A program made the position numbers and the translations under genes. A model generated the notes under the pieces. The model was not told the DNA's origin. It worked only from the letters and a program-made list of their open reading frames with translations, and did not search any database. This document shows positions 1-64,000 of a stretch of 64,000 bases of DNA, in pieces. Source of the stretch: Methylobacillus gramineus. GTDB lineage: Bacteria > Pseudomonadota > Gammaproteobacteria > Burkholderiales > Methylophilaceae. The stretch spans positions 558,001 to 622,000 of the forward strand of contig NZ_JAJAVE010000003.1 of assembly GCF_020532675.1 (NCBI RefSeq). Reading direction: 5' to 3'. How positions within the stretch are numbered: position 1 is the first letter of the stretch; each line of letters opens with the position of its first letter.

Positions 1-2
1 AT

Positions 3-209
3 ACTACAGGTCATTGTTTTCTTAAGAACTGGTTAGTGGTTTTTATATTTTCACTTTTACTTCTATATGCATCTATATCAAGCCTTGTGGGAGCAATGAA
101 TGTCGACTATCTTTTATATAATAATAATAATAATGAGGAAGGTAAAAAGTCAGTAAAAGAGTCAGTAAAAGTAAATTTGAAAGAAATAAAAAGTGAAGTA
201 TGTAAATAA
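3..209 (+). CDS. 3' end of an unrecognised membrane protein gene (5' end outside window)
   Basis: One frame is open from the window edge to a TAA at 207-209 and codes for 68 residues. It has one clear hydrophobic segment (about residues 9-29, starting NWLVVFIFSLLLY), then a run of five Asn from an AAT microsatellite at 120-134, then a Lys/Glu/Val-rich tail, probably cytoplasmic. The composition is AT-rich like the next gene, which begins 42 bases later on the same strand with its own good Shine-Dalgarno, so the two may be co-transcribed. I do not recognise the family. The coding call rests on the membrane segment and the open frame only. Confidence 0.5.
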   Translation, partial: TTGHCFLKNWLVVFIFSLLLLYASISSLVGAMNVDYLLYNNNNNEEGKKSVKESVKVNLKEIKSEVCK

Positions 210-251
210 ATTAATTATTTTTTGCTTTATAGGAAGCATGGGGAGGAAAGA

Positions 252-1031
252 ATGGGCGACAACAGATGGTGGGAGTTATATATTTTACGGTACTCAATGG
301 GAACGATTATTGGTGCTTTTTTATTTTATTTTTTATGTTTGGAATATCCGGAGGTAGTTGGTCGGCTTCTTTTGTTGGACTCAATAACGGACTCTCCGGA
401 TGGTAATCTAAAAGAGTTAGCCAATCTTGATACGATAAAACTAATATTTCTTGCAATGTATGGTTTGGTATTTTGCTATATAGCTAGCACTCCAATACTT
501 GTTATGCATTCAGCTAGAATGTTTTTTAATATGAATGATTTTCGATTAAACGATGTTTTAAACGAATACAAAAATTGTGATAAATGGTTAAATATTATTA
601 AGTTTCTTATATTTCCAATAATGGTTTCTATAGCTGCTGGGGAGTTAATTTTAAAGTGTAAATATCAATCATCTTATTTGGAATTTATTACATGCTTTTT
701 TGTAGTATCTATATTGATCGAATACCAGATACTATTGGTTTATAAAACAATTTCCAGAAATTCAGAGGTATACAATTTTTATAAGGCTTTATCAAAAGCA
801 CGTGACAGTAAGTCTAATATGATCGAGTCATACAGACATTTACGTGAGCATGGAAATGCATTTGCAATCGTAATATGTGAATTCTTTTTAGGAGCCTTAC
901 TTTTTCAAGTGGGGAAAATGGAGGGGGTAACGATTTCAATTTATGCTATTGCAGTTGTTATATGGCTATTCCCTGCCGCATTGGTTTGGCTTAGTGGGTC
1001 AGCTATCGAAAGAAGATTTTCATGTTATTGA
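252..1031 (+). CDS. Unrecognised multi-pass membrane protein
   Basis: The protein has 259 residues. The ATG at 252 is chosen over an upstream TTG at 222 because GGGGAGGAAAG lies just before it. About five hydrophobic segments are visible: near the N-terminus (TIIGAFLFYFLCL), in the first third (LIFLAMYGLVFCYIA), mid-protein (IIKFLIFPIMVSIAAG and FITCFFVVSILIEYQILLV), and near the C-terminus (FFLGALLF, then AIAVVIWLFPAALVWL). The loops are polar and AT-rich codons dominate, unlike the genes after about 3.2 kb, which fits acquired DNA. No enzymatic motif is seen and I do not recognise the family. The real reading frame is well supported; the function is unknown. Confidence 0.65.
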   Translation: MGDNRWWELYILRYSMGTIIGAFLFYFLCLEYPEVVGRLLLLDSITDSPDGNLKELANLDTIKLIFLAMYGLVFCYIASTPILVMHSARMFFNMNDFRLNDVLNEYKNCDKWLNIIKFLIFPIMVSIAAGELILKCKYQSSYLEFITCFFVVSILIEYQILLVYKTISRNSEVYNFYKALSKARDSKSNMIESYRHLREHGNAFAIVICEFFLGALLFQVGKMEGVTISIYAIAVVIWLFPAALVWLSGSAIERRFSCY

Positions 1032-1164
1032 AAATTAAATTTCTGTTAGAAGTAATGCTTATTAACAGAACAGAAGTGCAGTCGTAGTAAACGAGACCCA
1101 ATGCATTGGGTTGGGTATAAGCGAAGTAAAAAGCTATGAGGTGCTGTTGGTGAGTGGATTGCTT

Positions 1165-1202
1165 AGAGGGTGATTTGTTTGATGCAGACAGATCAACCCT
1201 CT
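1165..1202. terminator. Inverted repeat between convergent genes, possible weak terminator
   Basis: AGAGGGT at 1165-1171 pairs with ACCCTCT at 1196-1202, and GATTTGT/ACAGATC inside it extends the stem imperfectly. It lies between the 3' ends of two convergent genes. On the plus strand it is followed by a T-rich but interrupted stretch. I see nothing else in this gap. Confidence 0.35.
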
Positions 1203-1213
1203 CCACTTCTATT

Positions 1214-1696
1214 TTATTTATTCAATGCATCTATTCCAGCTTGTGAGATTTCTTCATCTTCCTGCCCGGTGCCACCACTTGCACCGATTGCCCCAATGAT
1301 TTTTCCATCGCGGACAATTGGTAAGCCACCCTGAACTGGCACAATGTTTGGAAGGTTTAGGAGGGCTGTTCTGTGATTCTTGACGACCACATCCTCCAAA
1401 TCCTTGCTAGGACGCTTCCAGTTATTGGCTGTACGCGCCTTTCCAATGCCGGTATCAGCACTTGATATCTGCGTACCATCAAGCTTTTCAAAATAGGCTA
1501 GCGTGCCTGTGCTATCAACGACAGCAACTACAACAGGGATGTTTCTCTTCTTAGCCGCCGCCGCTGCTGCACTACCGACTTTCTTGGCATCTTCATTTGA
1601 AATTGGTGCGCCGTATAGAATAGGTGCAGCTTGTGCAAATGTAGTGCTCAAAGCCAGTAAAGAAACTAATAAAGCAGATTTTGCAATCTTCGGCAT
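1214..1696 (-). CDS. Secreted GlcG/HbpS-like (DUF336) protein
   Basis: The protein has 160 residues. The start at 1696 is preferred over an upstream in-frame ATG at 1723 because AAGGAGT sits 8 bases before it. The N-terminus (MPKIAKSALLVSLLALSTTFAQA) is a typical signal peptide with cleavage after AQA. The mature part carries the family pattern: an Ala-rich helix, VVVAVVDSTGTLAYFEKLDG, a central helix region with KDLEDVV, and a C-terminal block with VQGGLPIVRDGKIIGAIGASGG. Members of this family bind haem or small ligands, and exported versions often accompany alcohol or quinoprotein oxidation genes, but no such gene is adjacent here. The precise role is unknown. It lies inside the putative integrated element. 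Confidence 0.85.
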   Translation of the reverse strand: MPKIAKSALLVSLLALSTTFAQAAPILYGAPISNEDAKKVGSAAAAAAKKRNIPVVVAVVDSTGTLAYFEKLDGTQISSADTGIGKARTANNWKRPSKDLEDVVVKNHRTALLNLPNIVPVQGGLPIVRDGKIIGAIGASGGTGQEDEEISQAGIDALNK

Positions 1697-1989
1697 ACCT
1701 ATACTCCTTACACGAATGAACACTATTTATGGCAAATACCGTACCTAGTTTTATTGAGCCAATATAAGAAATTAAGTTGTTGTAATAAATGAGGTTAGTG
1801 TGTCTGCATGATTTTTATGCTCTGATTTGGTGCAAGGGGAGAAACAGTGATGTTGTTGAAGTGTTGCTTTTTCGGACAGTCAAAAAAGTGTCGACCGTAA
1901 AGCAAAGGAATGATGGCTTAAGAGGACACTGAATATCTAACGGATTGAAATGATGAGTATTTATGCCTAATGGCATTTGTGAGGCAAAA

Positions 1990-2034
1990 CTCATAATCCG
2001 TTGGTGCCCGGTTCGACTCCGGGGAGGCCCACCA
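1990..2034 (+). pseudogene. 3' fragment of tRNA-Met(CAT): anticodon loop to CCA, likely att site
   Basis: From the anticodon loop onward the bases match an elongator tRNA-Met. CTCATAA holds the CAT anticodon (1992-1994), followed by the 3' side of the anticodon stem, a variable loop, a perfect T-arm (CCCGG/CCGGG around TTCGACT), the 3' acceptor strand GAGGCCC and an encoded ACCA end at 2031-2034. The preceding bases do not contain the D-arm or a 5' acceptor (GGGCCTY expected), so this is not a functional tRNA. A displaced 3' half that keeps its own terminator is the usual scar left by an element integrating into a tRNA gene. The intact copy should lie to the left of the window. Confidence 0.8.
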
Positions 2035-2041
2035 AAGAATC

Positions 2042-2073
2042 AAGGAGTTACGTGAAAACGTAACTCCTTTTTT
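2042..2073 (+). terminator. Rho-independent terminator after the tRNA fragment
   Basis: A perfect 12-bp stem (AAGGAGTTACGT/ACGTAACTCCTT) with a GAAA tetraloop is followed by a T run. It starts 8 bases after the tRNA CCA and is most simply the original terminator of the tRNA-Met gene. Confidence 0.9.
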
Positions 2074-2147
2074 CGTTTCATTGTCCAGAAAAAGTAAAGT
2101 TTAAGTTAATAGATTGATCCTCTTTCATCGCCATGGCGTTTAAGTCG

Positions 2148-2390
2148 CTAAGGACGCCATTTTTGGATAGCGAGCTTATAAGCTGAGAACGTTTGGTCAA
2201 TTGCCACTATAACGTCCGAGGGTAACTTGGCGTGCTTGGATTTGATTAAGGTTTGCAGGCGGATGAATTCATAATTTTTAGTATTAATTTCGTCTAATAA
2301 AAGCAAGTCCAACATAGTGGTTAAGGCGATATTCTTTCCATAAATTTCATTAGGGCTTTCTTCGCGATCTTCATTGTCCAAGGTATACAT
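2148..2390 (-). CDS. Hypothetical small acidic protein
   Basis: The protein has 80 residues. The ATG at 2390 is preceded by GGAGG at ideal distance, which is the main support for a real gene. The sequence is acidic at the N-terminus (MYTLDNEDREESPNEIYG) and then mostly predicted helix with heptad-like Leu/Ile (TTMLDLLLLDEINTKNYEFI). There are no Cys, no signal peptide and no membrane segment, so it is probably a small soluble helical cytoplasmic protein. It stands alone between the tRNA-Met fragment and another small ORF. I do not recognise the family. Confidence 0.6.
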   Translation of the reverse strand: MYTLDNEDREESPNEIYGKNIALTTMLDLLLLDEINTKNYEFIRLQTLIKSKHAKLPSDVIVAIDQTFSAYKLAIQKWRP

Positions 2391-2504
2391 TTGAGCCTCC
2401 GCAATTATTTATTCTTTTTAGTAAGACACAGCTTTATTGGGTGAAGGAAACGCGCAACGCATTTAGGAAACTCTTCAAATAGCACTAGGTTTTAATGAGA
2501 TGCG

Positions 2505-2654
2505 CTACGCGTAGCATCGTCGGGGAGTGGTAGCCGGGTTGGTGAATCGTGTAATTGAGATTGTCCGCATAGCAAGCAATCTCAGGTAGTCTGTCATGGA
2601 TGCCTGAAAGTTAGCGGCAGGACTAATGGCCATCTGATTGTGTTGTTTGTCCAT
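2505..2654 (-). CDS. Possible very small protein
   Basis: This is a 49-codon frame starting at the ATG at 2654, with GGAGAG 7 bases upstream. An upstream in-frame ATG at 2705 lacks a ribosome site. The product (starting MDKQHNQMAISPAANFQ) is basic, without a clear membrane segment or motif, and ends TPRRCYA. Only the ribosome site and the frame support it, so it may be spurious. Confidence 0.3.
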   Translation of the reverse strand: MDKQHNQMAISPAANFQASMTDYLRLLAMRTISITRFTNPATTPRRCYA

Positions 2655-3199
2655 AATAAGCTCTCCAAATCTAATGATTTGTAAGGCGAAAAGGTGGGTA
2701 GTCATCCAAATGTATAAAAGATGCTACTAGAGCCAGACTTTATTAATTAAGTCCGACTAGCCGAGTTACTTTGATTAAATGGAAAAGGGGCGCGCAGGTG
2801 GGACGGTGTGAATTGACAGGAAAAATTTTAGAGCTGAAGACAGTGGGGACACAGTGAAAGTTATCAAATAGCTTTTGATAACGAGGGGTGAGGATAAAAC
2901 GAGAGCTAATTTTTTTGCAATGTGATGCATGTTAAGACCCCTTGCATATTTCATTAAAGCTTGTTGTTCTTAATTCAAATCTTTTAAAGGGGGTTACTAC
3001 GATACCAATATATCAAAGATATATTAAGATTGTATGTAGGAATTAATTACTAAATGTAGAGTGGTATATGCGGTCAAGCTCTCTATGCACTTCTTTGAAG
3101 TGGTGAGGGAGTCAATCCATATTTGTATGGGTGCGGTGACGTATCGTTTCCAAGCTTTGGTGCCAGTTGTTAGTGATATATTTGTTTCGTTGAATTGAC
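2655..3199. other. Intergenic stretch without a convincing gene
   Basis: About 545 bases separate the small ORF from the LysR-type gene. I find no reading frame with a ribosome site, no RNA gene and no terminator. The base composition drifts AT-rich around 2900-3060. The only structured element noted is a short palindrome at 3007-3025, listed separately. Confidence 0.5.
3007..3025. repeat. Short palindrome, possible operator
   Basis: AATATATC and GATATATT form perfect 8-bp arms around AAA. There is no T run, so it is more likely a protein-binding site than a terminator, or it is chance in AT-rich DNA. It lies downstream of the LysR-type gene. Confidence 0.25.
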
Positions 3200-4114
3200 T
3201 TAGCTTGTTGATGGCACTGATTTGTTGAATAAAAATAGTTGGTCAGCGGATTCATTGACTGCTGCAACGGCAGGGTGGTGGGCACGTTTGGGCACGGAGA
3301 TGGCGTAGAAGTGTTGGGTGAATTCATTGGTTTCTGCAATCTTCATTACGCCGTACTCTTGCTCAATCTCATGGGCAATGACGGATGAGGCAGTGAAAAA
3401 GCCTATGCCCGCCATTCCGAAAGCCTTCATCAATGCGCTGTCGTCAAACTCCCCCACTATATTTGGCGTGATGTGCTGGTCATTGAGCCAGCGCATGAGC
3501 TGTCCCTGAATCAGACTGTCTTCCCCCATTACCAGCATGGGCGCTCTATGCAGGCGCTCAGGAAATACTCCAGGGTATTTGAGTGCAAGCTCTGCTTTGG
3601 CAAAGAAGCTGGTGCCGCTTTCCCCCAGTTTATGGCTGATGCCATTGATATTGACTTCATTGGGCATGGGACGATCTGCTAGCACCAGGTCAAGTTTGTG
3701 AATGGCCAGCTGGGCCAGCAGGGTTTCAAAGTTATCTTCACGGCAGACGATGCGGATAGGATCTTCTAGCGACATTGCTGCGGATAGGAGGTGGTAGGCG
3801 ATTGATTTGGGAACGAATTCTGCGATCCCTACATTGAATAGGCGCGGCCGTTTCTTGGGTTGGTGGCGCAGGGTTTCCTCTAGCATGCTGCCAGTTTCAA
3901 AAATGCTTTCGGCGTAAGGCAATGCCATTCTGCCCGCATCTGTCATTTCCAGTCCACGACCTACTCGCTTGAACAGAGTGACATTGAGGTCTGCTTCCAA
4001 TAATGAAATCTGCCCGCTTAACGTTTGAGGCGTGACGCCTAATTGTTCACTGGCTTTTACCAAGCTCCCGGCTTTTGCCACCGCCCAGAAATAGCTCAAT
4101 TGCTTGTAATTCAT
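3200..4114 (-). CDS. LysR-family transcriptional regulator, NhaR-like
   Basis: The protein has 304 residues. The N-terminal winged helix-turn-helix (residues about 3-62) starts MNYKQLSYFWAVAKAGSL and contains TPQTLSGQISLLEADL and LFKRVGRGLEMTDAG. These segments align well with E. coli NhaR (YNHLYYFWHV, LTPQTITGQI, LFKRKGRGLE), as does GEFDDSALMKAFG in the effector domain (about 90-295). NhaR activates a Na+/H+ antiporter gene in response to sodium, but no antiporter is adjacent, so the target here is unknown. It is transcribed divergently from a small secreted His-rich protein, an obvious candidate target. The family call is strong; the ligand is inferred only by similarity. Confidence 0.85.
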   Translation of the reverse strand: MNYKQLSYFWAVAKAGSLVKASEQLGVTPQTLSGQISLLEADLNVTLFKRVGRGLEMTDAGRMALPYAESIFETGSMLEETLRHQPKKRPRLFNVGIAEFVPKSIAYHLLSAAMSLEDPIRIVCREDNFETLLAQLAIHKLDLVLADRPMPNEVNINGISHKLGESGTSFFAKAELALKYPGVFPERLHRAPMLVMGEDSLIQGQLMRWLNDQHITPNIVGEFDDSALMKAFGMAGIGFFTASSVIAHEIEQEYGVMKIAETNEFTQHFYAISVPKRAHHPAVAAVNESADQLFLFNKSVPSTS

Positions 4115-4142
4115 GGCCGCTCTCCATCGCTCAATGGAAGAT

Positions 4143-4161
4143 ACTTCGGTTTTTTCGAAGT
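4143..4161. promoter_or_regulatory. Inverted repeat in the divergent control region
   Basis: ACTTCG and CGAAGT form a 6-bp dyad separated by seven bases, in the 145-base gap between the NhaR-like regulator and the divergent secreted-protein gene. LysR regulators bind dyads in such gaps, so this is a candidate site. It lacks the classic T-N11-A core and could be chance. Confidence 0.3.
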
Positions 4162-4259
4162 GTTACTCAATGGATAGTATGTTTTTCTTGGGGTTTGAGT
4201 CTAGTACTATTGCAACCATTGTAAGGGAAATTTACAAAGACCATAACTTGGAGATAATC

Positions 4260-4607
4260 ATGAAAAAGACAATGTCAGTTGCAGTAATTGCTTTAGTCGC
4301 CGCTTGGGCTCCATTGGCTCAGGCTGATAACACAGAGGCTTTGTTCAACAACCAAATGGTGGCCGCTGCCAGCATTAACCCTAATACAATCTCTGTAGAC
4401 CCACATGTTTCTGAAGTTCAGGCTGTTGCCTCTCATGAAGATGTTGTGAAGTCCAGAAACCTCAGGCCACATTTCAAGCATCACTTCAATCTCAATAAAA
4501 TTGACACAAGTGGTGTTAGCGCAGACCGCAATGCAGGCAAGAAGTTTGTTTACGTGACACATCCTAAGCACCACTTCAAGGTGAAAAGGTATGTAGGCGT
4601 TAACTAA
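4260..4607 (+). CDS. Small secreted His-rich protein
   Basis: The protein has 115 residues. The start at 4260 is chosen because GGAG precedes it and a signal peptide follows directly (MKKTMSVAVIALVAAWAPLAQA, cleavage after QA). The longer frame from 4113 would put the signal peptide in the interior. The mature part of about 93 residues is basic and ends with two His clusters (RPHFKHHF and THPKHHFKVKRY) that could bind metal or an anionic partner. No Cys is present. I do not recognise a family. The gene is divergent from the NhaR-like regulator and is followed by a hairpin and a terminator, so it is a single-gene unit. Confidence 0.7.
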   Translation: MKKTMSVAVIALVAAWAPLAQADNTEALFNNQMVAAASINPNTISVDPHVSEVQAVASHEDVVKSRNLRPHFKHHFNLNKIDTSGVSADRNAGKKFVYVTHPKHHFKVKRYVGVN

Positions 4608-4611
4608 ATTT

Positions 4612-4639
4612 CAAACTGACAATTGCAGTTGTCAGTTTG
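4612..4639 (+). repeat. Hairpin after the His-rich protein gene
   Basis: An 11-bp perfect stem (CAAACTGACAA/TTGTCAGTTTG) with a six-base loop begins 4 bases after the stop codon. It has no T run of its own and may protect the 3' end or assist the next hairpin. Confidence 0.6.
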
Positions 4640-4644
4640 ACCTC

Positions 4645-4679
4645 AACCCCTGAACATCAACTGTCAGGGGTTATTTTTT
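4645..4679 (+). terminator. Rho-independent terminator
   Basis: AACCCCTGA pairs with TCAGGGGTT across a 10-base loop and is followed by ATTTTTTAT, so it terminates rightward transcription. Its right arm overlaps the stop codon of the convergent trhO gene. Confidence 0.8.
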
Positions 4680-5600
4680 ATACTTTCTGGCATTGTCACC
4701 GATGTGCACCTCACCACGCTTGCGAGCAAGCTCTATCTGTTTCTGACGTTCTTCGATGCTGGCGCGTTTTTCAGGCGACAGTGCGTCATAGCAGCACGGG
4801 CATGAAATGCCCTTCACATACTGCTCTGACGCCATATCTGTAGCAGAGATCGGGTGGCGGCAGGCAAAGCATTGGTCATAATCCCCAACCTCCAGCCCAT
4901 GCTTGACGGCAACGCGCTGGTCAAAAACAAAACACTCACCTTCCCACATACTTTCTTCAGGTGGGACATTTTCCAGATACTTCAGAATTCCACCTTGCAG
5001 GTGATATACCTCTTCAAACCCTTGTTCCATCATATATGAGCTGGCTTTTTCACAGCGAATGCCCCCTGTGCAAAACATGGCGACTTTCTTATGTTTTGAT
5101 GGGTCCAGGTTTTTGCTCACGTATTCAGGAAATTCCCGGAAGGTCGTGGTTTGAGGATCTAAAGCACCTTTGAATGTGCCTATGCCATATTCGTAGTCAT
5201 TACGTGTATCAATCACGATGACGTCAGGATCAGAAATCAATGCATTCCAGTCCTCAGGTTTGACATAGTTGCCCACTTTTTTATTGGGATCGATGCCCGG
5301 AACGCCAAGCGTCACAATTTCTTTCTTGAGCCTGACCTTCATGCGGTAGAAGGGTAATTCGTCAGTGAATGATTCTTTATGCTCAATATCAGCAAGCCTT
5401 GCATCTTGGCGCAGATAGGTCAGCAAAGCATCAATCCCGGCTCGATTTCCTGCAACGGTGCCGTTAATACCTTCTTCTGCCAGTAACAGTGTGCCTTTGA
5501 TGTTTTGTGCATTACAAAATGCAAGTAGCCCAGGTTGAACTTCCTGGTAATCCGGCAGGCTGGCAAATTTATATAAAGCGGCAACGACAATATTTGACAC
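4671..5600 (-). CDS. trhO: tRNA uridine(34) hydroxylase, rhodanese family (TrhO/YceA)
   Basis: The protein has 309 residues from a GTG at 5600. This start gives the family-typical N-terminus ([11 protein letters not shown]) and has GAGAG upstream, while the longer frame to 5714 adds residues not seen in the family. There is an N-terminal acylphosphatase-like domain (about 1-95), then a rhodanese domain with [15 protein letters not shown] and the active-site loop CTGGIRC (residues 177-183, catalytic Cys177). The C-terminus has a Cys-rich segment ([12 protein letters not shown]) that may hold zinc. TrhO makes 5-hydroxyuridine at the wobble position of tRNA using oxygen. The gene stands alone between a terminator and a divergent TonB receptor. 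Confidence 0.93.
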
Positions 5601-5752
5601 GGTTAACTCTCGCGATTGGGATAAAAGGAAATAGGCATCGCTTTTACCAGATGAACACATCATTAAAGGGTTGCATGCCCTGGATTGCAACATGCTAGAA
5701 ACGACCAAGCGCAATATTCTAATTTAAATTTCCATATTTTTCATGTGGTTAA

Positions 5753-5812
5753 TTGTTGTTATTTAGCAACAAGTAGGAAATATATCTTGTATCGATAATC
5801 TTTCTTATTTAT
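5753..5812 (+). promoter_or_regulatory. Upstream region of the siderophore receptor with a weak Fur-like site
   Basis: The 256-base divergent gap is AT-rich. It contains the dyad TTGTTG/CAACAA (5753-5772) and, at 5794-5809, GATAATC followed by TTTCTTAT. The left half matches the Fur consensus half-site GATAAT, while the right half matches only partly. Iron control is expected for this receptor family, but the site alone is weak evidence. Confidence 0.3.
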
Positions 5813-5856
5813 ATTCACGTTTCTTAAAATATGTAAACTGATGTAAAGGGAAAATT

Positions 5857-8040
5857 GTGCTGAAGGTATTAGGTCAAAAAGCAGGGTTTAATTTCAAGCC
5901 TGTAAGTGCAGCGGTTGCACTTATTTTTGTAGGATCTGCATTTGCGGCTGAAGAAGGAGGGGCGCTACCAGAGCTAGAAGTACAAGGTAAGAAAGAAAAT
6001 CCATATAAAGTCGAGAAGTCAGCTAACCAAAAGTTTACTGCTACGCTGAAAGATACGCCGAAGTCTGTGACAGTAGTGACCCAGGACGTGATTAGAGACA
6101 CAGGGTCAAATACTTTTCAGGATGCCCTGCGCACAGTGCCAGGAATTACCTTTGGGTCTGGAGAAGGTGGTGGCTCGGCCATGACTGATAGGCCATTCAT
6201 TCGAGGTTTTGATTCACAAAGTTCAATTTTTGTAGATGGTCTTCGTGATCTTGGCGCACAAACTCGTGAAGTATTTGCTATTGAGCAAATGGAGGTATTG
6301 AAAGGGCCTAGTGGTGCTTTTGATGGCCGTGGTTCTGCGGGTGGTAGCATCAATATCGTGACCAAGCGCGCTAAGGCTGATAATTTCACTTCTGGTTCTA
6401 TCGGCCTAGGTACCGACAGTTATCGTCGAGCCACTTTTGACGGTAATTATATGATTGGCGATGATGCTGCCATTCGCCTAGTTGGTATGGTGCACGATGC
6501 GGACACTCCGGGACGCGATTCGGTGGATGTGAAGCGTTGGGGATTTATGCCATCTATCACACTAGGCTTAAATGGCCCAACCTCGGCAACGGCTAACTGG
6601 TACCACTTCGAAACGGATGATATGTCAGATCGAGGTTTGCCTTATGCGGATAATAGTGGAGTGCTTCATCATCGACCTTTGAGCGTTAGCAAGGATAACT
6701 TCTATGGCTTCAAAGATAAAGATTATCAGAAAACCGATAGTGATATTGGTACGCTGGAGCTCAAGCATGCATTTACTGATGATGTTGTACTGCGGAATAC
6801 CTCTCGCTACGGTATTAGCAAAAACAAGTATGTAACCACCCGTGCTTTGGTTCAAGCAGCTGGTGGTGCCTCTGGTTTGCTTAATCTTAATAATCAAGCA
6901 CGCTATACTAAAACGGAAACGCTGAGTAATTTGACAGATGTTTCTTTCATTTTTGCGACTGGCACAATCAAACATACTATGAATGTAGGCTTTGAATGGT
7001 CCAAGGTGGAAACTGACCAATTTGCTGCACTTACGACTGGGACTTTATCATCACCCGTAAATATGTATGACCCAGATCCAAGCAGACCTTCAAATCTTGA
7101 TGTGAGCTTTAGTGGAACTCCCTCCAATACAACTACTAGTAGAAACCATTCGTTGTATGCATTTGATAGCATCGAGCTGAGTGAAAAGTGGATAGTTAAT
7201 GCTGGCCTACGTTACGATAAATTCAAAATTAACAGAGACTCAACAACGGCTGCAGATAATGCTACGGCGGATCACACCTTCTGGAATTATCAACTTGGTG
7301 CTGTCTATAAAATTAATGATAGAGGCAATGTATATGCGTCATATGGCACCTCAAGTACGCCAGTAGGTCTGAATAATGGGGATGGTAATCAAGAGAATGG
7401 TTATCTTCTGTCGGGAAGCACTGCTAATTTAAGACCAGAACGTACTAAGAGTTTTGAGGTAGGTACTAAATGGGATGTTCTAGATGGATTGTCCTTAACT
7501 GCAGCTGCTTTCTATACAGAGAAATACGATGCTCGTGTTCTTGTTGCGAACGATGTGTATGCAAATGCTGGTGAGGTGAAAGTTAAGGGCATTGAACTTG
7601 GAGCGGCAGGGAAAATTTCAGACAAATGGAATGTCTTCGCTGGCTATACTTATCTGGATACGGAGCAATCTAAAACAGGTCTAATTGCTGGCGGTATGAC
7701 TGATCTTGGAAGTGCTGCGAATAAAGGAAATAATTTACCAGGTATCGCTAAAAATAGCGCAAGCCTATGGACTACATACAGTGTGTTGCCGGCATTAACT
7801 GTTGGCGGTGGCGCGTTCTATGTTGACAAGGTTTATGCTGATCCAGGTAATTCCTTATATGTTCCTTCTTATGTCCGCTGGGATGCAATGGCTTCATACA
7901 AGTTTGATGATCGTATCAGTCTGCAGCTGAATCTGCAGAACCTGACGGATAAGCGGTATTTCAATCAGACATATACACGTCATTTTGCAACTGTTGCCCC
8001 AGGACGACTGGCATTTGTTTCATTGAATTTCAAGTTTTAG
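5857..8040 (+). CDS. TonB-dependent siderophore receptor, Fiu/PiuA-like
   Basis: The protein has 727 residues from a GTG at 5857 with AAAGGG upstream. A signal peptide ends at AFAAEEGG. The plug domain (about 45-170) has TPKSVTVVTQDVI, RPFIRGFDSQSSIFVDGLRD, the conserved EVLKGPSGAFDGRGSAGGSINIVTK... block and is followed by a 22-strand-type barrel ending in Phe (SLNFKF). Such receptors import ferric catecholate siderophores across the outer membrane using TonB energy. The next gene encodes a PiuC/YbiX-type oxygenase, the known partner of Fiu and PiuA, which supports the subtype. The substrate is inferred by context only. Confidence 0.88.
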   Translation: MLKVLGQKAGFNFKPVSAAVALIFVGSAFAAEEGGALPELEVQGKKENPYKVEKSANQKFTATLKDTPKSVTVVTQDVIRDTGSNTFQDALRTVPGITFGSGEGGGSAMTDRPFIRGFDSQSSIFVDGLRDLGAQTREVFAIEQMEVLKGPSGAFDGRGSAGGSINIVTKRAKADNFTSGSIGLGTDSYRRATFDGNYMIGDDAAIRLVGMVHDADTPGRDSVDVKRWGFMPSITLGLNGPTSATANWYHFETDDMSDRGLPYADNSGVLHHRPLSVSKDNFYGFKDKDYQKTDSDIGTLELKHAFTDDVVLRNTSRYGISKNKYVTTRALVQAAGGASGLLNLNNQARYTKTETLSNLTDVSFIFATGTIKHTMNVGFEWSKVETDQFAALTTGTLSSPVNMYDPDPSRPSNLDVSFSGTPSNTTTSRNHSLYAFDSIELSEKWIVNAGLRYDKFKINRDSTTAADNATADHTFWNYQLGAVYKINDRGNVYASYGTSSTPVGLNNGDGNQENGYLLSGSTANLRPERTKSFEVGTKWDVLDGLSLTAAAFYTEKYDARVLVANDVYANAGEVKVKGIELGAAGKISDKWNVFAGYTYLDTEQSKTGLIAGGMTDLGSAANKGNNLPGIAKNSASLWTTYSVLPALTVGGGAFYVDKVYADPGNSLYVPSYVRWDAMASYKFDDRISLQLNLQNLTDKRYFNQTYTRHFATVAPGRLAFVSLNFKF

Positions 8041-8075
8041 TGCTTTAATATAAATTCAATATATCTCGCGTTAAC

Positions 8076-8110
8076 AACCCTATGGAGGTGTAACCTCTGT
8101 AGGGTTTTTT
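8076..8110 (+). terminator. Terminator between the receptor and the oxygenase gene
   Basis: AACCCTA/TAGGGTT encloses GAGGT/ACCTC and is followed by a run of T. It lies only 35 bases after the receptor stop and 22 before the next start, so read-through would be partial and the downstream gene probably gets less transcript. Confidence 0.85.
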
Positions 8111-8132
8111 GCTTGTAGCAGGAGTAAAAGAA

Positions 8133-8816
8133 ATGTTGATTGAAATTCCAGCAGTATTGACCAAGGAGCAAGTACGTCAATGTCGCGCCGTGATGGATGC
8201 GGCGGAGTGGGTGGATGGTAATGTGACATCGGGGAGCCAGTCTGCACTTGCCAAGCATAATATGCAGTTGCCTGAAGGGGCGCCTGTTGCGCGCCAAGTG
8301 GGTGATCTTATTCAGGATGCTTTGGGCATGAGTCCCCTGTTTATTTCGGCGGCTTTGCCGCTCAAGGTTTTTCCTCCGTTGTTCAATCGCTATGAGGGCG
8401 GACAAGCTTTTGGTACACATGTGGACAACGCCATCCGCCAGTTGCGCGGAACCAATTTTCGTATTCGAAGTGATTTATCCGCGACATTATTTTTGTCTGA
8501 GCCTGAAGATTATGATGGGGGGGTGCTGACCATAGAGGACACATTTGGCTCGCAGGAGGTCAAGTTGCCAGCAGGACATATGGTGCTTTATCCCTCCAGC
8601 AGCCTGCATCATGTGACGCCTGTAACACGTGGTGTCAGGGTATCTTCATTTTTCTGGATGCAGAGTATGGTGCGCGATGATGCGCAACGTACCTTGCTGT
8701 TCCAGCTGGATAACGCGATTCAGAAACTCACGGCAGATAAAGGTGGAAAAGATGCGGAAGTGATCAGCCTGACCGGGGTTTATCACAATCTCCTGCGCAT
8801 GTGGGCAGATAGCTAA
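8133..8816 (+). CDS. Fe(II)/2-oxoglutarate-dependent PKHD-type hydroxylase (PiuC/YbiX-like)
   Basis: The protein has 227 residues. The ATG at 8133 is chosen over 8109 because AGGAGT precedes it and [14 protein letters not shown] matches the family start. The double-stranded beta-helix core carries the iron ligands His and Asp in [11 protein letters not shown] and a distal His in [15 protein letters not shown], whose Arg would bind 2-oxoglutarate. Members sit beside Fiu/PiuA receptors and are thought to act on siderophores or a linked substrate in the cytoplasm. The same arrangement is seen here, on the same strand but with a terminator in between. Confidence 0.92.
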
Positions 8817-8823
8817 AGTGGTT

Positions 8824-10110
8824 TTACACGGAGCCTTGCACATGATTGTCTTGCAGGCGGCTAGCCATCTGCTTAAGAAAATTCATGGCAATACGGGGCT
8901 CACCTAGCAGTAAGGTTTCGATATTGGCAGAGGTGACCACCACGACTTCGGCTTGATCCGAAATTACCTTGGCATCCGCGACACGTGGCGTTTCTGTGAG
9001 AAACGCCATTTCCCCGAAATAGTCACCAGGATTGAGGTCTCGCAATACATGGCCGTTAAGGGTCAGTGTGATTTTGCCTGAGACCAGATAGTAGAGATCG
9101 TGGCTGGCATCGCCTTTGCTGAAAATATAGTCATTCTTTTGATATTGCTTGCCATATCGTTCCATCAGCTCCAGCAGGTAGGTCTCTTTGTCCTCCGGCA
9201 TGCGGTCAAATAGTCCACGCAGCAGAAGCACATCTTTTTTACGCAGGGTGGAGATGAGCTCTGTGCCAAACATGAATACGACAAACGTGTAGTAAAGCCA
9301 GCCTATCGAAATAAACAGGTTTTTCATGCCGCCAAAAACAGCGCCATATGATGGGTTGATGGATAAAAACAATCCAAACGCCGGGCGCATGGCCAGCCAG
9401 AGTAGTGCCGTGATCAACGAGCCGATTAAGATATGTTTGAGATTGACTCGCACCGGGAAAAATACGCGATAAAAGATCCCGATTAATAAGGTGGTCAATA
9501 ATAAGGAGGTAGCTGAGTTGATGTATTTGGAGTGCGAGGCGTGCGGCTCTAGAATGCTGATGACTTTTTCTATCCCCAGCCCCAGGATGGTAAACAGGAA
9601 AAACATGAGCAATATGCCCAGAACGGCGAGGATATCCTTCATCTGACGCCGAATGAAGGAGGGTGCTTCTATAACGCTGGCAATGGTGTAAAAGGCAGAA
9701 CGTAATGCCCCTGCGAGTGGCGTGACAATCCAGAACATGGCGACCATCCCAAAGACGCCCCATGCGGCTTTATGCTGGGAGGCGTTGTAAACCTCTACCA
9801 TGATGCGGTTGCTGAGCTTGGGTACCAAATTACTCACCAATATAGCCAGCTTGACGATGGCGTAATTAGATGAAATCACCAGATGGCTCAACATGAAGAA
9901 CATGAGCAGGATCAACGGGATCAGCGCAAACATCGCATAGAAGGATAGCGACGCTGATATGCTGAAGCCATTGTGCACCTGAAAACTGTTCAGTGTTTCA
10001 CGCAGTACAAAAAACGGTGTGCTGTATCGGTGGCGTGCGTAAGCGCGGCGCGGCATCGCCAGGGCTGGATGAGTGCCGAGATTTTTCACTCGGTTGAATT
10101 TGAAAGCCAC
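8824..10110 (-). CDS. YihY/BrkB-family membrane protein fused to a cyclic-nucleotide-binding domain
   Basis: The protein has 428 residues from a GTG at 10110 with AAGGA upstream. A longer frame to 10176 would overlap the preceding gene. Residues about 35-300 are a YihY (formerly called RNase BN) domain with about six membrane segments, including SASLSFYAMFALIPLILLMF, WIVTPLAGALRSAFY and the final GWLYYTFVVFMFGTEL. Residues about 310-420 form a Crp-like sensor: DLYYLVSGKITLTLNG, then a phosphate-binding cassette FGEMAFLTETPRVADA with Glu367 and Arg376, the residues that bind cyclic nucleotide in active members. The substrate of YihY proteins is not established. It follows the proline iminopeptidase gene by 19 bases and converges with the oxygenase gene with no terminator. 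Confidence 0.88.
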   Translation of the reverse strand: MAFKFNRVKNLGTHPALAMPRRAYARHRYSTPFFVLRETLNSFQVHNGFSISASLSFYAMFALIPLILLMFFMLSHLVISSNYAIVKLAILVSNLVPKLSNRIMVEVYNASQHKAAWGVFGMVAMFWIVTPLAGALRSAFYTIASVIEAPSFIRRQMKDILAVLGILLMFFLFTILGLGIEKVISILEPHASHSKYINSATSLLLTTLLIGIFYRVFFPVRVNLKHILIGSLITALLWLAMRPAFGLFLSINPSYGAVFGGMKNLFISIGWLYYTFVVFMFGTELISTLRKKDVLLLRGLFDRMPEDKETYLLELMERYGKQYQKNDYIFSKGDASHDLYYLVSGKITLTLNGHVLRDLNPGDYFGEMAFLTETPRVADAKVISDQAEVVVVTSANIETLLLGEPRIAMNFLKQMASRLQDNHVQGSV

Positions 10111-10129
10111 AAGCAGCAATCCTTGAAAA

Positions 10130-11092
10130 TTAGCCGACGACCGTTGATTGTCTCTTAAATTTCTCCGTAGCGGCAATCAAAGCGGCGCAAGTGCCTGGCT
10201 CCATTCCTGAATGTCCTGCATCGGGAATCATATGAAACTCTGCGTGCGGCATGGCTTGATGCAGCAGATGTGCCGTCAGTGGGGGACACACCATGTCGTA
10301 ACGGCCTTGCACTATCACGGTCGGGATGTGGGTCAAACTGCTGACTTCTTTCAATAGGTTGCGATCGCCGACAAAGCATTGGTTCTGTATGTAATGAATC
10401 TGCACTCTGGCGCGGGATAGTTCCAGAGGCCCATTCGCTGGGCTGCTATTGGATGTATTGGCTGGAGGCAGCAGCGTCATGATGCTGGATTCATAGGCAT
10501 TCCAGTGAATGGCTGCGGGCTCACTAATCGTGGGATCTGCAGAAAATACACGGCTGGCAAATGCAGACAGCGGGTTGTCTCTTTCTGCGGCTGGCAGATA
10601 TGAAAGTAACTGTGTCCAGTTTGCCGGGAAGAAATGCTCAATATCTTGCAAGAACCATTCAAGCTCGCTGGTCCGGCTAAGGAATATGCCACGTAATACA
10701 AGCCCGCTGACGCGATGAGGGTGTGCCAGTGCATAGTTCAGTGCCAGCGTACTGCCCCACGATCCACCAAACACCAGCCATTGATCGATATTTAAATGTT
10801 GGCGTAGCGCATCAATATCGTCTACCAAGTGCTGCGTGGTGTTTTCCTCTATGCAGCCTTGGGGCTTGCTTCGCCCACAGCCGCGCTGATCAAGCAGGAT
10901 GATGCGATAGTGCTGGGGATCAAAGTAACGCCTTTGTGCGGGATTACAGCCACTGCCAGGACCGCCATGCAGAAACACAACAGGCTGCCCTGCTGGATTG
11001 CCGGACTGTTCAAAATACATTTGATGGGTAGGCGATACATGAAGCCAGTCGTGCTGATAGGGCTGAATTTCCGGGAAAAGTGTGCTGGTCAT
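10130..11092 (-). CDS. pip: Proline iminopeptidase
   Basis: The protein has 320 residues and an alpha/beta-hydrolase fold, cytoplasmic, releasing N-terminal proline from peptides. Visible family marks are FLHGGPGSGCNP (oxyanion loop), LLDQRGCGRSKP, the nucleophile elbow GGSWGS, the acid residue in GRYDMVCPP and the catalytic His in AGHSGMEPG. The length equals that of typical bacterial S33 iminopeptidases. It lies upstream of the YihY-CNB gene on the same strand and divergent from xoxF, with a 274-base control region between the two starts. Confidence 0.95.
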   Translation of the reverse strand: MTSTLFPEIQPYQHDWLHVSPTHQMYFEQSGNPAGQPVVFLHGGPGSGCNPAQRRYFDPQHYRIILLDQRGCGRSKPQGCIEENTTQHLVDDIDALRQHLNIDQWLVFGGSWGSTLALNYALAHPHRVSGLVLRGIFLSRTSELEWFLQDIEHFFPANWTQLLSYLPAAERDNPLSAFASRVFSADPTISEPAAIHWNAYESSIMTLLPPANTSNSSPANGPLELSRARVQIHYIQNQCFVGDRNLLKEVSSLTHIPTVIVQGRYDMVCPPLTAHLLHQAMPHAEFHMIPDAGHSGMEPGTCAALIAATEKFKRQSTVVG

Positions 11093-11203
11093 GGTTGTGA
11101 GGTATGTCCTATGGTTTCAGGAGTATATATATTTTTATATGGGAATTTATCTCATTCAATTAAGGAATTATTTAATTGTAAGTAAATTGTAAATAGAGTA
11201 TTG

Positions 11204-11215
11204 CAAAACGTTTTG
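11204..11215. promoter_or_regulatory. Perfect 12-bp palindrome upstream of xoxF
   Basis: CAAAACGTTTTG lies about 150 bases before the xoxF start in the divergent pip/xoxF gap. A perfect dyad in AT-rich DNA ahead of a strongly controlled gene is a candidate operator. I could not identify a convincing -35/-10 pair nearby. Confidence 0.35.
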
Positions 11216-11366
11216 TAGTGAACTAATATGCAATCTACTCGCTTCAGAGTGAGTAAAAGGCAATGTCTGCACTGTGTCGTAAACCTGTAATTATAAATGG
11301 GTCGCGCGCAATGTGGACTTCGGTCTTGTTAAACCCTTAGTAGTATCACTATGGAGATTTATAAAA

Positions 11367-13244
11367 ATGGAGATGAGCAAAGTCAAGCTGGCTCTGGGAG
11401 TAGCTTTCGGTATGACCATGGCATTGCCAATGGTTGCATCCGCAGCTGCAGATCAAGAAGCCGCTCTGAAGGATTCCAATAACTGGGTGCATCCACGTGG
11501 TCAGCACAATAATCAGGGCTATAGCGCCCTGAATCAAATCACCAAAAGCAACGTTAAAAACGTTAAGGCTGCTTGGCAGTTTGCTACTGGTGTAAACCGT
11601 GGTCATGAAGGTTCACCTGTTGTTGTTGGTAACATGTTGTATGTACATACAGCATTCCCTAACAACGTATACGCACTTGACCTGAACGATAATCAAAAGA
11701 TCGTTTGGTCATATTTCCCTAAACAAGATCCATCTGTACAAGCTGTTCTCTGCTGCGATAACGTAAGTCGTGGTCTGGGCTTTGGCGATGGCAAGATCTT
11801 CTTGCAACAGAATGACGGCGTATTGGTTGCACTTGATGCCAAGACCGGTAAGAAGGTTTGGGATGTAAAGGTTAATGATCCTAAGTTGGGCGCTACTAAC
11901 ACTAACGCTCCTCACGTGATCAAGGACAAGGTTCTGACTGGTTGTTCAGGTGCTGAATTCGGTGTTCGCTGCTTCTTGGCTGCGTTTAACCTGAAGGATG
12001 GCTCTTTGGCATGGAAGGCATACAGCACAGGTCCTGATTCTGAAGTGCTGATTGGTGCTGACTTCAACAAAGAAAACCCACACTACAGTTCACTGTCTGT
12101 TTATGAAGACGTAAACGGTGGTAACAAAGAAGGCGGTTCTTTCAAGGCTCTGCCTAAAGAAAAGCTGAAGTTCCCAGAAAAAGACCTTGGTGTTAAGACA
12201 TGGCTGAAGCCACAAGCTGTTAAAGACGGCTGGCAACACGGCGGTGGCTCTACATGGGGTTGGTGGCCATATGACCAGAAGACAAACCTGGTTTACTACG
12301 GCACTGGTAACCCATCTGTTTGGAACCCAGACGTACGTCCAGGTGACAACAAGTGGTCCATGACAATCTTCGCTCGCGATCTGGACACTGGTATCGCTAA
12401 GTGGGGTTATCAAATGACGCCTCACGATGAGTGGGATTATGACGGTATTAACGAAGTCATCCTGTTCGACAAGGGCGGCAAGACATACGCTTGGCACCAT
12501 GACCGTAACGGTTTTGCTTACACATTTGATGCATCGAACGGTTCCATCATCGCTGCTGAAAAAGTGCATCCATTCGTTAACTGGGCAACCGGTGTTGATC
12601 TGAAGACTGGTACTCCTCAGAAAGATGGTAAGTACTCCACTCACCAAGATTACAACGCTAAGGGTATTTGCCCTGCAGCGCTGGGTACAAAAGACCAACA
12701 GCCTGCAGCTTACTCCCCACGTACTGGCCTGGTTTACTCACCACTTAACCACGTTTGTATGACATACGAGCCAGTTGAGTCCAAGTACATCGCCGGTCAA
12801 CCATGGGTTGGTGCTACTTTGACCATGTTTGCTGGTCCTGATGGCGTAATGGGTGGCTTTGCTGCTTATGATCCATTGACCAACAAGAGCAAGTGGTACA
12901 ACAAGGAGAAGTTCTCTGCTTGGGGTGGTGTTCTGACTACAGCTTCTGACCTGGTGTTCTACGGTACTCTGGATCGTTGGTTCAAGGCTGTTGACGCACA
13001 ATCTGGTAAAGAATTGTGGAAGTTCCAAGTAGGTTCTGGTGTGATTGGTAATGCATTCACATACAGCCACAAGGGTAAGCAATACGTTGGCGTACTGTCC
13101 GGTATCGGCGGTTGGGCTGGTGTAGCGATGAACCTTGGTTTGGAAAACTCTACCGATGCGCTTGGCGCAGCCGGTGGTTACAAAGAACTGACCAAGTACA
13201 ACGCTGCTCCTGGCGGCGGTGCACTGAACGTGTTCAGCCTGTAA
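11367..13244 (+). CDS. xoxF: Lanthanide-dependent PQQ methanol dehydrogenase XoxF
   Basis: The protein has 625 residues. The start at 11367 (GGAG ten bases upstream) gives a signal peptide ending ASAAADQ. It is an eight-bladed propeller PQQ enzyme with the vicinal disulfide Cys129-Cys130 (AVLCCDNVS), Glu197 (GAEFGVRC), Asn315 (GTGNPSVWN) and catalytic Asp357. The XoxF-defining extra acid Asp359 is present (EWDYDG); calcium-dependent MxaF has Ala there. The enzyme oxidises methanol, and often formaldehyde, in the periplasm using PQQ and a light lanthanide. It is followed by a strong terminator, then xoxJ and xoxG. No small subunit gene (mxaI) is present in the window. Codon use is strongly biased to preferred codons, as expected for an abundant protein. 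Confidence 0.97.
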   Translation: MEMSKVKLALGVAFGMTMALPMVASAAADQEAALKDSNNWVHPRGQHNNQGYSALNQITKSNVKNVKAAWQFATGVNRGHEGSPVVVGNMLYVHTAFPNNVYALDLNDNQKIVWSYFPKQDPSVQAVLCCDNVSRGLGFGDGKIFLQQNDGVLVALDAKTGKKVWDVKVNDPKLGATNTNAPHVIKDKVLTGCSGAEFGVRCFLAAFNLKDGSLAWKAYSTGPDSEVLIGADFNKENPHYSSLSVYEDVNGGNKEGGSFKALPKEKLKFPEKDLGVKTWLKPQAVKDGWQHGGGSTWGWWPYDQKTNLVYYGTGNPSVWNPDVRPGDNKWSMTIFARDLDTGIAKWGYQMTPHDEWDYDGINEVILFDKGGKTYAWHHDRNGFAYTFDASNGSIIAAEKVHPFVNWATGVDLKTGTPQKDGKYSTHQDYNAKGICPAALGTKDQQPAAYSPRTGLVYSPLNHVCMTYEPVESKYIAGQPWVGATLTMFAGPDGVMGGFAAYDPLTNKSKWYNKEKFSAWGGVLTTASDLVFYGTLDRWFKAVDAQSGKELWKFQVGSGVIGNAFTYSHKGKQYVGVLSGIGGWAGVAMNLGLENSTDALGAAGGYKELTKYNAAPGGGALNVFSL

Positions 13245-13292
13245 TCTCTGTTAATGCAGAAATTGCAACGCTAACATCAGTTAGTTGCTCGC

Positions 13293-13323
13293 AAGCACCC
13301 CGCCTATGGCGGGGTGCTTTTTA
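13293..13323 (+). terminator. Strong terminator after xoxF
   Basis: A perfect 12-bp GC-rich stem (AAGCACCCCGCC/GGCGGGGTGCTT) with loop TAT is followed by TTTT. It sits between xoxF and xoxJ and would keep the accessory gene transcripts well below that of the enzyme. Confidence 0.93.
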
Positions 13324-13378
13324 TCTTTGATAGGCAAATGCAAATACGATTGTTTATCACTGAAGAAGGAAGTCAGTA

Positions 13379-14299
13379 ATGCTAAATACGCTGAAAAAAG
13401 TTTCCCTTTTATTGCTATTAACTGGTTTTACTCAGGTAGCTTTGGCAGATGGGCCAGCTACGAATACCTTGGATGTGGATAGTGAAGTAGGCCGTGGTGG
13501 TTTGCCGGTTCGGGAAGATAACCCGAATGAGTTAAAAGTATGTGCGGATTTTGATAACTTGCCTTACTCCAATGGCAAGCAAGAAGGTTTTGAAAACAAG
13601 ATTGCTCAATTGATCGCTAAAGATCTTGGCAAGACTTTGTCATACCAGTTCTGGTATGACCGTATGGGTTTCATTAGAAACACGATTAATGCGCATCGCT
13701 GTGATGTGATCATAGGCACCGTAGATGGCAATGACATGTTGTTGACCTCCAAGCCCTATTATCGCTCAGGCTATGTGTTTGTTTACCGCCAGGATAGCGG
13801 ATACAACATTCAGGACTGGGATTCTCCAGATCTACGTAAAGGTATTATTGGCGTAGTGGGTCAAACCCCTCCTTCCCGCCCTTTAAACGACAAGGGCTTG
13901 CTGGGTAATTCCCGTCCTTACCGCATCATGCGTGACCTCAATCTGCCCCCTAGTTTCATCATTGATGATCTGGTGAAGGGTGATATCGATGTGGCTGTGC
14001 TGTGGGGGCCAATTGCTGGCTACTATGCCAAGAAATCCAGTGTGCCTTTGGTGGTCGTTCCGGCACCAGAGTATGAAAAAGAAAATATACACGGCAAGGA
14101 ATACTGGAATATTTCCCTGGCGGTGCGTAAACGCGACAAAGAGCGCTTGGCGATCTTGCAGGAAGTGCTGGATCGACGCCATGCCGACATTATCAAAATC
14201 CTGGATGAATATGGAATTCCTCATGTCCCAGTGGTTGAAGGTGATAGCGTAGAGAAAAAAGGCAGAGAAAAGGGTGATGTTATTCCCAAATTTGAGTAA
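13379..14299 (+). CDS. xoxJ: XoxJ, periplasmic solute-binding-like protein of methanol oxidation
   Basis: The protein has 306 residues. GAAGGA precedes the start and a signal peptide ends at ALADG. It has a family-3 solute-binding fold: ELKVCADFDNLPYSN, then GFENKIAQLIAKDLGK and WYDRMGFIRNTINAHRCDVIIG, with a second lobe carrying VDVAVLWGPIAGYYAKK-like sequence. XoxJ/MoxJ proteins are not ordinary transport receptors. They are found only with PQQ alcohol dehydrogenases and are thought to help activate or mature the enzyme. It lies between xoxF and the cytochrome gene, in the standard order. Confidence 0.95.
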   Translation: MLNTLKKVSLLLLLTGFTQVALADGPATNTLDVDSEVGRGGLPVREDNPNELKVCADFDNLPYSNGKQEGFENKIAQLIAKDLGKTLSYQFWYDRMGFIRNTINAHRCDVIIGTVDGNDMLLTSKPYYRSGYVFVYRQDSGYNIQDWDSPDLRKGIIGVVGQTPPSRPLNDKGLLGNSRPYRIMRDLNLPPSFIIDDLVKGDIDVAVLWGPIAGYYAKKSSVPLVVVPAPEYEKENIHGKEYWNISLAVRKRDKERLAILQEVLDRRHADIIKILDEYGIPHVPVVEGDSVEKKGREKGDVIPKFE

Positions 14300-14418
14300 G
14301 AATTTTTCATGAACTGAGTCAACTGTTTCACTGTCTGACTCGTTAATTGAAGTGCAGGCTGGTGCATATGCAAACCAATCAGTCGAAGTTTAAGAGTTTA
14401 TAAAAGCAAGGAGAAAGT

Positions 14419-14949
14419 ATGTTGAATCATGGAGTGGTAAAAGCAACATTAGCAGCGTCTATTCTGGCGCTTGTAGGACTGGCAATTCCGATGCAGGCAA
14501 GTGCTGCATGTAATTTGGTCTCAACGAAAGACAACAGTCCTTTGAATATCAAGGTTGAGGCTGACGATACCCCTGAAGCGAAACAGTTTCTGGAAACTTG
14601 TGTGAATCCTTATACCAAGATTTTTGCTGATGATCCTACTAAGGCAAAGCAAGGCAAGAGCAAGTTTGGATTGTATTCATGCACTACATGCCATGGCCCT
14701 AACGGCGATGGTCAGGTAGCTGTGTCAATCACTGACGACCGTTGGCAGTACAACAAGCATATTACCGACAAGGGTATGTTTGAAACTATCGCTGGTGGCT
14801 CCAATGGTGGTATGGCAACTTGGCATAGACAAGTTGCTGGTAATCCAGATCTGGTTTCCACTGATGAAATCCTGAAGATTATTGGCTTCTTGCGTAGCCA
14901 GTACAAGGGCGGTGGTGACAAGCCATGGCTGACTGAAAAGCCTCAGTAA
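14419..14949 (+). CDS. xoxG: XoxG, c-type cytochrome electron acceptor of XoxF
   Basis: The protein has 176 residues. CAAGGAGA precedes the start and a signal peptide ends near ASAACN. A single haem site CTTCH (Cys88, Cys91, His92) and a likely axial Met132 (GGMATWH) mark a monohaem cytochrome cL. Extra Cys residues at 31 and 61 lie outside the haem motif. XoxG takes electrons from the PQQ enzyme in the periplasm and passes them toward the terminal oxidase. A terminator follows. Confidence 0.95.
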   Translation: MLNHGVVKATLAASILALVGLAIPMQASAACNLVSTKDNSPLNIKVEADDTPEAKQFLETCVNPYTKIFADDPTKAKQGKSKFGLYSCTTCHGPNGDGQVAVSITDDRWQYNKHITDKGMFETIAGGSNGGMATWHRQVAGNPDLVSTDEILKIIGFLRSQYKGGGDKPWLTEKPQ

Positions 14950-15022
14950 GGATCAAGTGAAGGTGCAAGTGAGCCAAGATTAATTGAAAAGTTATTCTGC
15001 TTTTACTGCCTGATAAAAAGAG

Positions 15023-15054
15023 CGGCCATTGTGAACAACAGTGGCCGTTTTTTT
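15023..15054 (+). terminator. Terminator of the xox cluster
   Basis: CGGCCA pairs with TGGCCG, with extra TTGT/ACAA pairing inside, followed by seven T. It closes the xoxJ-xoxG unit. Confidence 0.9.
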
Positions 15055-15209
15055 ATGCGTGTTCCAAGCTTTAGGGGTAAAATCAGCAGAATGGAATGTA
15101 GGCGCAAGATCAGCCACTAAAGCCAATACTCATCATTATGTGAGGTTTGGGTATAAGTGTTGTACTTGCCCAATCTGGTTAACATTGTTTAGACCTGGAA
15201 AGTGAAGTT

Positions 15210-16547
15210 ATGCAATTGGAAACGCAAGCAAGTTCAGATTTGCATCATGTCGTGATCGTTGGTGGTGGTGCTGGTGGCCTGGAATTAGCCACTCGCCTTG
15301 GCGATAGCCTGGGACGTAAGAAGAAGGCGCATATCACCCTGATTGATCGTACCCGCACGCATGTGTGGAAGCCATTACTGCATGAAATTGCGGCAGGCAG
15401 CATGAATCCTGATAAGCATGAGCTCGAGTATATTGCCCAGGCACACTGGCATCACTTCCATTTCCGTCTCGGCAATATGGATGGCCTGGATCGTACCAAG
15501 CAAGAAGTTTATGTTGCTCCGTTCCATGACGAGGATGGAGTCGAGGTCATTCCACGTCGTACCTTTAAATATGACACCCTGATTATTGCCATTGGCAGCA
15601 CCACTAACGATTTCGGTATTTCAGGCGCACGCGAGCACTCCATTGCTTTGGATACTCAAGGTCAGGCAGAGCGCTTTCACAAGCGCCTGCATAACGCACT
15701 GATACGGGCCCAGACACAGGCTGAACCTATCCAGGCAGGACAGCTTGAGGTAGTGATTGTGGGCGCTGGAGCAACAGGCGTGGAGCTGGCAGCAGAGTTG
15801 CACAACACCACACGTGAGGTGGCCGCTTATGGCCTGGACAAGATTGATCCAGATAAAGACATCAAAATTTCCTTGATCGAAGCCAGTGACCGTGTGTTAC
15901 CTGCCCTGCCGCCTAAGCTCTCCATGGCGGTAGATGTTGAGCTCAGGAAATTACGTGTTCATGTCTATGCTGGTGAGCGGGTAACCGAGGTAACCAGCAA
16001 GGGCGTCTATACCCATAGTGGCCGTTTTATTCCCTCTGCACTGGTGGTATGGGCAGCGGGTATCAAGGCCCCAGATTTCCTGCGCGAGCTGGATGGTCTG
16101 GAAGTGAATCGAATCAATCAACTGATTGTGAAGCGTACCCTGCAAACAACATTGGATCAGAACGTGTTTGCATTTGGTGATTGCGCCGCATGCCCATGGC
16201 CTGGTCATGATGAAAACGTGCCACCAAGAGCGCAATCTGCACACCAGCAAGCTTCCATGCTGGTGAAGACAGTCAAGAACCGTGTCGCGGGCAAAGATAG
16301 TCTGCCTGAATACACGTATCGTGATTATGGCTCACTGGTGAATCTGGGACGCTATTCCACAGTCGGTAATCTTATGGGGTCAGTAGCAGGTGGCACCATG
16401 TATATTGAAGGTATATTTGCACGCCTGATGTACCAGTCTTTATACCAGATGCATTTGATGGCCTTGCATGGCTTCTTTGCCGTGGTGCTGCAGATATTGG
16501 CACGCATCATTACCCGCAGGACAGAGGCGAGAGTTAAATTGCATTAA
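15210..16547 (+). CDS. ndh: Type II NADH:quinone oxidoreductase (NDH-2)
   Basis: The protein has 445 residues and is a membrane-associated flavoprotein that oxidises NADH and reduces quinone without pumping protons. The first Rossmann motif VIVGGGAGGLELA (FAD) is near residue 15 and the second VIVGAGATGVELAAEL (NADH) near 178. FAFGDCAACPWPG near 322 is the second FAD contact and PPRAQSAHQQA is the quinone-site signature. The C-terminal amphipathic/hydrophobic part (YQMHLMALHGFFAVVLQIL) anchors it to the membrane. It stands alone and ends in a bidirectional terminator shared with lplT. Confidence 0.95.
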   Translation: MQLETQASSDLHHVVIVGGGAGGLELATRLGDSLGRKKKAHITLIDRTRTHVWKPLLHEIAAGSMNPDKHELEYIAQAHWHHFHFRLGNMDGLDRTKQEVYVAPFHDEDGVEVIPRRTFKYDTLIIAIGSTTNDFGISGAREHSIALDTQGQAERFHKRLHNALIRAQTQAEPIQAGQLEVVIVGAGATGVELAAELHNTTREVAAYGLDKIDPDKDIKISLIEASDRVLPALPPKLSMAVDVELRKLRVHVYAGERVTEVTSKGVYTHSGRFIPSALVVWAAGIKAPDFLRELDGLEVNRINQLIVKRTLQTTLDQNVFAFGDCAACPWPGHDENVPPRAQSAHQQASMLVKTVKNRVAGKDSLPEYTYRDYGSLVNLGRYSTVGNLMGSVAGGTMYIEGIFARLMYQSLYQMHLMALHGFFAVVLQILARIITRRTEARVKLH

Positions 16548-16566
16548 TTGTTTCTTACTTTCAGCC

Positions 16567-16600
16567 CAATAAAAAGCCCGGATTTCCGGGCTTTTTATTG
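16567..16600. terminator. Bidirectional terminator between ndh and lplT
   Basis: A perfect 15-bp inverted repeat (CAATAAAAAGCCCGG and its complement) surrounds ATTT, with T runs on both strands. It serves the two convergent genes. Confidence 0.95.
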
Positions 16601-16625
16601 GGAAAACGCTACATGAGCAGAGTTT

Positions 16626-17804
16626 CTATATTATCTTGGCGCTGGATTTCTGTGCTTGGTAGAGCTTGTATATACCGCTCATGCTGATGCTGACAAATAA
16701 GCCAAATGCGACAATGATGTAGTTTATCTCGATATCTGCCTTGACCATCACGGTGTAAATGCTGATCAGTGCAGCAATGCCCAGATTCTCGTTGAAGTTC
16801 TGTACGGCAATTGAGTGGCCCGCCCCGATGAGTTGGTGTCCACGATGTTGCAGTAATGCATTTAGAGGTACCACTAAGTAACCGCTCAAGGCCCCAATCA
16901 ACAGCAGCAGTACGCATGCCAGAATCCAGTTAGTGATAAAGATCATGCTGATCACGAGTACACCCACGACAATGCCGACAGGTAATACCTTGACTGACTC
17001 TTCCAGCTTGATCATCCTTGCAGCGGCAATCGAGCCGAAGGCAATGCCGATGGCGACGACCACCATCATATAGGTGGATTGTTCTTGATTAAAATTTAGC
17101 GCAAAGCCCGCCCATGCCAGTACGACAAAGCGCAGGGTGGCAGCGACGCCCCAGAATAAGGTCGTGACCGCTAGTGAAACCCGCCCTTGAGCATCTTTCC
17201 ATAAGGCCTTGAATGAGTGCCAGAAGTCTGAAATCAGGTAAATAGGATTCTTCTTGGTCAGTTTGTGATCAATCGGTACCTTGGGAATATAGATGTTGAA
17301 GATAGCTGCCAACATATAGAACGCAGTAATGACGATCATCGCCACTTGTATGTTGATGCCAGGCAGTATGGCGCCAATGACAGTGCCAAGCACAATCGCC
17401 ATGACGGTTGATCCTTCCATCCAGCCATTGGCTTTCACCAGCATTTCCTGAGGCAGGTACTCTGTCAGAATGCCGTACTTGGCGGGTGAGTAAGCTGCCG
17501 CGCCTATGCCGACAATACCGTAGGCAAATAGTGGCGGCATGCCAAACACCATGGCAGTGCTACCGACAAATTTGATGGCATTGGATACGAACATCACTCT
17601 GCCTTTGGGGAAGGCATCGGCAAAGGACCCGACAAAAGGGGCTAGGATGATATAGGAGATGACAAAGAACCATTGCAGCAGGGGATCATGCCAGCTTGGT
17701 GCCTCCATGTCCCTGAGCAAGGCGATTGCAGTGAACAGCAATGCATTGTCGGCTAGCGCTGACAAAAACTGCGCTAGCAGTATGATATAGAAACCCGGAT
17801 TCAT
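16626..17804 (-). CDS. lplT: Lysophospholipid transporter LplT (major facilitator family)
   Basis: The protein has 392 residues and twelve predicted membrane segments. Family marks are MNPGFYIILLAQFLSALADNALLF at the N-terminus (Asp19-Asn20 in the first helix), SFADAFPKGRVMF in the first loop, YSPAKYGILTEYLP, and VVPLNALLQHRGH. It flips lysophospholipids across the inner membrane for re-acylation. In E. coli it is paired with the acyltransferase Aas, which is absent here. It follows the PhoH gene on the same strand with a 92-base gap. Confidence 0.93.
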   Translation of the reverse strand: MNPGFYIILLAQFLSALADNALLFTAIALLRDMEAPSWHDPLLQWFFVISYIILAPFVGSFADAFPKGRVMFVSNAIKFVGSTAMVFGMPPLFAYGIVGIGAAAYSPAKYGILTEYLPQEMLVKANGWMEGSTVMAIVLGTVIGAILPGINIQVAMIVITAFYMLAAIFNIYIPKVPIDHKLTKKNPIYLISDFWHSFKALWKDAQGRVSLAVTTLFWGVAATLRFVVLAWAGFALNFNQEQSTYMMVVVAIGIAFGSIAAARMIKLEESVKVLPVGIVVGVLVISMIFITNWILACVLLLLIGALSGYLVVPLNALLQHRGHQLIGAGHSIAVQNFNENLGIAALISIYTVMVKADIEINYIIVAFGLFVSISMSGIYKLYQAQKSSAKII

Positions 17805-17896
17805 CGCTGCCTTGTCACACCAGGAAGTACATGGTGTTTTTTCATCCTGTTTTTGTAGCTGGCAACGCCAGTGCTTGTCATTCTAATCTTCAATTG

Positions 17897-19297
17897 TTAC
17901 AGAATATCTGCTGCAAAATCAGCCAGTCTGGAGCGCTCACCGCGTACCAGTGTGACATGGCCGTTATGCGTCCAGCCTTTAAATCGATCCACCACATAGG
18001 TCAGACCTGAACTGCCTTCTGTCAGGTAAGGCGTATCAATTTGCGCAATATTACCTAAACAAACTACTTTAGTCCCAGGGCCTGCACGCGTAATCAATGT
18101 CTTCATTTGTTTTGGCGTCAAATTCTGAGCTTCATCAATGATGAGGAATTTATGTAGGAAAGTCCGGCCACGCATGAAGTTCAATGATTTTATCTTGATC
18201 CGTGTCCGAATCAGATCCTGAGTGGCGGCTCTTCCCCACTCACCCGCTTCTTCATCAGACTTATTCAGAACGTCGAGATTATCCTCCAATGCGCCCATCC
18301 ATGGGGCCATTTTTTCTTCCTCAGTGCCTGGCAGGAAGCCAATGTCCTCTCCAACTGGCACAGTCACCCGGGTCATGATGATTTCACTATAGATTTTCTT
18401 ATCCAGCGTTTGAGTCAACGCGGATGCCAGCGTCAGTAGTGTCTTGCCAGTACCAGCCTGGCCAAGCAGGGTGACGAAATCGACTTCCGGGTCCATCAAG
18501 AGGTTGAGCGCAAAGTTCTGCTCACGGTTGCGCGCCGTAATCCCCCATATATTATGCTTGGCCTGGGTGTAATCCTTGACTACTTCGAGCACGGCACTGT
18601 TACCCTCAGTCGATCTCACAATCGCATGAAAGGGTTTCTCGAACTCATAATAGACAAACTCGTTGATCAGGAAGCTTTTACAGAGCGGCCCGTTAATACG
18701 GTAAAACATACGGCCTGCATCCTGCCAGGACTCCAGGGCCTTGCTGTGTTTGTCCCAGAAATCTGCAGGCAGTTCCTTCATGCCGCTATAGAGCAGGTCA
18801 GTATCTTCCAGCACCTGGTCGTTGAAGTAGTCTTCAGCCGCAACGCCGATAGCCCTGGCCTTGATGCGGATATTGATGTCCTTGCTGACCAGTACCACTT
18901 CCCGGTGAGGTTGCGAGGTATGCAGTTCCAGCACGACGCTGAGTATCTGATTGTCGGCCTTGCTGCCTGCCAGCATGGGTAACTCTGCGGTAACCGCAGC
19001 GGTTTGCAGGAACAGTTTGCCACTCACATGTTTATTGCTGTTAATCGAAAGCGGACAGCCTTCTTCAAGACTGGAAAGATTGGTGCCGACAATTTCTTCC
19101 AGGTTACGGCTTGCCTGACGTGCATTACGCGCTACTTCGGTCATGCCTTTCTTGTTGTTGTCCAGTTCTTCCAATGTCACCATCGGGAGATAAATGTCAT
19201 GCTCCTCAAATCTGAACAAGCTTGAGGGGTCATGCATCAGAACATTCGTGTCGAGTACAAACAGTTTGGTGCTTGCAGTAGTAAGCTTTTTGATCAT
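17897..19297 (-). CDS. PIN-PhoH fusion ATPase (PhoH2 type)
   Basis: The protein has 466 residues. The N-terminal PIN nuclease domain (about 10-150) starts with KLFVLDTNVLMHDPSSLF and includes Asp/Glu residues of the metal site (VTLEELDNNKKG, VSKDINIRIKA). The C-terminal PhoH ATPase (about 245-466) has Walker A (LLGQAGTGKTLL), VPVGEDIGFLPG and Walker B (FLIIDEAQNLTP). Such proteins have been shown to be RNA helicase/nucleases in some bacteria. It starts 15 bases after the peroxiredoxin gene, so the two are likely one transcript. Confidence 0.93.
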   Translation of the reverse strand: MIKKLTTASTKLFVLDTNVLMHDPSSLFRFEEHDIYLPMVTLEELDNNKKGMTEVARNARQASRNLEEIVGTNLSSLEEGCPLSINSNKHVSGKLFLQTAAVTAELPMLAGSKADNQILSVVLELHTSQPHREVVLVSKDINIRIKARAIGVAAEDYFNDQVLEDTDLLYSGMKELPADFWDKHSKALESWQDAGRMFYRINGPLCKSFLINEFVYYEFEKPFHAIVRSTEGNSAVLEVVKDYTQAKHNIWGITARNREQNFALNLLMDPEVDFVTLLGQAGTGKTLLTLASALTQTLDKKIYSEIIMTRVTVPVGEDIGFLPGTEEEKMAPWMGALEDNLDVLNKSDEEAGEWGRAATQDLIRTRIKIKSLNFMRGRTFLHKFLIIDEAQNLTPKQMKTLITRAGPGTKVVCLGNIAQIDTPYLTEGSSGLTYVVDRFKGWTHNGHVTLVRGERSRLADFAADIL

Positions 19298-19312
19298 CTG
19301 GCAGGTCCCTGG

Positions 19313-19777
19313 TCAAATAGATTGAATAAACTCGAGCACTTCCTGGGCGTGGCCGTCCACTTTTACTTTACGCCACTCATGAACCAGAACGCCTTTCTCG
19401 TTAATGACAAAGGTGCTGCGTTCTATGCCACGTACTTCTTTACCATACATTTTCTTCATTTTGATTACGTCAAACAGCGTACAGGCTTTTTCCTCTGTAT
19501 CTGCTAGCAACTCGAAAGGGAATGTGAATTTGGCCTTGAAGTTTTCATGGGATTTGAGGCTGTCGCGTGAAATGCCGACGACTTCTGCGTTGTTGGTCTG
19601 GAGGGCAGGATAAAGATCACGTAAGTCTTTACCCTGATTGGTGCAGCCTGGCGTGTTATCTTTTGGATAGAAATAAATCACCAGTTTTTTGCCAATATAC
19701 TCGGAAAGCCTAAAAATTTTCCCGCTGGTGGAAGGGAGTTCAAAATCTGGAATAACTTGATTAAGCATAATGGACAT
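19313..19777 (-). CDS. bcp: Peroxiredoxin, Bcp/PrxQ family
   Basis: The protein has 154 residues. The ATG at 19777 is used; another ATG at 19768 and a GTG at 19795 are possible, and none has a clear ribosome site. The thioredoxin-like fold has LVIYFYPKDNTPGCTNQGKDLRD, with the peroxidatic Cys in PGCT. The resolving Cys found five residues later in E. coli Bcp is replaced (Gly-Lys here). A Cys in EEKACTLFDV is placed like the alternative resolving Cys of other PrxQ enzymes. It reduces peroxides with thioredoxin. It overlaps nothing and leads into the PhoH gene. Confidence 0.92.
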   Translation of the reverse strand: MSIMLNQVIPDFELPSTSGKIFRLSEYIGKKLVIYFYPKDNTPGCTNQGKDLRDLYPALQTNNAEVVGISRDSLKSHENFKAKFTFPFELLADTEEKACTLFDVIKMKKMYGKEVRGIERSTFVINEKGVLVHEWRKVKVDGHAQEVLEFIQSI

Positions 19778-19854
19778 TAAACAGTAGACACCCACATTGT
19801 TGATAAAAAAAACCGTTAAAGCAAGCGGGTTATGTGGGGTATATGCATTAAAAC

Positions 19855-21324
19855 TCAGCTTTTCTGGTGATTGCGCGGTAGTAACAGCTCGGTTGAGGTG
19901 CCGGTTGGGATGCGGGAGTTGAAATGAATACTGCCTGATAATGCTTCAAAGACTTTGAAGGCGAAGGGAATGCCAAGTCCGGTACCAAATCTTTTGGTAG
20001 TGGGGCCTGGGCTGATGGCATGCGGGTCTGGGGTGAATGGCATCCCAGGGCCCTGATCATATATCACAAGCTGGATTGTCTCTTCTGATAAGTGGATGTG
20101 CAGTTCGATGGTGGTATGGAAAGGTGATGCCTCTACCGCGTTGAGCAATAAGTTGTATAAGGCTTGCTCCAGGAGGTTTTCATCAGTAAACATGCGGTCA
20201 TCTTCATCCTCCCAATCAGGCAGAATGAAGTGCAATGATCGTTCTTGAATTTTTTCCTGTAATGGAACGAGCGCCCCTTGTAGTATTTGCCTTAAGCTTG
20301 TGTGGCTGGGTTGTGGTTTGAGGGGGTGTAGATACGCTAATAGGGCACGCGTCCAGCGATCAAGTCGGTCTACCGTGCTGATAATGGCTTTGAGCGAATC
20401 CCGTGTTTCCTGATCCAGCTCGTTGCTGTCTGCTACCTGGGCTGTAGCACGAATGCTGGCAAGTGGGTTGCGGATATTATGCGCAAGCATAGGCACTAAC
20501 AGGCCCAATGCAGCTTGTTTCTCTGAACGAACCAGCGCTTCCTGGCTGTGCGTCAGCTCTTCAGCCATACGATTGATGGATTGTGACAGCGTTGCCAGTT
20601 CGGCCACGCCTTCTTCTGGCGCTTTGTAGTTCAGGTTGCCTGCGCTGATTTCACTGGTTGCGTGCAGCACGCCACGGATTGGACGTACGATGGCGCGGTT
20701 GAGGAAAATGCGGGAGAACACCAACAACAGTAATGCCAGTCCAATGGGCACCATCAGCAAGGTAATTGATGTGCTTTTAGCTTCCTCCAGCCGGGAGGAT
20801 AGCTCGCGCTGTTTAAGTAATAACAAGCGTTCTGCTCGCGCTGAAATAATTTCGTAACGATGGAAAATGCCTGATTCAAGATGGGTGTTCAGTGTTTTTT
20901 CAAGCGCCTCATCGCTATATTCTTGTGGCCGGTTAAAGAAGCGCTGTGTTTCTATGACAAATGCCTGATAGCTGTTCTGTAGATCCAGAATGGCAGACTT
21001 TTCCTCCTGATCTACCGTCAACTCAAGTAGTTTTTTGAAATGCACACCGATGGACTGGGTATAGACGTTGTATTCCTCCTGCGCATGTGGGTCCTTGAGG
21101 AAGTACATATCAAAAAGCTCTTTCATCTGGCGATACAGATCGCCGCGCGTTTGCTGAATTTCCTGCACCATCAAATTGATGCGTTGCGACTCCTGCGAGG
21201 ATTGATCCCATAATCGCATGCCAATCACACCTGCAGTCCCGGCCAGCACGACGAGCAAAATAAATGTCAGTTCATGGATCAGCAATACGTCTTTTAAGGA
21301 TTTGGAACGTGGTGGTTGGCTCAT
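19855..21324 (-). CDS. Orphan membrane sensor histidine kinase
   Basis: The protein has 489 residues. The first membrane segment is about 14-36, followed by a roughly 150-residue mostly helical periplasmic sensor and a second segment about 186-208. A HAMP domain runs to about 260, and the phosphoacceptor is His282 in AHNIRNPLASI. The ATPase domain carries the N box (ALYNLLLNAVEAS), G1 (DQGPGM) and G2 (GTGLGIPF). There is no receiver domain and no response regulator next to it. Its start overlaps the stop of the upstream TonB gene by four bases (ATGA), so the two are translated together, an unusual pairing. The signal and target are unknown. Confidence 0.92.
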   Translation of the reverse strand: MSQPPRSKSLKDVLLIHELTFILLVVLAGTAGVIGMRLWDQSSQESQRINLMVQEIQQTRGDLYRQMKELFDMYFLKDPHAQEEYNVYTQSIGVHFKKLLELTVDQEEKSAILDLQNSYQAFVIETQRFFNRPQEYSDEALEKTLNTHLESGIFHRYEIISARAERLLLLKQRELSSRLEEAKSTSITLLMVPIGLALLLLVFSRIFLNRAIVRPIRGVLHATSEISAGNLNYKAPEEGVAELATLSQSINRMAEELTHSQEALVRSEKQAALGLLVPMLAHNIRNPLASIRATAQVADSNELDQETRDSLKAIISTVDRLDRWTRALLAYLHPLKPQPSHTSLRQILQGALVPLQEKIQERSLHFILPDWEDEDDRMFTDENLLEQALYNLLLNAVEASPFHTTIELHIHLSEETIQLVIYDQGPGMPFTPDPHAISPGPTTKRFGTGLGIPFAFKVFEALSGSIHFNSRIPTGTSTELLLPRNHQKS

Positions 21325-22118
21325 GACTCTTCCAGGCTGAAGGGGATGGGCACCAAGATGTTGAGTATCTTTCCTCGCAATGCCTCTGGAGGGGCTGGCA
21401 GTGGGGAGGCCTTCTTGACCATGGTGAGCGCTTGCTCATCCAGCACTTTATGCCCACTGGACTTCTGGATTCTGCTGGAAATCACATTGCCATTGCCGTC
21501 ACTTTGTACCTCAACGATGACTTCTCCCTGCCAGCCACGCATCTGCGCGATTTTGGGATATTGCTTGTACTTGGAAATGGCCTTCGCCAGCATGCTGCCA
21601 TAAAGATTACGCGCCGCATCCATGTCCTGCTGGCTAGGTCCTTGCACTTGCACAGGGGGAGCTGGCGGAGGTGGTGTTGGCGTTGGCGTAGTTTGCACTG
21701 GTGCGACATGTTCTTTGGGGGCTACCGACATGACCTCAGGGGCAGGGGTAGCCGGTGGTGCGCTGTCTGTGGATTCCGTTGGCTTGCTTGGTGTTACTTC
21801 TTCCACCATTTTTTGGATGGGTTTTGTGACCTGAGGGACGGCGGTAGGTTTCGGTGGTGGTTTTACTGGCTCAGGTGGTTTGATGGGCTCAGGTTCGGCT
21901 GTCTTTGTTGGTTCTGGTTCTGCCACTGGTGTCGGGGCGGCAGTGGATGGTGGCGCAGGAGCCAGCTCTACCGTTAACACGGGTGGTGGTTCATCGTCCG
22001 TAAAATCGAAAGCGGGTAGTTGCAAGACAAGAATCGCATGCAATGCCAAGGAGCCAATAATAGCCCAAACCAGCGTTTGATCTTTACTAGGCAATGGGAG
22101 TGAAGTAGAAGCCAACAT
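21321..22118 (-). CDS. tonB: TonB-family energy transducer
   Basis: The protein has 265 residues. There is a single N-terminal membrane anchor (LVWAIIGSLALHAILVLQLP, with the Ser and His typical of the ExbB-contact helix), then a roughly 110-residue Pro/Glu/Lys/Thr-rich spacer. The C-terminal TonB domain (about 175-263) includes YPKIAQMRGWQGEVIVEVQSD and ALTMVKKASPLPAPPE. It spans the periplasm to energise outer-membrane receptors. No exbB or exbD genes are nearby, so it must use those from elsewhere. It is coupled to the histidine kinase gene, and the block of quinoprotein-associated genes with a TonB receptor begins just upstream. Confidence 0.92.
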   Translation of the reverse strand: MLASTSLPLPSKDQTLVWAIIGSLALHAILVLQLPAFDFTDDEPPPVLTVELAPAPPSTAAPTPVAEPEPTKTAEPEPIKPPEPVKPPPKPTAVPQVTKPIQKMVEEVTPSKPTESTDSAPPATPAPEVMSVAPKEHVAPVQTTPTPTPPPPAPPVQVQGPSQQDMDAARNLYGSMLAKAISKYKQYPKIAQMRGWQGEVIVEVQSDGNGNVISSRIQKSSGHKVLDEQALTMVKKASPLPAPPEALRGKILNILVPIPFSLEES

Positions 22119-22206
22119 GGGGGTTCATTAAGTTTTTATGCTGCTTATTATGCGGGATCGCTGAATTATTGGGCTATGTAGCGGTAAACATTTTCTGCAT
22201 CGTTGC

Positions 22207-23181
22207 CTATTCCCATTCCAGTACAGGATAGATCAGGTTCACATTGCGACGGTTAACTGAATTGAACAGCAGCCATTTATCTCGCTCCTGCCCGGCAGCA
22301 GATTGCATTGCCTGCTCCATGGTGCCGCCTTTTTTGATGGATGCCCTGACGTCATTCAGGAGCAGGTCAAGGTAACGATATTCATTGTCTAGTGCAGTAA
22401 TAAAGCTTGTAGTGGCGGGGCCGTGACCAGGAATGGCGATATTCACACCAGGTAATTGCTTCAGCTTGTTGATGGTCGCCAGCCAGCCCTTGATATCACC
22501 ATCAATAGAGGGTGTCCGGTCAATAAATAGCAGGTCGCCAGTCCAGAGGGTGCCGGTTTGTTCATCGAAAACGGTAAGATCGGTATTGGTGTGAGCGCTA
22601 GGATAGGCGGTGAGTACCAATGTTCTGTTGCCGAGATCAATCACCTGGGAAGTGTCTACCGTGATGCTTGGTTTCACTATCTCACTGCCTGCAAAGGCTT
22701 GTTTCAGCAAATTGTTCCCCTGGCGCATATAGGCTTCCTGCCTGAGCGTCATGGCATTGCCCAGCTTGCTATGGCCAATAAATGCGGCTTTGTCATTGAG
22801 GAATGCGGCATTGCCAAAAATATGATCGGGATGAATGTGTGTATTGATCACATAGAGGACTGGCAATTTTGTCACGGCAGCGATGGCTTGGCGCAACTCA
22901 CTGCCAAGCTGGTAGCTGCCACCCGTATCAATGACAGCCACCCCCTTGCTGCCGATGATAAAGCCGATATTGCTGATATCACCGTGGTAGCCATCATCAA
23001 GGTCCTCATGCACACCTTGGTGCACATACACCCCTGAAGCCACTTCTTTTATGGACAGGTTTTCTGCAAATGCCAGGGGCGCTAACATCAAGCTCAAGCT
23101 GATGATGACCCAGCCTGCTGTGCTTCTGCAAGCTGTGGTCAGTACACTGCGGGAACAATCAACAGCTGAAGCAGGTATCAT
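22207..23181 (-). CDS. Quinoprotein-relay-type zinc metallohydrolase (metallo-beta-lactamase fold)
   Basis: The protein has about 324 residues from the ATG at 23181. An in-frame ATG at 23268 is an alternative and neither has a clear ribosome site. A hydrophobic export segment (WVIISLSLMLAPLAFAENL) is present. The metallo-beta-lactamase fold is shown by VAVIDTGGSYQLG, the metal motif THIHPDH (HxHxDH), AYPSAHTNTDL, LWTGDLLFIDRTPS and AIPGHG. Exported members of this subgroup occur beside SoxYZ-like carriers in PQQ-enzyme genomes and are annotated as quinoprotein relay hydrolases; the reaction is not known. It is divergent from the beta-propeller gene, and the SoxYZ-like carrier follows 1.9 kb away. 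Confidence 0.85.
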   Translation of the reverse strand: MIPASAVDCSRSVLTTACRSTAGWVIISLSLMLAPLAFAENLSIKEVASGVYVHQGVHEDLDDGYHGDISNIGFIIGSKGVAVIDTGGSYQLGSELRQAIAAVTKLPVLYVINTHIHPDHIFGNAAFLNDKAAFIGHSKLGNAMTLRQEAYMRQGNNLLKQAFAGSEIVKPSITVDTSQVIDLGNRTLVLTAYPSAHTNTDLTVFDEQTGTLWTGDLLFIDRTPSIDGDIKGWLATINKLKQLPGVNIAIPGHGPATTSFITALDNEYRYLDLLLNDVRASIKKGGTMEQAMQSAAGQERDKWLLFNSVNRRNVNLIYPVLEWE

Positions 23182-23333
23182 GGGAGCGTTGGCTTGATCT
23201 ATGGTAAAGACACATGTTAAATGCCTGTATACCAATCTGTAAATATCAGATGGAACTTGAGCAGTCATCGAGCGTCTGAAACAATGCGTTATAAAAACGA
23301 TTAGAATGAGTTTGTAAGAACATGGAGAACGTT

Positions 23334-24287
23334 ATGCAATGCAAATTTGAGTTAAAGCTCTTGGCGGCTTCTGCTGCTTTATTGTTTTCAGGTTCACTGC
23401 TGGCAGCCCCTTTTGCCTATTCGACCAATGAGAAATCGGGGACGGTATCCATTATCGATACCCAAACAGACCAGGTGGTTGGCAGTTTCAAGGCAGGCCA
23501 GAAACCACGTGGCGCGGCAATTACCAATGATGGAAAATACCTGTTTGTCAGTGACCAGAAGCAGAATGCCCTGCTGGTGATTGATCTGGCCAAGAAGTCC
23601 ATCTCCGATACAATCAAGCTGGATGAGTCTCCTGAAGGCGTGGGCATTTCTCATGATGGCAAGTGGATTTCTGCTGCCAATGAGGAAGACAACACAGTTT
23701 CAGTGATTGATACTACAACGCACAAAGTCAGCTACAAGGTCAAAATGCAGGGCAAAAACCCAGAGCATGCCGAATTCAGTCCTGATGGTAAGTGGATGTA
23801 CGTGAGTGCTGAAGAAGCCAAATATGTGGATGTGGTGGATCTGTCCAAACGCGCTTCTATCAAGCTGGTTGAGGTGGGGGAGCGTCCACGCGGCATTGGT
23901 TTCCTGCCTGATAGTTCCAGAGCCTATGTGGCCAATGAAGCTGCTGGTACCGTTTCCGTGTTTGATACCAGCAAGCATGAAGTGATTGCGACCATTAGCG
24001 TTGGCACACGCTCCAATGGAGTTAAAGTGCTGCCTAATGGCAAGAAGGTCTATATTTCTAATGGTGGCGACGGCACATTGTCCGTGATTGATACTGCCAC
24101 CAATAAGGTCACTGCCACTATTCCGGTGGGTAAGCGTCCCTGGAATATGGATGTCACTCCTGATGGCAAGAAACTCTATGTTGCCAACGGCAAGTCTAAC
24201 TCAGTATCCGTGATTGATACCGAGACTGACAAGGCGATTAAGGAAGTGACTGTCGGTGATACACCATGGGGTGTGTTCGTACACTAG
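23334..24287 (+). CDS. Periplasmic YVTN beta-propeller protein, PQQ-associated type
   Basis: The protein has 317 residues. The ATG at 23334 has GGAG upstream and begins a signal peptide ending LLAAPF; the longer frame at 23322 is less likely. Seven repeats of about 42 residues follow the pattern GTVSVIDTxTxKVxxTIxVGxxPxGxxxxPDGKxxYVAN, for example NTVSVIDTTTHKVSY, GTLSVIDTATNKVTA and NSVSVIDTETDKAIK. That is a full seven-bladed propeller. Proteins of this kind sit in quinoprotein and lanthanide-linked loci of methylotrophs, with no proven biochemical role. Cytochrome b561 follows 86 bases downstream on the same strand. Confidence 0.9.
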   Translation: MQCKFELKLLAASAALLFSGSLLAAPFAYSTNEKSGTVSIIDTQTDQVVGSFKAGQKPRGAAITNDGKYLFVSDQKQNALLVIDLAKKSISDTIKLDESPEGVGISHDGKWISAANEEDNTVSVIDTTTHKVSYKVKMQGKNPEHAEFSPDGKWMYVSAEEAKYVDVVDLSKRASIKLVEVGERPRGIGFLPDSSRAYVANEAAGTVSVFDTSKHEVIATISVGTRSNGVKVLPNGKKVYISNGGDGTLSVIDTATNKVTATIPVGKRPWNMDVTPDGKKLYVANGKSNSVSVIDTETDKAIKEVTVGDTPWGVFVH

Positions 24288-24373
24288 AGTAGACCTACAT
24301 GCCGGCATTGCGTGGATATGATGTGCAGGATAGCTGCGCTGTCTGTCGGCATGTTCGATTGGCTGGATAAGAG

Positions 24374-24976
24374 ATGAATAACGCTGTTTCAAGATATGGC
24401 AAGGTTGCCATTACCCTGCACTGGCTGGTTGGTTTGGGCATTATTATCTTGTTTGGTCTGGGCTGGTACATGAATGAGTTGCCCAAAGGCGGCCCCAAGG
24501 TCATGAGTTTTGATATGTTTGATCTTGGTCTGTTTACCTGGCACCTCACAGAAGCGGTATCGCCACGTACCTTCTATTTCAACCTGCATAAATCTATTGG
24601 TCTGACGGTTTTCTTCCTGATTGGATTACGCGTTTACTGGAGATTGACGCATCAACCTCCAGCATTGCAAGCCTCTTTGCAGCGCTGGGAGAGGATAGTG
24701 GCCCACGGGACGCATCACTTGCTTTATCTGCTGATGGTATTGATGCCAGTGACCGGTATGTTGACCACGCTTTATAGCAAGTACGGTTTGACCTGGTTTT
24801 CCATTCCTGTCTTACCCGGGCTGGATGAACCGGGCTTGCGTGACTTCTTTGTGGCAGCGCATGAACTCACTGCTACGGTGCTGTTCCTGCTCATTAGCCT
24901 GCATATTGCCGCTGCCCTCAAGCATCAGTTTCTTGACAGGGACGACACCATGAAGCGCATGTCGTTTTTTAAATGA
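24374..24976 (+). CDS. Cytochrome b561-type membrane protein
   Basis: The protein has 200 residues and four membrane segments. Likely haem-ligand His residues lie in VAITLHWLVGLG, YFNLHKSIGLTVF, HGTHHLLYLLMVLMP and LLISLHIAAALKHQF, matching the YodB/CybB family that carries electrons between quinol and a periplasmic partner. The sequence RYGKVAITLHWL is the family start, and AAHELTATVLFLL precedes the last helix. It follows the beta-propeller gene and converges on the SoxYZ-like gene. In this setting it could feed electrons to or from the relay proteins, which is inference. Confidence 0.92.
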   Translation: MNNAVSRYGKVAITLHWLVGLGIIILFGLGWYMNELPKGGPKVMSFDMFDLGLFTWHLTEAVSPRTFYFNLHKSIGLTVFFLIGLRVYWRLTHQPPALQASLQRWERIVAHGTHHLLYLLMVLMPVTGMLTTLYSKYGLTWFSIPVLPGLDEPGLRDFFVAAHELTATVLFLLISLHIAAALKHQFLDRDDTMKRMSFFK

Positions 24977-24992
24977 CTCATGCCCGAGGTTG

Positions 24993-25028
24993 AATAAAAA
25001 AAGGACGCTGATGCGTCCTTTTTTTATT
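24993..25028. terminator. Bidirectional terminator
   Basis: A perfect 16-bp inverted repeat (AATAAAAAAAGGACGC and its complement) with loop TGAT has T runs on both strands. It separates cytochrome b561 from the convergent SoxYZ-like gene. Confidence 0.95.
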
Positions 25029-25036
25029 CCCGCCAG

Positions 25037-25840
25037 TTATTCGACGGCGAGTGTATGCGCAAACTTTCCTTCTTCATTATCGTGTGCTTTCACTTCAAGC
25101 TTGCCTGGGGCTGGTGGTACAAAGTCAAAGCGCAAATAAGGGTCTTCGCTGGTGCCTACCCCGAAGTCGACATCCAGTACGGGTTTACCATCATAGGTGA
25201 AAGTCGCTTTTTGTATATAAAAGGCGGGGCGGAAACCTTGTGACACCAGGTCTCGCTGTAGGCCGGTAAACATCGGGTGTTTGATGATGAATGTGGTCGT
25301 GGTGGCTTGGTTGAAGGTCACGGGTGTTTCGACATTCAGCTTGATTTTACCTGCAGCTGCCAATACCGCCTGATCGTCGCCATCGACTGCGCCGCCACAG
25401 CCTCCGGAAGCCCGGATTGGGATTGCTGTCGTAAAGAGTTTTCCATCTGCTGTTTCACCAACTGCGTGAATGAACGAGTCCGTTTCAAGCCGGATGCGTG
25501 TGGACAGGGTCAATTTCCCCAGCAGTTCTGACAGGTGGTAAGTGGCTGCAAGCTGGATTGGATTGGCGTCCACGATGATATAAACAGACTTGATTGCGTC
25601 AGCAGCACTCTGCGGTCTGTCTATCGTCAGCGTGATAGGCACTTGTGCGCCACTTTCTGCCCGCTTAGGCCCTGACAGGGTAATGAAATCAGCTTCTTCT
25701 ATATTGCGTTTGGGGAAGAAGCCCTCTTTGATCACAGGCCAGATGTCAGGTGAAGCCTCAGCCCAGGCGCTACCGCCTGTAATGGTAAAGATAATGGCTG
25801 CGAGGGAAATAATGATGTTGCTATGTAAGCCTGTGTTCAT
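25037..25840 (-). CDS. SoxYZ-like fused carrier protein of quinoprotein loci
   Basis: The protein has 267 residues. GGAGAAGAG precedes the start and a signal peptide ends GGSAWAEAS. The N-terminal half (about 30-150) resembles SoxY and ends in the carrier motif SGGCGG with Cys148, the only cysteine. The C-terminal half (about 165-267) resembles SoxZ (IKHPMFTGLQRD, FVPPAPGKLEVKAHDNE). In SoxY the terminal GGCGG Cys carries sulfur intermediates covalently; here it lies mid-chain between the fused domains. Fusions like this are known only from genomes with PQQ alcohol dehydrogenases, with an unknown cargo. A TonB receptor gene lies upstream on the same strand. Confidence 0.92.
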   Translation of the reverse strand: MNTGLHSNIIISLAAIIFTITGGSAWAEASPDIWPVIKEGFFPKRNIEEADFITLSGPKRAESGAQVPITLTIDRPQSAADAIKSVYIIVDANPIQLAATYHLSELLGKLTLSTRIRLETDSFIHAVGETADGKLFTTAIPIRASGGCGGAVDGDDQAVLAAAGKIKLNVETPVTFNQATTTTFIIKHPMFTGLQRDLVSQGFRPAFYIQKATFTYDGKPVLDVDFGVGTSEDPYLRFDFVPPAPGKLEVKAHDNEEGKFAHTLAVE

Positions 25841-25897
25841 ATGCTCTTCTCCATATATGACTCGATTTTTTATTATTTTGATTAAGCATACAACAAA

Positions 25898-25943
25898 CCA
25901 GGGGTTTACTACACAGCGATGATCGCTGGTAATAAACCCCTGG
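25898..25943. terminator. Nested inverted repeat between SoxYZ-like gene and PqqU-like receptor
   Basis: The outer arms CCAGGGGTTTA/TAAACCCCTGG enclose inner arms CAGCGAT/ATCGCTG. Reading on the minus strand it follows the receptor stop by 18 bases and should form a strong terminator or RNA-stabilising hairpin. No long T run follows, so partial read-through into the SoxYZ-like gene is possible. Confidence 0.6.
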
Positions 25944-25960
25944 AAGAGAGAATATGAAGA

Positions 25961-28066
25961 TTAGAATATATAGGTTGCGTTCAGGCCCATCAGCCAGTTC
26001 CGACCTGCACTTGGTTCATAGAAGCGATTATTCCCATCATTCACTCGGATTGAGCCTATATATTCCTTGTCGAATATATTTTCTACCCGAACATATTCGC
26101 TGAGACGCCAGTTTTGCAGCTTTTGCTGGAAGCCGGCACGAATGTTAAAGATGGTGTAAGAGTCTGCAGTATCAGTATTCACGTCATTGACGTATACCTT
26201 GCTGTTATGGCGAGCTTCAAAAGCCGTGCTGAATCCAGTTGTTTGATGTTTCCATGCAATCTCACCATATATCTGGCTTTTATAGGTGCCAGGTAAACGA
26301 TTGCCGGATTCAATGGTGTTATTTAATGCATTTGTATAAGTAGAGTCGAATTTTGCATTTAATAAGGTGTATGAGCCGAATAGGGAAAGATTATTAGCAA
26401 ATTTGGATTCAATGGAAAGCTCAGCACCATTGCGTTTAGTCTTGTTTGCATTTGTGTAGCTGACATTTCCAGCATTGTTTCCTTGTACTACGATTTCATC
26501 GTCAGTATGTATATTAAACCAGGTTAGATTTGCAACGGTGTTGTTACCTATGAATGCTTTTGTGCCAATTTCAAAATTGCGGCTCTCACTAGGTTTCAGA
26601 CCAAGGTTGGGGCCTGAAACTGGATTCACTGTTGCATATGCAGCTTCTGCAAAAGTTGGTGTTTCGAAGCCTTTCCCGTAGTTGGTGTATACGTTCCAGC
26701 TTGGTGTAATTTTCCAAACAGCACCAATAACGGGTGTGGTTTTTTCGTAAGTGACGTTACCACTTTTATCGATACCCCCAGATAATAGATTGTCATCAAC
26801 CTCTAGTTTAACTTTGGTGCGGCGGGCACCCAAGTGGAGGTCGAGGTTATCTAGTACAGACCATTGAGCCTGAATGTATTTGTCGGAGTTGGTCGCGATG
26901 TTTTCTTCATCTCGATTTAATATGCCAGTTTTGATACCGCCGGTAGCGTTGATATCTAAACGATCATCCCTCATCTTGCCGTATGTGAGTCCTATGCTGA
27001 TATTGTATGGTTTGCTGAAAAGCTCGCCTTTATTGTTCCAGCGAAGATCTGTACCCCAGAATTCACGATCAATAGAGCTCGCGCGTCCAAGAGCATTAAA
27101 TTGGTTAATCGAGAGATATTGTTCGTTTTTACGAGTACCTACATATGAAATCAGATTGATCGAGTTATTGTCATTAATCTTATGTTCAAGATTGAAGCCC
27201 ACTTGTGTTTGACTACGAGATACGCGTGTGTCAGCGCGTAATGCGCTAGGGGCTGCTTGTTTGCGGTCAGCTCGTACCTCACTCCTGTTAAGACCTAGGG
27301 GATCATCCGCTTCTTGATCAAACCAGTTAATCAATGTGGTGAGTTTGGTGTCCTCATTTAGATTGAAGCGGAATTTGGCTGTGCCTTGTTCTTTTTTATT
27401 ACTACTGTGATCGCGGTAGCCATCTGAGGAATAATTTGAATAGTTTATTAGGTATTCAAGACCGTCTGCAGTACCTGCTGCCCGTACATTTTCACGACGA
27501 GTGTTATAGCTGCCGAATAAAACACCACCCGATAACTCATGACCTTGCGGTGCATTCTCTGTCAGTAACTGAACCACGCCACCAGATGAGTTGCCGTACA
27601 GGGTGGAGAATGGGCCACGCATGACTTCTATACCTTGCATAACACCAAGGTCAACGCTGCCAGGTTGACCACTGCCATCTGGATAGGTTAGTGGAATGCC
27701 ATCCACATAAACGCGAACGCCGCGAACGCCAAATGCAGAGCGCGCACCAAACCCACGTGTGGAAATTTGGGGATCCTGAGACATTTGTGTGCGGTTTTGT
27801 GCGGTGATGCCTGGCACGCGGATGAGGCTTTCTGACAGTGTCATCTGGGCCTGTCCATCCTGGATTTGATCTTTGGTAACAACATCAATCGCGACTGGCA
27901 GGTCAAAGCTTCTTTGCGCTGCCCGTGTCGCTGTCACGACCACTGGGGATACCACCTGCAAGGATTCTTTGCTATCGGCCTCTTCCGCCAAGACAGGGTT
28001 TGAAGTCCCCCAGACACTTAATACAGCGAGCGGAATGAGTTTGAGTGAATACGATTTTCTTTGCAT
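25961..28066 (-). CDS. TonB-dependent receptor closely resembling E. coli PqqU (YncD)
   Basis: The protein has 701 residues. AGGGGA precedes the start, a signal peptide ends NPVLAEE and a TonB box-like SPVVVTATR follows. The plug contains TLSESLIRVPGITAQNR, STRGFGARSAFGVRGVRVYV, DGIPLTYPDGSGQ and MRGPFSTLYGNSSGGV, and the barrel ends with NIFDKEYIGSIRVND and RFYEPSAGRNW. These segments match E. coli YncD (NLSESLTGVPGLQVQNR, RGFGSRSTYGIRGIRLYVDG, NLFDKEYVGSVIVNE, RYYEPSPGRN), which has been reported as the outer-membrane PQQ receptor PqqU. In a PQQ-using methylotroph, next to quinoprotein relay genes, PQQ recapture or uptake of a related ligand is plausible. The ligand is inferred. Confidence 0.88.
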   Translation of the reverse strand: MQRKSYSLKLIPLAVLSVWGTSNPVLAEEADSKESLQVVSPVVVTATRAAQRSFDLPVAIDVVTKDQIQDGQAQMTLSESLIRVPGITAQNRTQMSQDPQISTRGFGARSAFGVRGVRVYVDGIPLTYPDGSGQPGSVDLGVMQGIEVMRGPFSTLYGNSSGGVVQLLTENAPQGHELSGGVLFGSYNTRRENVRAAGTADGLEYLINYSNYSSDGYRDHSSNKKEQGTAKFRFNLNEDTKLTTLINWFDQEADDPLGLNRSEVRADRKQAAPSALRADTRVSRSQTQVGFNLEHKINDNNSINLISYVGTRKNEQYLSINQFNALGRASSIDREFWGTDLRWNNKGELFSKPYNISIGLTYGKMRDDRLDINATGGIKTGILNRDEENIATNSDKYIQAQWSVLDNLDLHLGARRTKVKLEVDDNLLSGGIDKSGNVTYEKTTPVIGAVWKITPSWNVYTNYGKGFETPTFAEAAYATVNPVSGPNLGLKPSESRNFEIGTKAFIGNNTVANLTWFNIHTDDEIVVQGNNAGNVSYTNANKTKRNGAELSIESKFANNLSLFGSYTLLNAKFDSTYTNALNNTIESGNRLPGTYKSQIYGEIAWKHQTTGFSTAFEARHNSKVYVNDVNTDTADSYTIFNIRAGFQQKLQNWRLSEYVRVENIFDKEYIGSIRVNDGNNRFYEPSAGRNWLMGLNATYIF

Positions 28067-28174
28067 GGTGTTTTCCCCTGAATGCTGCTATTAAATTTTA
28101 ATGCGGCGAGCTTATGGGAAAGTCTTGCGCTTGACCATCAAGATAATCATTAATTTGGGGCGGGAAGCCCGATT

Positions 28175-29182
28175 TTATTGCGTATCAGGGGAAATATACC
28201 GCGGGTTTTGTATCATTGCGTCCAAAAAATCCTTGGTCGGTAGGTGAGGCAATAATCCCTTGCTGCTTATCACGATGCTGGCACTGGCACAGCCTGCCTG
28301 TAGTGCTTGTGCAATTGATTGTCCGGATAAAAGCTTATATATAAACGCACTGGCAAATGCATCCCCGGCGCCTATGCTATCGATCACCTGCGTTTGAAAT
28401 GCTGGGTGGATTATAGTCTGGCCGTTTTCCAGCCAGGCGATGACTCCCTGGCATCCCAGGGTGATCACCATGCTTTTGCCGGGATATGCATCCTTGTTAG
28501 ATACCTTTGCAAGAAATGCTTTTGCGCTATCTGCAGTATTAAAGATGCTGGGCTCTGTCTGAAAGAATGCCGCGGCCTCCGTTTGATTCATGATGAGCAC
28601 GTCAGTCGATGCCAGTAATTCGGGTGTAATCGCATGGAATGGTGAAGGGTTAAGAATGGTCAGGCGGCCTGCGTGTTTGGCGATGCTGAATGCGGTGGCA
28701 ATTGTAGATTCAGGGATTTCAAATGAGGCATAGGTAATGCCTGCCTGTGCTATACGGGATGCCCGGGCTCTGATATGGCTGGTATCCAGTAGCGCGTTGG
28801 CGCCAGCGTAGAGGGTAATGTTGTTCTGCCCGCTGTTGTCTATCAGGGCTACACCGTTGCCGTTATATTCTCCCAATTCAAGCAATTCCGGTGATGTCAG
28901 CGCCCAGTCATCCAGTGTCTGCTGATACTGCGAACGAGCGGCTGACGTGTTACCTACAGGAATGATGCCATCTACACTAATACCTAGTTTGTGCAGCCCG
29001 ATTAATACATTGAGGCCTTTGCCACCAGTCTCGCAATGGAAGCTGTCTGCGGCCAGAGACTCACCTGGGAATGGAAAGCGCCTGACGAAGAAAATGTGGG
29101 CAATCATCAGGCTGCCCAGTACAAACACTGAGGGTATCTGGTGCGAATATTGAGAGCGCTGTTGAGTAAAGTGTGCCAGCAT
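28175..29182 (-). CDS. PfkB-family sugar kinase (ribokinase-like)
   Basis: The protein has 335 residues and is cytoplasmic. PfkB signatures are CETGGKGLNVLIGLHKLG near residue 50 and the C-terminal DSIGAGDAFASAF near 270, whose Asp is the catalytic base. NPSPFHAITPELLASTDVLIMNQTEA is the typical central strand-helix region. It phosphorylates a sugar or nucleoside-like hydroxyl; the substrate cannot be told from sequence. It starts 24 bases after the GntR-type regulator gene, so the regulator and kinase are probably co-transcribed and the regulator may sense the kinase substrate or product. Confidence 0.88.
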   Translation of the reverse strand: MLAHFTQQRSQYSHQIPSVFVLGSLMIAHIFFVRRFPFPGESLAADSFHCETGGKGLNVLIGLHKLGISVDGIIPVGNTSAARSQYQQTLDDWALTSPELLELGEYNGNGVALIDNSGQNNITLYAGANALLDTSHIRARASRIAQAGITYASFEIPESTIATAFSIAKHAGRLTILNPSPFHAITPELLASTDVLIMNQTEAAAFFQTEPSIFNTADSAKAFLAKVSNKDAYPGKSMVITLGCQGVIAWLENGQTIIHPAFQTQVIDSIGAGDAFASAFIYKLLSGQSIAQALQAGCASASIVISSKGLLPHLPTKDFLDAMIQNPRYISPDTQ

Positions 29183-29206
29183 GCGTATCTGCTTTCAGTG
29201 CAGGCC

Positions 29207-29974
29207 TTAGCCTTTCATTTTGACCCGATAGGCATACGCATCGCCACGGAATGTGCCTTCAACGTACTCCAATAAAATACCTTCCTGCGAATAACTGCGT
29301 CGCTTGATTAGCAAGCAAGGTTGCGAGGCGGTAAAACCAAATGCCTGATTTTCGATTGGGTTAGATAAGACCGCTTCTACGGTTTGCTCGCACCAATCCA
29401 GGGAGTGTTTGCAGTGCTGTTGGATGGCTTGGTAAATCGACTCGCTTAAATCGATGGTTTGTAGCTCGGGCAAATGATGCAGGTTGTACCAGGCGATTTC
29501 GTGCGATAGCGGTTTCTCATTGCCATAGCGGATGCGTTCAATTTTGAGCAATGAAGCGTTCGAGTTCAGCCCAAACATGGAGGCCATGCCTCTATCCTGA
29601 ATCACGGATTGTTCCAGGATTTTTGACGAAGGCGTCATACCCAGCTCGTGCATTTCCTGAGTGAAACCTCGGAGCTTGAACATGTGTGTATCCAGCCGGC
29701 CTGGTGTTAATACTGTGGTGCCACCCTTGCGGTTACTGGTGATCAGCTTGCGGTTACGCAGCTCCATATAGCTGCGTTTGATCGTGATTTTGCTGACGTT
29801 CAATGCCTCCGAAAATGCTGTTTCGGTCGGTAAAAGCGTCCCTGGCTTTAACTCGTTATTGAGAATGAGCGTTTCCAGTTGCTGGAATAGCTGGGCGTAG
29901 AGAGGTTCCGGCGCATCTTTGTGCAATGTAACCAGACTGGTGATACACGCCGTGTTTTCTTCTAGTTTTTTCAA
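29207..29974 (-). CDS. GntR/HutC-family transcriptional regulator
   Basis: The protein has 255 residues from a TTG at 29974 with AAAGGT upstream; no ATG occurs before the DNA-binding domain. The winged helix (about 15-85) contains PLYAQLFQQLETLI, LKPGTLLPTETAFSEALNVSKITIKRSY and GGTTVLTPG. The effector domain (about 95-250) is of UTRA type (LLKIERIRYGNEKPLSHEIAWY, LIKRRSYSQEGILLEYVEGTFRGDAY), which binds phosphosugars or similar ligands. It precedes the PfkB kinase gene and lies divergent from the LGFP-repeat gene, so it could control both. Confidence 0.9.
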   Translation of the reverse strand: MKKLEENTACITSLVTLHKDAPEPLYAQLFQQLETLILNNELKPGTLLPTETAFSEALNVSKITIKRSYMELRNRKLITSNRKGGTTVLTPGRLDTHMFKLRGFTQEMHELGMTPSSKILEQSVIQDRGMASMFGLNSNASLLKIERIRYGNEKPLSHEIAWYNLHHLPELQTIDLSESIYQAIQQHCKHSLDWCEQTVEAVLSNPIENQAFGFTASQPCLLIKRRSYSQEGILLEYVEGTFRGDAYAYRVKMKG

Positions 29975-30110
29975 AAAATCAGACCTTTGTCATTCGGTGG
30001 TAATGCATTGAAATCCATCGGCATCTTAACGTTCTGGGCTAGGAGCGACAACCCATGATGAAAAATAGGCCCAAACCAGAACGGGGTAGATATTATGTTG
30101 GATGTATTTT

Positions 30111-30137
30111 AGGTATATTTATAAAATAAAGGTATAT
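30111..30137 (+). promoter_or_regulatory. Direct repeat in the GntR/LGFP divergent region
   Basis: AGGTATAT occurs at 30111-30118 and 30130-30137, 19 bases apart, about 45-70 bases before the LGFP gene start, in AT-rich sequence. It may be a regulator site or part of a promoter. The evidence is weak. Confidence 0.25.
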
Positions 30138-30178
30138 GATTATTGGTGTGTTGATATCAATTATTCAGAAGGTGGATC

Positions 30179-31090
30179 ATGGCAAAGATTGAGCTTGATG
30201 TTAATGAGTTGGGCAGCAGGCTTGGTGGCTGGCGTGTTAAAGATGGCACCGCAGCCGAATATAAAAGTGCAGGGAGCCATTACCTTACTTATGCACCGAT
30301 GATATCAAGCCCGATTGGAGGCGGTTTGCAGTTGATGGCAAGCATTGATCACATCATTAGCATCGAGAAAACAGATCATTGCCAGCTCCATATGCATTTT
30401 GATGCGAGTGGCATCTTGGTGAGTTGGAAAGTCGAGCTTAGTATTCAGGGAGCTTCCAAGTTCGATTCTGGATGGGTTCTAGAGGCTGCTGGTACTGGCA
30501 TGTTTGGGCGCGAGTACGCCGCGACTGCTGCCGTCGCTATAAAAGTCCTGAACACGGTGTCTGGGGTTGTCGCTGGACTGGCCACACATGGTGGTCGTGC
30601 AGTTTTTCCCTCAGTGATCCAAATGAATTTCAATCATATTATTGGATGCATGCGGCGTGAATTCTTGGTGTATGGGGAGATTGCTAGCAAATATGCAGCA
30701 TTGGGTGGGGAGCACGGGTTTCTTGGGCGTCCCTTGACCGATGAAACCGGAACATCTGGTCAGGTTGGTAGATGCCATCATTTTGAAAGTGGATCGATTT
30801 ACTGGACAACAAAAACGGGAGCCTGGGCAGTGCATGGCCCCATTCGCGATAAATGGGCGTCTTTAGGATGGGAGCGTAGCGTACTGGGATATCCCATTGC
30901 TGATGAGCAACAGCGCCCGGAAGGTGGCCGTTTCAGCAGGTTTCAGCATGGAGATATCCACTGGACTCAAGTGCGGGGCGCATGGATTGAGTTATCGAAA
31001 GTTGGCCAGGTAAAAAATCGGCTGAAAGATGCGGCGGCATTAAGTATCACTAATCCGGCAATAGCAGGGTTGGCTAGAAACCTGGGTTAA
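30179..31090 (+). CDS. LGFP-repeat protein with an unrecognised N-terminal domain
   Basis: The protein has 303 residues. GAAGGTGG precedes the start. The first 160 residues match nothing I know and have no signal peptide. Two LGFP repeats follow at about 165-215 and 218-270: KYAALGGEHGFLGRPLTDE with HHFESGSIYWTTKTGAWAVHG, then KWASLGWERSVLGYPIADE with SRFQHGDIHWTQVRGAWIEL. LGFP repeats are known from extracellular and cell-wall-associated proteins of actinobacteria, where they bind the envelope or glycans. Here the protein looks cytoplasmic or exported by an unseen route. It stands alone between the GntR regulator and moeA. Confidence 0.8.
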   Translation: MAKIELDVNELGSRLGGWRVKDGTAAEYKSAGSHYLTYAPMISSPIGGGLQLMASIDHIISIEKTDHCQLHMHFDASGILVSWKVELSIQGASKFDSGWVLEAAGTGMFGREYAATAAVAIKVLNTVSGVVAGLATHGGRAVFPSVIQMNFNHIIGCMRREFLVYGEIASKYAALGGEHGFLGRPLTDETGTSGQVGRCHHFESGSIYWTTKTGAWAVHGPIRDKWASLGWERSVLGYPIADEQQRPEGGRFSRFQHGDIHWTQVRGAWIELSKVGQVKNRLKDAAALSITNPAIAGLARNLG

Positions 31091-31132
31091 TCTACATGAG
31101 TTCCACTGATGAATGATTAGCCATGGGGTGTC

Positions 31133-32392
31133 TTAAATAATGCCTTCAAGCACTTGGACGTTGACAGTGCTGCCTGCCTGCACATTACCCACCGCCTCAT
31201 CGAGTACGATAAAACAATTGGCCTCAGACATCGAGCGCAATATCCCAGAACCCTGGTTGCTGGTAGGCCGGACTCGCCAAATGCCATTCCTATCGGGATA
31301 CAGGATGCCACGTTGAAACTCTGTACGCCCGGGAAGTTTGCGGATATCTTCTGTGCACACCATCTGAAGCAGGGGCTGTACTTGTAGATGGGTCTGTCCC
31401 ATCATGTATAGCAGGGCATCTCTTACGAACTGATAAAACGTCACCATGACAGATACAGGATTGCCAGGCAGGCCGAAGTAATGGGCATTGCCCACTTTGC
31501 CATACGCCAGTGGTCGGCCGGGTTTCATGGCAATTTTCCAGAACACTACCTGGCCTAGCTTTTCCAGCAATAGCTTCATGAAGTCGGCTTCGCCCACCGA
31601 AACACCGCCACTGGTGATGACCACGTCAGCCTGCTGTGAAGCATCAAGTAGTGTCTGCTCCAAAAGCTGTGGATCATCTGCTACTACTCCCATATCCAGA
31701 ATCTCGATATTCAGTCTGCTCAGCATACTGTGCAGGGTGTAGCGATTGCTGTCGTATATCTCTCCTTCTTCCAAAGGTTGGCCAATGCTGACCAGTTCAT
31801 CCCCGGTAGAAAAGAACGCCACGCGTAGTTTGCGATACACCGTGACTTCCCCTATGCCCAACGAGGCAATCAGGCCAATGTCAGACGGCCTGAGTGAGCG
31901 GCCTTGGGGCAAGACGATTTGTCCCTGTTGCAGGTCTTCCCCGGCATGGCGAACGTTGGCACCCGCTTTGGGTACCTCCGTCATGACCATTTGATCGTTT
32001 AGAGTCTGTGTATGTTCCTGCATCACCACAGTGTCTGTGCCTGCAGGGATGACTGCCCCGGTCATGATGCGTATACATTCTCCCGCTTGAACAACCCCGT
32101 CAAACGGCTTGCCAGCAAAAGCGGTACCGACGATTCTCAATGCGGTGGCGGCTGTATCATGGCTATGAAACGCATAACCATCCATGGCGGAGTTGTTGTG
32201 ATTCGGCACATTGGAGGGAGATAAAATGTCGCCTTCGAGGATGCGTCCCAATGCTTGCTTGAGCGGCAGGGTCTCTGTTGCTGTCAGCCGGGTCAGATAG
32301 TCACGGATAAAATGCCGGGCTTGTGTGACCGGCATGGAATTTGGGTCGTAGTCATCCTGACAGCTGATGTCAGACAAGTTTTTTGTAGTCAT
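31133..32392 (-). CDS. moeA: Molybdopterin molybdenumtransferase MoeA
   Basis: The protein has 419 residues from the ATG at 32392, whose ATGA overlaps the mobB stop; an ATG at 32413 also exists. MoeA inserts molybdate into adenylylated molybdopterin in the cytoplasm. Visible signatures are NNSAMDGYAFHSHD, the GAVIPAGTDTVVMQE loop, VAFFSTGDELV, GEIYDSNRYTL, TSGGVSVGEADF, KIAMKPGRPLAYG and FGLPGNPVSVMVTF, in the usual domain order. It is the last gene of the moaA-mobA-mobB-moeA row, all on the minus strand. Confidence 0.96.
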   Translation of the reverse strand: MTTKNLSDISCQDDYDPNSMPVTQARHFIRDYLTRLTATETLPLKQALGRILEGDILSPSNVPNHNNSAMDGYAFHSHDTAATALRIVGTAFAGKPFDGVVQAGECIRIMTGAVIPAGTDTVVMQEHTQTLNDQMVMTEVPKAGANVRHAGEDLQQGQIVLPQGRSLRPSDIGLIASLGIGEVTVYRKLRVAFFSTGDELVSIGQPLEEGEIYDSNRYTLHSMLSRLNIEILDMGVVADDPQLLEQTLLDASQQADVVITSGGVSVGEADFMKLLLEKLGQVVFWKIAMKPGRPLAYGKVGNAHYFGLPGNPVSVMVTFYQFVRDALLYMMGQTHLQVQPLLQMVCTEDIRKLPGRTEFQRGILYPDRNGIWRVRPTSNQGSGILRSMSEANCFIVLDEAVGNVQAGSTVNVQVLEGII

Positions 32393-32952
32393 GATTTTGA
32401 TATGTTGATCCATTGCGCGATGAAATCGGCAATCGTTTCCGGGTTATTCAAATCCAGGGTAGGAAGAGAGTGTATCAATGGCACATCGGTGGCAATCGCG
32501 ATGATGCTCTCGTCATGCTCCGCCAGTAATGGGTAGTCCAGGCTGGGGCGATAGATCTCAATCTTGGCAATCCTTGCCTCCTTAAATCCCTCAATCAGCA
32601 CAAGATCAACCATGTCGGTATCAATTTCAGGTAGTAGCTCTTCGAGTTTTATTTCGCTATTGGCTCTATCAGCAATACGATTGCGCTCTGTCATCAAGGC
32701 CCAGCGCAGGTTGGAGGCCACCAGGGTTTGTACTGCGCCAGCCTCGCGTAAGCGGTAACTATCTTTGCCGGGTTTATCGACATCAAATTGATGATGCGCA
32801 TGCTTGATGACTGAAAGTCGAATGCCTCGTTCAACCAACACTGGCATAAGCCTCGTGAGTAAGGTCGTTTTTCCGGCGCCGCTTCCATAGGCACAAAAGC
32901 CCAGTAGCGGCTTGGGGAAGGGCAGGGTAATTAAGCTGCTTGTTCCAGCCAC
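32389..32952 (-). CDS. mobB: Molybdopterin-guanine dinucleotide biosynthesis adapter MobB
   Basis: The protein has 187 residues. This P-loop GTPase has Walker A GSGAGKTTLLTRL near residue 24, IKHAHHQFDVDKPGKDSYRLREAGA and DLVLIEGFK (Walker B region) near 117. It assists MobA in attaching GMP to molybdopterin. Its start lies inside the last 22 bases of mobA and its end overlaps moeA by four bases, so the three genes are translationally linked. Confidence 0.95.
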   Translation of the reverse strand: MAGTSSLITLPFPKPLLGFCAYGSGAGKTTLLTRLMPVLVERGIRLSVIKHAHHQFDVDKPGKDSYRLREAGAVQTLVASNLRWALMTERNRIADRANSEIKLEELLPEIDTDMVDLVLIEGFKEARIAKIEIYRPSLDYPLLAEHDESIIAIATDVPLIHSLPTLDLNNPETIADFIAQWINISKS

Positions 32953-33509
32953 CGTAGCTCTTCAAGTGTATTGATATTGGTAAAGGCTTGGAAGTTGTCC
33001 GTGAAGGAAATTTCTATGCTATCCAGGGTGTTGATCCAATTTGCCATTTTGCGCTCGCCGCTATCCAGATAGGCCTTGAGGCTGGGCAGTAAGGAGCGAC
33101 GGCATAAACAGAATACGGGATGGGCCTGCATGCCAGTTTTGGCGACTGCAATATCGGCATCTCTTTCAATCAATCCGTTCATCAGGCGTTTTGCAAGATT
33201 GGCGGGTAACAATGGGGAGTCACACGGAACAGTTAAGATATAGGGGTGTTTGGCTTCCACCAGGCCTTTATGCAGTCCAGCCAGCGGGCCTGCAAAGTCG
33301 GCAATTTCATCCTGAATCACGCGATGGCCAAATGTGGCATAGCGCTCGACCTCACGATTGGCATTGATCAGGATTTCATCCACCTGGGGGCGTATACGCT
33401 GAATCACATGTTCTATCATCGGTTTGCCCAGGAAGTCGACCAGGCCTTTGTCGGCCCCCCCCATGCGGCGTCCCTTGCCTCCAGCTAATATCACACCGGT
33501 CATGTTCAT
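32931..33509 (-). CDS. mobA: Molybdenum cofactor guanylyltransferase MobA
   Basis: The protein has 192 residues and a nucleotidyltransferase fold. VILAGGKGRRMGGADKGL is the GTP-binding loop, followed by FLGKPMIEHVIQRI, DFAGPLAGLHKGL and the metal-binding Asp in TVPCDSPLLP. It transfers GMP to the molybdenum cofactor to give the form used by DMSO-reductase-family enzymes such as formate dehydrogenase or nitrate reductase. It is downstream of moaA by 99 bases and overlaps mobB. Confidence 0.96.
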   Translation of the reverse strand: MNMTGVILAGGKGRRMGGADKGLVDFLGKPMIEHVIQRIRPQVDEILINANREVERYATFGHRVIQDEIADFAGPLAGLHKGLVEAKHPYILTVPCDSPLLPANLAKRLMNGLIERDADIAVAKTGMQAHPVFCLCRRSLLPSLKAYLDSGERKMANWINTLDSIEISFTDNFQAFTNINTLEELRWLEQAA

Positions 33510-33608
33510 GCGTGATTTACTTTAACAGTGACACTGCCGGGATGAATAACCGTTACTCTTCTGGTCAGCATCATCAGTGTTAAGTTGGTTGGAATAGTTG
33601 CCACAGTC

Positions 33609-34613
33609 TTATCCACCGGTTTGTGACATAAATCTGATCACCGCGGGGGCATTGCGGCGTAAATCGAAATCATGGCCTTTGGGTTTGATCTGCATAGCGC
33701 CCAGAATGGCATTGATCAAGGGCTGGTCATCATTGGGATGGTCGCGTAACAAAGGCATTAGATCGACTTTGTCTTCCTGGCCCAGGCATAAGAACAGCTC
33801 GCCTTTGCAGGTGATACGTACACGGTTGCATGATTCACAAAAATTATGACTATGAGGTGATATAAACCCAACTCGCGTTTGGGTGTGTGGGACGCGCCAA
33901 TAACGCGCCGGGCCACCAGTAGATTCTGTGCTGCTGATGAGCTGGTAATGCGCTTTCAGCAACTTCAGTGTCGCATCATTGCTGACATAGGTTGACTCTC
34001 TGCTGTGATCCACTTCGCCTAGTGGCATTTCTTCAATGTAGGCAATATCAATGCCCTGCTCAAGGGCAAATTGCAGCATAGGTAATGCTTCATCATCATT
34101 GATGCCGCGCATCAATACGGTGTTGAGTTTTATACGCTCGAAACCAGCCTGTTTGGCAGCGGTAATGCCACGCAGCACTTTGCTCAAGTCACCGACACGG
34201 GTAATGCTCCGGAAGCGCTCAGCATCCAGGCTGTCAAGACTGATATTGAGGCGACGCACCCCTGCTTGTTTTAATGGCGCAGCGAAATGTTCGAGCTGTG
34301 ATCCATTGGTTGTCATCACCAGCTCTTTCAGGCCGGGGAGTTGCCCGATATCTTCCAGCAGTGACAATGCATTTTTACGCACTAAAGGCTCACCACCCGT
34401 AATTCTGACTTTGCTGACGCCTAGGGAAACAAAGGCTTTGACCAGGCGTGCACATTCTTCCAGCGACAAGACTTCGTCTCGAGGCAGGAAGGTCATATCC
34501 TCGCTCATACAGTAGACGCAGCGGAAGTCGCAGCGGTCAGTGATAGAGAGGCGGATGTAATCCACCACTCTGCCGAACTGGTCTATGAGTTGAGGATGAT
34601 GAGTAGCAGACAT
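33609..34613 (-). CDS. moaA: GTP 3',8-cyclase MoaA (radical SAM)
   Basis: The protein has 334 residues and catalyses the first step of molybdopterin synthesis. The radical SAM cluster site is CDFRCVYC near residue 28, ITGGEPLVRK follows, and the second iron-sulfur cluster site is FCESCNRVRITCKGELFLC near 258. The C-terminus ends QTGG, the di-glycine tail required for activity in MoaA. It heads the cofactor gene row and is divergent, with a 112-base gap, from the ModE-like regulator. Confidence 0.97.
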   Translation of the reverse strand: MSATHHPQLIDQFGRVVDYIRLSITDRCDFRCVYCMSEDMTFLPRDEVLSLEECARLVKAFVSLGVSKVRITGGEPLVRKNALSLLEDIGQLPGLKELVMTTNGSQLEHFAAPLKQAGVRRLNISLDSLDAERFRSITRVGDLSKVLRGITAAKQAGFERIKLNTVLMRGINDDEALPMLQFALEQGIDIAYIEEMPLGEVDHSRESTYVSNDATLKLLKAHYQLISSTESTGGPARYWRVPHTQTRVGFISPHSHNFCESCNRVRITCKGELFLCLGQEDKVDLMPLLRDHPNDDQPLINAILGAMQIKPKGHDFDLRRNAPAVIRFMSQTGG

Positions 34614-34725
34614 GGGGTAGATGTTCTAGCCTTATGCGGTATGCAGTAAGATGCTGGATTGTAAGTGCTTCAGCGTGTATAAACAATGCTGAAAATAAGA
34701 CATCGATAGTGAACGGAAATTCCTC

Positions 34726-35073
34726 ATGAGCGCGATTAGTATCAAAATTCGTATTCCTCACCAGAATCTGGTGGCCATCGGTCCTGGCAAGGCTGATTTG
34801 TTGGAGGCTATAGATCGCACTGGTTCAATCTCCGCAGGGGCTCGCGATATGAGTATGTCATATAAGCGTGCCTGGGATCTGGTCGACGCCATGAATAAAA
34901 GTTTTCGTCAGCCCTTGGTGGCAACCGCAACCGGGGGGAGCCATGGTGGTGGTGCTCAAGTAACCGATTTTGGTAAAGAAGTTTTGTCGCGTTATCGTGA
35001 AATGGAAGCCAAGGCCAACAAAAGTATTGCTGAAGATGCCGGCGAGTTGGCAGCCTTGCTGCTACCTGTCTAG
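34726..35073 (+). CDS. Single-domain ModE-like DNA-binding protein
   Basis: The protein has 115 residues corresponding to the N-terminal winged helix of ModE: GPGKADLLEAIDRTGSISAGARDMSMSYKRAWDLVDAMN, then a wing with GGSHGGGAQVTDFGKEVL. The molybdate-binding (molbindin) domain of full ModE is absent, so it either senses molybdate through another protein or acts without it. It is divergent from moaA, an obvious target. Its stop codon overlaps that of the convergent glycosyltransferase in the four bases CTAG. Confidence 0.88.
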   Translation: MSAISIKIRIPHQNLVAIGPGKADLLEAIDRTGSISAGARDMSMSYKRAWDLVDAMNKSFRQPLVATATGGSHGGGAQVTDFGKEVLSRYREMEAKANKSIAEDAGELAALLLPV

Positions 35074-36743
35074 TTTTCCATACTCTCTGACAATCGCTGG
35101 AACAGCCTGAATTTCTCTCGCCTGTCCATGACCCGGTTGCCCTCCCAGAGCAACTCCCAATTGCCGACGGGCGCTAATGTTGAGCGGCTGCCCTCATCCT
35201 GTACCAGGTAAACATCACATTCTGGGTTACTCTGATGCAGCGTGCTCTTGGGTTTCAGTTGCAGGCCGGTGTAATAATCAAGTAAAGCCGTTTGTGCTGC
35301 GCCTACCCCATAGCTGTTGATACATGCATGCTGTGCAGGCATCGCGGCGTTCAGTTGTTGCATCACGTGTTTATAGCCGCGCGCATTATCAATCCATGGC
35401 AGCCATAAGGTCATGAGCAAGCCCCAGGCCATGGTCATGCCTACAGCCCAGTGGGTGACCGCGCCACGACTTGAGCGTTTGCTATTGGCGATGACGAACA
35501 GCCAGATGATCGTCACGGTGACTGCGGCAGTCAGCGCAGGCAGATTGAGGTAGGCTTCCTGCGTCGCTGCAAGATAATGCATGCGTTCGGCGATTCTGGC
35601 AGGATGGCCAGTGGTCATGGCAAACCAGCCCAGCCATGTCAGTGATCCCAAAATGCCGAACAGCAGCATGCCAAACCAGTCCAGTGCGCCGGATGCGCCG
35701 CGTTTCAATGTTTCTACACTGCCGCCAGCCAAGGCTGCTAAAGGTAGGAGTAAAGGTAGGGCGTGAATTTCGCGACGATCGAAAGCAAAGCCGATCACCA
35801 GCAGGGTGGTGGCAAAGAATACCAACAGCAACTGTAACTTGGGTTTGTTCAGGAATGTGGCACGATAGCGCCATGCTCCCCAGGCTGCGATTGGTAAGGC
35901 TGGCCAAGAGAACCAGGCAAACGTGCGGCTAAAATATAAATGATTGATCGTGGCGGAGCCTGTCACTGCTTCATGCCACCATTGTCCCAGTTGCTCGGGA
36001 GCAGATGCCTGAAGCAGCAATGGCCACACGGCTAGCCAAGGACTGGCAATCAGCAGGCTCAATGCGCTGACTATAGCAAAGCTTCTACTGCGCCATTGGC
36101 TGAAGAAGGTGGGTAATAACAACATCGACCCGATGAGAATCAAAGCACTGGCTGGACCGGTAGCCAAAAAGCTGATGCCTATGCCTGAGCCTAGCAGGGC
36201 AGCGGCACGGAAAGGTCGCCGTTTTGCCAGTGCCAGCGCATATAGTCCCATGGATAGTCCGGTGAGGGCGGCAACTTGTGGCATGAGTAAATGGGCGGCG
36301 GAGACCAGGCCAAGAGAGGCAATAAAAATAAAGGTGATCTGTCGGCCTATGCCAGTGCCCCATATTTCCCTGCCCAGCATGCCTATCATCAGTAAGGTAA
36401 TAGACATCCACAGGCTATTGATGAGGCGTGCCGCATCATGCATGGGTAGCCAACCGGAAAGGAGCTTGGCAGACGCGGCTGCACTCCAGTAATACAAAGG
36501 AGGGTATTCAATGGAGGCTTGCCCTGCTGCCTTTGGCAGCAGCAGGTGTTCTCCCTGACTCATCGCTTTGACGATGCTGATGGCTTGCGCTTCGTCTGGC
36601 TTCCAGGGCTCGTGCCCAATCAAGCCAAGAAATATCCAAGCGAGACAGAGCAGGATAAGCAGGTGTGTCTTAGCACGCTCACCGACGCGCACGCGCGGTG
36701 TTGCCAAGTGTGCCTGCCAGTCGTGCTCAAGCTCGAATGCCAT
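35070..36743 (-). CDS. Membrane glycosyltransferase, ArnT/GT39-like
   Basis: The protein has 557 residues from the ATG at 36743 with AAGGA upstream. A longer frame would start inside the L31 terminator. About twelve hydrophobic segments are present. Family marks are GHEPWKPDEAQAISIVKAM near residue 45, the Asp-Glu of the first periplasmic loop expected to be catalytic, and IEYPPLYYWSAA. GT39/ArnT enzymes move a sugar from a polyprenyl-phosphate carrier to lipid A or protein on the periplasmic side. The donor and acceptor are unknown. It has no pathway partners nearby. Confidence 0.85.
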   Translation of the reverse strand: MAFELEHDWQAHLATPRVRVGERAKTHLLILLCLAWIFLGLIGHEPWKPDEAQAISIVKAMSQGEHLLLPKAAGQASIEYPPLYYWSAAASAKLLSGWLPMHDAARLINSLWMSITLLMIGMLGREIWGTGIGRQITFIFIASLGLVSAAHLLMPQVAALTGLSMGLYALALAKRRPFRAAALLGSGIGISFLATGPASALILIGSMLLLPTFFSQWRSRSFAIVSALSLLIASPWLAVWPLLLQASAPEQLGQWWHEAVTGSATINHLYFSRTFAWFSWPALPIAAWGAWRYRATFLNKPKLQLLLVFFATTLLVIGFAFDRREIHALPLLLPLAALAGGSVETLKRGASGALDWFGMLLFGILGSLTWLGWFAMTTGHPARIAERMHYLAATQEAYLNLPALTAAVTVTIIWLFVIANSKRSSRGAVTHWAVGMTMAWGLLMTLWLPWIDNARGYKHVMQQLNAAMPAQHACINSYGVGAAQTALLDYYTGLQLKPKSTLHQSNPECDVYLVQDEGSRSTLAPVGNWELLWEGNRVMDRREKFRLFQRLSESMEN

Positions 36744-36815
36744 GAAAATCCTTTTTCTTATCAGGTGGGTATTGCCCAGTTTTGCGTATTTTAATCGCCG
36801 TTCCGGTTGAGGAAA

Positions 36816-36846
36816 ACAAAAAAGGCAGCCAAAGCTGCCCCTTTTT
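36816..36846 (-). terminator. Terminator of rpmE
   Basis: Read on the minus strand, GGCAGC/GCTGCC around a four-base loop is followed by six T. It starts about 20 bases after the rpmE stop. Confidence 0.9.
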
Positions 36847-36868
36847 ACCAAAACATGTAATGCTTGAA

Positions 36869-37111
36869 TTACATGCCGTATTTTTGGCGGAATTTCTCAA
36901 CACGGCCAGCAGTGTCAAGAATCTTCTGCTTACCTGTGTAGAACGGGTGAGATTGTGATGAAACTTCAATCTTGATCAATGGGTATTCTTTACCGTCAGT
37001 CCACTTGATGGTGTCTCTGGCACTAATGGTCGAGCGAGTCAGAAATGTGAAATCAGCACCGATGTCCTGAAATACAACTTCGCGATATTCTGGGTGAATG
37101 CCAGGCTTCAT
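36869..37111 (-). CDS. rpmE2: 50S ribosomal protein L31, zinc-independent type B
   Basis: The protein has 80 residues from the ATG at 37111 with GAGGT upstream; the longer frame to 37210 is not family-like. The sequence [21 protein letters not shown] with [21 protein letters not shown] is the type B form and contains no Cys, so the zinc ribbon of ordinary L31 is missing. It lies just after rho on the same strand, where many bacteria place the zinc form. Confidence 0.96.
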
Positions 37112-37228
37112 AATGTTTACCTCTGTGTTGCCGGTTTGTGCGGCGGATAAATAGGGTTTCCACCAAAGCGGAAAAAGCGGAATTATAGTAATCCCGCCAG
37201 AATTTTGCAAGAAAAGCTTGTGGTTTTT

Positions 37229-38488
37229 CTAGCCTCTGCGCATGGAGTCGAAGAAGTCACCATTGTTTTTGGTGCCCTTGAGCTTGTCCAGCAAGAATTC
37301 CATCGCTTCCAGATCGTCCATGGGGTAGAGCAGTTTGCGCAACACCCAGATTTTCTGCAATACGTCTTTTTCAATCAATAGTTCTTCGCGACGCGTGCCG
37401 GACTTGTTGACGTTGATGGCAGGGTAGATACGTTTTTCTGCCATCCGACGATCCAGATGCAGTTCCGAATTGCCGGTGCCCTTGAATTCTTCATAGATAA
37501 CATCATCCATACGAGAGCCGGTATCAACCAGTGCAGTACCAATGATGGTCAGTGAGCCACCTTCTTCGATATTACGCGCTGCACCGAAAAAGCGTTTTGG
37601 GCGTTGCAGGGCATTGGCATCCACACCGCCGGTTAATACTTTGCCAGATGCTGGAACCACGGTGTTATAAGCACGTGCCAAACGGGTAATGGAGTCCAGC
37701 AGAATGACGACATCTTTTTTGTGTTCAACCAGGCGCTTGGCTTTTTCCAGTACCATTTCTGCCACTTGTACATGGCGAGTGGCAGGTTCGTCAAAAGTGG
37801 AGGCAACCACCTCGCCCTTGACGGAGCGTGTCATTTCCGTCACTTCTTCAGGACGCTCATCAATCATCAGGACAATCAATATCACGTCAGGATGATTGGC
37901 AGTGATCGCGTGAGCAATATGCTGCATCATCACGGTCTTGCCAGATTTTGGTGGTGCGACCAGCAGGCCACGTTGGCCCTTGCCTATCGGGGCGATCATG
38001 TCAATCACGCGCCCGGTAATGTTCTCTTCGCTACGAATGTCCCGCTCCAGAATCAATGGCTTGGTTGGGAATAGCGGTGTTAAGTTCTCAAACAGGATTT
38101 TGTGCTTGCTGTTTTCCGGCGCTTCGCCATTGACGCTGTCTACTTTTACCAGCGCAAAATAACGCTCACCATCTTTAGGGGTGCGAATTTCGCCCTGTAT
38201 GGTATCGCCAGTATGCAGATTGAAGCGGCGAATTTGCGATGGAGACACATAAATGTCATCCGGCCCTGCCAGATAGGATGTATCCGGTGAGCGCAAAAAG
38301 CCAAATCCATCCTGCAGCACTTCCAATGTGCCGTCACCGAATATGCTGTCGCCTTTTTTGGCCTTGTTCTTGAGAATGGCAAAAATTAAATCTTGCTTGC
38401 GTATGCGGCTGGCACCGTCGATTTCATTGGCAATAGCCATTTCGACTAGTTCGGTGACAGGGAGGTGTTTCAGATCGGATAAATGCAT
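37229..38488 (-). CDS. rho: Transcription termination factor Rho
   Basis: The protein has 419 residues, the standard length. The N-terminal helix bundle starts [18 protein letters not shown] and is followed by the RNA-binding cold-shock-like domain with [23 protein letters not shown]. The ATPase core has Walker [25 protein letters not shown], Walker [18 protein letters not shown] and the Q-loop/R-loop region [20 protein letters not shown]. It acts as a hexameric RNA translocase. No Shine-Dalgarno is visible; the bases before the start are CCTCCC-like instead. trxA lies upstream on the same strand, a common order in proteobacteria. Confidence 0.98.
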
Positions 38489-38619
38489 ATGGGAGGGCTC
38501 GTTGAGAATCGGAACAGCTGTGAAAAGCGTAAAGGGGATTGTGTGGAGATAAGCGCCAAGTTCCTAAAGGCGTTGCATTAAGCGATTAAAACGTGGAACT
38601 TGACGCTAGAGTAGCGCTA

Positions 38620-38946
38620 TTAAATATTGCTGTCAATAAAGGCAGTTAACTGAGATTTTGACAACGCGCCCACCTTAGTGGCTTCTACGTTACCGTTCTT
38701 GAAAAGCATCAGAGTGGGAATGCCACGAATGCCATATTTAGGAGGCGTATTCTGATTCTCATCAATGTTGAGCTTGGCGATTTTGAGGCGATCTGCGTAT
38801 TCCTTGGAGATTTCGTCCAGGATAGGGGCGATCATTTTGCATGGACCGCACCACTCAGCCCAGTAATCGACCAGAACGGGTACTTGGGATTGCAAAACTT
38901 CCTGATCGAAAGTGTCGTCGCTGATATGGGTAATATGTTCGCTCAT
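38620..38946 (-). CDS. trxA: Thioredoxin
   Basis: The protein has 108 residues, a normal cytoplasmic thioredoxin. AGAGGT precedes the start. The redox site is [10 protein letters not shown] near residue 32, and the cis-Pro follows in [14 protein letters not shown]. It reduces protein disulfides and would serve the Bcp-type peroxiredoxin. It lies upstream of rho and divergent from the EAL-domain gene. Confidence 0.98.
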
Positions 38947-39158
38947 TTGAACCTCTAGTTGTGAATGGTTTCGCTGGGATTATGTGTCGTCGTCGTGAGG
39001 CCGCAACGATTAATTCAAGCAATCCCGTTATCCTAGCGAAAAAAATCCCGCAAGTGAAGTATTCAATTTGGGCATGGATATTGCTGAGGTGCTTCCATTT
39101 TGCCAAATCATGAGTATGCAAGCCAGTGTGGACATTTATAAAGGGGTAGGCCGACACA

Positions 39159-40421
39159 ATGACCTCAACGATATCTGAAACATTTTTCTTTACAGAGGAG
39201 CCGGATGCCAGTGGCAAGGTATTTTCTCTTTATCAGGGGATGGAGCTCCGGAGTGCTTTCCAGCCGATTTATAGTCTGTCGCATTGTCGGATAGTCGGCT
39301 ACGAAGGGTTGTTGCGTGCATCTAAAGGGCTGACGAATCTTTCACCCTATCAGATATTTTCACAGGCCCGTGAAGAGGCGAGCATTGTGCATCTGGATCG
39401 GCTTTCTCGTGCTTTGCACATGCATAATTACTGCAAGATGCAGCACGGTGAAGCTAACTGGTTGTTCCTGAATGTGGATCCTCGTGTGATTGTTCAGGGT
39501 AAATATTATGGATCTTTCTTCCAGGAATTGCTGGAGCAATATCAAGTGCCGCCAGAGCAAGTGGTGGTGGAGATTATCGAGGGTGCGATTGATGATGAGA
39601 TCCAGCTTTCTGAATCTGTTGGGTTTTATAAAGACCTGGGTTGTCTGGTGGCGATTGATGATTTTGGTGCTGGTCAGTCTAACTTTGAAAGAATCTGGCG
39701 TTTAGCGCCTGATATCGTCAAGCTGGATAGGTCCATGATTGTGCAGGCGATGCAGAAGCCCATGGTCAGGCGGTTATTGCCCGGCATTGTTTCCCTGATT
39801 CATGAAGCGGGCAGTCTGGTGTTGATTGAAGGCATAGAGACCGCGGAAGAGGCTATGATTGCGATTGAAACTGACGTGGATCTGGTGCAGGGTAATTATT
39901 TCGGCATGCCTGACTTTCAGCTCTGCCTGGATGAGCAGGCTAAGCGGATTGCCGACTTGTTTCATCGATATCAACAGTCATCATCGTGGGATGTCAGTCA
40001 AAAGTGTCTTGATTTTTATGGTCAGGCATTTATGCAGGCCGTGAGGAAAATGCAATCCGGGATTACGCCTGAAGGGGCATGCCAGGCCCTGTTGGAGCTG
40101 GATAGGGCGGATCGTTGTTATATTCTGGATCAGCAGGGGGTCCAGCTTGGTTCCAGTCTGTTGAAGAATCATGCTGCAGCAGCGAAGTCTACCCGGCGCT
40201 ACCAGCCGCTGGCGGAAGGCGATGGTGCCATCTGGCTACGCAGGCCCTATTTACGCAGGGCTTTACAGAATCCGGGGTCATTACAAATGACACGCCCCTA
40301 CCTGTCGATTGCCACGGGGCAGCTATGCGTTACCCTGTCGATGGCGATTGTCCTCAACGGGCAAATCGCTGTGCTGTGTTTTGATATCCACTGGCACGAA
40401 GAGATGTTTGTACCAAAATAG
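39159..40421 (+). CDS. EAL-domain c-di-GMP phosphodiesterase with C-terminal sensor-like domain
   Basis: The protein has 420 residues, without membrane segments. The EAL domain (about 25-265) keeps the catalytic set: Glu in GYEGLLR, Asn in LFLNVDP, Glu in VVEIIEG, the Asp pair in AIDDFGAGQSN, Lys in IVKLDRS, Glu in LIEGIET and Gln in VQGNYFG. It is therefore probably an active phosphodiesterase. The C-terminal part (about 270-420), with RADRCYILDQQGVQLGSS, RRPYLRRAL and QLCVTLSMAIVLNGQIAVLCFDIHW, resembles the PAS/Cache-like domain that follows EAL in YkuI-type proteins. It converges with the PilZ-like gene. Confidence 0.9.
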   Translation: MTSTISETFFFTEEPDASGKVFSLYQGMELRSAFQPIYSLSHCRIVGYEGLLRASKGLTNLSPYQIFSQAREEASIVHLDRLSRALHMHNYCKMQHGEANWLFLNVDPRVIVQGKYYGSFFQELLEQYQVPPEQVVVEIIEGAIDDEIQLSESVGFYKDLGCLVAIDDFGAGQSNFERIWRLAPDIVKLDRSMIVQAMQKPMVRRLLPGIVSLIHEAGSLVLIEGIETAEEAMIAIETDVDLVQGNYFGMPDFQLCLDEQAKRIADLFHRYQQSSSWDVSQKCLDFYGQAFMQAVRKMQSGITPEGACQALLELDRADRCYILDQQGVQLGSSLLKNHAAAAKSTRRYQPLAEGDGAIWLRRPYLRRALQNPGSLQMTRPYLSIATGQLCVTLSMAIVLNGQIAVLCFDIHWHEEMFVPK

Positions 40422-40453
40422 TGCGTAATGTTGGGGCGTGTTTCATTTTGGTG

Positions 40454-42028
40454 CTAGAGCAGGCTGAAATGAAATCTGTCGAAGCTATTGGTACGTTCGA
40501 TCAAGCGCGTAATCATGATGCGTGAGATGTGTCCATTTTCCTCTAGCTCCAGAAGGCGGGCCGGGCTGTAGGTGCCAGGCACTGCCACTAGCGATGTTGC
40601 TTGTTTTAGCGATGGTATTTCAGGCAGGATCAATACGGGTGAGAGCTCGCCTTGGTTCACGATTCTGGCGAGAGCGGGTTTTGCCTCGGGAGCAATCAGC
40701 TGAATGCCGATATCAAGTTGCGAGTGATCGTGATTGCTCGCCCAGCGTAAGGTGCCTACTGACCAGTGGGATGTAGGCGTGATTTTGATGCCAACCAGAT
40801 CTCCTATGCGGATGTTGCCATCTGTAATAGGTAGCTTGCGTAATGCCATGCCGCCCGCACTGATGTTAAGCACTTGCCATCGGGCTGGTTTGGTGGACGC
40901 AGTGTTTTGGGGGACTTGAGATCTGTCTGTTGTCGCGTCACTTTGTGCTGCGGAATAGGTTTTTCCGTTCAGCATGGAATGGAGTGCCGATAGCCCGCTG
41001 ACCAGTTCTATGCCGTCATTTTTCTTGGTTCGATTGAATATGCGTTTGGGCGAGGCGCCCCAGTGGCGCAACAGGTATGCCAGTAAATCCTGATATCGGG
41101 GATGGTTGGCATTGTCTGGCAAGCCTGTATGCAGCAGGCTCTGCCCTGCTTGTAACAGCTTGATGTGATTGTGCACTTGCCGCGCCAGGTCCATGGTGAC
41201 CAGTAAGAGATCGTTCTCCTGGTCGGACTTGCTTGAATTTTTCCCGTGAGCTGCAGGTGGTTTATCTTGATTCAATGTGATGAGGAAAATACCGACAGAG
41301 CTTTCAATCTTGCCCGGTGCTTGTATTTTGGCCAAGTCAGCGAAGCGTGAAATGTAGTCACTGGTCTGCTTGATCTCTTTTGAAGATAAATGCTGCGGGT
41401 TTACCAGGTGCATCAGTAATGTTTGTTTGTATGCATTGCTGATGCTGTTGTGGGCCTGCAGTGGCAGAAGATCGCTACTTTCCAGATCCAGGTCTTGCAA
41501 TGTGCGCTGGGCTGCAAAGGCGTAGAGCTGGTGCAGTTCACTCCATAGCCCTGCTGGCGGCGAGTGATAGATTTGGTAATGCAGAATATGCAAACGTCGA
41601 ATAGCATCAATGGTGCGTTGAATGCTCAGGGTTAGTAGCTTGCTGTGGCCAAACTTGAATAGCTTGGCTTCCTGATCCAGTAGCACCAGCTTGTAGCCAT
41701 AAGCCAGTTCGGTCCAAAGCGCGCAGGCCAGCGTAGCATCATATTTTTCCTGATCTGCCAGGGGCAAGGTGGCATTGCAGAAATGTGTGGTCAGGCTGTC
41801 GACAAGCTCAATAATGGCTGGACGGTAAGTCTCCAGTGCTTTGCTCCGCGCATCCGGAGCAATCTTCTGGCGGTTGAGGATTTCCAGCTCTTCCTGCAAC
41901 GCGAGTGCGGTCTCCGAGGTGTTGGTGACAGGCAGGGAGTTAAGGAGCTTGGTGATTTTGTGTGGCCGTGTTTCTGCAATAATCAACGGTTTTTCGACCA
42001 ATGCCGGTACGTTAAGATTTAAGACCAT
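40454..42028 (-). CDS. Large protein with C-terminal PilZ-like domain
   Basis: The protein has 524 residues, soluble. AAAGGGG precedes the start. The N-terminal 350 residues are mostly helical and unrecognised. The region about 385-475 looks like a PilZ fold: RWQVLNISAGGMALRKLP carries the N-x-S-x-G-G motif, followed by IRIGDLVGIKI, WSVGTLRWAS and LDIGIQLIAP. The arginines (RxxxR) that bind c-di-GMP are not evident just before it, so binding is uncertain. The neighbouring convergent gene encodes a c-di-GMP phosphodiesterase, which suggests a shared signalling context. The function is not known to me. Confidence 0.7.
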   Translation of the reverse strand: MVLNLNVPALVEKPLIIAETRPHKITKLLNSLPVTNTSETALALQEELEILNRQKIAPDARSKALETYRPAIIELVDSLTTHFCNATLPLADQEKYDATLACALWTELAYGYKLVLLDQEAKLFKFGHSKLLTLSIQRTIDAIRRLHILHYQIYHSPPAGLWSELHQLYAFAAQRTLQDLDLESSDLLPLQAHNSISNAYKQTLLMHLVNPQHLSSKEIKQTSDYISRFADLAKIQAPGKIESSVGIFLITLNQDKPPAAHGKNSSKSDQENDLLLVTMDLARQVHNHIKLLQAGQSLLHTGLPDNANHPRYQDLLAYLLRHWGASPKRIFNRTKKNDGIELVSGLSALHSMLNGKTYSAAQSDATTDRSQVPQNTASTKPARWQVLNISAGGMALRKLPITDGNIRIGDLVGIKITPTSHWSVGTLRWASNHDHSQLDIGIQLIAPEAKPALARIVNQGELSPVLILPEIPSLKQATSLVAVPGTYSPARLLELEENGHISRIMITRLIERTNSFDRFHFSLL

Positions 42029-42165
42029 TCACTATTACCCCTTTAATATACAGCGATGGTAAATAGTCTTGGCAGATTTGTCACGGAGTCCGCGCTTGGA
42101 TGTGCAAAGCGGCAAGACCTAATAGGCATGCCGCTTTGACTGAATTCAGGTGTTGGCTGCGTGGA

Positions 42166-42477
42166 TTAGCTGGGGGTGGGAATCGGATTGCCAGCTGCAT
42201 CCAGGATAGAGAGCTGATTTTCTTCCGCAAAATACATCAACTGATTAAAGCCCTCTGGATTGCTTACCTTGAGCTGCAGATCCACAGCCAGGCAGCGCAC
42301 GCCTTGCACGACTCTAGGTTTGAGGTAGGGTGAATAGCGTAGTTTGCGATCTGCACCAAACGTGGCGTAGGTGCTGCACATTCTATCGACCCAGTCGCTG
42401 GGGCGGAATGGTTTGCCGGCCCGGGTCAACCCCTGAATAATGATTTCGTTGATACCTGATTTGTCTGTCGTGCTCAT
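42166..42477 (-). CDS. DUF3579 family protein
   Basis: The protein has 103 residues from the ATG at 42477. Nearby in-frame ATGs at 42492 and 42489 are alternatives, and no start has a strong ribosome site. The sequence EIIIQGLTRAGKPFRPSDWVDRMCSTYATFG with RYSPYLKPRVVQGVRCLAVD fits the DUF3579 family, common in betaproteobacteria. No function is established. It sits alone between the PilZ-like gene and dolP. Confidence 0.8.
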   Translation of the reverse strand: MSTTDKSGINEIIIQGLTRAGKPFRPSDWVDRMCSTYATFGADRKLRYSPYLKPRVVQGVRCLAVDLQLKVSNPEGFNQLMYFAEENQLSILDAAGNPIPTPS

Positions 42478-42581
42478 GCCAAGAACCATCATCTTTGATT
42501 TAACTGCAAATTGTAGCACTGCAATGGAGTACTGAGGGCCTGCCTTGTTAAAGGCAGGCCCAGCCTTGCTATCGGGCTTGC

Positions 42582-43151
42582 CTAGTCCACATATTCAAAC
42601 ACTTTGACTACCTTGCCAACACCGCTGGTGCTGCGTGCAATATCGACCGCGTCTTCAGCTTCCTGATGTGTCACGAGCCCAAGCAGGAATACCGTGGTGG
42701 CTTCAGTCACCACTTTTACATAGTTGGACGGGAACCGGTTTTCTTTGATCAGGCGCGCTTTCACCTTGGATGTGATATAGGTGTCATTGTTGCGTTCTGT
42801 GAGTGTGCTTTTGGTATCTATGACCAGTTCGTTGGTCACATTGCGTACACTATCCACCTTCTTTGTCACGGCTTCCGCTGCTGCCTTGCTGGCAGCATCT
42901 ACCACTTCACCAGTGAGTAACAGATTGCGGTTATAGCTGGTCACTGTGACATGGTTTTTGGTTCCTAACTCATCGGCCACGGCTTTGGACGCTTTCAGCT
43001 CGATATTTTGGTCCTCAATATAAATGCCAGAAGTCCTGCGATCTGCAGCCATGGCACCGCCTGCAGCAGCGCCACCGATCACAACTGGTACACAGGCAGC
43101 AAGCTGGCTTGAAATGATCAAGGCCAGAACCAATGGGGTAATTGAACGCAT
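42582..43151 (-). CDS. dolP: Outer-membrane BON-domain lipoprotein DolP (YraP)
   Basis: The protein has 189 residues from the ATG at 43151 with AGGAGTGA upstream; the frame to 43199 runs back into diaA. The signal ends with lipobox LAAC, so Cys19 should be lipidated. Two BON domains follow at about 48-115 (ADELGTKNHVTVTSYNRNLLLTGEV) and 125-189 (KARLIKENRFPSNYVKVVTEATTVFLLGLVT). DolP supports outer-membrane integrity and septal cell-wall amidase control in E. coli. It starts two bases after diaA ends, as in the E. coli yraO-dolP pair. Confidence 0.93.
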   Translation of the reverse strand: MRSITPLVLALIISSQLAACVPVVIGGAAAGGAMAADRRTSGIYIEDQNIELKASKAVADELGTKNHVTVTSYNRNLLLTGEVVDAASKAAAEAVTKKVDSVRNVTNELVIDTKSTLTERNNDTYITSKVKARLIKENRFPSNYVKVVTEATTVFLLGLVTHQEAEDAVDIARSTSGVGKVVKVFEYVD

Positions 43152-43153
43152 TT

Positions 43154-43747
43154 TTAATTCACTCCTAACAAAAGACAATCGATAGCATCGCAAATGCAAT
43201 GCAGGGTAAGAATATACACTTCTTGAATCCTGGCGGGGTTTTCGTGAGGTACACCGATATGGATATCGTCTTCGCCCAGAAGTTCCACCAGGCCGCCACC
43301 ATCCCCGCCACTGAAGGCGATGACCGAGAGCCCCGATTCCTTGGCGGCAGTAATGGCATGCAAAATGTTTTTTGAATTGCCGCTGGTGCTCAGTGCCAGC
43401 AATACATCACCGTGATGGCCCAGGGCTGATATCTGGCGGGAGAAGACCTGCTCAAAGTGGTTGTCATTGGCGATGGATGTCAGGGTGGCAATGTCCGCGG
43501 GCAATGCAATCGCGGCGAGTCCAGGCCTTTCCATTTCATAGCGGTTGAGCATGCGAGAGGCAAAGTACTGGGCGCTGGAAGCCGAGCCGCCATTGCCGCA
43601 AGCCAGGACTTTTTTTTCATTCAGCAAGGCTTGCACGATGATTTCTGCCGCATTGGCGATGGGAGTTGCCAGCAGTTCTGCCAATTCAAGTTTGAGGCGG
43701 CCACTCTCCTCAAAGTGATTGGCAATACGGGCGCTAAGGTCTGTCAT
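43154..43747 (-). CDS. diaA: SIS-domain protein, DiaA/GmhA family
   Basis: The protein has 197 residues with a sugar-isomerase (SIS) fold: VLACGNGGSASSAQYFASRM, GDVLLALSTSGNSKNILHAI and VIAFSGGDGGGLVELL. The position between yraN and dolP matches E. coli diaA, which promotes DnaA assembly at the origin. The closely related GmhA makes heptose phosphate for lipopolysaccharide. The context favours DiaA, but sequence alone does not exclude phosphoheptose isomerase. A 68-base gap separates it from yraN. Confidence 0.85.
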   Translation of the reverse strand: MTDLSARIANHFEESGRLKLELAELLATPIANAAEIIVQALLNEKKVLACGNGGSASSAQYFASRMLNRYEMERPGLAAIALPADIATLTSIANDNHFEQVFSRQISALGHHGDVLLALSTSGNSKNILHAITAAKESGLSVIAFSGGDGGGLVELLGEDDIHIGVPHENPARIQEVYILTLHCICDAIDCLLLGVN

Positions 43748-43815
43748 GATGAATGTTTCTTAATGGAAGATAGGGTTAGCGAGGGGCGGGAAGTTCGGTG
43801 ATGTGCATGTATTGC

Positions 43816-44157
43816 TCACGCACTAAAAGCATCTTGTATCCACTGGATGCTGCTGGTGTGCAAAGTATCCATCAAGATCGCATCAAACCTGCAAGCTGCT
43901 TCACCATGTTGCTGTAGATAATGCTCGGCGGTGCGTAGTAGCCTGGATTGCTTGCTGTGCGTAATGCTGGCAGCGGCACCACCAAATTGAGCGTGGCTGC
44001 GCAAACGTACTTCTACAAAAACCAGCGTTTTCTGGTCACGCATGATCAGGTCAATTTCACCGAAACGGCAATGATAGTTGCTGGTAATCAGGCGCAGGCC
44101 TTTTGCCTGCAGGTAATCCGCCGCGATTTTCTCGGCACTGTCACCGCGTTCTTTCAA
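43816..44157 (-). CDS. YraN/UPF0102 family nuclease-fold protein
   Basis: The protein has 113 residues. The restriction-endonuclease-like core is visible in GDSAEKIAADYLQAKGLRLITSNY, CRFGEIDLIMRDQKTLVFVEVRLRSH and the Gln/Lys-containing helix SKQSRLLRTAEHYL. The E-x-D...VEV pattern fits a PD-(D/E)xK site, although no activity is firmly established for most members. Its start overlaps the lpoA-like stop by four bases (ATGA). Confidence 0.92.
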   Translation of the reverse strand: MKERGDSAEKIAADYLQAKGLRLITSNYHCRFGEIDLIMRDQKTLVFVEVRLRSHAQFGGAAASITHSKQSRLLRTAEHYLQQHGEAACRFDAILMDTLHTSSIQWIQDAFSA

Positions 44158-45800
44158 GGCGTGTTTTCCACCACTACGCCCTGGTTGCTGAAGCGCGCGC
44201 TGGTCAGCTCGCGGCTGATTTCACCGGTGTTGCTGATGTTGATCTTGCCCGTCAGGCCCTGGAAGCCAAATGGCTGCCCAGGGTGTTGTGCCAGCCGGTC
44301 CAGGATTTTGTATGCATCCACGCCCAGGGCAAACCAGCGCTGCATTTCTCCAGGAGGCAAGTCAGCCGCGGCGGCCTTGTAGGCAGAAAATTCCGCTGCA
44401 TCTGGTTTGAGTAACCAGGGCATGTCGATAAAGCGCACAGCAGATAGCACATCGTCGCTGCTATCCTGAGGAATGCCCGCGTACAAGTGCGAGACGCCGA
44501 AAGTGGGGGTGGCATTGTCCAGGTAAGGCCGCAATATGCGAGCTTCTTCTGCATTGGCTGCGATAAAAATCATGTCAGCCGGGTTGGCATTGATCTGTGT
44601 TTGCAGTTCCGTTGGGCTGCTGCTCTCTGCTGCGGCAAGTTGTAACGTAATCTGCCCACCCGCAGCCGTCCACTCTTCCGTAAATGCCTGCGCCATTCGA
44701 GTGGCGATGCCATTACCGCCGGCGACAACAGTGGCGGTTTGCATGCCCAGGCGCTGCGCTATGCGGACAATCTGTGCGACTTCGGCTTCAAGTGGGAGGC
44801 CGTAGATATGCAGTGAGGCTGGGTGTGGGCTGTTATCCGCAGGCAGGTTCAGGGCCAGGGTGGGTAGGGGTAATGCGGCTTGCTGGCTTAAGGTCGTGAC
44901 CTCATCGCGTGTCAATGGGCCCAATGCGATCTTGACGCCATCGCTAACAGCTTGCTGGTAAATGCTGACAATGGCGTCTTTATCACCTGTAGTGGCATAT
45001 AGTTTGAGTTCTCTGTGATCACCCGCTTGCTGTTGGGCGGCGGCAAAGCCTTGTTCGATGGCATCTGCAGCCGGGTAGTACATCTCAATGGCAAACGGTA
45101 GTATCAGACCAATCTTGTCTGCGCTGTTAGGTACTAATGGTGCTGCGGCGGTGGCGGCTTGTGGCGCAGGGCGGTCTGCCAGTAATTGTTCGCTAAAGCC
45201 GAATGAGGCTGGGTGCCCAGGGTAGAATTGCTTCCAGTTATTGATCGCCGCAGGGTCCTGTTCTTTTGCTGCCAGGGCCAGGTCTATCCAGCCCTGTATA
45301 TCCGTATTCATGCTTTCGCCGCGCATTTCCACCAGGTCGCTGCTGGCGATCTGGCTCAGGCTGTGCCAGATATGCTCGTGGTTTTGCTGTATGGCGGGGG
45401 GCGTGCTCAAGAAGCGTTCTGCGGCGGTTCTGTGTTCCAGCGCGCGCAGCGTGTCGGGTTGGTTGTCATAGGCGAGGGCGAGGCTTGCGTGTAAACTTGC
45501 GGCTGCGTCATCACTCAGTGTTGCGTTGGCTTTGAGCGGTAAAAGCAGCTGGAATGTGGTGTCAAAATCTTTTTCCGCTGCCGCGATATTGCCAGCGAGT
45601 AATTTGGCATAGAGGGATTGGCGGGGAATCGCATTGAGTGCCATCTTGGCACATTCAATATTGGTTTTCTGCAGGCAGGTGATGCCATCATGAAAACGGG
45701 ATTCGACAGAGGGTTCATTCTGGGCGGCAGGCGCGGCTAAGGCCGTCCCTGAGCACAGAATCCATTGCAGACAAAGAAGGGCAAATAGGCGTTGAATCAT
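44154..45800 (-). CDS. LpoA-like penicillin-binding-protein activator (LppC/YraM family)
   Basis: The protein has 548 residues. The N-terminal helical repeat part (about 30-215) resembles the TPR-like half of LpoA. The C-terminal half (about 225-548) is a periplasmic-binding-protein fold with KIGLILPFAIEMYYPAADAIEQGF and IALGPLTRDEVTTLSQQAALPLPTLALN. In E. coli the lipoprotein LpoA stimulates PBP1A from the outer membrane. Here the signal (MIQRLFALLCLQWILCSGTALAA) has Cys but no proper lipobox, so a soluble periplasmic form is likely. Its start codon overlaps the start of divergent rsmI. Confidence 0.88.
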   Translation of the reverse strand: MIQRLFALLCLQWILCSGTALAAPAAQNEPSVESRFHDGITCLQKTNIECAKMALNAIPRQSLYAKLLAGNIAAAEKDFDTTFQLLLPLKANATLSDDAAASLHASLALAYDNQPDTLRALEHRTAAERFLSTPPAIQQNHEHIWHSLSQIASSDLVEMRGESMNTDIQGWIDLALAAKEQDPAAINNWKQFYPGHPASFGFSEQLLADRPAPQAATAAAPLVPNSADKIGLILPFAIEMYYPAADAIEQGFAAAQQQAGDHRELKLYATTGDKDAIVSIYQQAVSDGVKIALGPLTRDEVTTLSQQAALPLPTLALNLPADNSPHPASLHIYGLPLEAEVAQIVRIAQRLGMQTATVVAGGNGIATRMAQAFTEEWTAAGGQITLQLAAAESSSPTELQTQINANPADMIFIAANAEEARILRPYLDNATPTFGVSHLYAGIPQDSSDDVLSAVRFIDMPWLLKPDAAEFSAYKAAAADLPPGEMQRWFALGVDAYKILDRLAQHPGQPFGFQGLTGKINISNTGEISRELTSARFSNQGVVVENTP

Positions 45801-46637
45801 AGTGGGACATTATATGTGGTAGCCACGCCAATTGGAAACCTGCAGGATATTACCTTGCGGGCGCTGGAGGTGTTGAAGGCTGTTGATGTGATTGCGGCAG
45901 AGGACACGCGGCATACTTCCGGCTTGTTGGCGCATTTTGCCATCCAGAAAAAACTGGTGGCGGTACACGATCATAATGAGCGCAAGGCGGCAGAGTTGCT
46001 GGTGCAGCGTCTGCAGGCCGGAGAGTCCATCGCTTTGGTGACGGATGCAGGCACGCCAGGGATTAGTGATCCGGGTGCGGTCGTGGTTCAGGTTGTGCGG
46101 GAGGCTGGGTTAAAGGTGGTGCCTATTCCAGGACCGAGTGCTGTAATCGCTGCGCTATCTGCGTCCGGTATTATTGCAGCTGGCTTTACTTTTTATGGTT
46201 TTTTGCCCGCCAGTGGCGCGCAGCGACGCAATTCCCTGCAGGGATTGAGTGGTTTACAGTCAACCTTGGTCTTCTATGAGGCACCACACCGGGTGCTGGA
46301 CAGTGTCGCGGATATGGCCCAAGTACTGGGTGCGGAGCGGCGCTTGACGATTGCCCGGGAGCTGACCAAGACCTTCGAAACGTTCCATTCTTGCGAGCTA
46401 GGTGCAGCCAGCGCCTGGCTGGAGAGTGACAGCAATCAGCAGCGAGGGGAGTTTGTCTTGTTGGTGGAGGCTGCTCCGCCACAAGACGAGAAACCGGTCA
46501 GCGATGAGGCGGAGCGTATTTTAAAATTACTGCTGGCTGAGCTTCCGTTGAAGCAGGCGGTGAAGTTGGCGACCGATATTACCGGCACCAAGAAAAATGC
46601 ACTCTATGAGTTTGCCTTGCAACTCAAGCAAGAGTGA
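45792..46637 (+). CDS. rsmI: 16S rRNA (cytidine(1402)-2'-O)-methyltransferase RsmI
   Basis: The protein has 281 residues from a TTG at 45792. The first strand GTLYVVATPIGNLQDITLRAL needs this start, and the next in-frame start (GTG 45810) would remove it. The SAM-binding tetrapyrrole-methylase-like fold has AEDTRHTSGLL, VTDAGTPGISDPG and PIPGPSAVIAALSASG, and the C-terminus has the small helical domain with LPLKQAVKLATDITGTKKNALYEFAL. It modifies C1402 in the ribosomal decoding centre. It overlaps the divergent lpoA-like gene by nine bases. Confidence 0.95.
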   Translation: MNHSGTLYVVATPIGNLQDITLRALEVLKAVDVIAAEDTRHTSGLLAHFAIQKKLVAVHDHNERKAAELLVQRLQAGESIALVTDAGTPGISDPGAVVVQVVREAGLKVVPIPGPSAVIAALSASGIIAAGFTFYGFLPASGAQRRNSLQGLSGLQSTLVFYEAPHRVLDSVADMAQVLGAERRLTIARELTKTFETFHSCELGAASAWLESDSNQQRGEFVLLVEAAPPQDEKPVSDEAERILKLLLAELPLKQAVKLATDITGTKKNALYEFALQLKQE

Positions 46638-46694
46638 GCATTTTCTGAACTCTTGCCTTGCCATATATATGTAACAAGTAAAACCGAGAATTAA

Positions 46695-47732
46695 ATGACT
46701 GACAAAATTACCATTACCCGCCCCGATGATTGGCATTTACATTTACGCGATGGTGAAGCGCTGCGTGCGGTGTTGCCGGATACAGCACTGCGGTTTGGTC
46801 GTGCCATCGTCATGCCCAACCTGCGTCCACCGATTACCAGTGTGGGCCTGGCCCAATCTTATCGGGAGCGCATTGTGCAGGCATTGCCTGCGGGGGCTAA
46901 CTTTACCCCGCTGATGACGCTTTACCTGACCGACAATACGACGGCCGAAGATATTGTTGAAGCCAAAGCGAGTGGTCTCGTGCATGGTGTCAAGCTCTAT
47001 CCGGCAGGGGCGACCACTAATTCAGACTCTGGTGTGACCAATCTCGGGCATTGCGTGAAGGCGCTTGAAGCAATGGAAAAGCATGGCTTACCACTGTTGG
47101 TGCATGCAGAAGTGACGGATGCCCATGTTGATGTGTTTGATCGGGAGAAGGTGTTTATAGAGCGCAATATGGCGCCTTTGCTTGCGCGCTTTCAGGGGTT
47201 ACGCGTGGTGTTTGAGCACATTACCACACGCGATGCAGCGCAGTTTGTGGCAGACGCGACCGATCGTGTAGCGGCGACGATTACTGCCCATCATCTGTTG
47301 ATGAACCGTAATGCCATGTTTAATGGTGGTATCCGGCCCCATCATTACTGTTTGCCCGTACTCAAGCGTGAGGAGCACAGGCTGGCCCTGATTGAAGCGG
47401 CTATTTCCGGTAGTAGCAAGTTTTTCCTAGGCACTGATAGTGCGCCGCATGCGCGATCAGCCAAGGAAGCCAGTTGTGGCTGTGCGGGGATGTATACCGC
47501 GCATGCTGGCATAGAATTGTATGCTGAAGCCTTTGATCAGGCCAATGCGCTGGACAAGCTGGAAGGATTTGCCAGCTTTCACGGTCCGGACTTTTACCAT
47601 TTACCGCGTAATGCTGAAAAAATCACCTTGGTAAAGCAAGCCTGGGAAGTGCCCGATAGCTTGCCATTTGTCGATGATGTGCTGGTGCCATTGCGTGCTG
47701 GGCAATCGATAGCCTGGAAGTTGGCGGATTAA
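46695..47732 (+). CDS. pyrC: Dihydroorotase
   Basis: The protein has 345 residues and is a class II enzyme of pyrimidine synthesis. Metal ligands are visible in DWHLHLRDG (HxH), the carbamylated Lys in [30 protein letters not shown] and the catalytic Asp in FLGTDSAPH. It follows rsmI with a 57-base gap and precedes the RNase P RNA gene. Confidence 0.97.
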
Positions 47733-47823
47733 GTTTGCCGAAGTTGTGGGCGTTGAGTCAATGTCTTGCTGGGTGGATGATTTGTCAGTCTGTGCTTGAG
47801 TGGCCTTATGCTAAAATGGACGT

Positions 47824-48128
47824 GAAGCTGGCCAGGCAGCCGCCGCTCACTTGTTGAGGGGAGGAAAGTCCGGGCTCCAGAGAGCAGGATGACGGCTAAC
47901 GGCCGTACGCCGTGAGGCGAGGAATAGGGCCACAGAGACGAGTAAACCGCAAGGTGGATGTGAAACGCGGTAACCTCCATCCGGAGCAAGGCCAAATAGG
48001 GTAGCGATAGCGTGGCTCGCGCTGCTACCGGGTAGGTTGCTTGAGCCCATGAGCAATTATGGGCCTAGATGAATGGCTGCCACTTGCAGCAATGCAGGAA
48101 CAAAACCCGGCTTATCGGCCAGCTTCTT
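47824..48128 (+). ncRNA. rnpB: RNase P RNA (class A)
   Basis: The RNA begins GAAGCTGGCC and ends GGCCAGCTTC, which pair as helix P1. Conserved blocks are present: GAGGAAAGTCCGGGCTCC near the 5' side, AGGAATAGGGCCACAGAGACGA, GTGAAACGCGGTAACCTCC, CCGGAGCAAGGCCAAATAGG, GGGTAGGTTGCTTGAG, CCTAGATGAATGGCTG and ACAAAACCCGGCTTATCGGCC (each broken here to short parts of longer conserved regions). It is the catalytic RNA that trims tRNA 5' leaders. Helix P3 (47846-47858) and helix P12 (ACC-GCAA-GGT at 47946-47955) are very short for the class. The total of about 305 bases is short compared with E. coli. Confidence 0.97.
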
Positions 48129-48336
48129 TTATATTATTTTTGACTTCCTCAAGTGGGTGTTCTCCCACTTTGACCTCCTGATTTCCATTTCCCTACCAAG
48201 ATTCAACCACCTCTTAATTCTTTCTCATAAACCACTTTCATATAGTTGGCTATCTCCTTATTTATTAAGGATAAAAATTTTCTAGCAAAAACCATCTAAG
48301 TCATTGTCCTGTAAAGGAAAAATCACCAAAAAGCGC

Positions 48337-48365
48337 TTGCACTGCCAATTTTTTTTATCTATAGT
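48337..48365 (+). promoter_or_regulatory. Sigma-70-type promoter of mraZ (Pmra)
   Basis: TTGCAC at 48337-48342 and TATAGT at 48360-48365 are separated by 17 bases, the ideal spacing. The first MraZ box begins inside the -10 element, as expected for an autorepressed promoter. Confidence 0.75.
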
Positions 48366-48399
48366 GGGCGGTAGTGGAGAAAAGTGGAGTTTTGTGGGT
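48364..48399 (+). promoter_or_regulatory. MraZ operator: four GTGG(G/A) boxes at 10-bp period
   Basis: GTGGG, GTGGA, GTGGA and GTGGG start at 48364, 48374, 48384 and 48394, exactly one helical turn apart. E. coli MraZ binds TGGGN repeats of the same period before mraZ. The tandem set here overlaps and follows the -10 element, so MraZ should repress the whole cluster. Confidence 0.85.
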
Positions 48400-48514
48400 A
48401 ATCGCCAGCTTTAGTTGATTGCTCATCTCCGAAGGTTGGCGATCCCTTATCTCCCTTTTTCGTTGTTACTGGGCTGCGTGCGAAGCAGTCCCAGAGTCCA
48501 GGTAAAGGGGCCTC

Positions 48515-48961
48515 ATGTTTCGCGGTGCGACATCTTTGAATATGGATGCCAAAGGTAGGCTGGCTGTGCCAGCCAAGCACCGTGACGCCCTGCACGCGCA
48601 AAGCGAAGGCAATCTCGTCCTTACCGCTCACCCCCATCGTTGCTTGCTGCTTTATCCGCAGCCTGCGTGGGAGCCTATCCAGTCGAAAATGATGGCCCTT
48701 TCCAGTTTTGATCGTCAGTCCAGTGCTTTGCAGCGCCTGTTGGTGGGTTTTGCCGAGGATATCGAGCTGGATAGCGCAGGCCGTCTGTTGGTGTCTCCTG
48801 TGTTGCGTGAGTTTGCAGGGCTTGAAAAGCAGGTGATGTTGGTAGGGCAGGGCAGCCATTTCGAGTTATGGAATATGGATGCCTGGCGTGCTCAGTTGCA
48901 GCAGGTGATGGCAGCTGAGGACATGATCCTGCCCGCCGAGCTAGAAGGTTTCTCGCTGTGA
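48515..48961 (+). CDS. mraZ: Transcriptional regulator MraZ
   Basis: The protein has 148 residues. Two SpoVT/AbrB-like halves are visible: [25 protein letters not shown] and [22 protein letters not shown], each with the DxxGR core used for ring assembly and DNA contact. MraZ forms a ring that binds tandem boxes and represses its own operon. It is the first gene of the cluster and its stop overlaps the rsmH start (GTGA). Confidence 0.97.
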
Positions 48962-49923
48962 GTGCGGGGTTGACCTCTGTGCCCGTTCCCCAGATTTTTC
49001 AGCATGTAACGGTTTTGTTGGATGAGGCAGTGGAGGCATTGGCAATCAAGCCTGAAGGTACTTATGTAGATGGTACTTTTGGTCGCGGTGGGCACAGTCG
49101 CAAAATCCTCCAGCAACTCGGCAAGGGTGGGCGCCTGATTGCAATGGATCGGGATCTTGCTGCCATTGGCGCTGCATCGGACATTGATGATGCACGCTTC
49201 ACAATTGTTCATAGTCATTTTGCCGCGATAGGTGAAGTGCTGGCGAACCTCAATATTAATCAGGTGGATGGTGTTCTGCTGGATCTGGGCATTTCATCGC
49301 CGCAGATCGATGAAGGCGGGCGCGGATTCAGCTTCAGGTTTGACGGTCCGCTGGATATGCGCATGGATCAAACGCGCGGCCAGACTGCCGCAGACTTCAT
49401 TGCAAATGCGACAGAGCAGCAACTTACGGGGGTGATAAAAGAATATGGTGAAGAACGGTTTGCTAAACAGATTGCAAGGACGATTGTTGCGCAGCGCGCA
49501 GGAGGGGTGGGCATCACCACTACCGGACAACTTGCCAAGATCGTGGCAGGGGCGGTCCCCAAAATCGAGCCTGGCCAAGATCCGGCGACGCGCACCTTTC
49601 AAGCTCTACGGATTTTCATCAATCAGGAGCTTGAGGAGTTGGCGTTAATTCTGCCTCAATGCCTGGCAGCATTGGCACCTCAAGGGCGCCTTGCTGTCAT
49701 CAGCTTTCATTCGCTGGAAGATCGCATCGTCAAGCGTTTCATCCGTGGTGAGCAGGACAGGGATGACCTGCCTGCCAATTTTCCTGTACGCGCCAAGGAT
49801 TTGCCGCAGCCGCGGATGGTGGCGGTCGGCAAGGCTGTCAAGCCAAGTGCAGGCGAAGTGAAGCGCAATCCCCGTTCGCGTAGCGCGGTGCTGCGCGTTG
49901 CGGAAAGAACGAGCGTGCTATAG
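48958..49923 (+). CDS. rsmH: 16S rRNA (cytosine(1402)-N4)-methyltransferase RsmH
   Basis: The protein has 321 residues from a GTG at 48958 that overlaps the mraZ stop. Family marks are [29 protein letters not shown] (SAM site), [22 protein letters not shown] and the C-terminal [17 protein letters not shown]. It methylates C1402 of 16S rRNA at N4, the same nucleotide that RsmI methylates at the ribose; both genes are in this window. Confidence 0.97.
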
Positions 49924-49925
49924 CC

Positions 49926-50186
49926 ATGACCAAGCTCAATCTCATCCTGTTCGTCGTGTTGATAGTGACTGCGCTAGGCGTGATCACGGCTCAACACAAG
50001 GCGCGCAAGCTCTATATAGAGTTGCAGCAACAGCAGGATGCATCCAAGCAGCATGAGATTGAGTGGGGGCAATTGCAGCTTGAGCAAAGCACATGGGCGA
50101 TGCACTCGCGCATTGAGCAGATTGCAGAGAAGCGCTTGAACATGCAGGTGCCCGAGGCCAATCGTATCCAGGTGGTGGCCCCGTGA
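49926..50186 (+). CDS. ftsL: Cell division protein FtsL
   Basis: The protein has 86 residues. There is one N-terminal membrane segment (LILFVVLIVTALGVITAQ), then a coiled-coil-like periplasmic helix rich in Gln/Glu (RKLYIELQQQQDASKQHEIEWGQLQLEQS), and the C-terminal EKRLNMQVPEANRIQVV that marks FtsL. It forms a complex with FtsB and FtsQ that activates septal wall synthesis by FtsW-FtsI. It lies two bases after rsmH and overlaps ftsI. Confidence 0.95.
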   Translation: MTKLNLILFVVLIVTALGVITAQHKARKLYIELQQQQDASKQHEIEWGQLQLEQSTWAMHSRIEQIAEKRLNMQVPEANRIQVVAP

Positions 50187-51931
50187 TGCGGTCTGCGAGC
50201 GTAGGTGCTACTTCCAAGTCCCGTGTTGTGGTCAAGATCCCGACTTGGCGGCGCCGCGTACTGTTGATTGCAGTATTGGCAGGTTTTGGCGTGTTGCTAG
50301 GGCGCAGTGTCTATCTGCAAAGCATGCATAAGGCCTTTTTGCAGCAAAAGGGAGATGCACGCTACAGTCGTTTGATTACCTTGCCTGCCCATAGAGGTAA
50401 GATCACCGATCGGTTTGGCGAGCCACTGGCGATCAGTACGCCGGTGGAATCTATCTGGGCCAGTCCGCCTGACGTGAAGTCTACGCCTGAACAGTTGGCA
50501 AAGCTGGGCACCCTGCTTAAAGTGAAACCTGAAGTGATCAGGAAGAAGCTGGTCAATAATCCACGTGAGTTTGTTTATATCAAGCGCCGCCTGCCGCCTG
50601 AGCTGGCAGCGCAGGTCATGCGTTTGCATATTCCCGGCGTATTCACTCAGCGTGAATATCGTCGGTATTACCCGGCAGGGGAAGTGACTGCCCACTTGGT
50701 AGGGTTTACCGGGATTGATGACAATGGCCAGGAAGGGTTTGAGCTGCATTCTCAGGCCTGGCTGTCAGGCAAGGCTGGTGGTCGCCGCGTGATCAAGGAT
50801 AGGCAGGGGCGTATTGTGGAGGACCTTGAGGCGGTCAAGGTGCCACAAGACGGGCGTGATCTGACGCTGTCGATTGATCGCAAGTTGCAGTATCTGGCTT
50901 ATCGTGAGCTCGCTGCTGCTGTGGATGAACACAAGGCCAAAGCCGGTTCGGTTGTGGTGCTGGATGCCAAAACGGGCGAGGTGTTGGCAATGGCCAACCT
51001 GCCTAGCTACAACCCGAATAACCCGGTCAATATGGCTGGGCGCTCTCGCAACCGTGCAGTGGTAGATGTATTTGAGCCTGGCTCTACATTGAAGCCATTT
51101 ACGGCGGCCGCTGCCCTAGATAGTGGTCGGTATAAACCTGAAACCCTGATTGAAACTTCACCGGGAGCCATGCGTATTGGCCCGGCGACTATCCGTGATG
51201 CCCATCCGCAAGGGTTGCTGACGGTAGCGCAAGTGATACAGAAGTCTTCCAATGTGGGCTCGGCCAAAATGGCTTTGAGCCTTGAGCCACATTATCTGTG
51301 GAGTATTTTTAACCAGGTGGGGTTTGGCAGTCCAACCCGTATTGGTTTTCCCGGTGAGGCCTCCGGCAAGTTGCGTAACTACAAAACCTGGCGTCCGATC
51401 GAGCAGGCGACCATGTCCTATGGTCATGGGATCAATATGACCTTGTTGCAGCTTGCACGTGCTTATACCGTGTTTACCAACGATGGTGCCTTGCTGCCAG
51501 TCTCGCTGTTGAAGCTCAAAGAACCGCCTGTCGGCCATCAAGTCTATACCGCTGCTACGGCTAATCATCTTAAAGACATGATGGAAACCGTGATCCAGGT
51601 TGGGGGTACGGCGCCACGTGCGCAAGTGCTGGGTTATCGCGTGGCGGGTAAAACCGGTACGGCGCACAAGCCAGGCGTAGGCGGCTATCAGGCCAATCAT
51701 TATGTATCGTCATTTGTCGGTCTGGCGCCAGCTTCCAATCCACGCTTGATTATCGCGGTCATGATTGATGATCCGAGTGCTGGCAAGTATTACGGTGGCA
51801 CGGTCGCCGCACCAGTATTCAGCAAGGTGATGGCAGGTGCACTACGCATGCTGGCCATTCCGCAAGATGCGCCCAACAACAATGTGGTGATCCCGGTAGA
51901 TGATATTCCTGAAATCAAGGAGGTGGTATGA
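50186..51931 (+). CDS. ftsI: Septal peptidoglycan transpeptidase FtsI (PBP3)
   Basis: The protein has 581 residues from the ATG at 50186 (TGATG with the ftsL stop); a GTG at 50183 is an alternative. One membrane anchor (VLLIAVLAGFGVLLGRSVYL) is followed by a pedestal domain beginning LPAHRGKITDRFGEPLA. The transpeptidase has the active serine in FEPGSTLKPF, the SSN motif in QKSSNVG and the KTGT motif in AGKTGTAHK. It crosslinks septal peptidoglycan together with FtsW. Confidence 0.97.
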   Translation: MRSASVGATSKSRVVVKIPTWRRRVLLIAVLAGFGVLLGRSVYLQSMHKAFLQQKGDARYSRLITLPAHRGKITDRFGEPLAISTPVESIWASPPDVKSTPEQLAKLGTLLKVKPEVIRKKLVNNPREFVYIKRRLPPELAAQVMRLHIPGVFTQREYRRYYPAGEVTAHLVGFTGIDDNGQEGFELHSQAWLSGKAGGRRVIKDRQGRIVEDLEAVKVPQDGRDLTLSIDRKLQYLAYRELAAAVDEHKAKAGSVVVLDAKTGEVLAMANLPSYNPNNPVNMAGRSRNRAVVDVFEPGSTLKPFTAAAALDSGRYKPETLIETSPGAMRIGPATIRDAHPQGLLTVAQVIQKSSNVGSAKMALSLEPHYLWSIFNQVGFGSPTRIGFPGEASGKLRNYKTWRPIEQATMSYGHGINMTLLQLARAYTVFTNDGALLPVSLLKLKEPPVGHQVYTAATANHLKDMMETVIQVGGTAPRAQVLGYRVAGKTGTAHKPGVGGYQANHYVSSFVGLAPASNPRLIIAVMIDDPSAGKYYGGTVAAPVFSKVMAGALRMLAIPQDAPNNNVVIPVDDIPEIKEVV

Positions 51932-53382
51932 GTCCGCTGGCTCTTCACCACATCACACTGGATCGCAGCAAGTTCACTGCAATCACGGCCGATAGCCGCC
52001 AGGTCAAGTCCGGTAGCCTGTTTCTGGCCTTTCCGGGTGAGAAAGCGGATGGACGCCAGTTTATCGCTCAAGCCATCTCGCAAGGGGCAGCGGCTGTGCT
52101 GTGGGAGCAAGAAGACTTCCGCTGGAATCCACAATGGTCAGTGCAGAATGAGGCAGTTAGCGGCTTGCGCCAATATGCCGGCAATGTTGCTGATGCGTTT
52201 TATGGGCATCCTTCCCAGCAATTGTGGATGGTGGGGGTGACGGGAACCAATGGCAAAACCTCTTGCACGCACTGGCTGGCCCAGGCATTCAATCTATTGC
52301 GGCGCAAGACTGCCGTGATTGGCACCTTGGGAAATGGTTTTCCTGAGACTTTGTCTCATGCCGTCAATACAACTCCTGGCCCCATTTTATTGCAGGGTAT
52401 GCTGGCTGACTATGTGGAGCAGGGTGCTGTGGCAGCCGCCATGGAAGTGTCTTCCCATGGCCTGGATCAAGGGCGTGTCGCCGGTGTGCATTTTGATGTG
52501 GCCGTGCTGACCAACTTGACCCGTGATCATCTTGATTATCACGGAGGCATGCAGGCCTATGCCGATGCCAAGAAAAAATTATTTGCATTTGATGGGTTGG
52601 GCCATGCCATTCTCAATCATGACGATGCTTTTGGCCGCCAGTTAGCTCTTGAACTGGCTGAAACCGACAAGCAAGTGTTGACCTACGGTCTGGAGGGCGG
52701 GGATGTACGTGGTACCGACCTAACCTTCAACGAATCTGGCCTGCAAATGCTGGTACATACCCCTTATGGGAATGCTCGCCTGCAGGCTGCAGTGGTGGGC
52801 CGTTTCAATGCCTATAACCTCTTGGCGGTGCTGGCTACGCTGCTGGTGTCAGGGGTAGAGCTAAAGCAGGCAGTTGAGGTGCTGGGGCAAATTGTGGCTG
52901 CGCCTGGACGTATGCAACAACTCGGTGGTCAGCAACAACCTTTAGTGGTGATCGATTACGCACACACTCCAGACGCCCTGGAAAAAGTCTTGCTCTCGCT
53001 GCGCGAACAAGCATCTGGACGCTTGATTTGTGTCTTTGGTTGCGGTGGCGATCGTGATAAGGGTAAGCGCCCACTGATGGCAGCAATAGCTTCCAGGCTG
53101 GCTGATCATGTCATTGTGACTTCTGATAATCCCCGGAATGAAGCACCTGCACAGATTATTGCAGAGGTGGTGGCTGGCTTGAGTGGGCAGTATCAGATAG
53201 AGCCGGACCGTGCAGAGGCTATTGCTACCGCAATCAACGTTGCCCGTCTAGGCGATGTGGTGCTGGTAGCAGGTAAGGGACATGAAACATATCAGGAGGT
53301 GGCCGGCATCCGGCATCCGTTCAATGATGTAAGCACTGCCCAGCAAGCGCTCCAGACATGGCAGCCAGGGGGTGCGACATGA
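51928..53382 (+). CDS. murE: UDP-MurNAc-L-Ala-D-Glu:meso-DAP ligase MurE
   Basis: The protein has 484 residues. It overlaps ftsI by four bases (ATGA). The ATP loop is GVTGTNGKTSCTHW, the central domain has EVSSHGLDQGRV and LTRDHLDYHG, and the C-terminal domain has VIDYAHTPDALEKVL and SDNPRNE. The DNPR motif indicates use of meso-diaminopimelate, as expected for a Gram-negative wall. It adds the third stem-peptide residue in the cytoplasm. Confidence 0.97.
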   Translation: MSPLALHHITLDRSKFTAITADSRQVKSGSLFLAFPGEKADGRQFIAQAISQGAAAVLWEQEDFRWNPQWSVQNEAVSGLRQYAGNVADAFYGHPSQQLWMVGVTGTNGKTSCTHWLAQAFNLLRRKTAVIGTLGNGFPETLSHAVNTTPGPILLQGMLADYVEQGAVAAAMEVSSHGLDQGRVAGVHFDVAVLTNLTRDHLDYHGGMQAYADAKKKLFAFDGLGHAILNHDDAFGRQLALELAETDKQVLTYGLEGGDVRGTDLTFNESGLQMLVHTPYGNARLQAAVVGRFNAYNLLAVLATLLVSGVELKQAVEVLGQIVAAPGRMQQLGGQQQPLVVIDYAHTPDALEKVLLSLREQASGRLICVFGCGGDRDKGKRPLMAAIASRLADHVIVTSDNPRNEAPAQIIAEVVAGLSGQYQIEPDRAEAIATAINVARLGDVVLVAGKGHETYQEVAGIRHPFNDVSTAQQALQTWQPGGAT

Positions 53383-54737
53383 TGCGTCTGTCAGAAGCTG
53401 CGCTTGCAACCAAGGGAACCGTGTTGGGCGAAGATGTGCTGTTTGGCGCAGTCGGTACAGACAGCCGTAAGCTTGAGCCGCAACAGCTTTTTATTGCCTT
53501 GCGTGGGGAGCGGTTTGACGGCCATGACTATGTGAGCCAAGTGCTTGAAGATGGCGCAGCGGCGGTGATGGTGTCCGATGATGCGGGTGCTGCGCGTCCT
53601 GCGCTGTTGGTGAATGATACGCGACTGGCATTGGGTGAACTTGCGGCTTACTGGCGTCACAAATTCAATATCCCTGTGGCTGCGATTACCGGCAGCAATG
53701 GCAAGACTTCAGTGAAGGAAATGCTGTCCGCCATATTGCAGGTAGAGGCTGGCGGTGAAGATACGGTGCTCGCTACCCAGGGTAATTTGAATAATGATTT
53801 TGGCTTGCCACTGACGCTGCTGCGCTTGCGTGAAAATCACCGTTTCGCTGTGGCTGAAATGGGTATGAACCATGCTGGTGAGATCAGTTATCTGACCAAT
53901 ATAGGCAAGCCGGATGTCGCATTGATCAACAACGCGACTGCCGCGCATCTCGGCGGTCTTGGCTCCGTGGAGGGTGTTGCCCGTGCCAAGGGAGAGATCT
54001 TCGAGGGTTTGTCTGATCAAGGCATTGCCGTGATCAACGTTGATGATGCTTACGCCCCTCTCTGGAAAACCCTGGCGGCCAAGCATCAAATAGTGACATT
54101 TGGCCTGGCTGATACTGCAGATGTCCATGCGCAGTATCAACTGCATGCAGATAGGGCTGTGCTTGAGATGCATACACCTCAAGGCACTATCCATCTCACT
54201 TTGCCAGTAGCGGGTCTGCACAATGTGCGTAACGCCCTGGCAGCTACCGCAGTAGCGCTTTACATGGGTGCTTCATTGCAGTCTGTCCGTGCAGGGTTAG
54301 AGAGTTTTTCCGGGGTGAAGGGTCGCTTGCAACGCAAGCCTGGACTCAATGGGGTCTTGTTGATCGATGACACTTATAACGCCAATCCTGCTTCCATGCA
54401 TGCCGCAGTCGATGTGCTCAGCCAGCAGGCTGGGCAACGCGTGTTGGTAGTCGGAGACATGGGGGAGCTGGGGGCTGATGAACAGAAGCTGCATCAGGAG
54501 TTGGGTGCCTATGCAAGCCAGGCTGGCATCCACCAGCTGTTTGCACTGGGTGAGCTCAGCCGCCATACGGCGCTTGCGTTTGGTGATGACGCCTGTCATT
54601 ACGTGACGGTGGAGGAGCTGGTGGCTGCGATCAAGCCACTCATGAATGCACAGACCACGGTGTTGATTAAAGGATCGCGCTTTATGCGCATGGAGCGGGT
54701 CGTCGCCTTGCTGCAAGATGAAATGGAGAAACCATAA
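53379..54737 (+). CDS. murF: UDP-MurNAc-tripeptide:D-Ala-D-Ala ligase MurF
   Basis: The protein has 452 residues from the ATG at 53379, which overlaps the murE stop (ATGA) and has AGGGGG upstream; the longer frame to 53358 is unlikely. [12 protein letters not shown] is the ATP loop, with [28 protein letters not shown] and the C-terminal [16 protein letters not shown]. It adds D-Ala-D-Ala to complete the pentapeptide precursor. Confidence 0.97.
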
Positions 54738-55822
54738 TGCTACTCGAACTTGCCCGCTGGCTTGCGCATGATGTGCGCGGCTTTAATGTCTTCAATTACC
54801 TGACACTGCGCGCGGTGTTGGCTACCTTGACCGCACTGGCCATTTCATTTCTAGTGGGTCCTTCGCTGATCCGCAAGTTGACCCAGTACAAGGTCGGCCA
54901 ATCTGTGCGCGATGATGGTCCTCAAACCCACTTGGTCAAGGCAGGGACACCGACTATGGGTGGAGCTTTGATCCTAGTGGCGATAGCGATTTCCACGCTG
55001 TTATGGGCCGATTTGTCCAACCGCTTTGTCTGGGTCGTGCTGTTCACCACCATCGGGTTTGGCGTGATTGGCTTGATTGATGACTGGCGCAAAGTGGTAT
55101 ATCGCAATCCCAAGGGCTTGTCAGCCAAGGCCAAGTATTTCTGGCAGTCGCTGATCGGTATCAGCGTGGCGATATATCTGTTCTACACCGCCAGTGTGCC
55201 TGCAGAAACCGAGCTGATCCTGCCATTTGTCAAGAACCTGGCGTTGCCTCTGGGTGCTGTCAGTTTTATCGTCCTGACCTATTTTGTGATTGTGGGTACC
55301 AGCAACGCCGTCAACCTGACCGATGGCCTAGATGGCCTGGCGATCATGCCTACCGTGATGGTAGCCAGTGCACTGGCTGTATTTGCCTATGTTGCCGGTC
55401 ACCTTTATTTTTCCAAGTATCTGGGGGTTCCCTATGTGCCTGGGGCTGGTGAGTTGACCGTGTTCTGTGCTGCGATTGGCGGAGCTGGCCTGGGCTTTCT
55501 CTGGTTCAACGCCTATCCGGCCGAAGTATTTATGGGGGATGTGGGTGCGCTGGCGCTGGGTGCTGCACTTGGAACGGTAGCCGTCATTGTTCGCCAGGAA
55601 ATCGTCTTGTTCATCATGGGCGGCGTGTTTGTGATGGAGACTATCTCCGTCATGTTACAGGTCGGCTCATTCAAGCTCACCGGTAAACGTATATTCCGTA
55701 TGGCGCCCCTACATCATCACTACGAACTCAAAGGCTGGAAAGAAACGCAGGTGGTGGTGCGATTCTGGATTATCAGCATGATGCTGGTGCTGGTAGGCCT
55801 TTCTACATTGAAGCTGAGATAA
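54737..55822 (+). CDS. mraY: Phospho-MurNAc-pentapeptide translocase MraY
   Basis: The protein has 361 residues, ten membrane segments. Catalytic-region marks are [18 protein letters not shown] near the N-terminus, [10 protein letters not shown] (aspartate pair), [29 protein letters not shown] and the His-rich [12 protein letters not shown]. It transfers the precursor to undecaprenyl phosphate to form lipid I at the inner membrane. Its start overlaps the murF stop (TAATG). Confidence 0.98.
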
Positions 55823-55833
55823 GACAAAAAAAC

Positions 55834-57195
55834 ATGCTGCAACTCAAGGACAAAAACGTATTAGTGCTGGGGCTGGGTGACACCGGTCTGTCGGCATTGC
55901 GCTGGCTAAAACGCCAGGGTGCGTTGCTGTCCGTTGCAGATACGCGGCTGGTGCCTCCTGGGCTGGATATTCTGCAGCGCGAACTGCCAGAAATACCGAT
56001 ATATCTTGGTGGCTTCAGTCAGGAGAGTTTTGCCGGGGCTGACGTGATTGTCGCTAGCCCTGGGGTTGCCCTGGCTGAACCACAAATCCAGCTTGCCTTG
56101 CAGCAAGGGATTCCAGTCGTGGGTGACGTTGAGCTGTTTGCACAGTTCCGCTCGCCTGCGGCCAAGCTGATTGCGATTACTGGCGCAAATGGCAAAAGCA
56201 CGGTGACTAGCCTGGTAGGCGATATGTGCCGGGCAGCAGGCTTGAACACAGTGGTGGCAGGCAATATTGGCTTGCCGGTACTGGATGCGCTGGATGATGC
56301 CGCTGATGTGTATGTCTTGGAGCTTTCCAGCTTCCAGCTGGAAACTACCCACTCTTTAGTTGCAGATGCTGCCACGGTTCTGAATATCAGTGAAGACCAC
56401 ATGGACCGGTATCGTGGCTTACGTGATTACGCGGCAGCTAAGGCCAGAATATTCAGCAGCCTGGGTGTGCAGGTGCTTAACCGTGAGGATAGCTGGAGCA
56501 AGTCCATGGCCTTGCCTGGCAGGCGTGTGGTCAGCTTTGGCACCGATGCACCAGTGAGCGATGAGGCTTTTGGTCTGGTCTTGCATGAGAGTGAGTACTG
56601 GCTGGCACAAGGCGCAACACGGCTGCTGAAGATGAATGAATTAAAGATCACCGGTTTGCACAACGCAGCAAACGCCCTGGCGGCATTGGCATTGTGCCGT
56701 GCTATTGATTTGCCTGACGCGCCGTTGCTGGCTGCGTTAAGGGAATTCAAGGGCTTGCCACACCGCGTGGAATGGATAGCCGAAGTGCATGACATTGCGT
56801 TCTATGATGACTCTAAGGGTACCAATGTCGGGGCTACTTGCGCTGCCATTGCAGGGTTGCAACGCAAGGTAGTCCTGATTGCGGGCGGCGATGGTAAAGG
56901 ACAGGACTTTTCACCACTGATTGGCCCTGTCAGCAGCAATGCGCGTGGCGTTGTTCTAATCGGGCGTGATGCTGAGGCAATCGCTGCTGCGCTGGCTGGC
57001 ACCGGGGTTTTAGTTGAATATGCTGCCAGTCTTGAGCAGGCAGTAGAGCAGGCATATGCCCTGGCACAGGCGGGCGACGCCGTGCTGCTTTCTCCGGCAT
57101 GCGCTAGTCTGGATATGTTCCGTCATTACATTCATCGCGCACAGGTGTTTGTCGATGCAGTACACGCCTTGGTGGCCAGGGAGTCGCGGCCATGA
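55834..57195 (+). CDS. murD: UDP-MurNAc-L-Ala:D-Glu ligase MurD
   Basis: The protein has 453 residues. The N-terminal domain with [17 protein letters not shown] binds the UDP precursor, then the ATP loop [39 protein letters not shown] and C-terminal [13 protein letters not shown] and [10 protein letters not shown]. It adds D-Glu, the second stem residue. It sits 11 bases after mraY and overlaps ftsW by four. Confidence 0.97.
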
Positions 57196-58358
57196 TGTAT
57201 ATGCTGAGCGGACGCGAGCGTATTACCTCTTCCTCGCCCTATGACCAGGCCTTGGTCTGGGTCACGCTTATCTTGCTGGGCATCGGCCTGGTGATGGTCT
57301 ATTCCGCTTCTATTGCGCTGGCAGAAGCCGACAAGATGACCGGGCATCAGCCAACGTATTTCCTCATACGCCACAGTATTTTCCTCGTGATCAGCCTGGC
57401 TGGCGCTTTTGTGACTTTCCAGATACCTACCCGTATGTGGCAGAAAATGGCGCCCTACCTCTTTCTGATGGGGCTTGCCATGCTGGTGCTGGTGCTGATT
57501 CCTGGCGTAGGCCGTAACGTGAATGGCAGTCAACGCTGGTTGTCGTTATTTGTGATCAATCTGCAGCCTTCGGAGTTCATGAAGCTGTTTGCCGCGATTT
57601 ATGTCGCGGATTACACCATACGCAAGGCCGAGGTGATGGACAGCATCAAGCGCGGCTTCTTGCCTATGGTGGGCGTGATGGTGGTAGTGGGCTGGCTGTT
57701 GCTGCGCGAGCCTGATTTTGGCGCTTTCAGTGTGATCGTGTCGATTTCCATGGCGATTCTCTGGCTTGGCGGTATCAATGGCCGCATCTTTGGCGGGCTG
57801 ATTGCCCTGCTGCCGGTGGCAGTGATTGGTCTGATCTGGAGTTCACCGTATCGCATGCAACGCGTGATCGGGTTTATGGATCCGTGGGCAGATCCGTATG
57901 GCAAAGGTTATCAACTTTCTCACGCGCTGATTGCTTTTGGGCGAGGTGAGTGGCTGGGTGTTGGGCTGGGTGCCAGCGTGGAAAAGCTGCTATACCTGCC
58001 GGAAGCGCATACCGATTTCCTGATGGCAGTAATTGCAGAAGAGTTGGGTTTTATTGGTGTGCTGGTGGTGATTGGTCTGTTTGCCTGGCTCATCATCCGA
58101 GCTTTCCGCATTGGCAAGGAGGCGGTAAATAACGAGCGTTATTTTTCTGCCTTGCTGGCACAAGGGATAGGGGTATGGATCGGCGTGCAAAGCATCATCA
58201 ATATCGGTGTGAACATGGGTGTATTGCCTACCAAGGGCTTGACCCTGCCTCTGCTCTCATTTGGCGGTAGCGGCATTCTGGCTAATTGCATTGCGTTGGC
58301 CATTCTCCTGAGGATTGATTGGGAAAACAGACGGATACAGAAAGGGTTGCCAGCATGA
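57192..58358 (+). CDS. ftsW: Septal peptidoglycan polymerase FtsW
   Basis: The protein has 388 residues, about ten membrane segments, SEDS family. Marks are [27 protein letters not shown], the [23 protein letters not shown] region, LREPDFG, and the [27 protein letters not shown] loop that holds the catalytic Asp region. It polymerises lipid II into glycan strands at the septum with FtsI. It starts inside the murD stop (ATGA). Confidence 0.97.
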
Positions 58359-58427
58359 TGGTTATCCTGAATGGTTCAAACGTAGCGACCATAGCCAACA
58401 TGTTCCCATGCGTCAGAGGTGGCTTGC

Positions 58428-59534
58428 ATGAGTAAAACCTTGCTGATCATGGCGGCGGGCACTGGTGGGCATGTGATGCCAGGGCTGGCGATTGCCAAGG
58501 CCATGCAGGCACGCGGCTGGAATGTGCATTGGCTTGGCACGGTGCATGGCATGGAAAACCGCCTGGTGCCACCACATGGCTTGCCGATGACGCAGCTCAA
58601 GTTTTCTGGCCTGCGTGGCAAGGGCTGGATGCATACAGTGACTGGCATATGTCGCCTGGTGAGCTCGACATTGGCTGCATGGCGGCTCATGAAACAATTG
58701 AAGCCACAAGCCGTACTGGGGATGGGTGGCTATGTCACTGTCCCTGGAGGCTGGGCGGCGCGGACCACTGGCGTGCCCTTGGCCTTGGTCAATGCGGATG
58801 CTGGATTGCTGATGTCGAATCGGGCACTGGTCAAGCATGCCGAGCGTGTGCTGTTTGGCTTTGAGGGTGGAGAAACCTCCTTGGGTGCTGGGGCCTTCAA
58901 GGCACGTGTGACAGGTAATCCGGTGCGCGCCGAGATCGTGGATATTGCACCTCCAGAGCAACGGTTTGCCAATCGCAGCGGCAGGCTGCATTTGCTGGTG
59001 GTTGGCGGGAGCCTGGGCGCGCAGGTATTGAATCACACCCTGCCTAAAGCCTTGGCTTTGCTGCCTGCCGAGCAGCGCCCGGTAGTGACGCATCAGTCAG
59101 GGGCGCAACATATTGCATCCTTGCGAGAAGCTTATATGGCTGCTGGGGTGGAGGCGAATGTGGTGCCGTTTATTGATGACATGGCGAGTGCCTATGCCGA
59201 GGCTGATGTACTGGTGTGTCGCGCTGGCGCTATCACAGTGAGCGAACTGGCGGTGGCTGGAGTTGCCAGCATCCTGGTCCCTCTGGTGGTGTCTACCACC
59301 TCACATCAGCGTGATAACGCACGCTGGATGGCTGAGCACAATGCGGCTATCCATTTGCCACAACAGGAAATGACCGCACAAAAGCTGGCTGGATTGCTGC
59401 AAGGATTGACGCGTTCCGGCTTGCTGGCAATTGCCCATGCAGCGCGCGAGCTGGGCAGGCCGAATGCCACTGAGGCGATTGCAAACGAATTGGAAAGTAT
59501 TGCCCTGCCAGAGCAGGGAGGAAATCACCGATGA
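58428..59534 (+). CDS. murG: UDP-GlcNAc:lipid I transferase MurG
   Basis: The protein has 368 residues from the ATG at 58428 with GAGGTGG upstream. A TTG nine bases earlier is not needed. GT28 marks are [20 protein letters not shown], the [14 protein letters not shown] acceptor loop, [29 protein letters not shown] and [16 protein letters not shown] with the donor-binding HQRDNA. It forms lipid II on the cytoplasmic membrane face. A 69-base gap after ftsW is the longest internal gap from mraZ to ftsQ. Confidence 0.97.
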
Positions 59535-60925
59535 AACATAAAGTAAAAAACGTGCATTTTGTCGGCATTGGCGGTTCCGGCATGAGCGGAATTGCAGAAG
59601 TGCTGCTCAATCTGGGTTTTAACGTCAGTGGATCTGACCTCGCCGATAACGCGACGACACGCCGACTCGCAAGCTTTGGTGCCAAGGTGCAGCAGGGGCA
59701 CGCAGCAGAATACCTGGGTAATGCCGATGTGGTGGTGATTTCCAGCGCGGTCAAGGATGATAATCCAGAGGTGATTGCCGCACGTGACAGTAATGTGCCT
59801 ATCGTGCCGCGTGCACTGATGCTGGCTGAGCTGATGCGCTTCCGCCAGGGGATTGCGGTTGCGGGTACCCATGGCAAGACCACGACCACCAGCCTGATTG
59901 CCAGCATATTGGCTGAGGCGGGGATGGATCCGACCTTTGTGATTGGTGGTCGCCTGGAAGCCTCCGGTAGCAATGCCCGTCTGGGTACGGGTGAGTTTAT
60001 CGTGGCAGAGGCAGATGAATCTGATGCCTCCTTCCTGCACCTGACGCCGATTATCTCTGTGGTAACGAATATAGACGCCGATCACATGGACACTTACGGC
60101 CATGATTTCGAGCGGCTTAAGGGGGCGTTTGTCGAGTTCCTGCAGCGTTTGCCGTTTTATGGCATGGCAGTGGTCTGCATTGATGACCCTAATGTGCGTG
60201 CCATCCTGCCGCAGATTTCCAAGCCGGTGATGCCTTATGGTTTTTCTGAAGAGGCGCGTATCCGTGCCAGCAATGTGCGGGCGGAAAACGGCAAGATGCA
60301 TTTCACGGTGAGCCGTATCAATGGGATTACCACTACCTTTGATGTCACGCTTAACCTGCCTGGCAATCACTATGTGTTGAATGCGCTGGCGGCGATTGCC
60401 GTTGCCAGTGAGTTGAATGTGCCGGATGCGGCCATCATCAAGGCTCTGGCCGAGTTCAAGGGTGTGGGACGTCGTTTTGAGCGCTATGGCGAAGTACAGG
60501 CCAGGGACGGTGGAACCTTTACTCTGGTCGACGACTACGGCCATCATCCGGTCGAAATACAAGCCGTGATTGCGGCGGCGCGTGGGGCTTTTCCTGATCG
60601 CCGTCTGGTGCTGGCTTTCCAGCCGCATCGTTATACACGGACGCGAGATTGTTTCGAGGATTTCGTCAAGGTCCTTTCCAGTGCCGATGTGGCACTGTTG
60701 ACCGAAGTGTATTCCGCTGGTGAGGCACCGATCGTGGCCGCCGATGGCCGTGCGTTGGTGAGAGCTGTACGTGTGGCGGGCAAGGTGGAGCCGATCTTTG
60801 TGGAAACCACCAATGAGCTGCCGCAGGCGATTCTGGATATGGCGCAGGCTGATGATGTGGTCATTGTCATGGGCGCTGGTTCCATCGGACAAGTGGCTGC
60901 AAAAACCAGGGAGCTTGCCCAGTGA
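59531..60925 (+). CDS. murC: UDP-MurNAc:L-Ala ligase MurC
   Basis: The protein has 464 residues. [21 protein letters not shown] is the nucleotide-precursor domain, the ATP loop is [14 protein letters not shown], and the C-terminus has [16 protein letters not shown] and [11 protein letters not shown]. It adds the first stem residue, L-Ala. It overlaps murG by four bases and murB by four. A long antisense frame covers it but has no independent support. Confidence 0.97.
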
Positions 60926-61815
60926 TGGCGCAACGTGACATTAGCTCAGGCACCTTGCTGCGTAACGAGTCTTTGGCACGTTACACCAGCTGGCGTGCGG
61001 GCGGTGCCGCAGACAGTTTTTACATTCCAGCGGGGCTGGATGACCTAGGCAGTTTTCTGGCTGGGCTGGATGCGCAAGAGCCTGTGCAGTTTATCGGCCT
61101 TGGGTCCAACCTGCTGGTGCGCGATGGTGGAGTGCGCGGCACTGTGGTGTTGATGCATGGCGTATTGACTGCGCTGGCGCTCGAAAATGATGTGGTGTTT
61201 GCCGAGGCTGGCGTGACGTGCGCCAAGCTTGCCAAATTTACTGCGCGCCAGCACAAGCATGGTGCTGAGTTCATGGCGGGTATCCCCGGTACCGTGGGCG
61301 GCGCATTGGCGATGAACGCAGGCTGTCATGGTGCGGAAACCTGGGACGTGGTGCAGCAGGTACTGACCATAGACCGTAAAGGTCAGCTGCATACACGCAG
61401 CAAGGCGGAGTTTGCTACTGCGTATCGGCATGTGGACATGCCGGTGGACAATGAGTGGTTTGTCGCGGCCTGGTTTGCGCTGGAAAGCGGTGAAGCTACT
61501 GAGGCCGAATTGAAGATCAAGCAGTTGTTGGCGAAGCGCCTGGCCACCCAGCCATTGAATTTGCCCAATGCAGGCTCAGTATTCCGTAACCCGCCAGGTG
61601 ATCATGCTGCCCGGCTGATTGAAGCCAGCGGACTGAAGGGGCACAGCATAGGGGGTGCACAGGTGTCAGAGAAGCATGCCAACTTTATCGTCAACACAGG
61701 CGAGGCTACTGCGGCGGATATAGAACACCTGATTGCGCATGTGCGTACAACGGTAAAGCAGCAGCAGCATGTGGATTTGCAACAAGAAGTCAGAATTATT
61801 GGAGAGTGGGCATGA
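60922..61815 (+). CDS. murB: UDP-N-acetylenolpyruvoylglucosamine reductase MurB
   Basis: The protein has 297 residues from a GTG at 60922 (GTGA with murC); the ATG at 60925 is equally possible. FAD-binding marks are [56 protein letters not shown] and [25 protein letters not shown] with the catalytic Ser. C-terminal [19 protein letters not shown] is typical of the shorter type II enzymes. It reduces the enolpyruvyl group to form UDP-MurNAc. Confidence 0.96.
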
Positions 61816-62720
61816 GTAGTCAGTTTGGCAAAGTGGCTGTGCTGCTGGGCGGTAAGTCCGGTGAGCGTGCGGTATCGCTCAAGAGCGGTGGCGCAGTATT
61901 GGCTTCTTTGCAACGTAGCGGCGTGGATGCACACGCATTTGATCCTGCGGAAAAACCGTTACATGAACTGGCGGCGTTTGATCGTGTATTTATCGCCCTG
62001 CATGGCCGCTATGGTGAAGACGGGACTATCCAGGGTGCACTGGAGCTGATGGGCATTCCTTACACCGGCAGCGGTGTCATGGCATCCAGCGTGGGCATGG
62101 ACAAATGGCGCACCAAGTTGTTATGGCGTTCTGCCGGTGTGGCAACACCGGATTTTGAATTGGTGACGGCAGACAGTGATTTTGCTGCGATAGAAAACCG
62201 GTTGGGTTTGCCCTTGTTTGTCAAACCCGCCAATGAAGGTTCGAGCATAGGGATCAGCAAGGTGAAGCAGGCGGGTGAATTGAAAGCTGCTTATAAGCTG
62301 GCCGCCAAGTCTGATCCCTTGGTGATTGCCGAGCAGTTTGTCGGTGGGGGGGAGTATACGGTGGGCATACTTGGCGATACGGCATTGCCCATTATCCGTA
62401 TCGTGCCAGCCAATGAGTTTTACGATTATGACGCCAAGTATCTGCGTGACGATACGCAATATCTCTGCCCGTGTGGATTGCCTACCGAGCAGGAGTTGCA
62501 GATTCGTGAGCAGGCATTGCAGGCGTTTCGCACCGTGGGTGGTCGCGGTTGGGGCCGGGTGGATTTCCTTATGGATGAAGCAGGCAAGCATTATTTCCTG
62601 GAGGTGAATACCTCGCCAGGCATGACGGATCATAGCCTGGTGCCTATGGGTGCCCGGGCAGCAGGGCTTGGTTTTGATACATTGGTATTGAAAGTGCTGG
62701 AGTCTGCGCATGTGGGATAA
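61812..62720 (+). CDS. ddl: D-alanine:D-alanine ligase
   Basis: The protein has 302 residues from the ATG at 61812, overlapping murB (ATGA) with GGAGAG upstream; a GTG at 61806 is less likely. ATP-grasp marks are [62 protein letters not shown] and the metal-binding [17 protein letters not shown]. It makes D-Ala-D-Ala for MurF. Confidence 0.97.
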
Positions 62721-63441
62721 GCCGCGCGTCCTGAACTGGATCGCGAATTTCCTCAACGCACTGGCGGCGGTGATGTTTGTATATGGCCTGGTGTATGTCG
62801 TGGTGCACTTGCCCATATTTCCACTGAAGGAAGTGCGGGTGGAAGGGCATCTTGATCATGTGACACGTGAGCAGATCAAGTGGATTGTGGACCGGCATTT
62901 GCAAGGTAATTTTTTTACCGTGGATGTGGTCAAGGCGCGTGATGCCTTCCAGAAGTTGCCATGGGCACGCAAGGTCAGTGTACGCAAACGCTGGCCTGAC
63001 AAGCTGGAAGTGGTGGTGGAAGAGCATAGAGAGCTGGCGCGCTGGGGCAATATTGCCCTGGTGAATACCTACGGTGAGTTGTTTCATGCGGCTTCTGATA
63101 GTGACTTGCCGGTGTTCTATGGGCCTGGGGATGGTGTGCAGGAAGTGGCGCAGCACTACGGGAAATATAGCCAGGCGCTGGCAGGGGTGAGCGGGATGCG
63201 TATTGCACAGTTGGCACTGACCCCGCGCCGGGCCTGGCAGATCAAGACAGACAAGGGCATGGTGATAGAGCTGGGCCGGGAACAGATGGAAGCACGCTTG
63301 CAGAAATTTGCAGGTGCCTACAACCAGACATTGGGTGGAGTGAAAGTAGGCATCAGTTATGCCGATTTGCGCTACCCGAATGGTTTTGCGGTGCGTAAGC
63401 CTGAAGTGGCAGTACCCAAACGAAAGACAGGCGCGGCCTGA
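62710..63441 (+). CDS. ftsQ: Cell division protein FtsQ
   Basis: The protein has 243 residues. GGAG precedes the ATG at 62710, which lies within the last 11 bases of ddl. One membrane segment ([18 protein letters not shown]) is followed by a POTRA domain ([22 protein letters not shown]) and the beta domain with [31 protein letters not shown]. FtsQ links early and late division proteins via FtsB-FtsL. Confidence 0.95.
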
Positions 63442-63466
63442 GTACTATGGAAAAATGGAGAGATAA

Positions 63467-64000
63467 ATGAGCAGGGTCAGGGAAGATAAAAATCTCATTG
63501 TCGGGCTGGATATTGGGACATCAAAGATCGTTGCTATCGTTGCTGAGTTACAGCCCGAGGGTAGTCTCAAGGTCATAGGCCTGGGGCAAGGAACATCACG
63601 CGGCCTGAAAAAGGGCGTGGTGGTAAATATCGATTCCACGGTGCAGGCGATTCAGCGAGCGCTGGAGGAGGCTGAGCTGATGGCGGATTGCAAGATCAGC
63701 ACGGTGTTTACCGGCATTGCGGGCAGCCATATCAAGAGCCTTAACTCGCATGGCATGGTCAAGATCAAGGATGCCGAAGTAACGCAGATGGATGTAGATC
63801 GCGTGATTGAAACCGCGCGCGCGATTGCACTACCGTCTGATCAGCAGATCCTGCATATCCTGACCCAGGAATTCATCATCGATGGGCAGGAAGATGTGCG
63901 CGAGCCGCTGGGCATGAGCGGAATGAAGCTGGAGGTCAAGGTGCATATCGTCACCGGGGCCGTGTCAGCTGCGCAGAATATCGTCAAGTGCATCAAGCGT
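63467..64000 (+). CDS. ftsA: Cell division protein FtsA, 5' part (continues past window)
   Basis: The first 178 codons are present. TGGAGAGA precedes the ATG at 63467. The actin-like fold is recognisable from IVGLDIGTSKIVAIVAEL (phosphate 1 loop), GLKKGVVVNIDSTVQAI, TGIAGSHIKSLNSHGMVKI (1C domain) and LPSDQQILHILTQEFIIDGQ. FtsA anchors FtsZ to the membrane. The gene is cut by the window end; ftsZ would be expected next. Confidence 0.97.
   Translation, partial: MSRVREDKNLIVGLDIGTSKIVAIVAELQPEGSLKVIGLGQGTSRGLKKGVVVNIDSTVQAIQRALEEAELMADCKISTVFTGIAGSHIKSLNSHGMVKIKDAEVTQMDVDRVIETARAIALPSDQQILHILTQEFIIDGQEDVREPLGMSGMKLEVKVHIVTGAVSAAQNIVKCIKR

Follow-up and report, generated by a model that had tools for sequence, protein, structure and literature searches.

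A PqqU-lineage TonB-dependent receptor near xoxF in Methylobacillus gramineus, a candidate route for re-import of self-made PQQ

PQQ import is known mostly from bacteria that do not make the cofactor. The closest described relative of the receptor reported here is E. coli PqqU (YncD; PDB 9c4o and 6v81), and of the bacteria that own PqqU, 23% were reported to encode PQQ biosynthesis (PMC12124388 section 11). Section 10 of that paper defines a PqqU signature of Y/F/W99, R304 and R365, reports that in the PqqU-PQQ structure K274 fills the place that metal occupies next to PQQ in dehydrogenases, and proposes that Glu at position 274 permits metal co-transport; K274 and R536 are not among the residues that its authors require. 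A different part of the locus recalls the ped cluster of Pseudomonas putida (PP_2677/PP_2678) and META1p1703-1705 of M. extorquens, in both of which a SoxYZ-like carrier and a SoxH-like hydrolase lie near genes for PQQ/lanthanide dehydrogenases (PMC12997753). In M. extorquens AM1 the lut cluster, which includes LutH, likewise joins a TonB receptor and exported proteins tied to XoxF biology (PMC7391723). A link between PqqU and xoxF in Methylophilaceae was named in none of the titles, abstract openings, passages and sections covered.

We analyzed 64,000 nucleotides of Methylobacillus gramineus (NCBI RefSeq GCF_020532675.1, contig NZ_JAJAVE010000003.1, 558,001-622,000 forward), hereafter the window. 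An earlier note had claimed five genes at 22207-28066, with tonB just past the metallohydrolase; all five are open reading frames in that place with family matches far beyond chance, and tonB is where it was said to be (Table 1). The HxHxDH motif of the hydrolase, the seven units of the propeller and a sole Cys within GGCGG were each seen in the sequence, as described. The xoxF, xoxJ and xoxG-like genes, which were absent from that account, lie ~9 kb from the hydrolase within the same window. An Rfam scan of 16000-32000 returned no RNA element at gathering score.

Table 1. Genes of the receptor block and of the xoxF group, in window coordinates
Feature	Position	Strand	Evidence
xoxF, PQQ methanol dehydrogenase	11313-13244	+	TIGR03075 622.2 bits (cut-off 480)
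xoxJ, quinoprotein-associated periplasmic binding protein	13379-14299	+	TIGR03871 292.6 bits (cut-off 212)
xoxG-like periplasmic c-type cytochrome	14419-14949	+	TIGR03872 80.7 bits (below cut-off 147.8); CTTCH in sequence
Sensor histidine kinase, 4-base overlap with tonB	19855-21324	-	HAMP, HisKA, HATPase_c
tonB, TonB energy-transducing protein	21321-22118	-	TIGR01352 72.1 bits; PF03544
SoxH-like zinc metallohydrolase (quinoprotein relay system 2)	22207-23268	-	TIGR04559 396.5 bits (cut-off 280); HIHPDH motif
Seven-unit YVTN beta-propeller	23322-24287	+	TIGR02276 248.5 bits; TIGR03866 231.4 bits (cut-off 287.3)
Cytochrome b561 (membrane b-type cytochrome)	24374-24976	+	PF01292 112.4 bits
Quinoprotein-associated SoxY-SoxZ fusion, exported	25037-25840	-	TIGR04557 231.7 bits (cut-off 140); PF13501 + PF08770
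PqqU-lineage TonB-dependent receptor, K274V variant	25961-28066	-	NF041535 569.8 bits; residues, predicted fold, tree

The resemblance to YncD/PqqU that the earlier note saw in the receptor extends over its full length, with 39.5% identity across 650 aligned residues. Its best match among solved structures is PqqU-PQQ (6v81, 471.7 bits; 9c4o, 469.9 bits), which is also nearest to its predicted fold (TM 0.94 to 9c4o, by target length). The receptor carries the published signature as F112, R312 and R369 (PqqU positions 99, 304 and 365), and it also retains Q84, Q121, Q308 and Y481 as Q97, Q134, Q316 and Y477. By contrast, two residues important in E. coli are replaced, K274 by V282 and R536 by N534, and the E. 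coli residues N477 and Q310 are changed to A and L. The signature triad was present in none of 8 other TonB receptors of the same genome (8 of its 57 other PF00593 matches), and the receptor stood apart from these 8 in a tree that omitted one partial sequence and carried a long-branch warning for the E. coli PqqU and outgroup rows. The 1200-bit cut-off of NF041535, the NCBIfam model for PqqU, is reached by the E. coli control and by no receptor from the genomes searched (150 from the family, 276 from the class and 300 from the order); because the window receptor falls below it, we name the protein PqqU-lineage and not an NCBI equivalog. Sequence and residues, like the predicted fold and the tree, place the receptor in the PqqU lineage.

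The SoxY-SoxZ fusion scores above the cut-off for the TIGR04557 SoxYZ-like carriers and has one Cys in its SoxY arm, Cys148; a single Cys in the last 245 residues was found in 56 of 57 SoxYZ relatives among those listed, some of them duplicates. It shares SoxY and SoxZ domains and the single-Cys GGCGG arm with the thiosulfate-oxidizing Sox system, but it is fused, and thiosulfate oxidation was rejected as a function since the Methylobacillus genome has no SoxB match. The hydrolase exceeds the cut-off of relay hydrolase 2 (TIGR04559) and has HxHxDH in the form HIHPDH. Its pairing with SoxYZ recurs outside Methylophilaceae, where 10 of 29 SoxYZ loci have a hydrolase nearby and no receptor on that contig. 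Cytochrome b561 is present in the blocks of relatives, and adjoined the hydrolase in all four unlinked loci that were read (L149-L152). Unlike the ped cluster and META1p1703-1705, the Methylobacillus locus has a PqqU-type receptor and tonB as neighbors, and the genome has no TIGR03865 match. A Lut-type system was also rejected: unlike AM1 and the ped and META1p1703-1705 loci, this genome has no TIGR03864 ATPase above the cut-off (best 184.1 bits, cut-off 302.25) and no CXXCW match. TIGR03864 is the family that we take to cover LutE.

The dehydrogenase of the window is a PQQ-alcohol dehydrogenase with both a DYD motif (375-377) and a vicinal Cys pair (147-148), the features by which we class it as the lanthanide methanol dehydrogenase XoxF; DYD contains the extra Asp characteristic of that enzyme. 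Its best PDB match is the XoxF 6oc5 (680 bits, versus 628 bits for the best calcium-type methanol dehydrogenase). SoxYZ and the hydrolase have been tied to dehydrogenases with adjacent cysteines (PMC12997753 section 15). The XoxF of the window has such a pair, a point that we count toward the explanation below.

Whereas E. coli K-12 has pqqU beside yncE, the Methylobacillus gene lies near xoxF in a host with pqqC. Among 150 genomes of the family, all 93 that bear the receptor have a pqqC match, two of them below the family cut-off, and Methylovorus MP688 is reported to yield PQQ at ~125 mg/L (PMC3257108). Why, then, would a producer re-import its own cofactor? Because pqqC is found in all 93, the receptor is better explained by recapture of self-made PQQ, which may be metal-loaded, than by scavenging. 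The receptor is nonetheless dispensable, since 50 of the 57 genomes without a match at E<=1e-60 have pqqC. Two genomes of genus 13 place the receptor less than 4 kb from pqqC, and at one locus (L053) it follows a pqq cluster and an MFS gene, all on one strand; these may overlap with four Burkholderiales genomes described as having pqqU beside pqq genes (PMC12124388).

Together, these observations suggest, with a probability of about 0.6, that the block forms the receptor-bearing end of an extended xoxF neighborhood in Methylophilaceae, that the receptor imports PQQ, and that SoxYZ, hydrolase and b561 form a separate accessory set. Given its lineage and pocket residues, the receptor would most likely use TonB to bring PQQ through the outer membrane. 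PQQ lost by a self-producing cell would thereby return to the periplasm, the probable site of XoxF assembly. A PQQ-making bacterium thus probably also re-imports PQQ. SoxYZ, the SoxH-like hydrolase and b561 would constitute a more widespread set serving PQQ dehydrogenases, in which the SoxYZ Cys may carry a sulfur group, the hydrolase may clear it and b561 may move electrons. The outcome could be that the Cys pair of XoxF, or PQQ itself, is kept undamaged.

The neighborhood is conserved beyond the genus, as the earlier note would lead one to expect, and many Methylophilaceae keep xoxF in synteny with both receptor and block; what did not hold is a constant membership of SoxYZ, propeller and receptor. 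At least 26 of 93 receptor genomes have SoxYZ as well as the hydrolase linked to the receptor, and linkage to SoxYZ extends over at least 13 genera. Receptor and hydrolase lie within 25 kb of each other in 28 genomes, of which at least 13 have a dehydrogenase nearby (TIGR03075 matches assigned by distance; the two re-read, L153 and L154, are both xoxF) and 11 more have an xoxF match, 4 at contig ends (13 + 11 = 24 examined). Wherever a block locus extends far enough, tonB adjoins the hydrolase, and the histidine kinase is kept in many block loci, with no match in L061 and L067-L069. SoxYZ is absent from the block of two Methylobacillus loci (L010 and L040; no remnant at E 1e-3), and the propeller occurs, among the blocks examined, only in Methylobacillus and Methylovorus (genera 1 and 16). 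Genera 7, 10, 19 and 22 differ: at the loci examined, their receptor gene lies away from the block, flanked by coaBC- and dut-like genes.

The conserved stretch also keeps genes with no evident PQQ link (mob/moe, phoH, bcp and an MFS gene), and synteny is therefore weak evidence of joint action. The gene order may accordingly be inherited only, with a receptor that serves PQQ or another ligand and works independently of xoxF and the SoxYZ set; this is compatible with PQQ import, and the retention of unlinked receptors in four genera speaks for it. We regard it as possible, if doubtful, as genus 13 supplies a second link to PQQ, and across the class PqqU is associated with an unbroken SoxYZ fusion at the genome level (9/24 versus 20/251, one-sided Fisher p = 2e-4; counts read by hand, with the window's own genome and SoxYZ matches with internal stops, that is, separate soxY and soxZ, left out, and relatedness ignored).

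Re-import could also concern PQQ in a particular form. Val occupies pocket position 274 in 43 of 45 Methylophilaceae receptors but in just 2 of 75 from elsewhere, where the residue is otherwise K in 52, E in 12, Q in 8 and R in 1. The 45 come from the 93 receptor genomes, with duplicates L037, L038, L041 and L058 and the incomplete L074 dropped and L054 partial; the 75 are 25 class receptors plus 50 from the 92 places in the order, namely the top 30 by score and 20 hand-picked from the lower part. In a midpoint-rooted tree of 58 rows, which sampled 20 of the 45 Methylophilaceae receptors and included 16 rows of unusual composition, the V274 rows form one clade (support 100/99) nested among K274 PqqU rows, within a 49-row clade that also holds E. 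coli PqqU. So rooted, the tree puts the window receptor, which the earlier note likened to PqqU, in descent from within K274 receptors. The change from Lys to Val may mirror an altered form of the ligand.

A sharper form of the recapture reading, which does not exclude it, is that the receptor imports metal-bound PQQ (lanthanide or Ca2+), with PQQ acting as a lanthanophore and as a half-built cofactor for XoxF. PQQ has been proposed as a possible lanthanophore (PMC8969499), the V274 clade has lost the lysine at the metal site while keeping the carboxylate-binding R304 and R365, the gene lies near xoxF in the window, and the genome lacks a Lut-type PQQ-ABC ATPase above the cut-off. Val is no metal ligand, however, the substitution may merely tolerate another pose of PQQ, and no xoxF match turned up in the stretches inspected around the two V274 receptors from outside the family; we consider this form unlikely. 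Its fullest version, in which a Methylophilaceae-centered K274V clade of single origin takes back PQQ that was secreted and loaded with lanthanide, near xoxF, as a preformed PQQ-metal cofactor, we hold to be slightly less likely still. If true, it would make PQQ the self-made lanthanophore of these methylotrophs. Because the lysine replaced in the clade sits at the metal site of PQQ, lanthanide delivery to XoxF is directly testable in Methylophilaceae through a single receptor and a single point variant.

The score far under the NCBI PqqU cut-off, and a runner-up family that is a siderophore subfamily (199.8 bits), would suit a receptor for a siderophore or other metallophore that merely resembles PqqU. 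That is highly improbable on scores, residues and tree, and we set it aside: FecA reaches 94.3 bits versus 472 for PqqU, the receptor nests within the K274 PqqU clade, and the three signature residues are kept wherever readable in the 45 Methylophilaceae receptors (F99 44/44, R304 45/45, R365 45/45). Least probable of all is the single dedicated periplasmic system of the earlier note, with receptor uptake, cargo passed to the SoxYZ Cys, release by the hydrolase and redox through b561, which the linkage of receptor, SoxYZ and hydrolase and a tonB within the block would favor but which is not supported as an obligate unit because SoxYZ is missing from two Methylobacillus loci, the propeller is confined to two genera and the receptor lies elsewhere in four, while SoxYZ-hydrolase pairs occur without it. 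Among the 24 other receptor genomes sampled in the class, only G384 carries the receptor and a SoxYZ fusion close together (~10 kb) on one contig, although draft contigs may hide further cases.

The propeller consists of seven 'VSVIDT'-type units spaced 42 or 43 residues apart, and it scores under the cut-off of the PQQ-associated propeller family TIGR03866. As a standing partner of PqqU it was rejected: with flanks of ~1 to 1.5 kb, just one (L172, E 1e-6) of the 75 loci from class and order shows a match. Flanks this short may hide other propellers, since a longer stretch around the V274 receptor of genome G425 (L206) holds a weak propeller match of 25% identity.

Open reading frames and family profiles confirm the five genes of the block and, past the hydrolase, tonB, as the earlier note had described them. 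The hydrolase (motif HIHPDH) and the SoxY-SoxZ fusion (SoxYZ; single cysteine) score above the cut-offs of TIGR04559 and TIGR04557, respectively; the propeller has seven units, yet falls under the cut-off of TIGR03866. About 9 kb from the block in this 3.05 Mb genome, whose closest named relatives are Methylobacillus species, lie xoxF, xoxJ and the gene for a xoxG-like cytochrome that scores under the cut-off of its family; in between come tonB, the kinase gene, bcp, phoH and one gene each of the MFS and oxidoreductase kinds. The XoxF sequence has adjacent cysteines and, as the lanthanide mark, a DYD motif. The sensor kinase gene and tonB share 4 bases and are kept as a pair in many block loci; the genes scanned around them yielded no recognisable response regulator. 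Upstream of xoxF, a PKHD-type Fe2+-dependent dioxygenase follows a receptor for catecholate siderophores that resembles Fiu (445.8 of 686 bits against NF007349). An LGFP-repeat protein (PF08310), encoded between a GntR regulator and moeA, is matched in only some Methylobacillus loci.

Coordinates of the block and of other features (L-numbers are stretches cut from genomes)
Feature	Stretch	Position	Strand
Fiu-like receptor and dioxygenase	window	5857-8816	+
Sensor kinase gene and tonB	window	19855-22118	-
Five-gene block	window	22207-28066	
PqqU-lineage receptor	window	25961-28066	-
LGFP-repeat protein	window	30179-31090	+
Second SoxYZ fusion and adjoining genes	L133 (same genome)	8142-10583	
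Further PQQ-dehydrogenase gene and TonB receptor	L135 (same genome)	6973-14276	
pqq cluster, MFS transporter, receptor	L053 (1.3 Mb relative)	6025-12546	
Propeller beside K274 receptor	L172 (G563)	3742-4608	

The proposed kinship of the receptor with PqqU is strengthened by scores, signature residues and position in the tree. Against the PqqU family NF041535 the receptor scores 569.8 bits, with the second family at 199.8; the curated cut-off of 1200 is reached by no genome in our family, class or order samples. Among solved structures, PqqU scores 472 bits (39.5% identity over 650 residues) and FecA 94. The AlphaFold model (mean pLDDT 86.7) best matches PqqU-PQQ, with a TM-score of 0.94 by target length; because FecA and others also match well, the fold alone is weak evidence. 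In E. coli PqqU numbering, Q84, Q121, R304, Q308, R365 and Y481 are kept and position 99 changes from Y to F, within the Y/F/W99, R304, R365 signature of Munder and others (PMC12124388, in the part available). Differences from PqqU are K274 to V, Q310 to L, N477 to A and R536 to N.

The 45 Methylophilaceae receptors examined show the full signature at every readable position (F99 in 44/44, R304 and R365 in 45/45); their residue 274 is V in 43 cases, with A and L in one each. At this site K is found in 52 of 75 receptors from outside the family, E in 12, Q in 8, R in 1 and V in 2, the V pair (G425 and G551) belonging to the same order and placed within the V group. All V/A/L274 receptors of a 58-row tree form one group within the K274 receptors (support 100/99; 100% of 200 bootstrap trees). 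In the part of PMC12124388 available, K274 is said to occupy the site of metal binding to PQQ in enzymes, and the change K274E to impair E. coli PqqU; that portion names E and R at position 274, and the V274 pocket variant is absent from its account. The most interesting point is that PQQ may come in together with a metal. R536 is absent in 14 of the 45 receptors, 11 of them at a xoxF-side block. The two outside V274 receptors (L186 of G425, L187 of G551) come from two other families of the order; no match to the block or xoxF was found in the stretches examined near them, and a propeller is weakly matched close to the former. The L172 propeller, 59% identical to the window's, adjoins a K274 receptor whose branch lies close to the V274 clade.

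Among 150 Methylophilaceae genomes, the receptor is present in 93 (E ≤ 1e-60), the hydrolase in 129 (E ≤ 1e-50) and a SoxYZ family match in 144, 122 of them above cut-off. At least 28 of the 93 have SoxYZ no more than 12 kb from the receptor, 28 have the hydrolase no more than 25 kb away, and at least 26 have both. Of the 28 genomes with the hydrolase close by, at least 13 carry a PQQ dehydrogenase gene nearby and a further 11 show a match to xoxF, in a tally that leaves out G055, G064, G072 and G075. Because mobA, mobB, moeA, bcp, phoH and the MFS gene are also kept there in many loci, the stretch represents an old shared gene order. That all parts form one periplasmic system, as the earlier note proposed, is not borne out: SoxYZ is not in the block of L010 or L040, the propeller occurs only in genera 1 and 16 (Methylobacillus and Methylovorus) among the blocks examined, and at 15 loci of genera 7, 10, 19 and 22 (L046-L051, L062-L066, L071-L073 and L076) the receptor adjoins a coaBC-like gene, with a dut-like gene on its other side in 14 of them (names by reading). 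Among the class genomes, one of 24 other receptor genomes (G384) has the receptor and the SoxYZ fusion on a single contig within about 10 kb; by genome the two nevertheless go together, the fusion occurring in 9 of the 24 against 20 of 251 (p = 2e-4). Outside Methylophilaceae the hydrolase falls inside the short flanks of 10/29 SoxYZ loci.

The most economical account is that two sets would have a neighbourhood in common, a PQQ-retrieval receptor on the one hand and a known quinoprotein accessory set, SoxYZ, the hydrolase and perhaps b561, on the other. Roles offered for the SoxYZ/hydrolase set in the part of PMC12997753 available are disulfide formation, cofactor stability and protection of PQQ from sulfur compounds. 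Beside the second SoxYZ fusion gene of this genome stand two genes whose products, a small cytochrome c and an FAD protein, resemble flavocytochrome c sulfide dehydrogenase (names by reading), an arrangement that favours a sulfur role.

The PQQ biosynthesis gene pqqC is matched in 143 of the 150 genomes, including all 93 with the receptor; the seven lacking a match have no receptor (0/7). Retrieval of self-made PQQ fits this distribution, as it does the high yield of PQQ reported for a Methylovorus strain (PMC3257108, in the part available). Only 2 of the 93 have pqqC within 30 kb of the receptor, both from genus 13 and at less than 4 kb. In one of these (L053), the pqq cluster (pqqC by family search, other names by reading), an MFS gene and the receptor follow on one strand, as if serving PQQ export and return. 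The receptor in L054 (G084) reads as two pieces. Another TonB receptor lies about 3 kb from the further PQQ-dehydrogenase gene of the M. gramineus genome.
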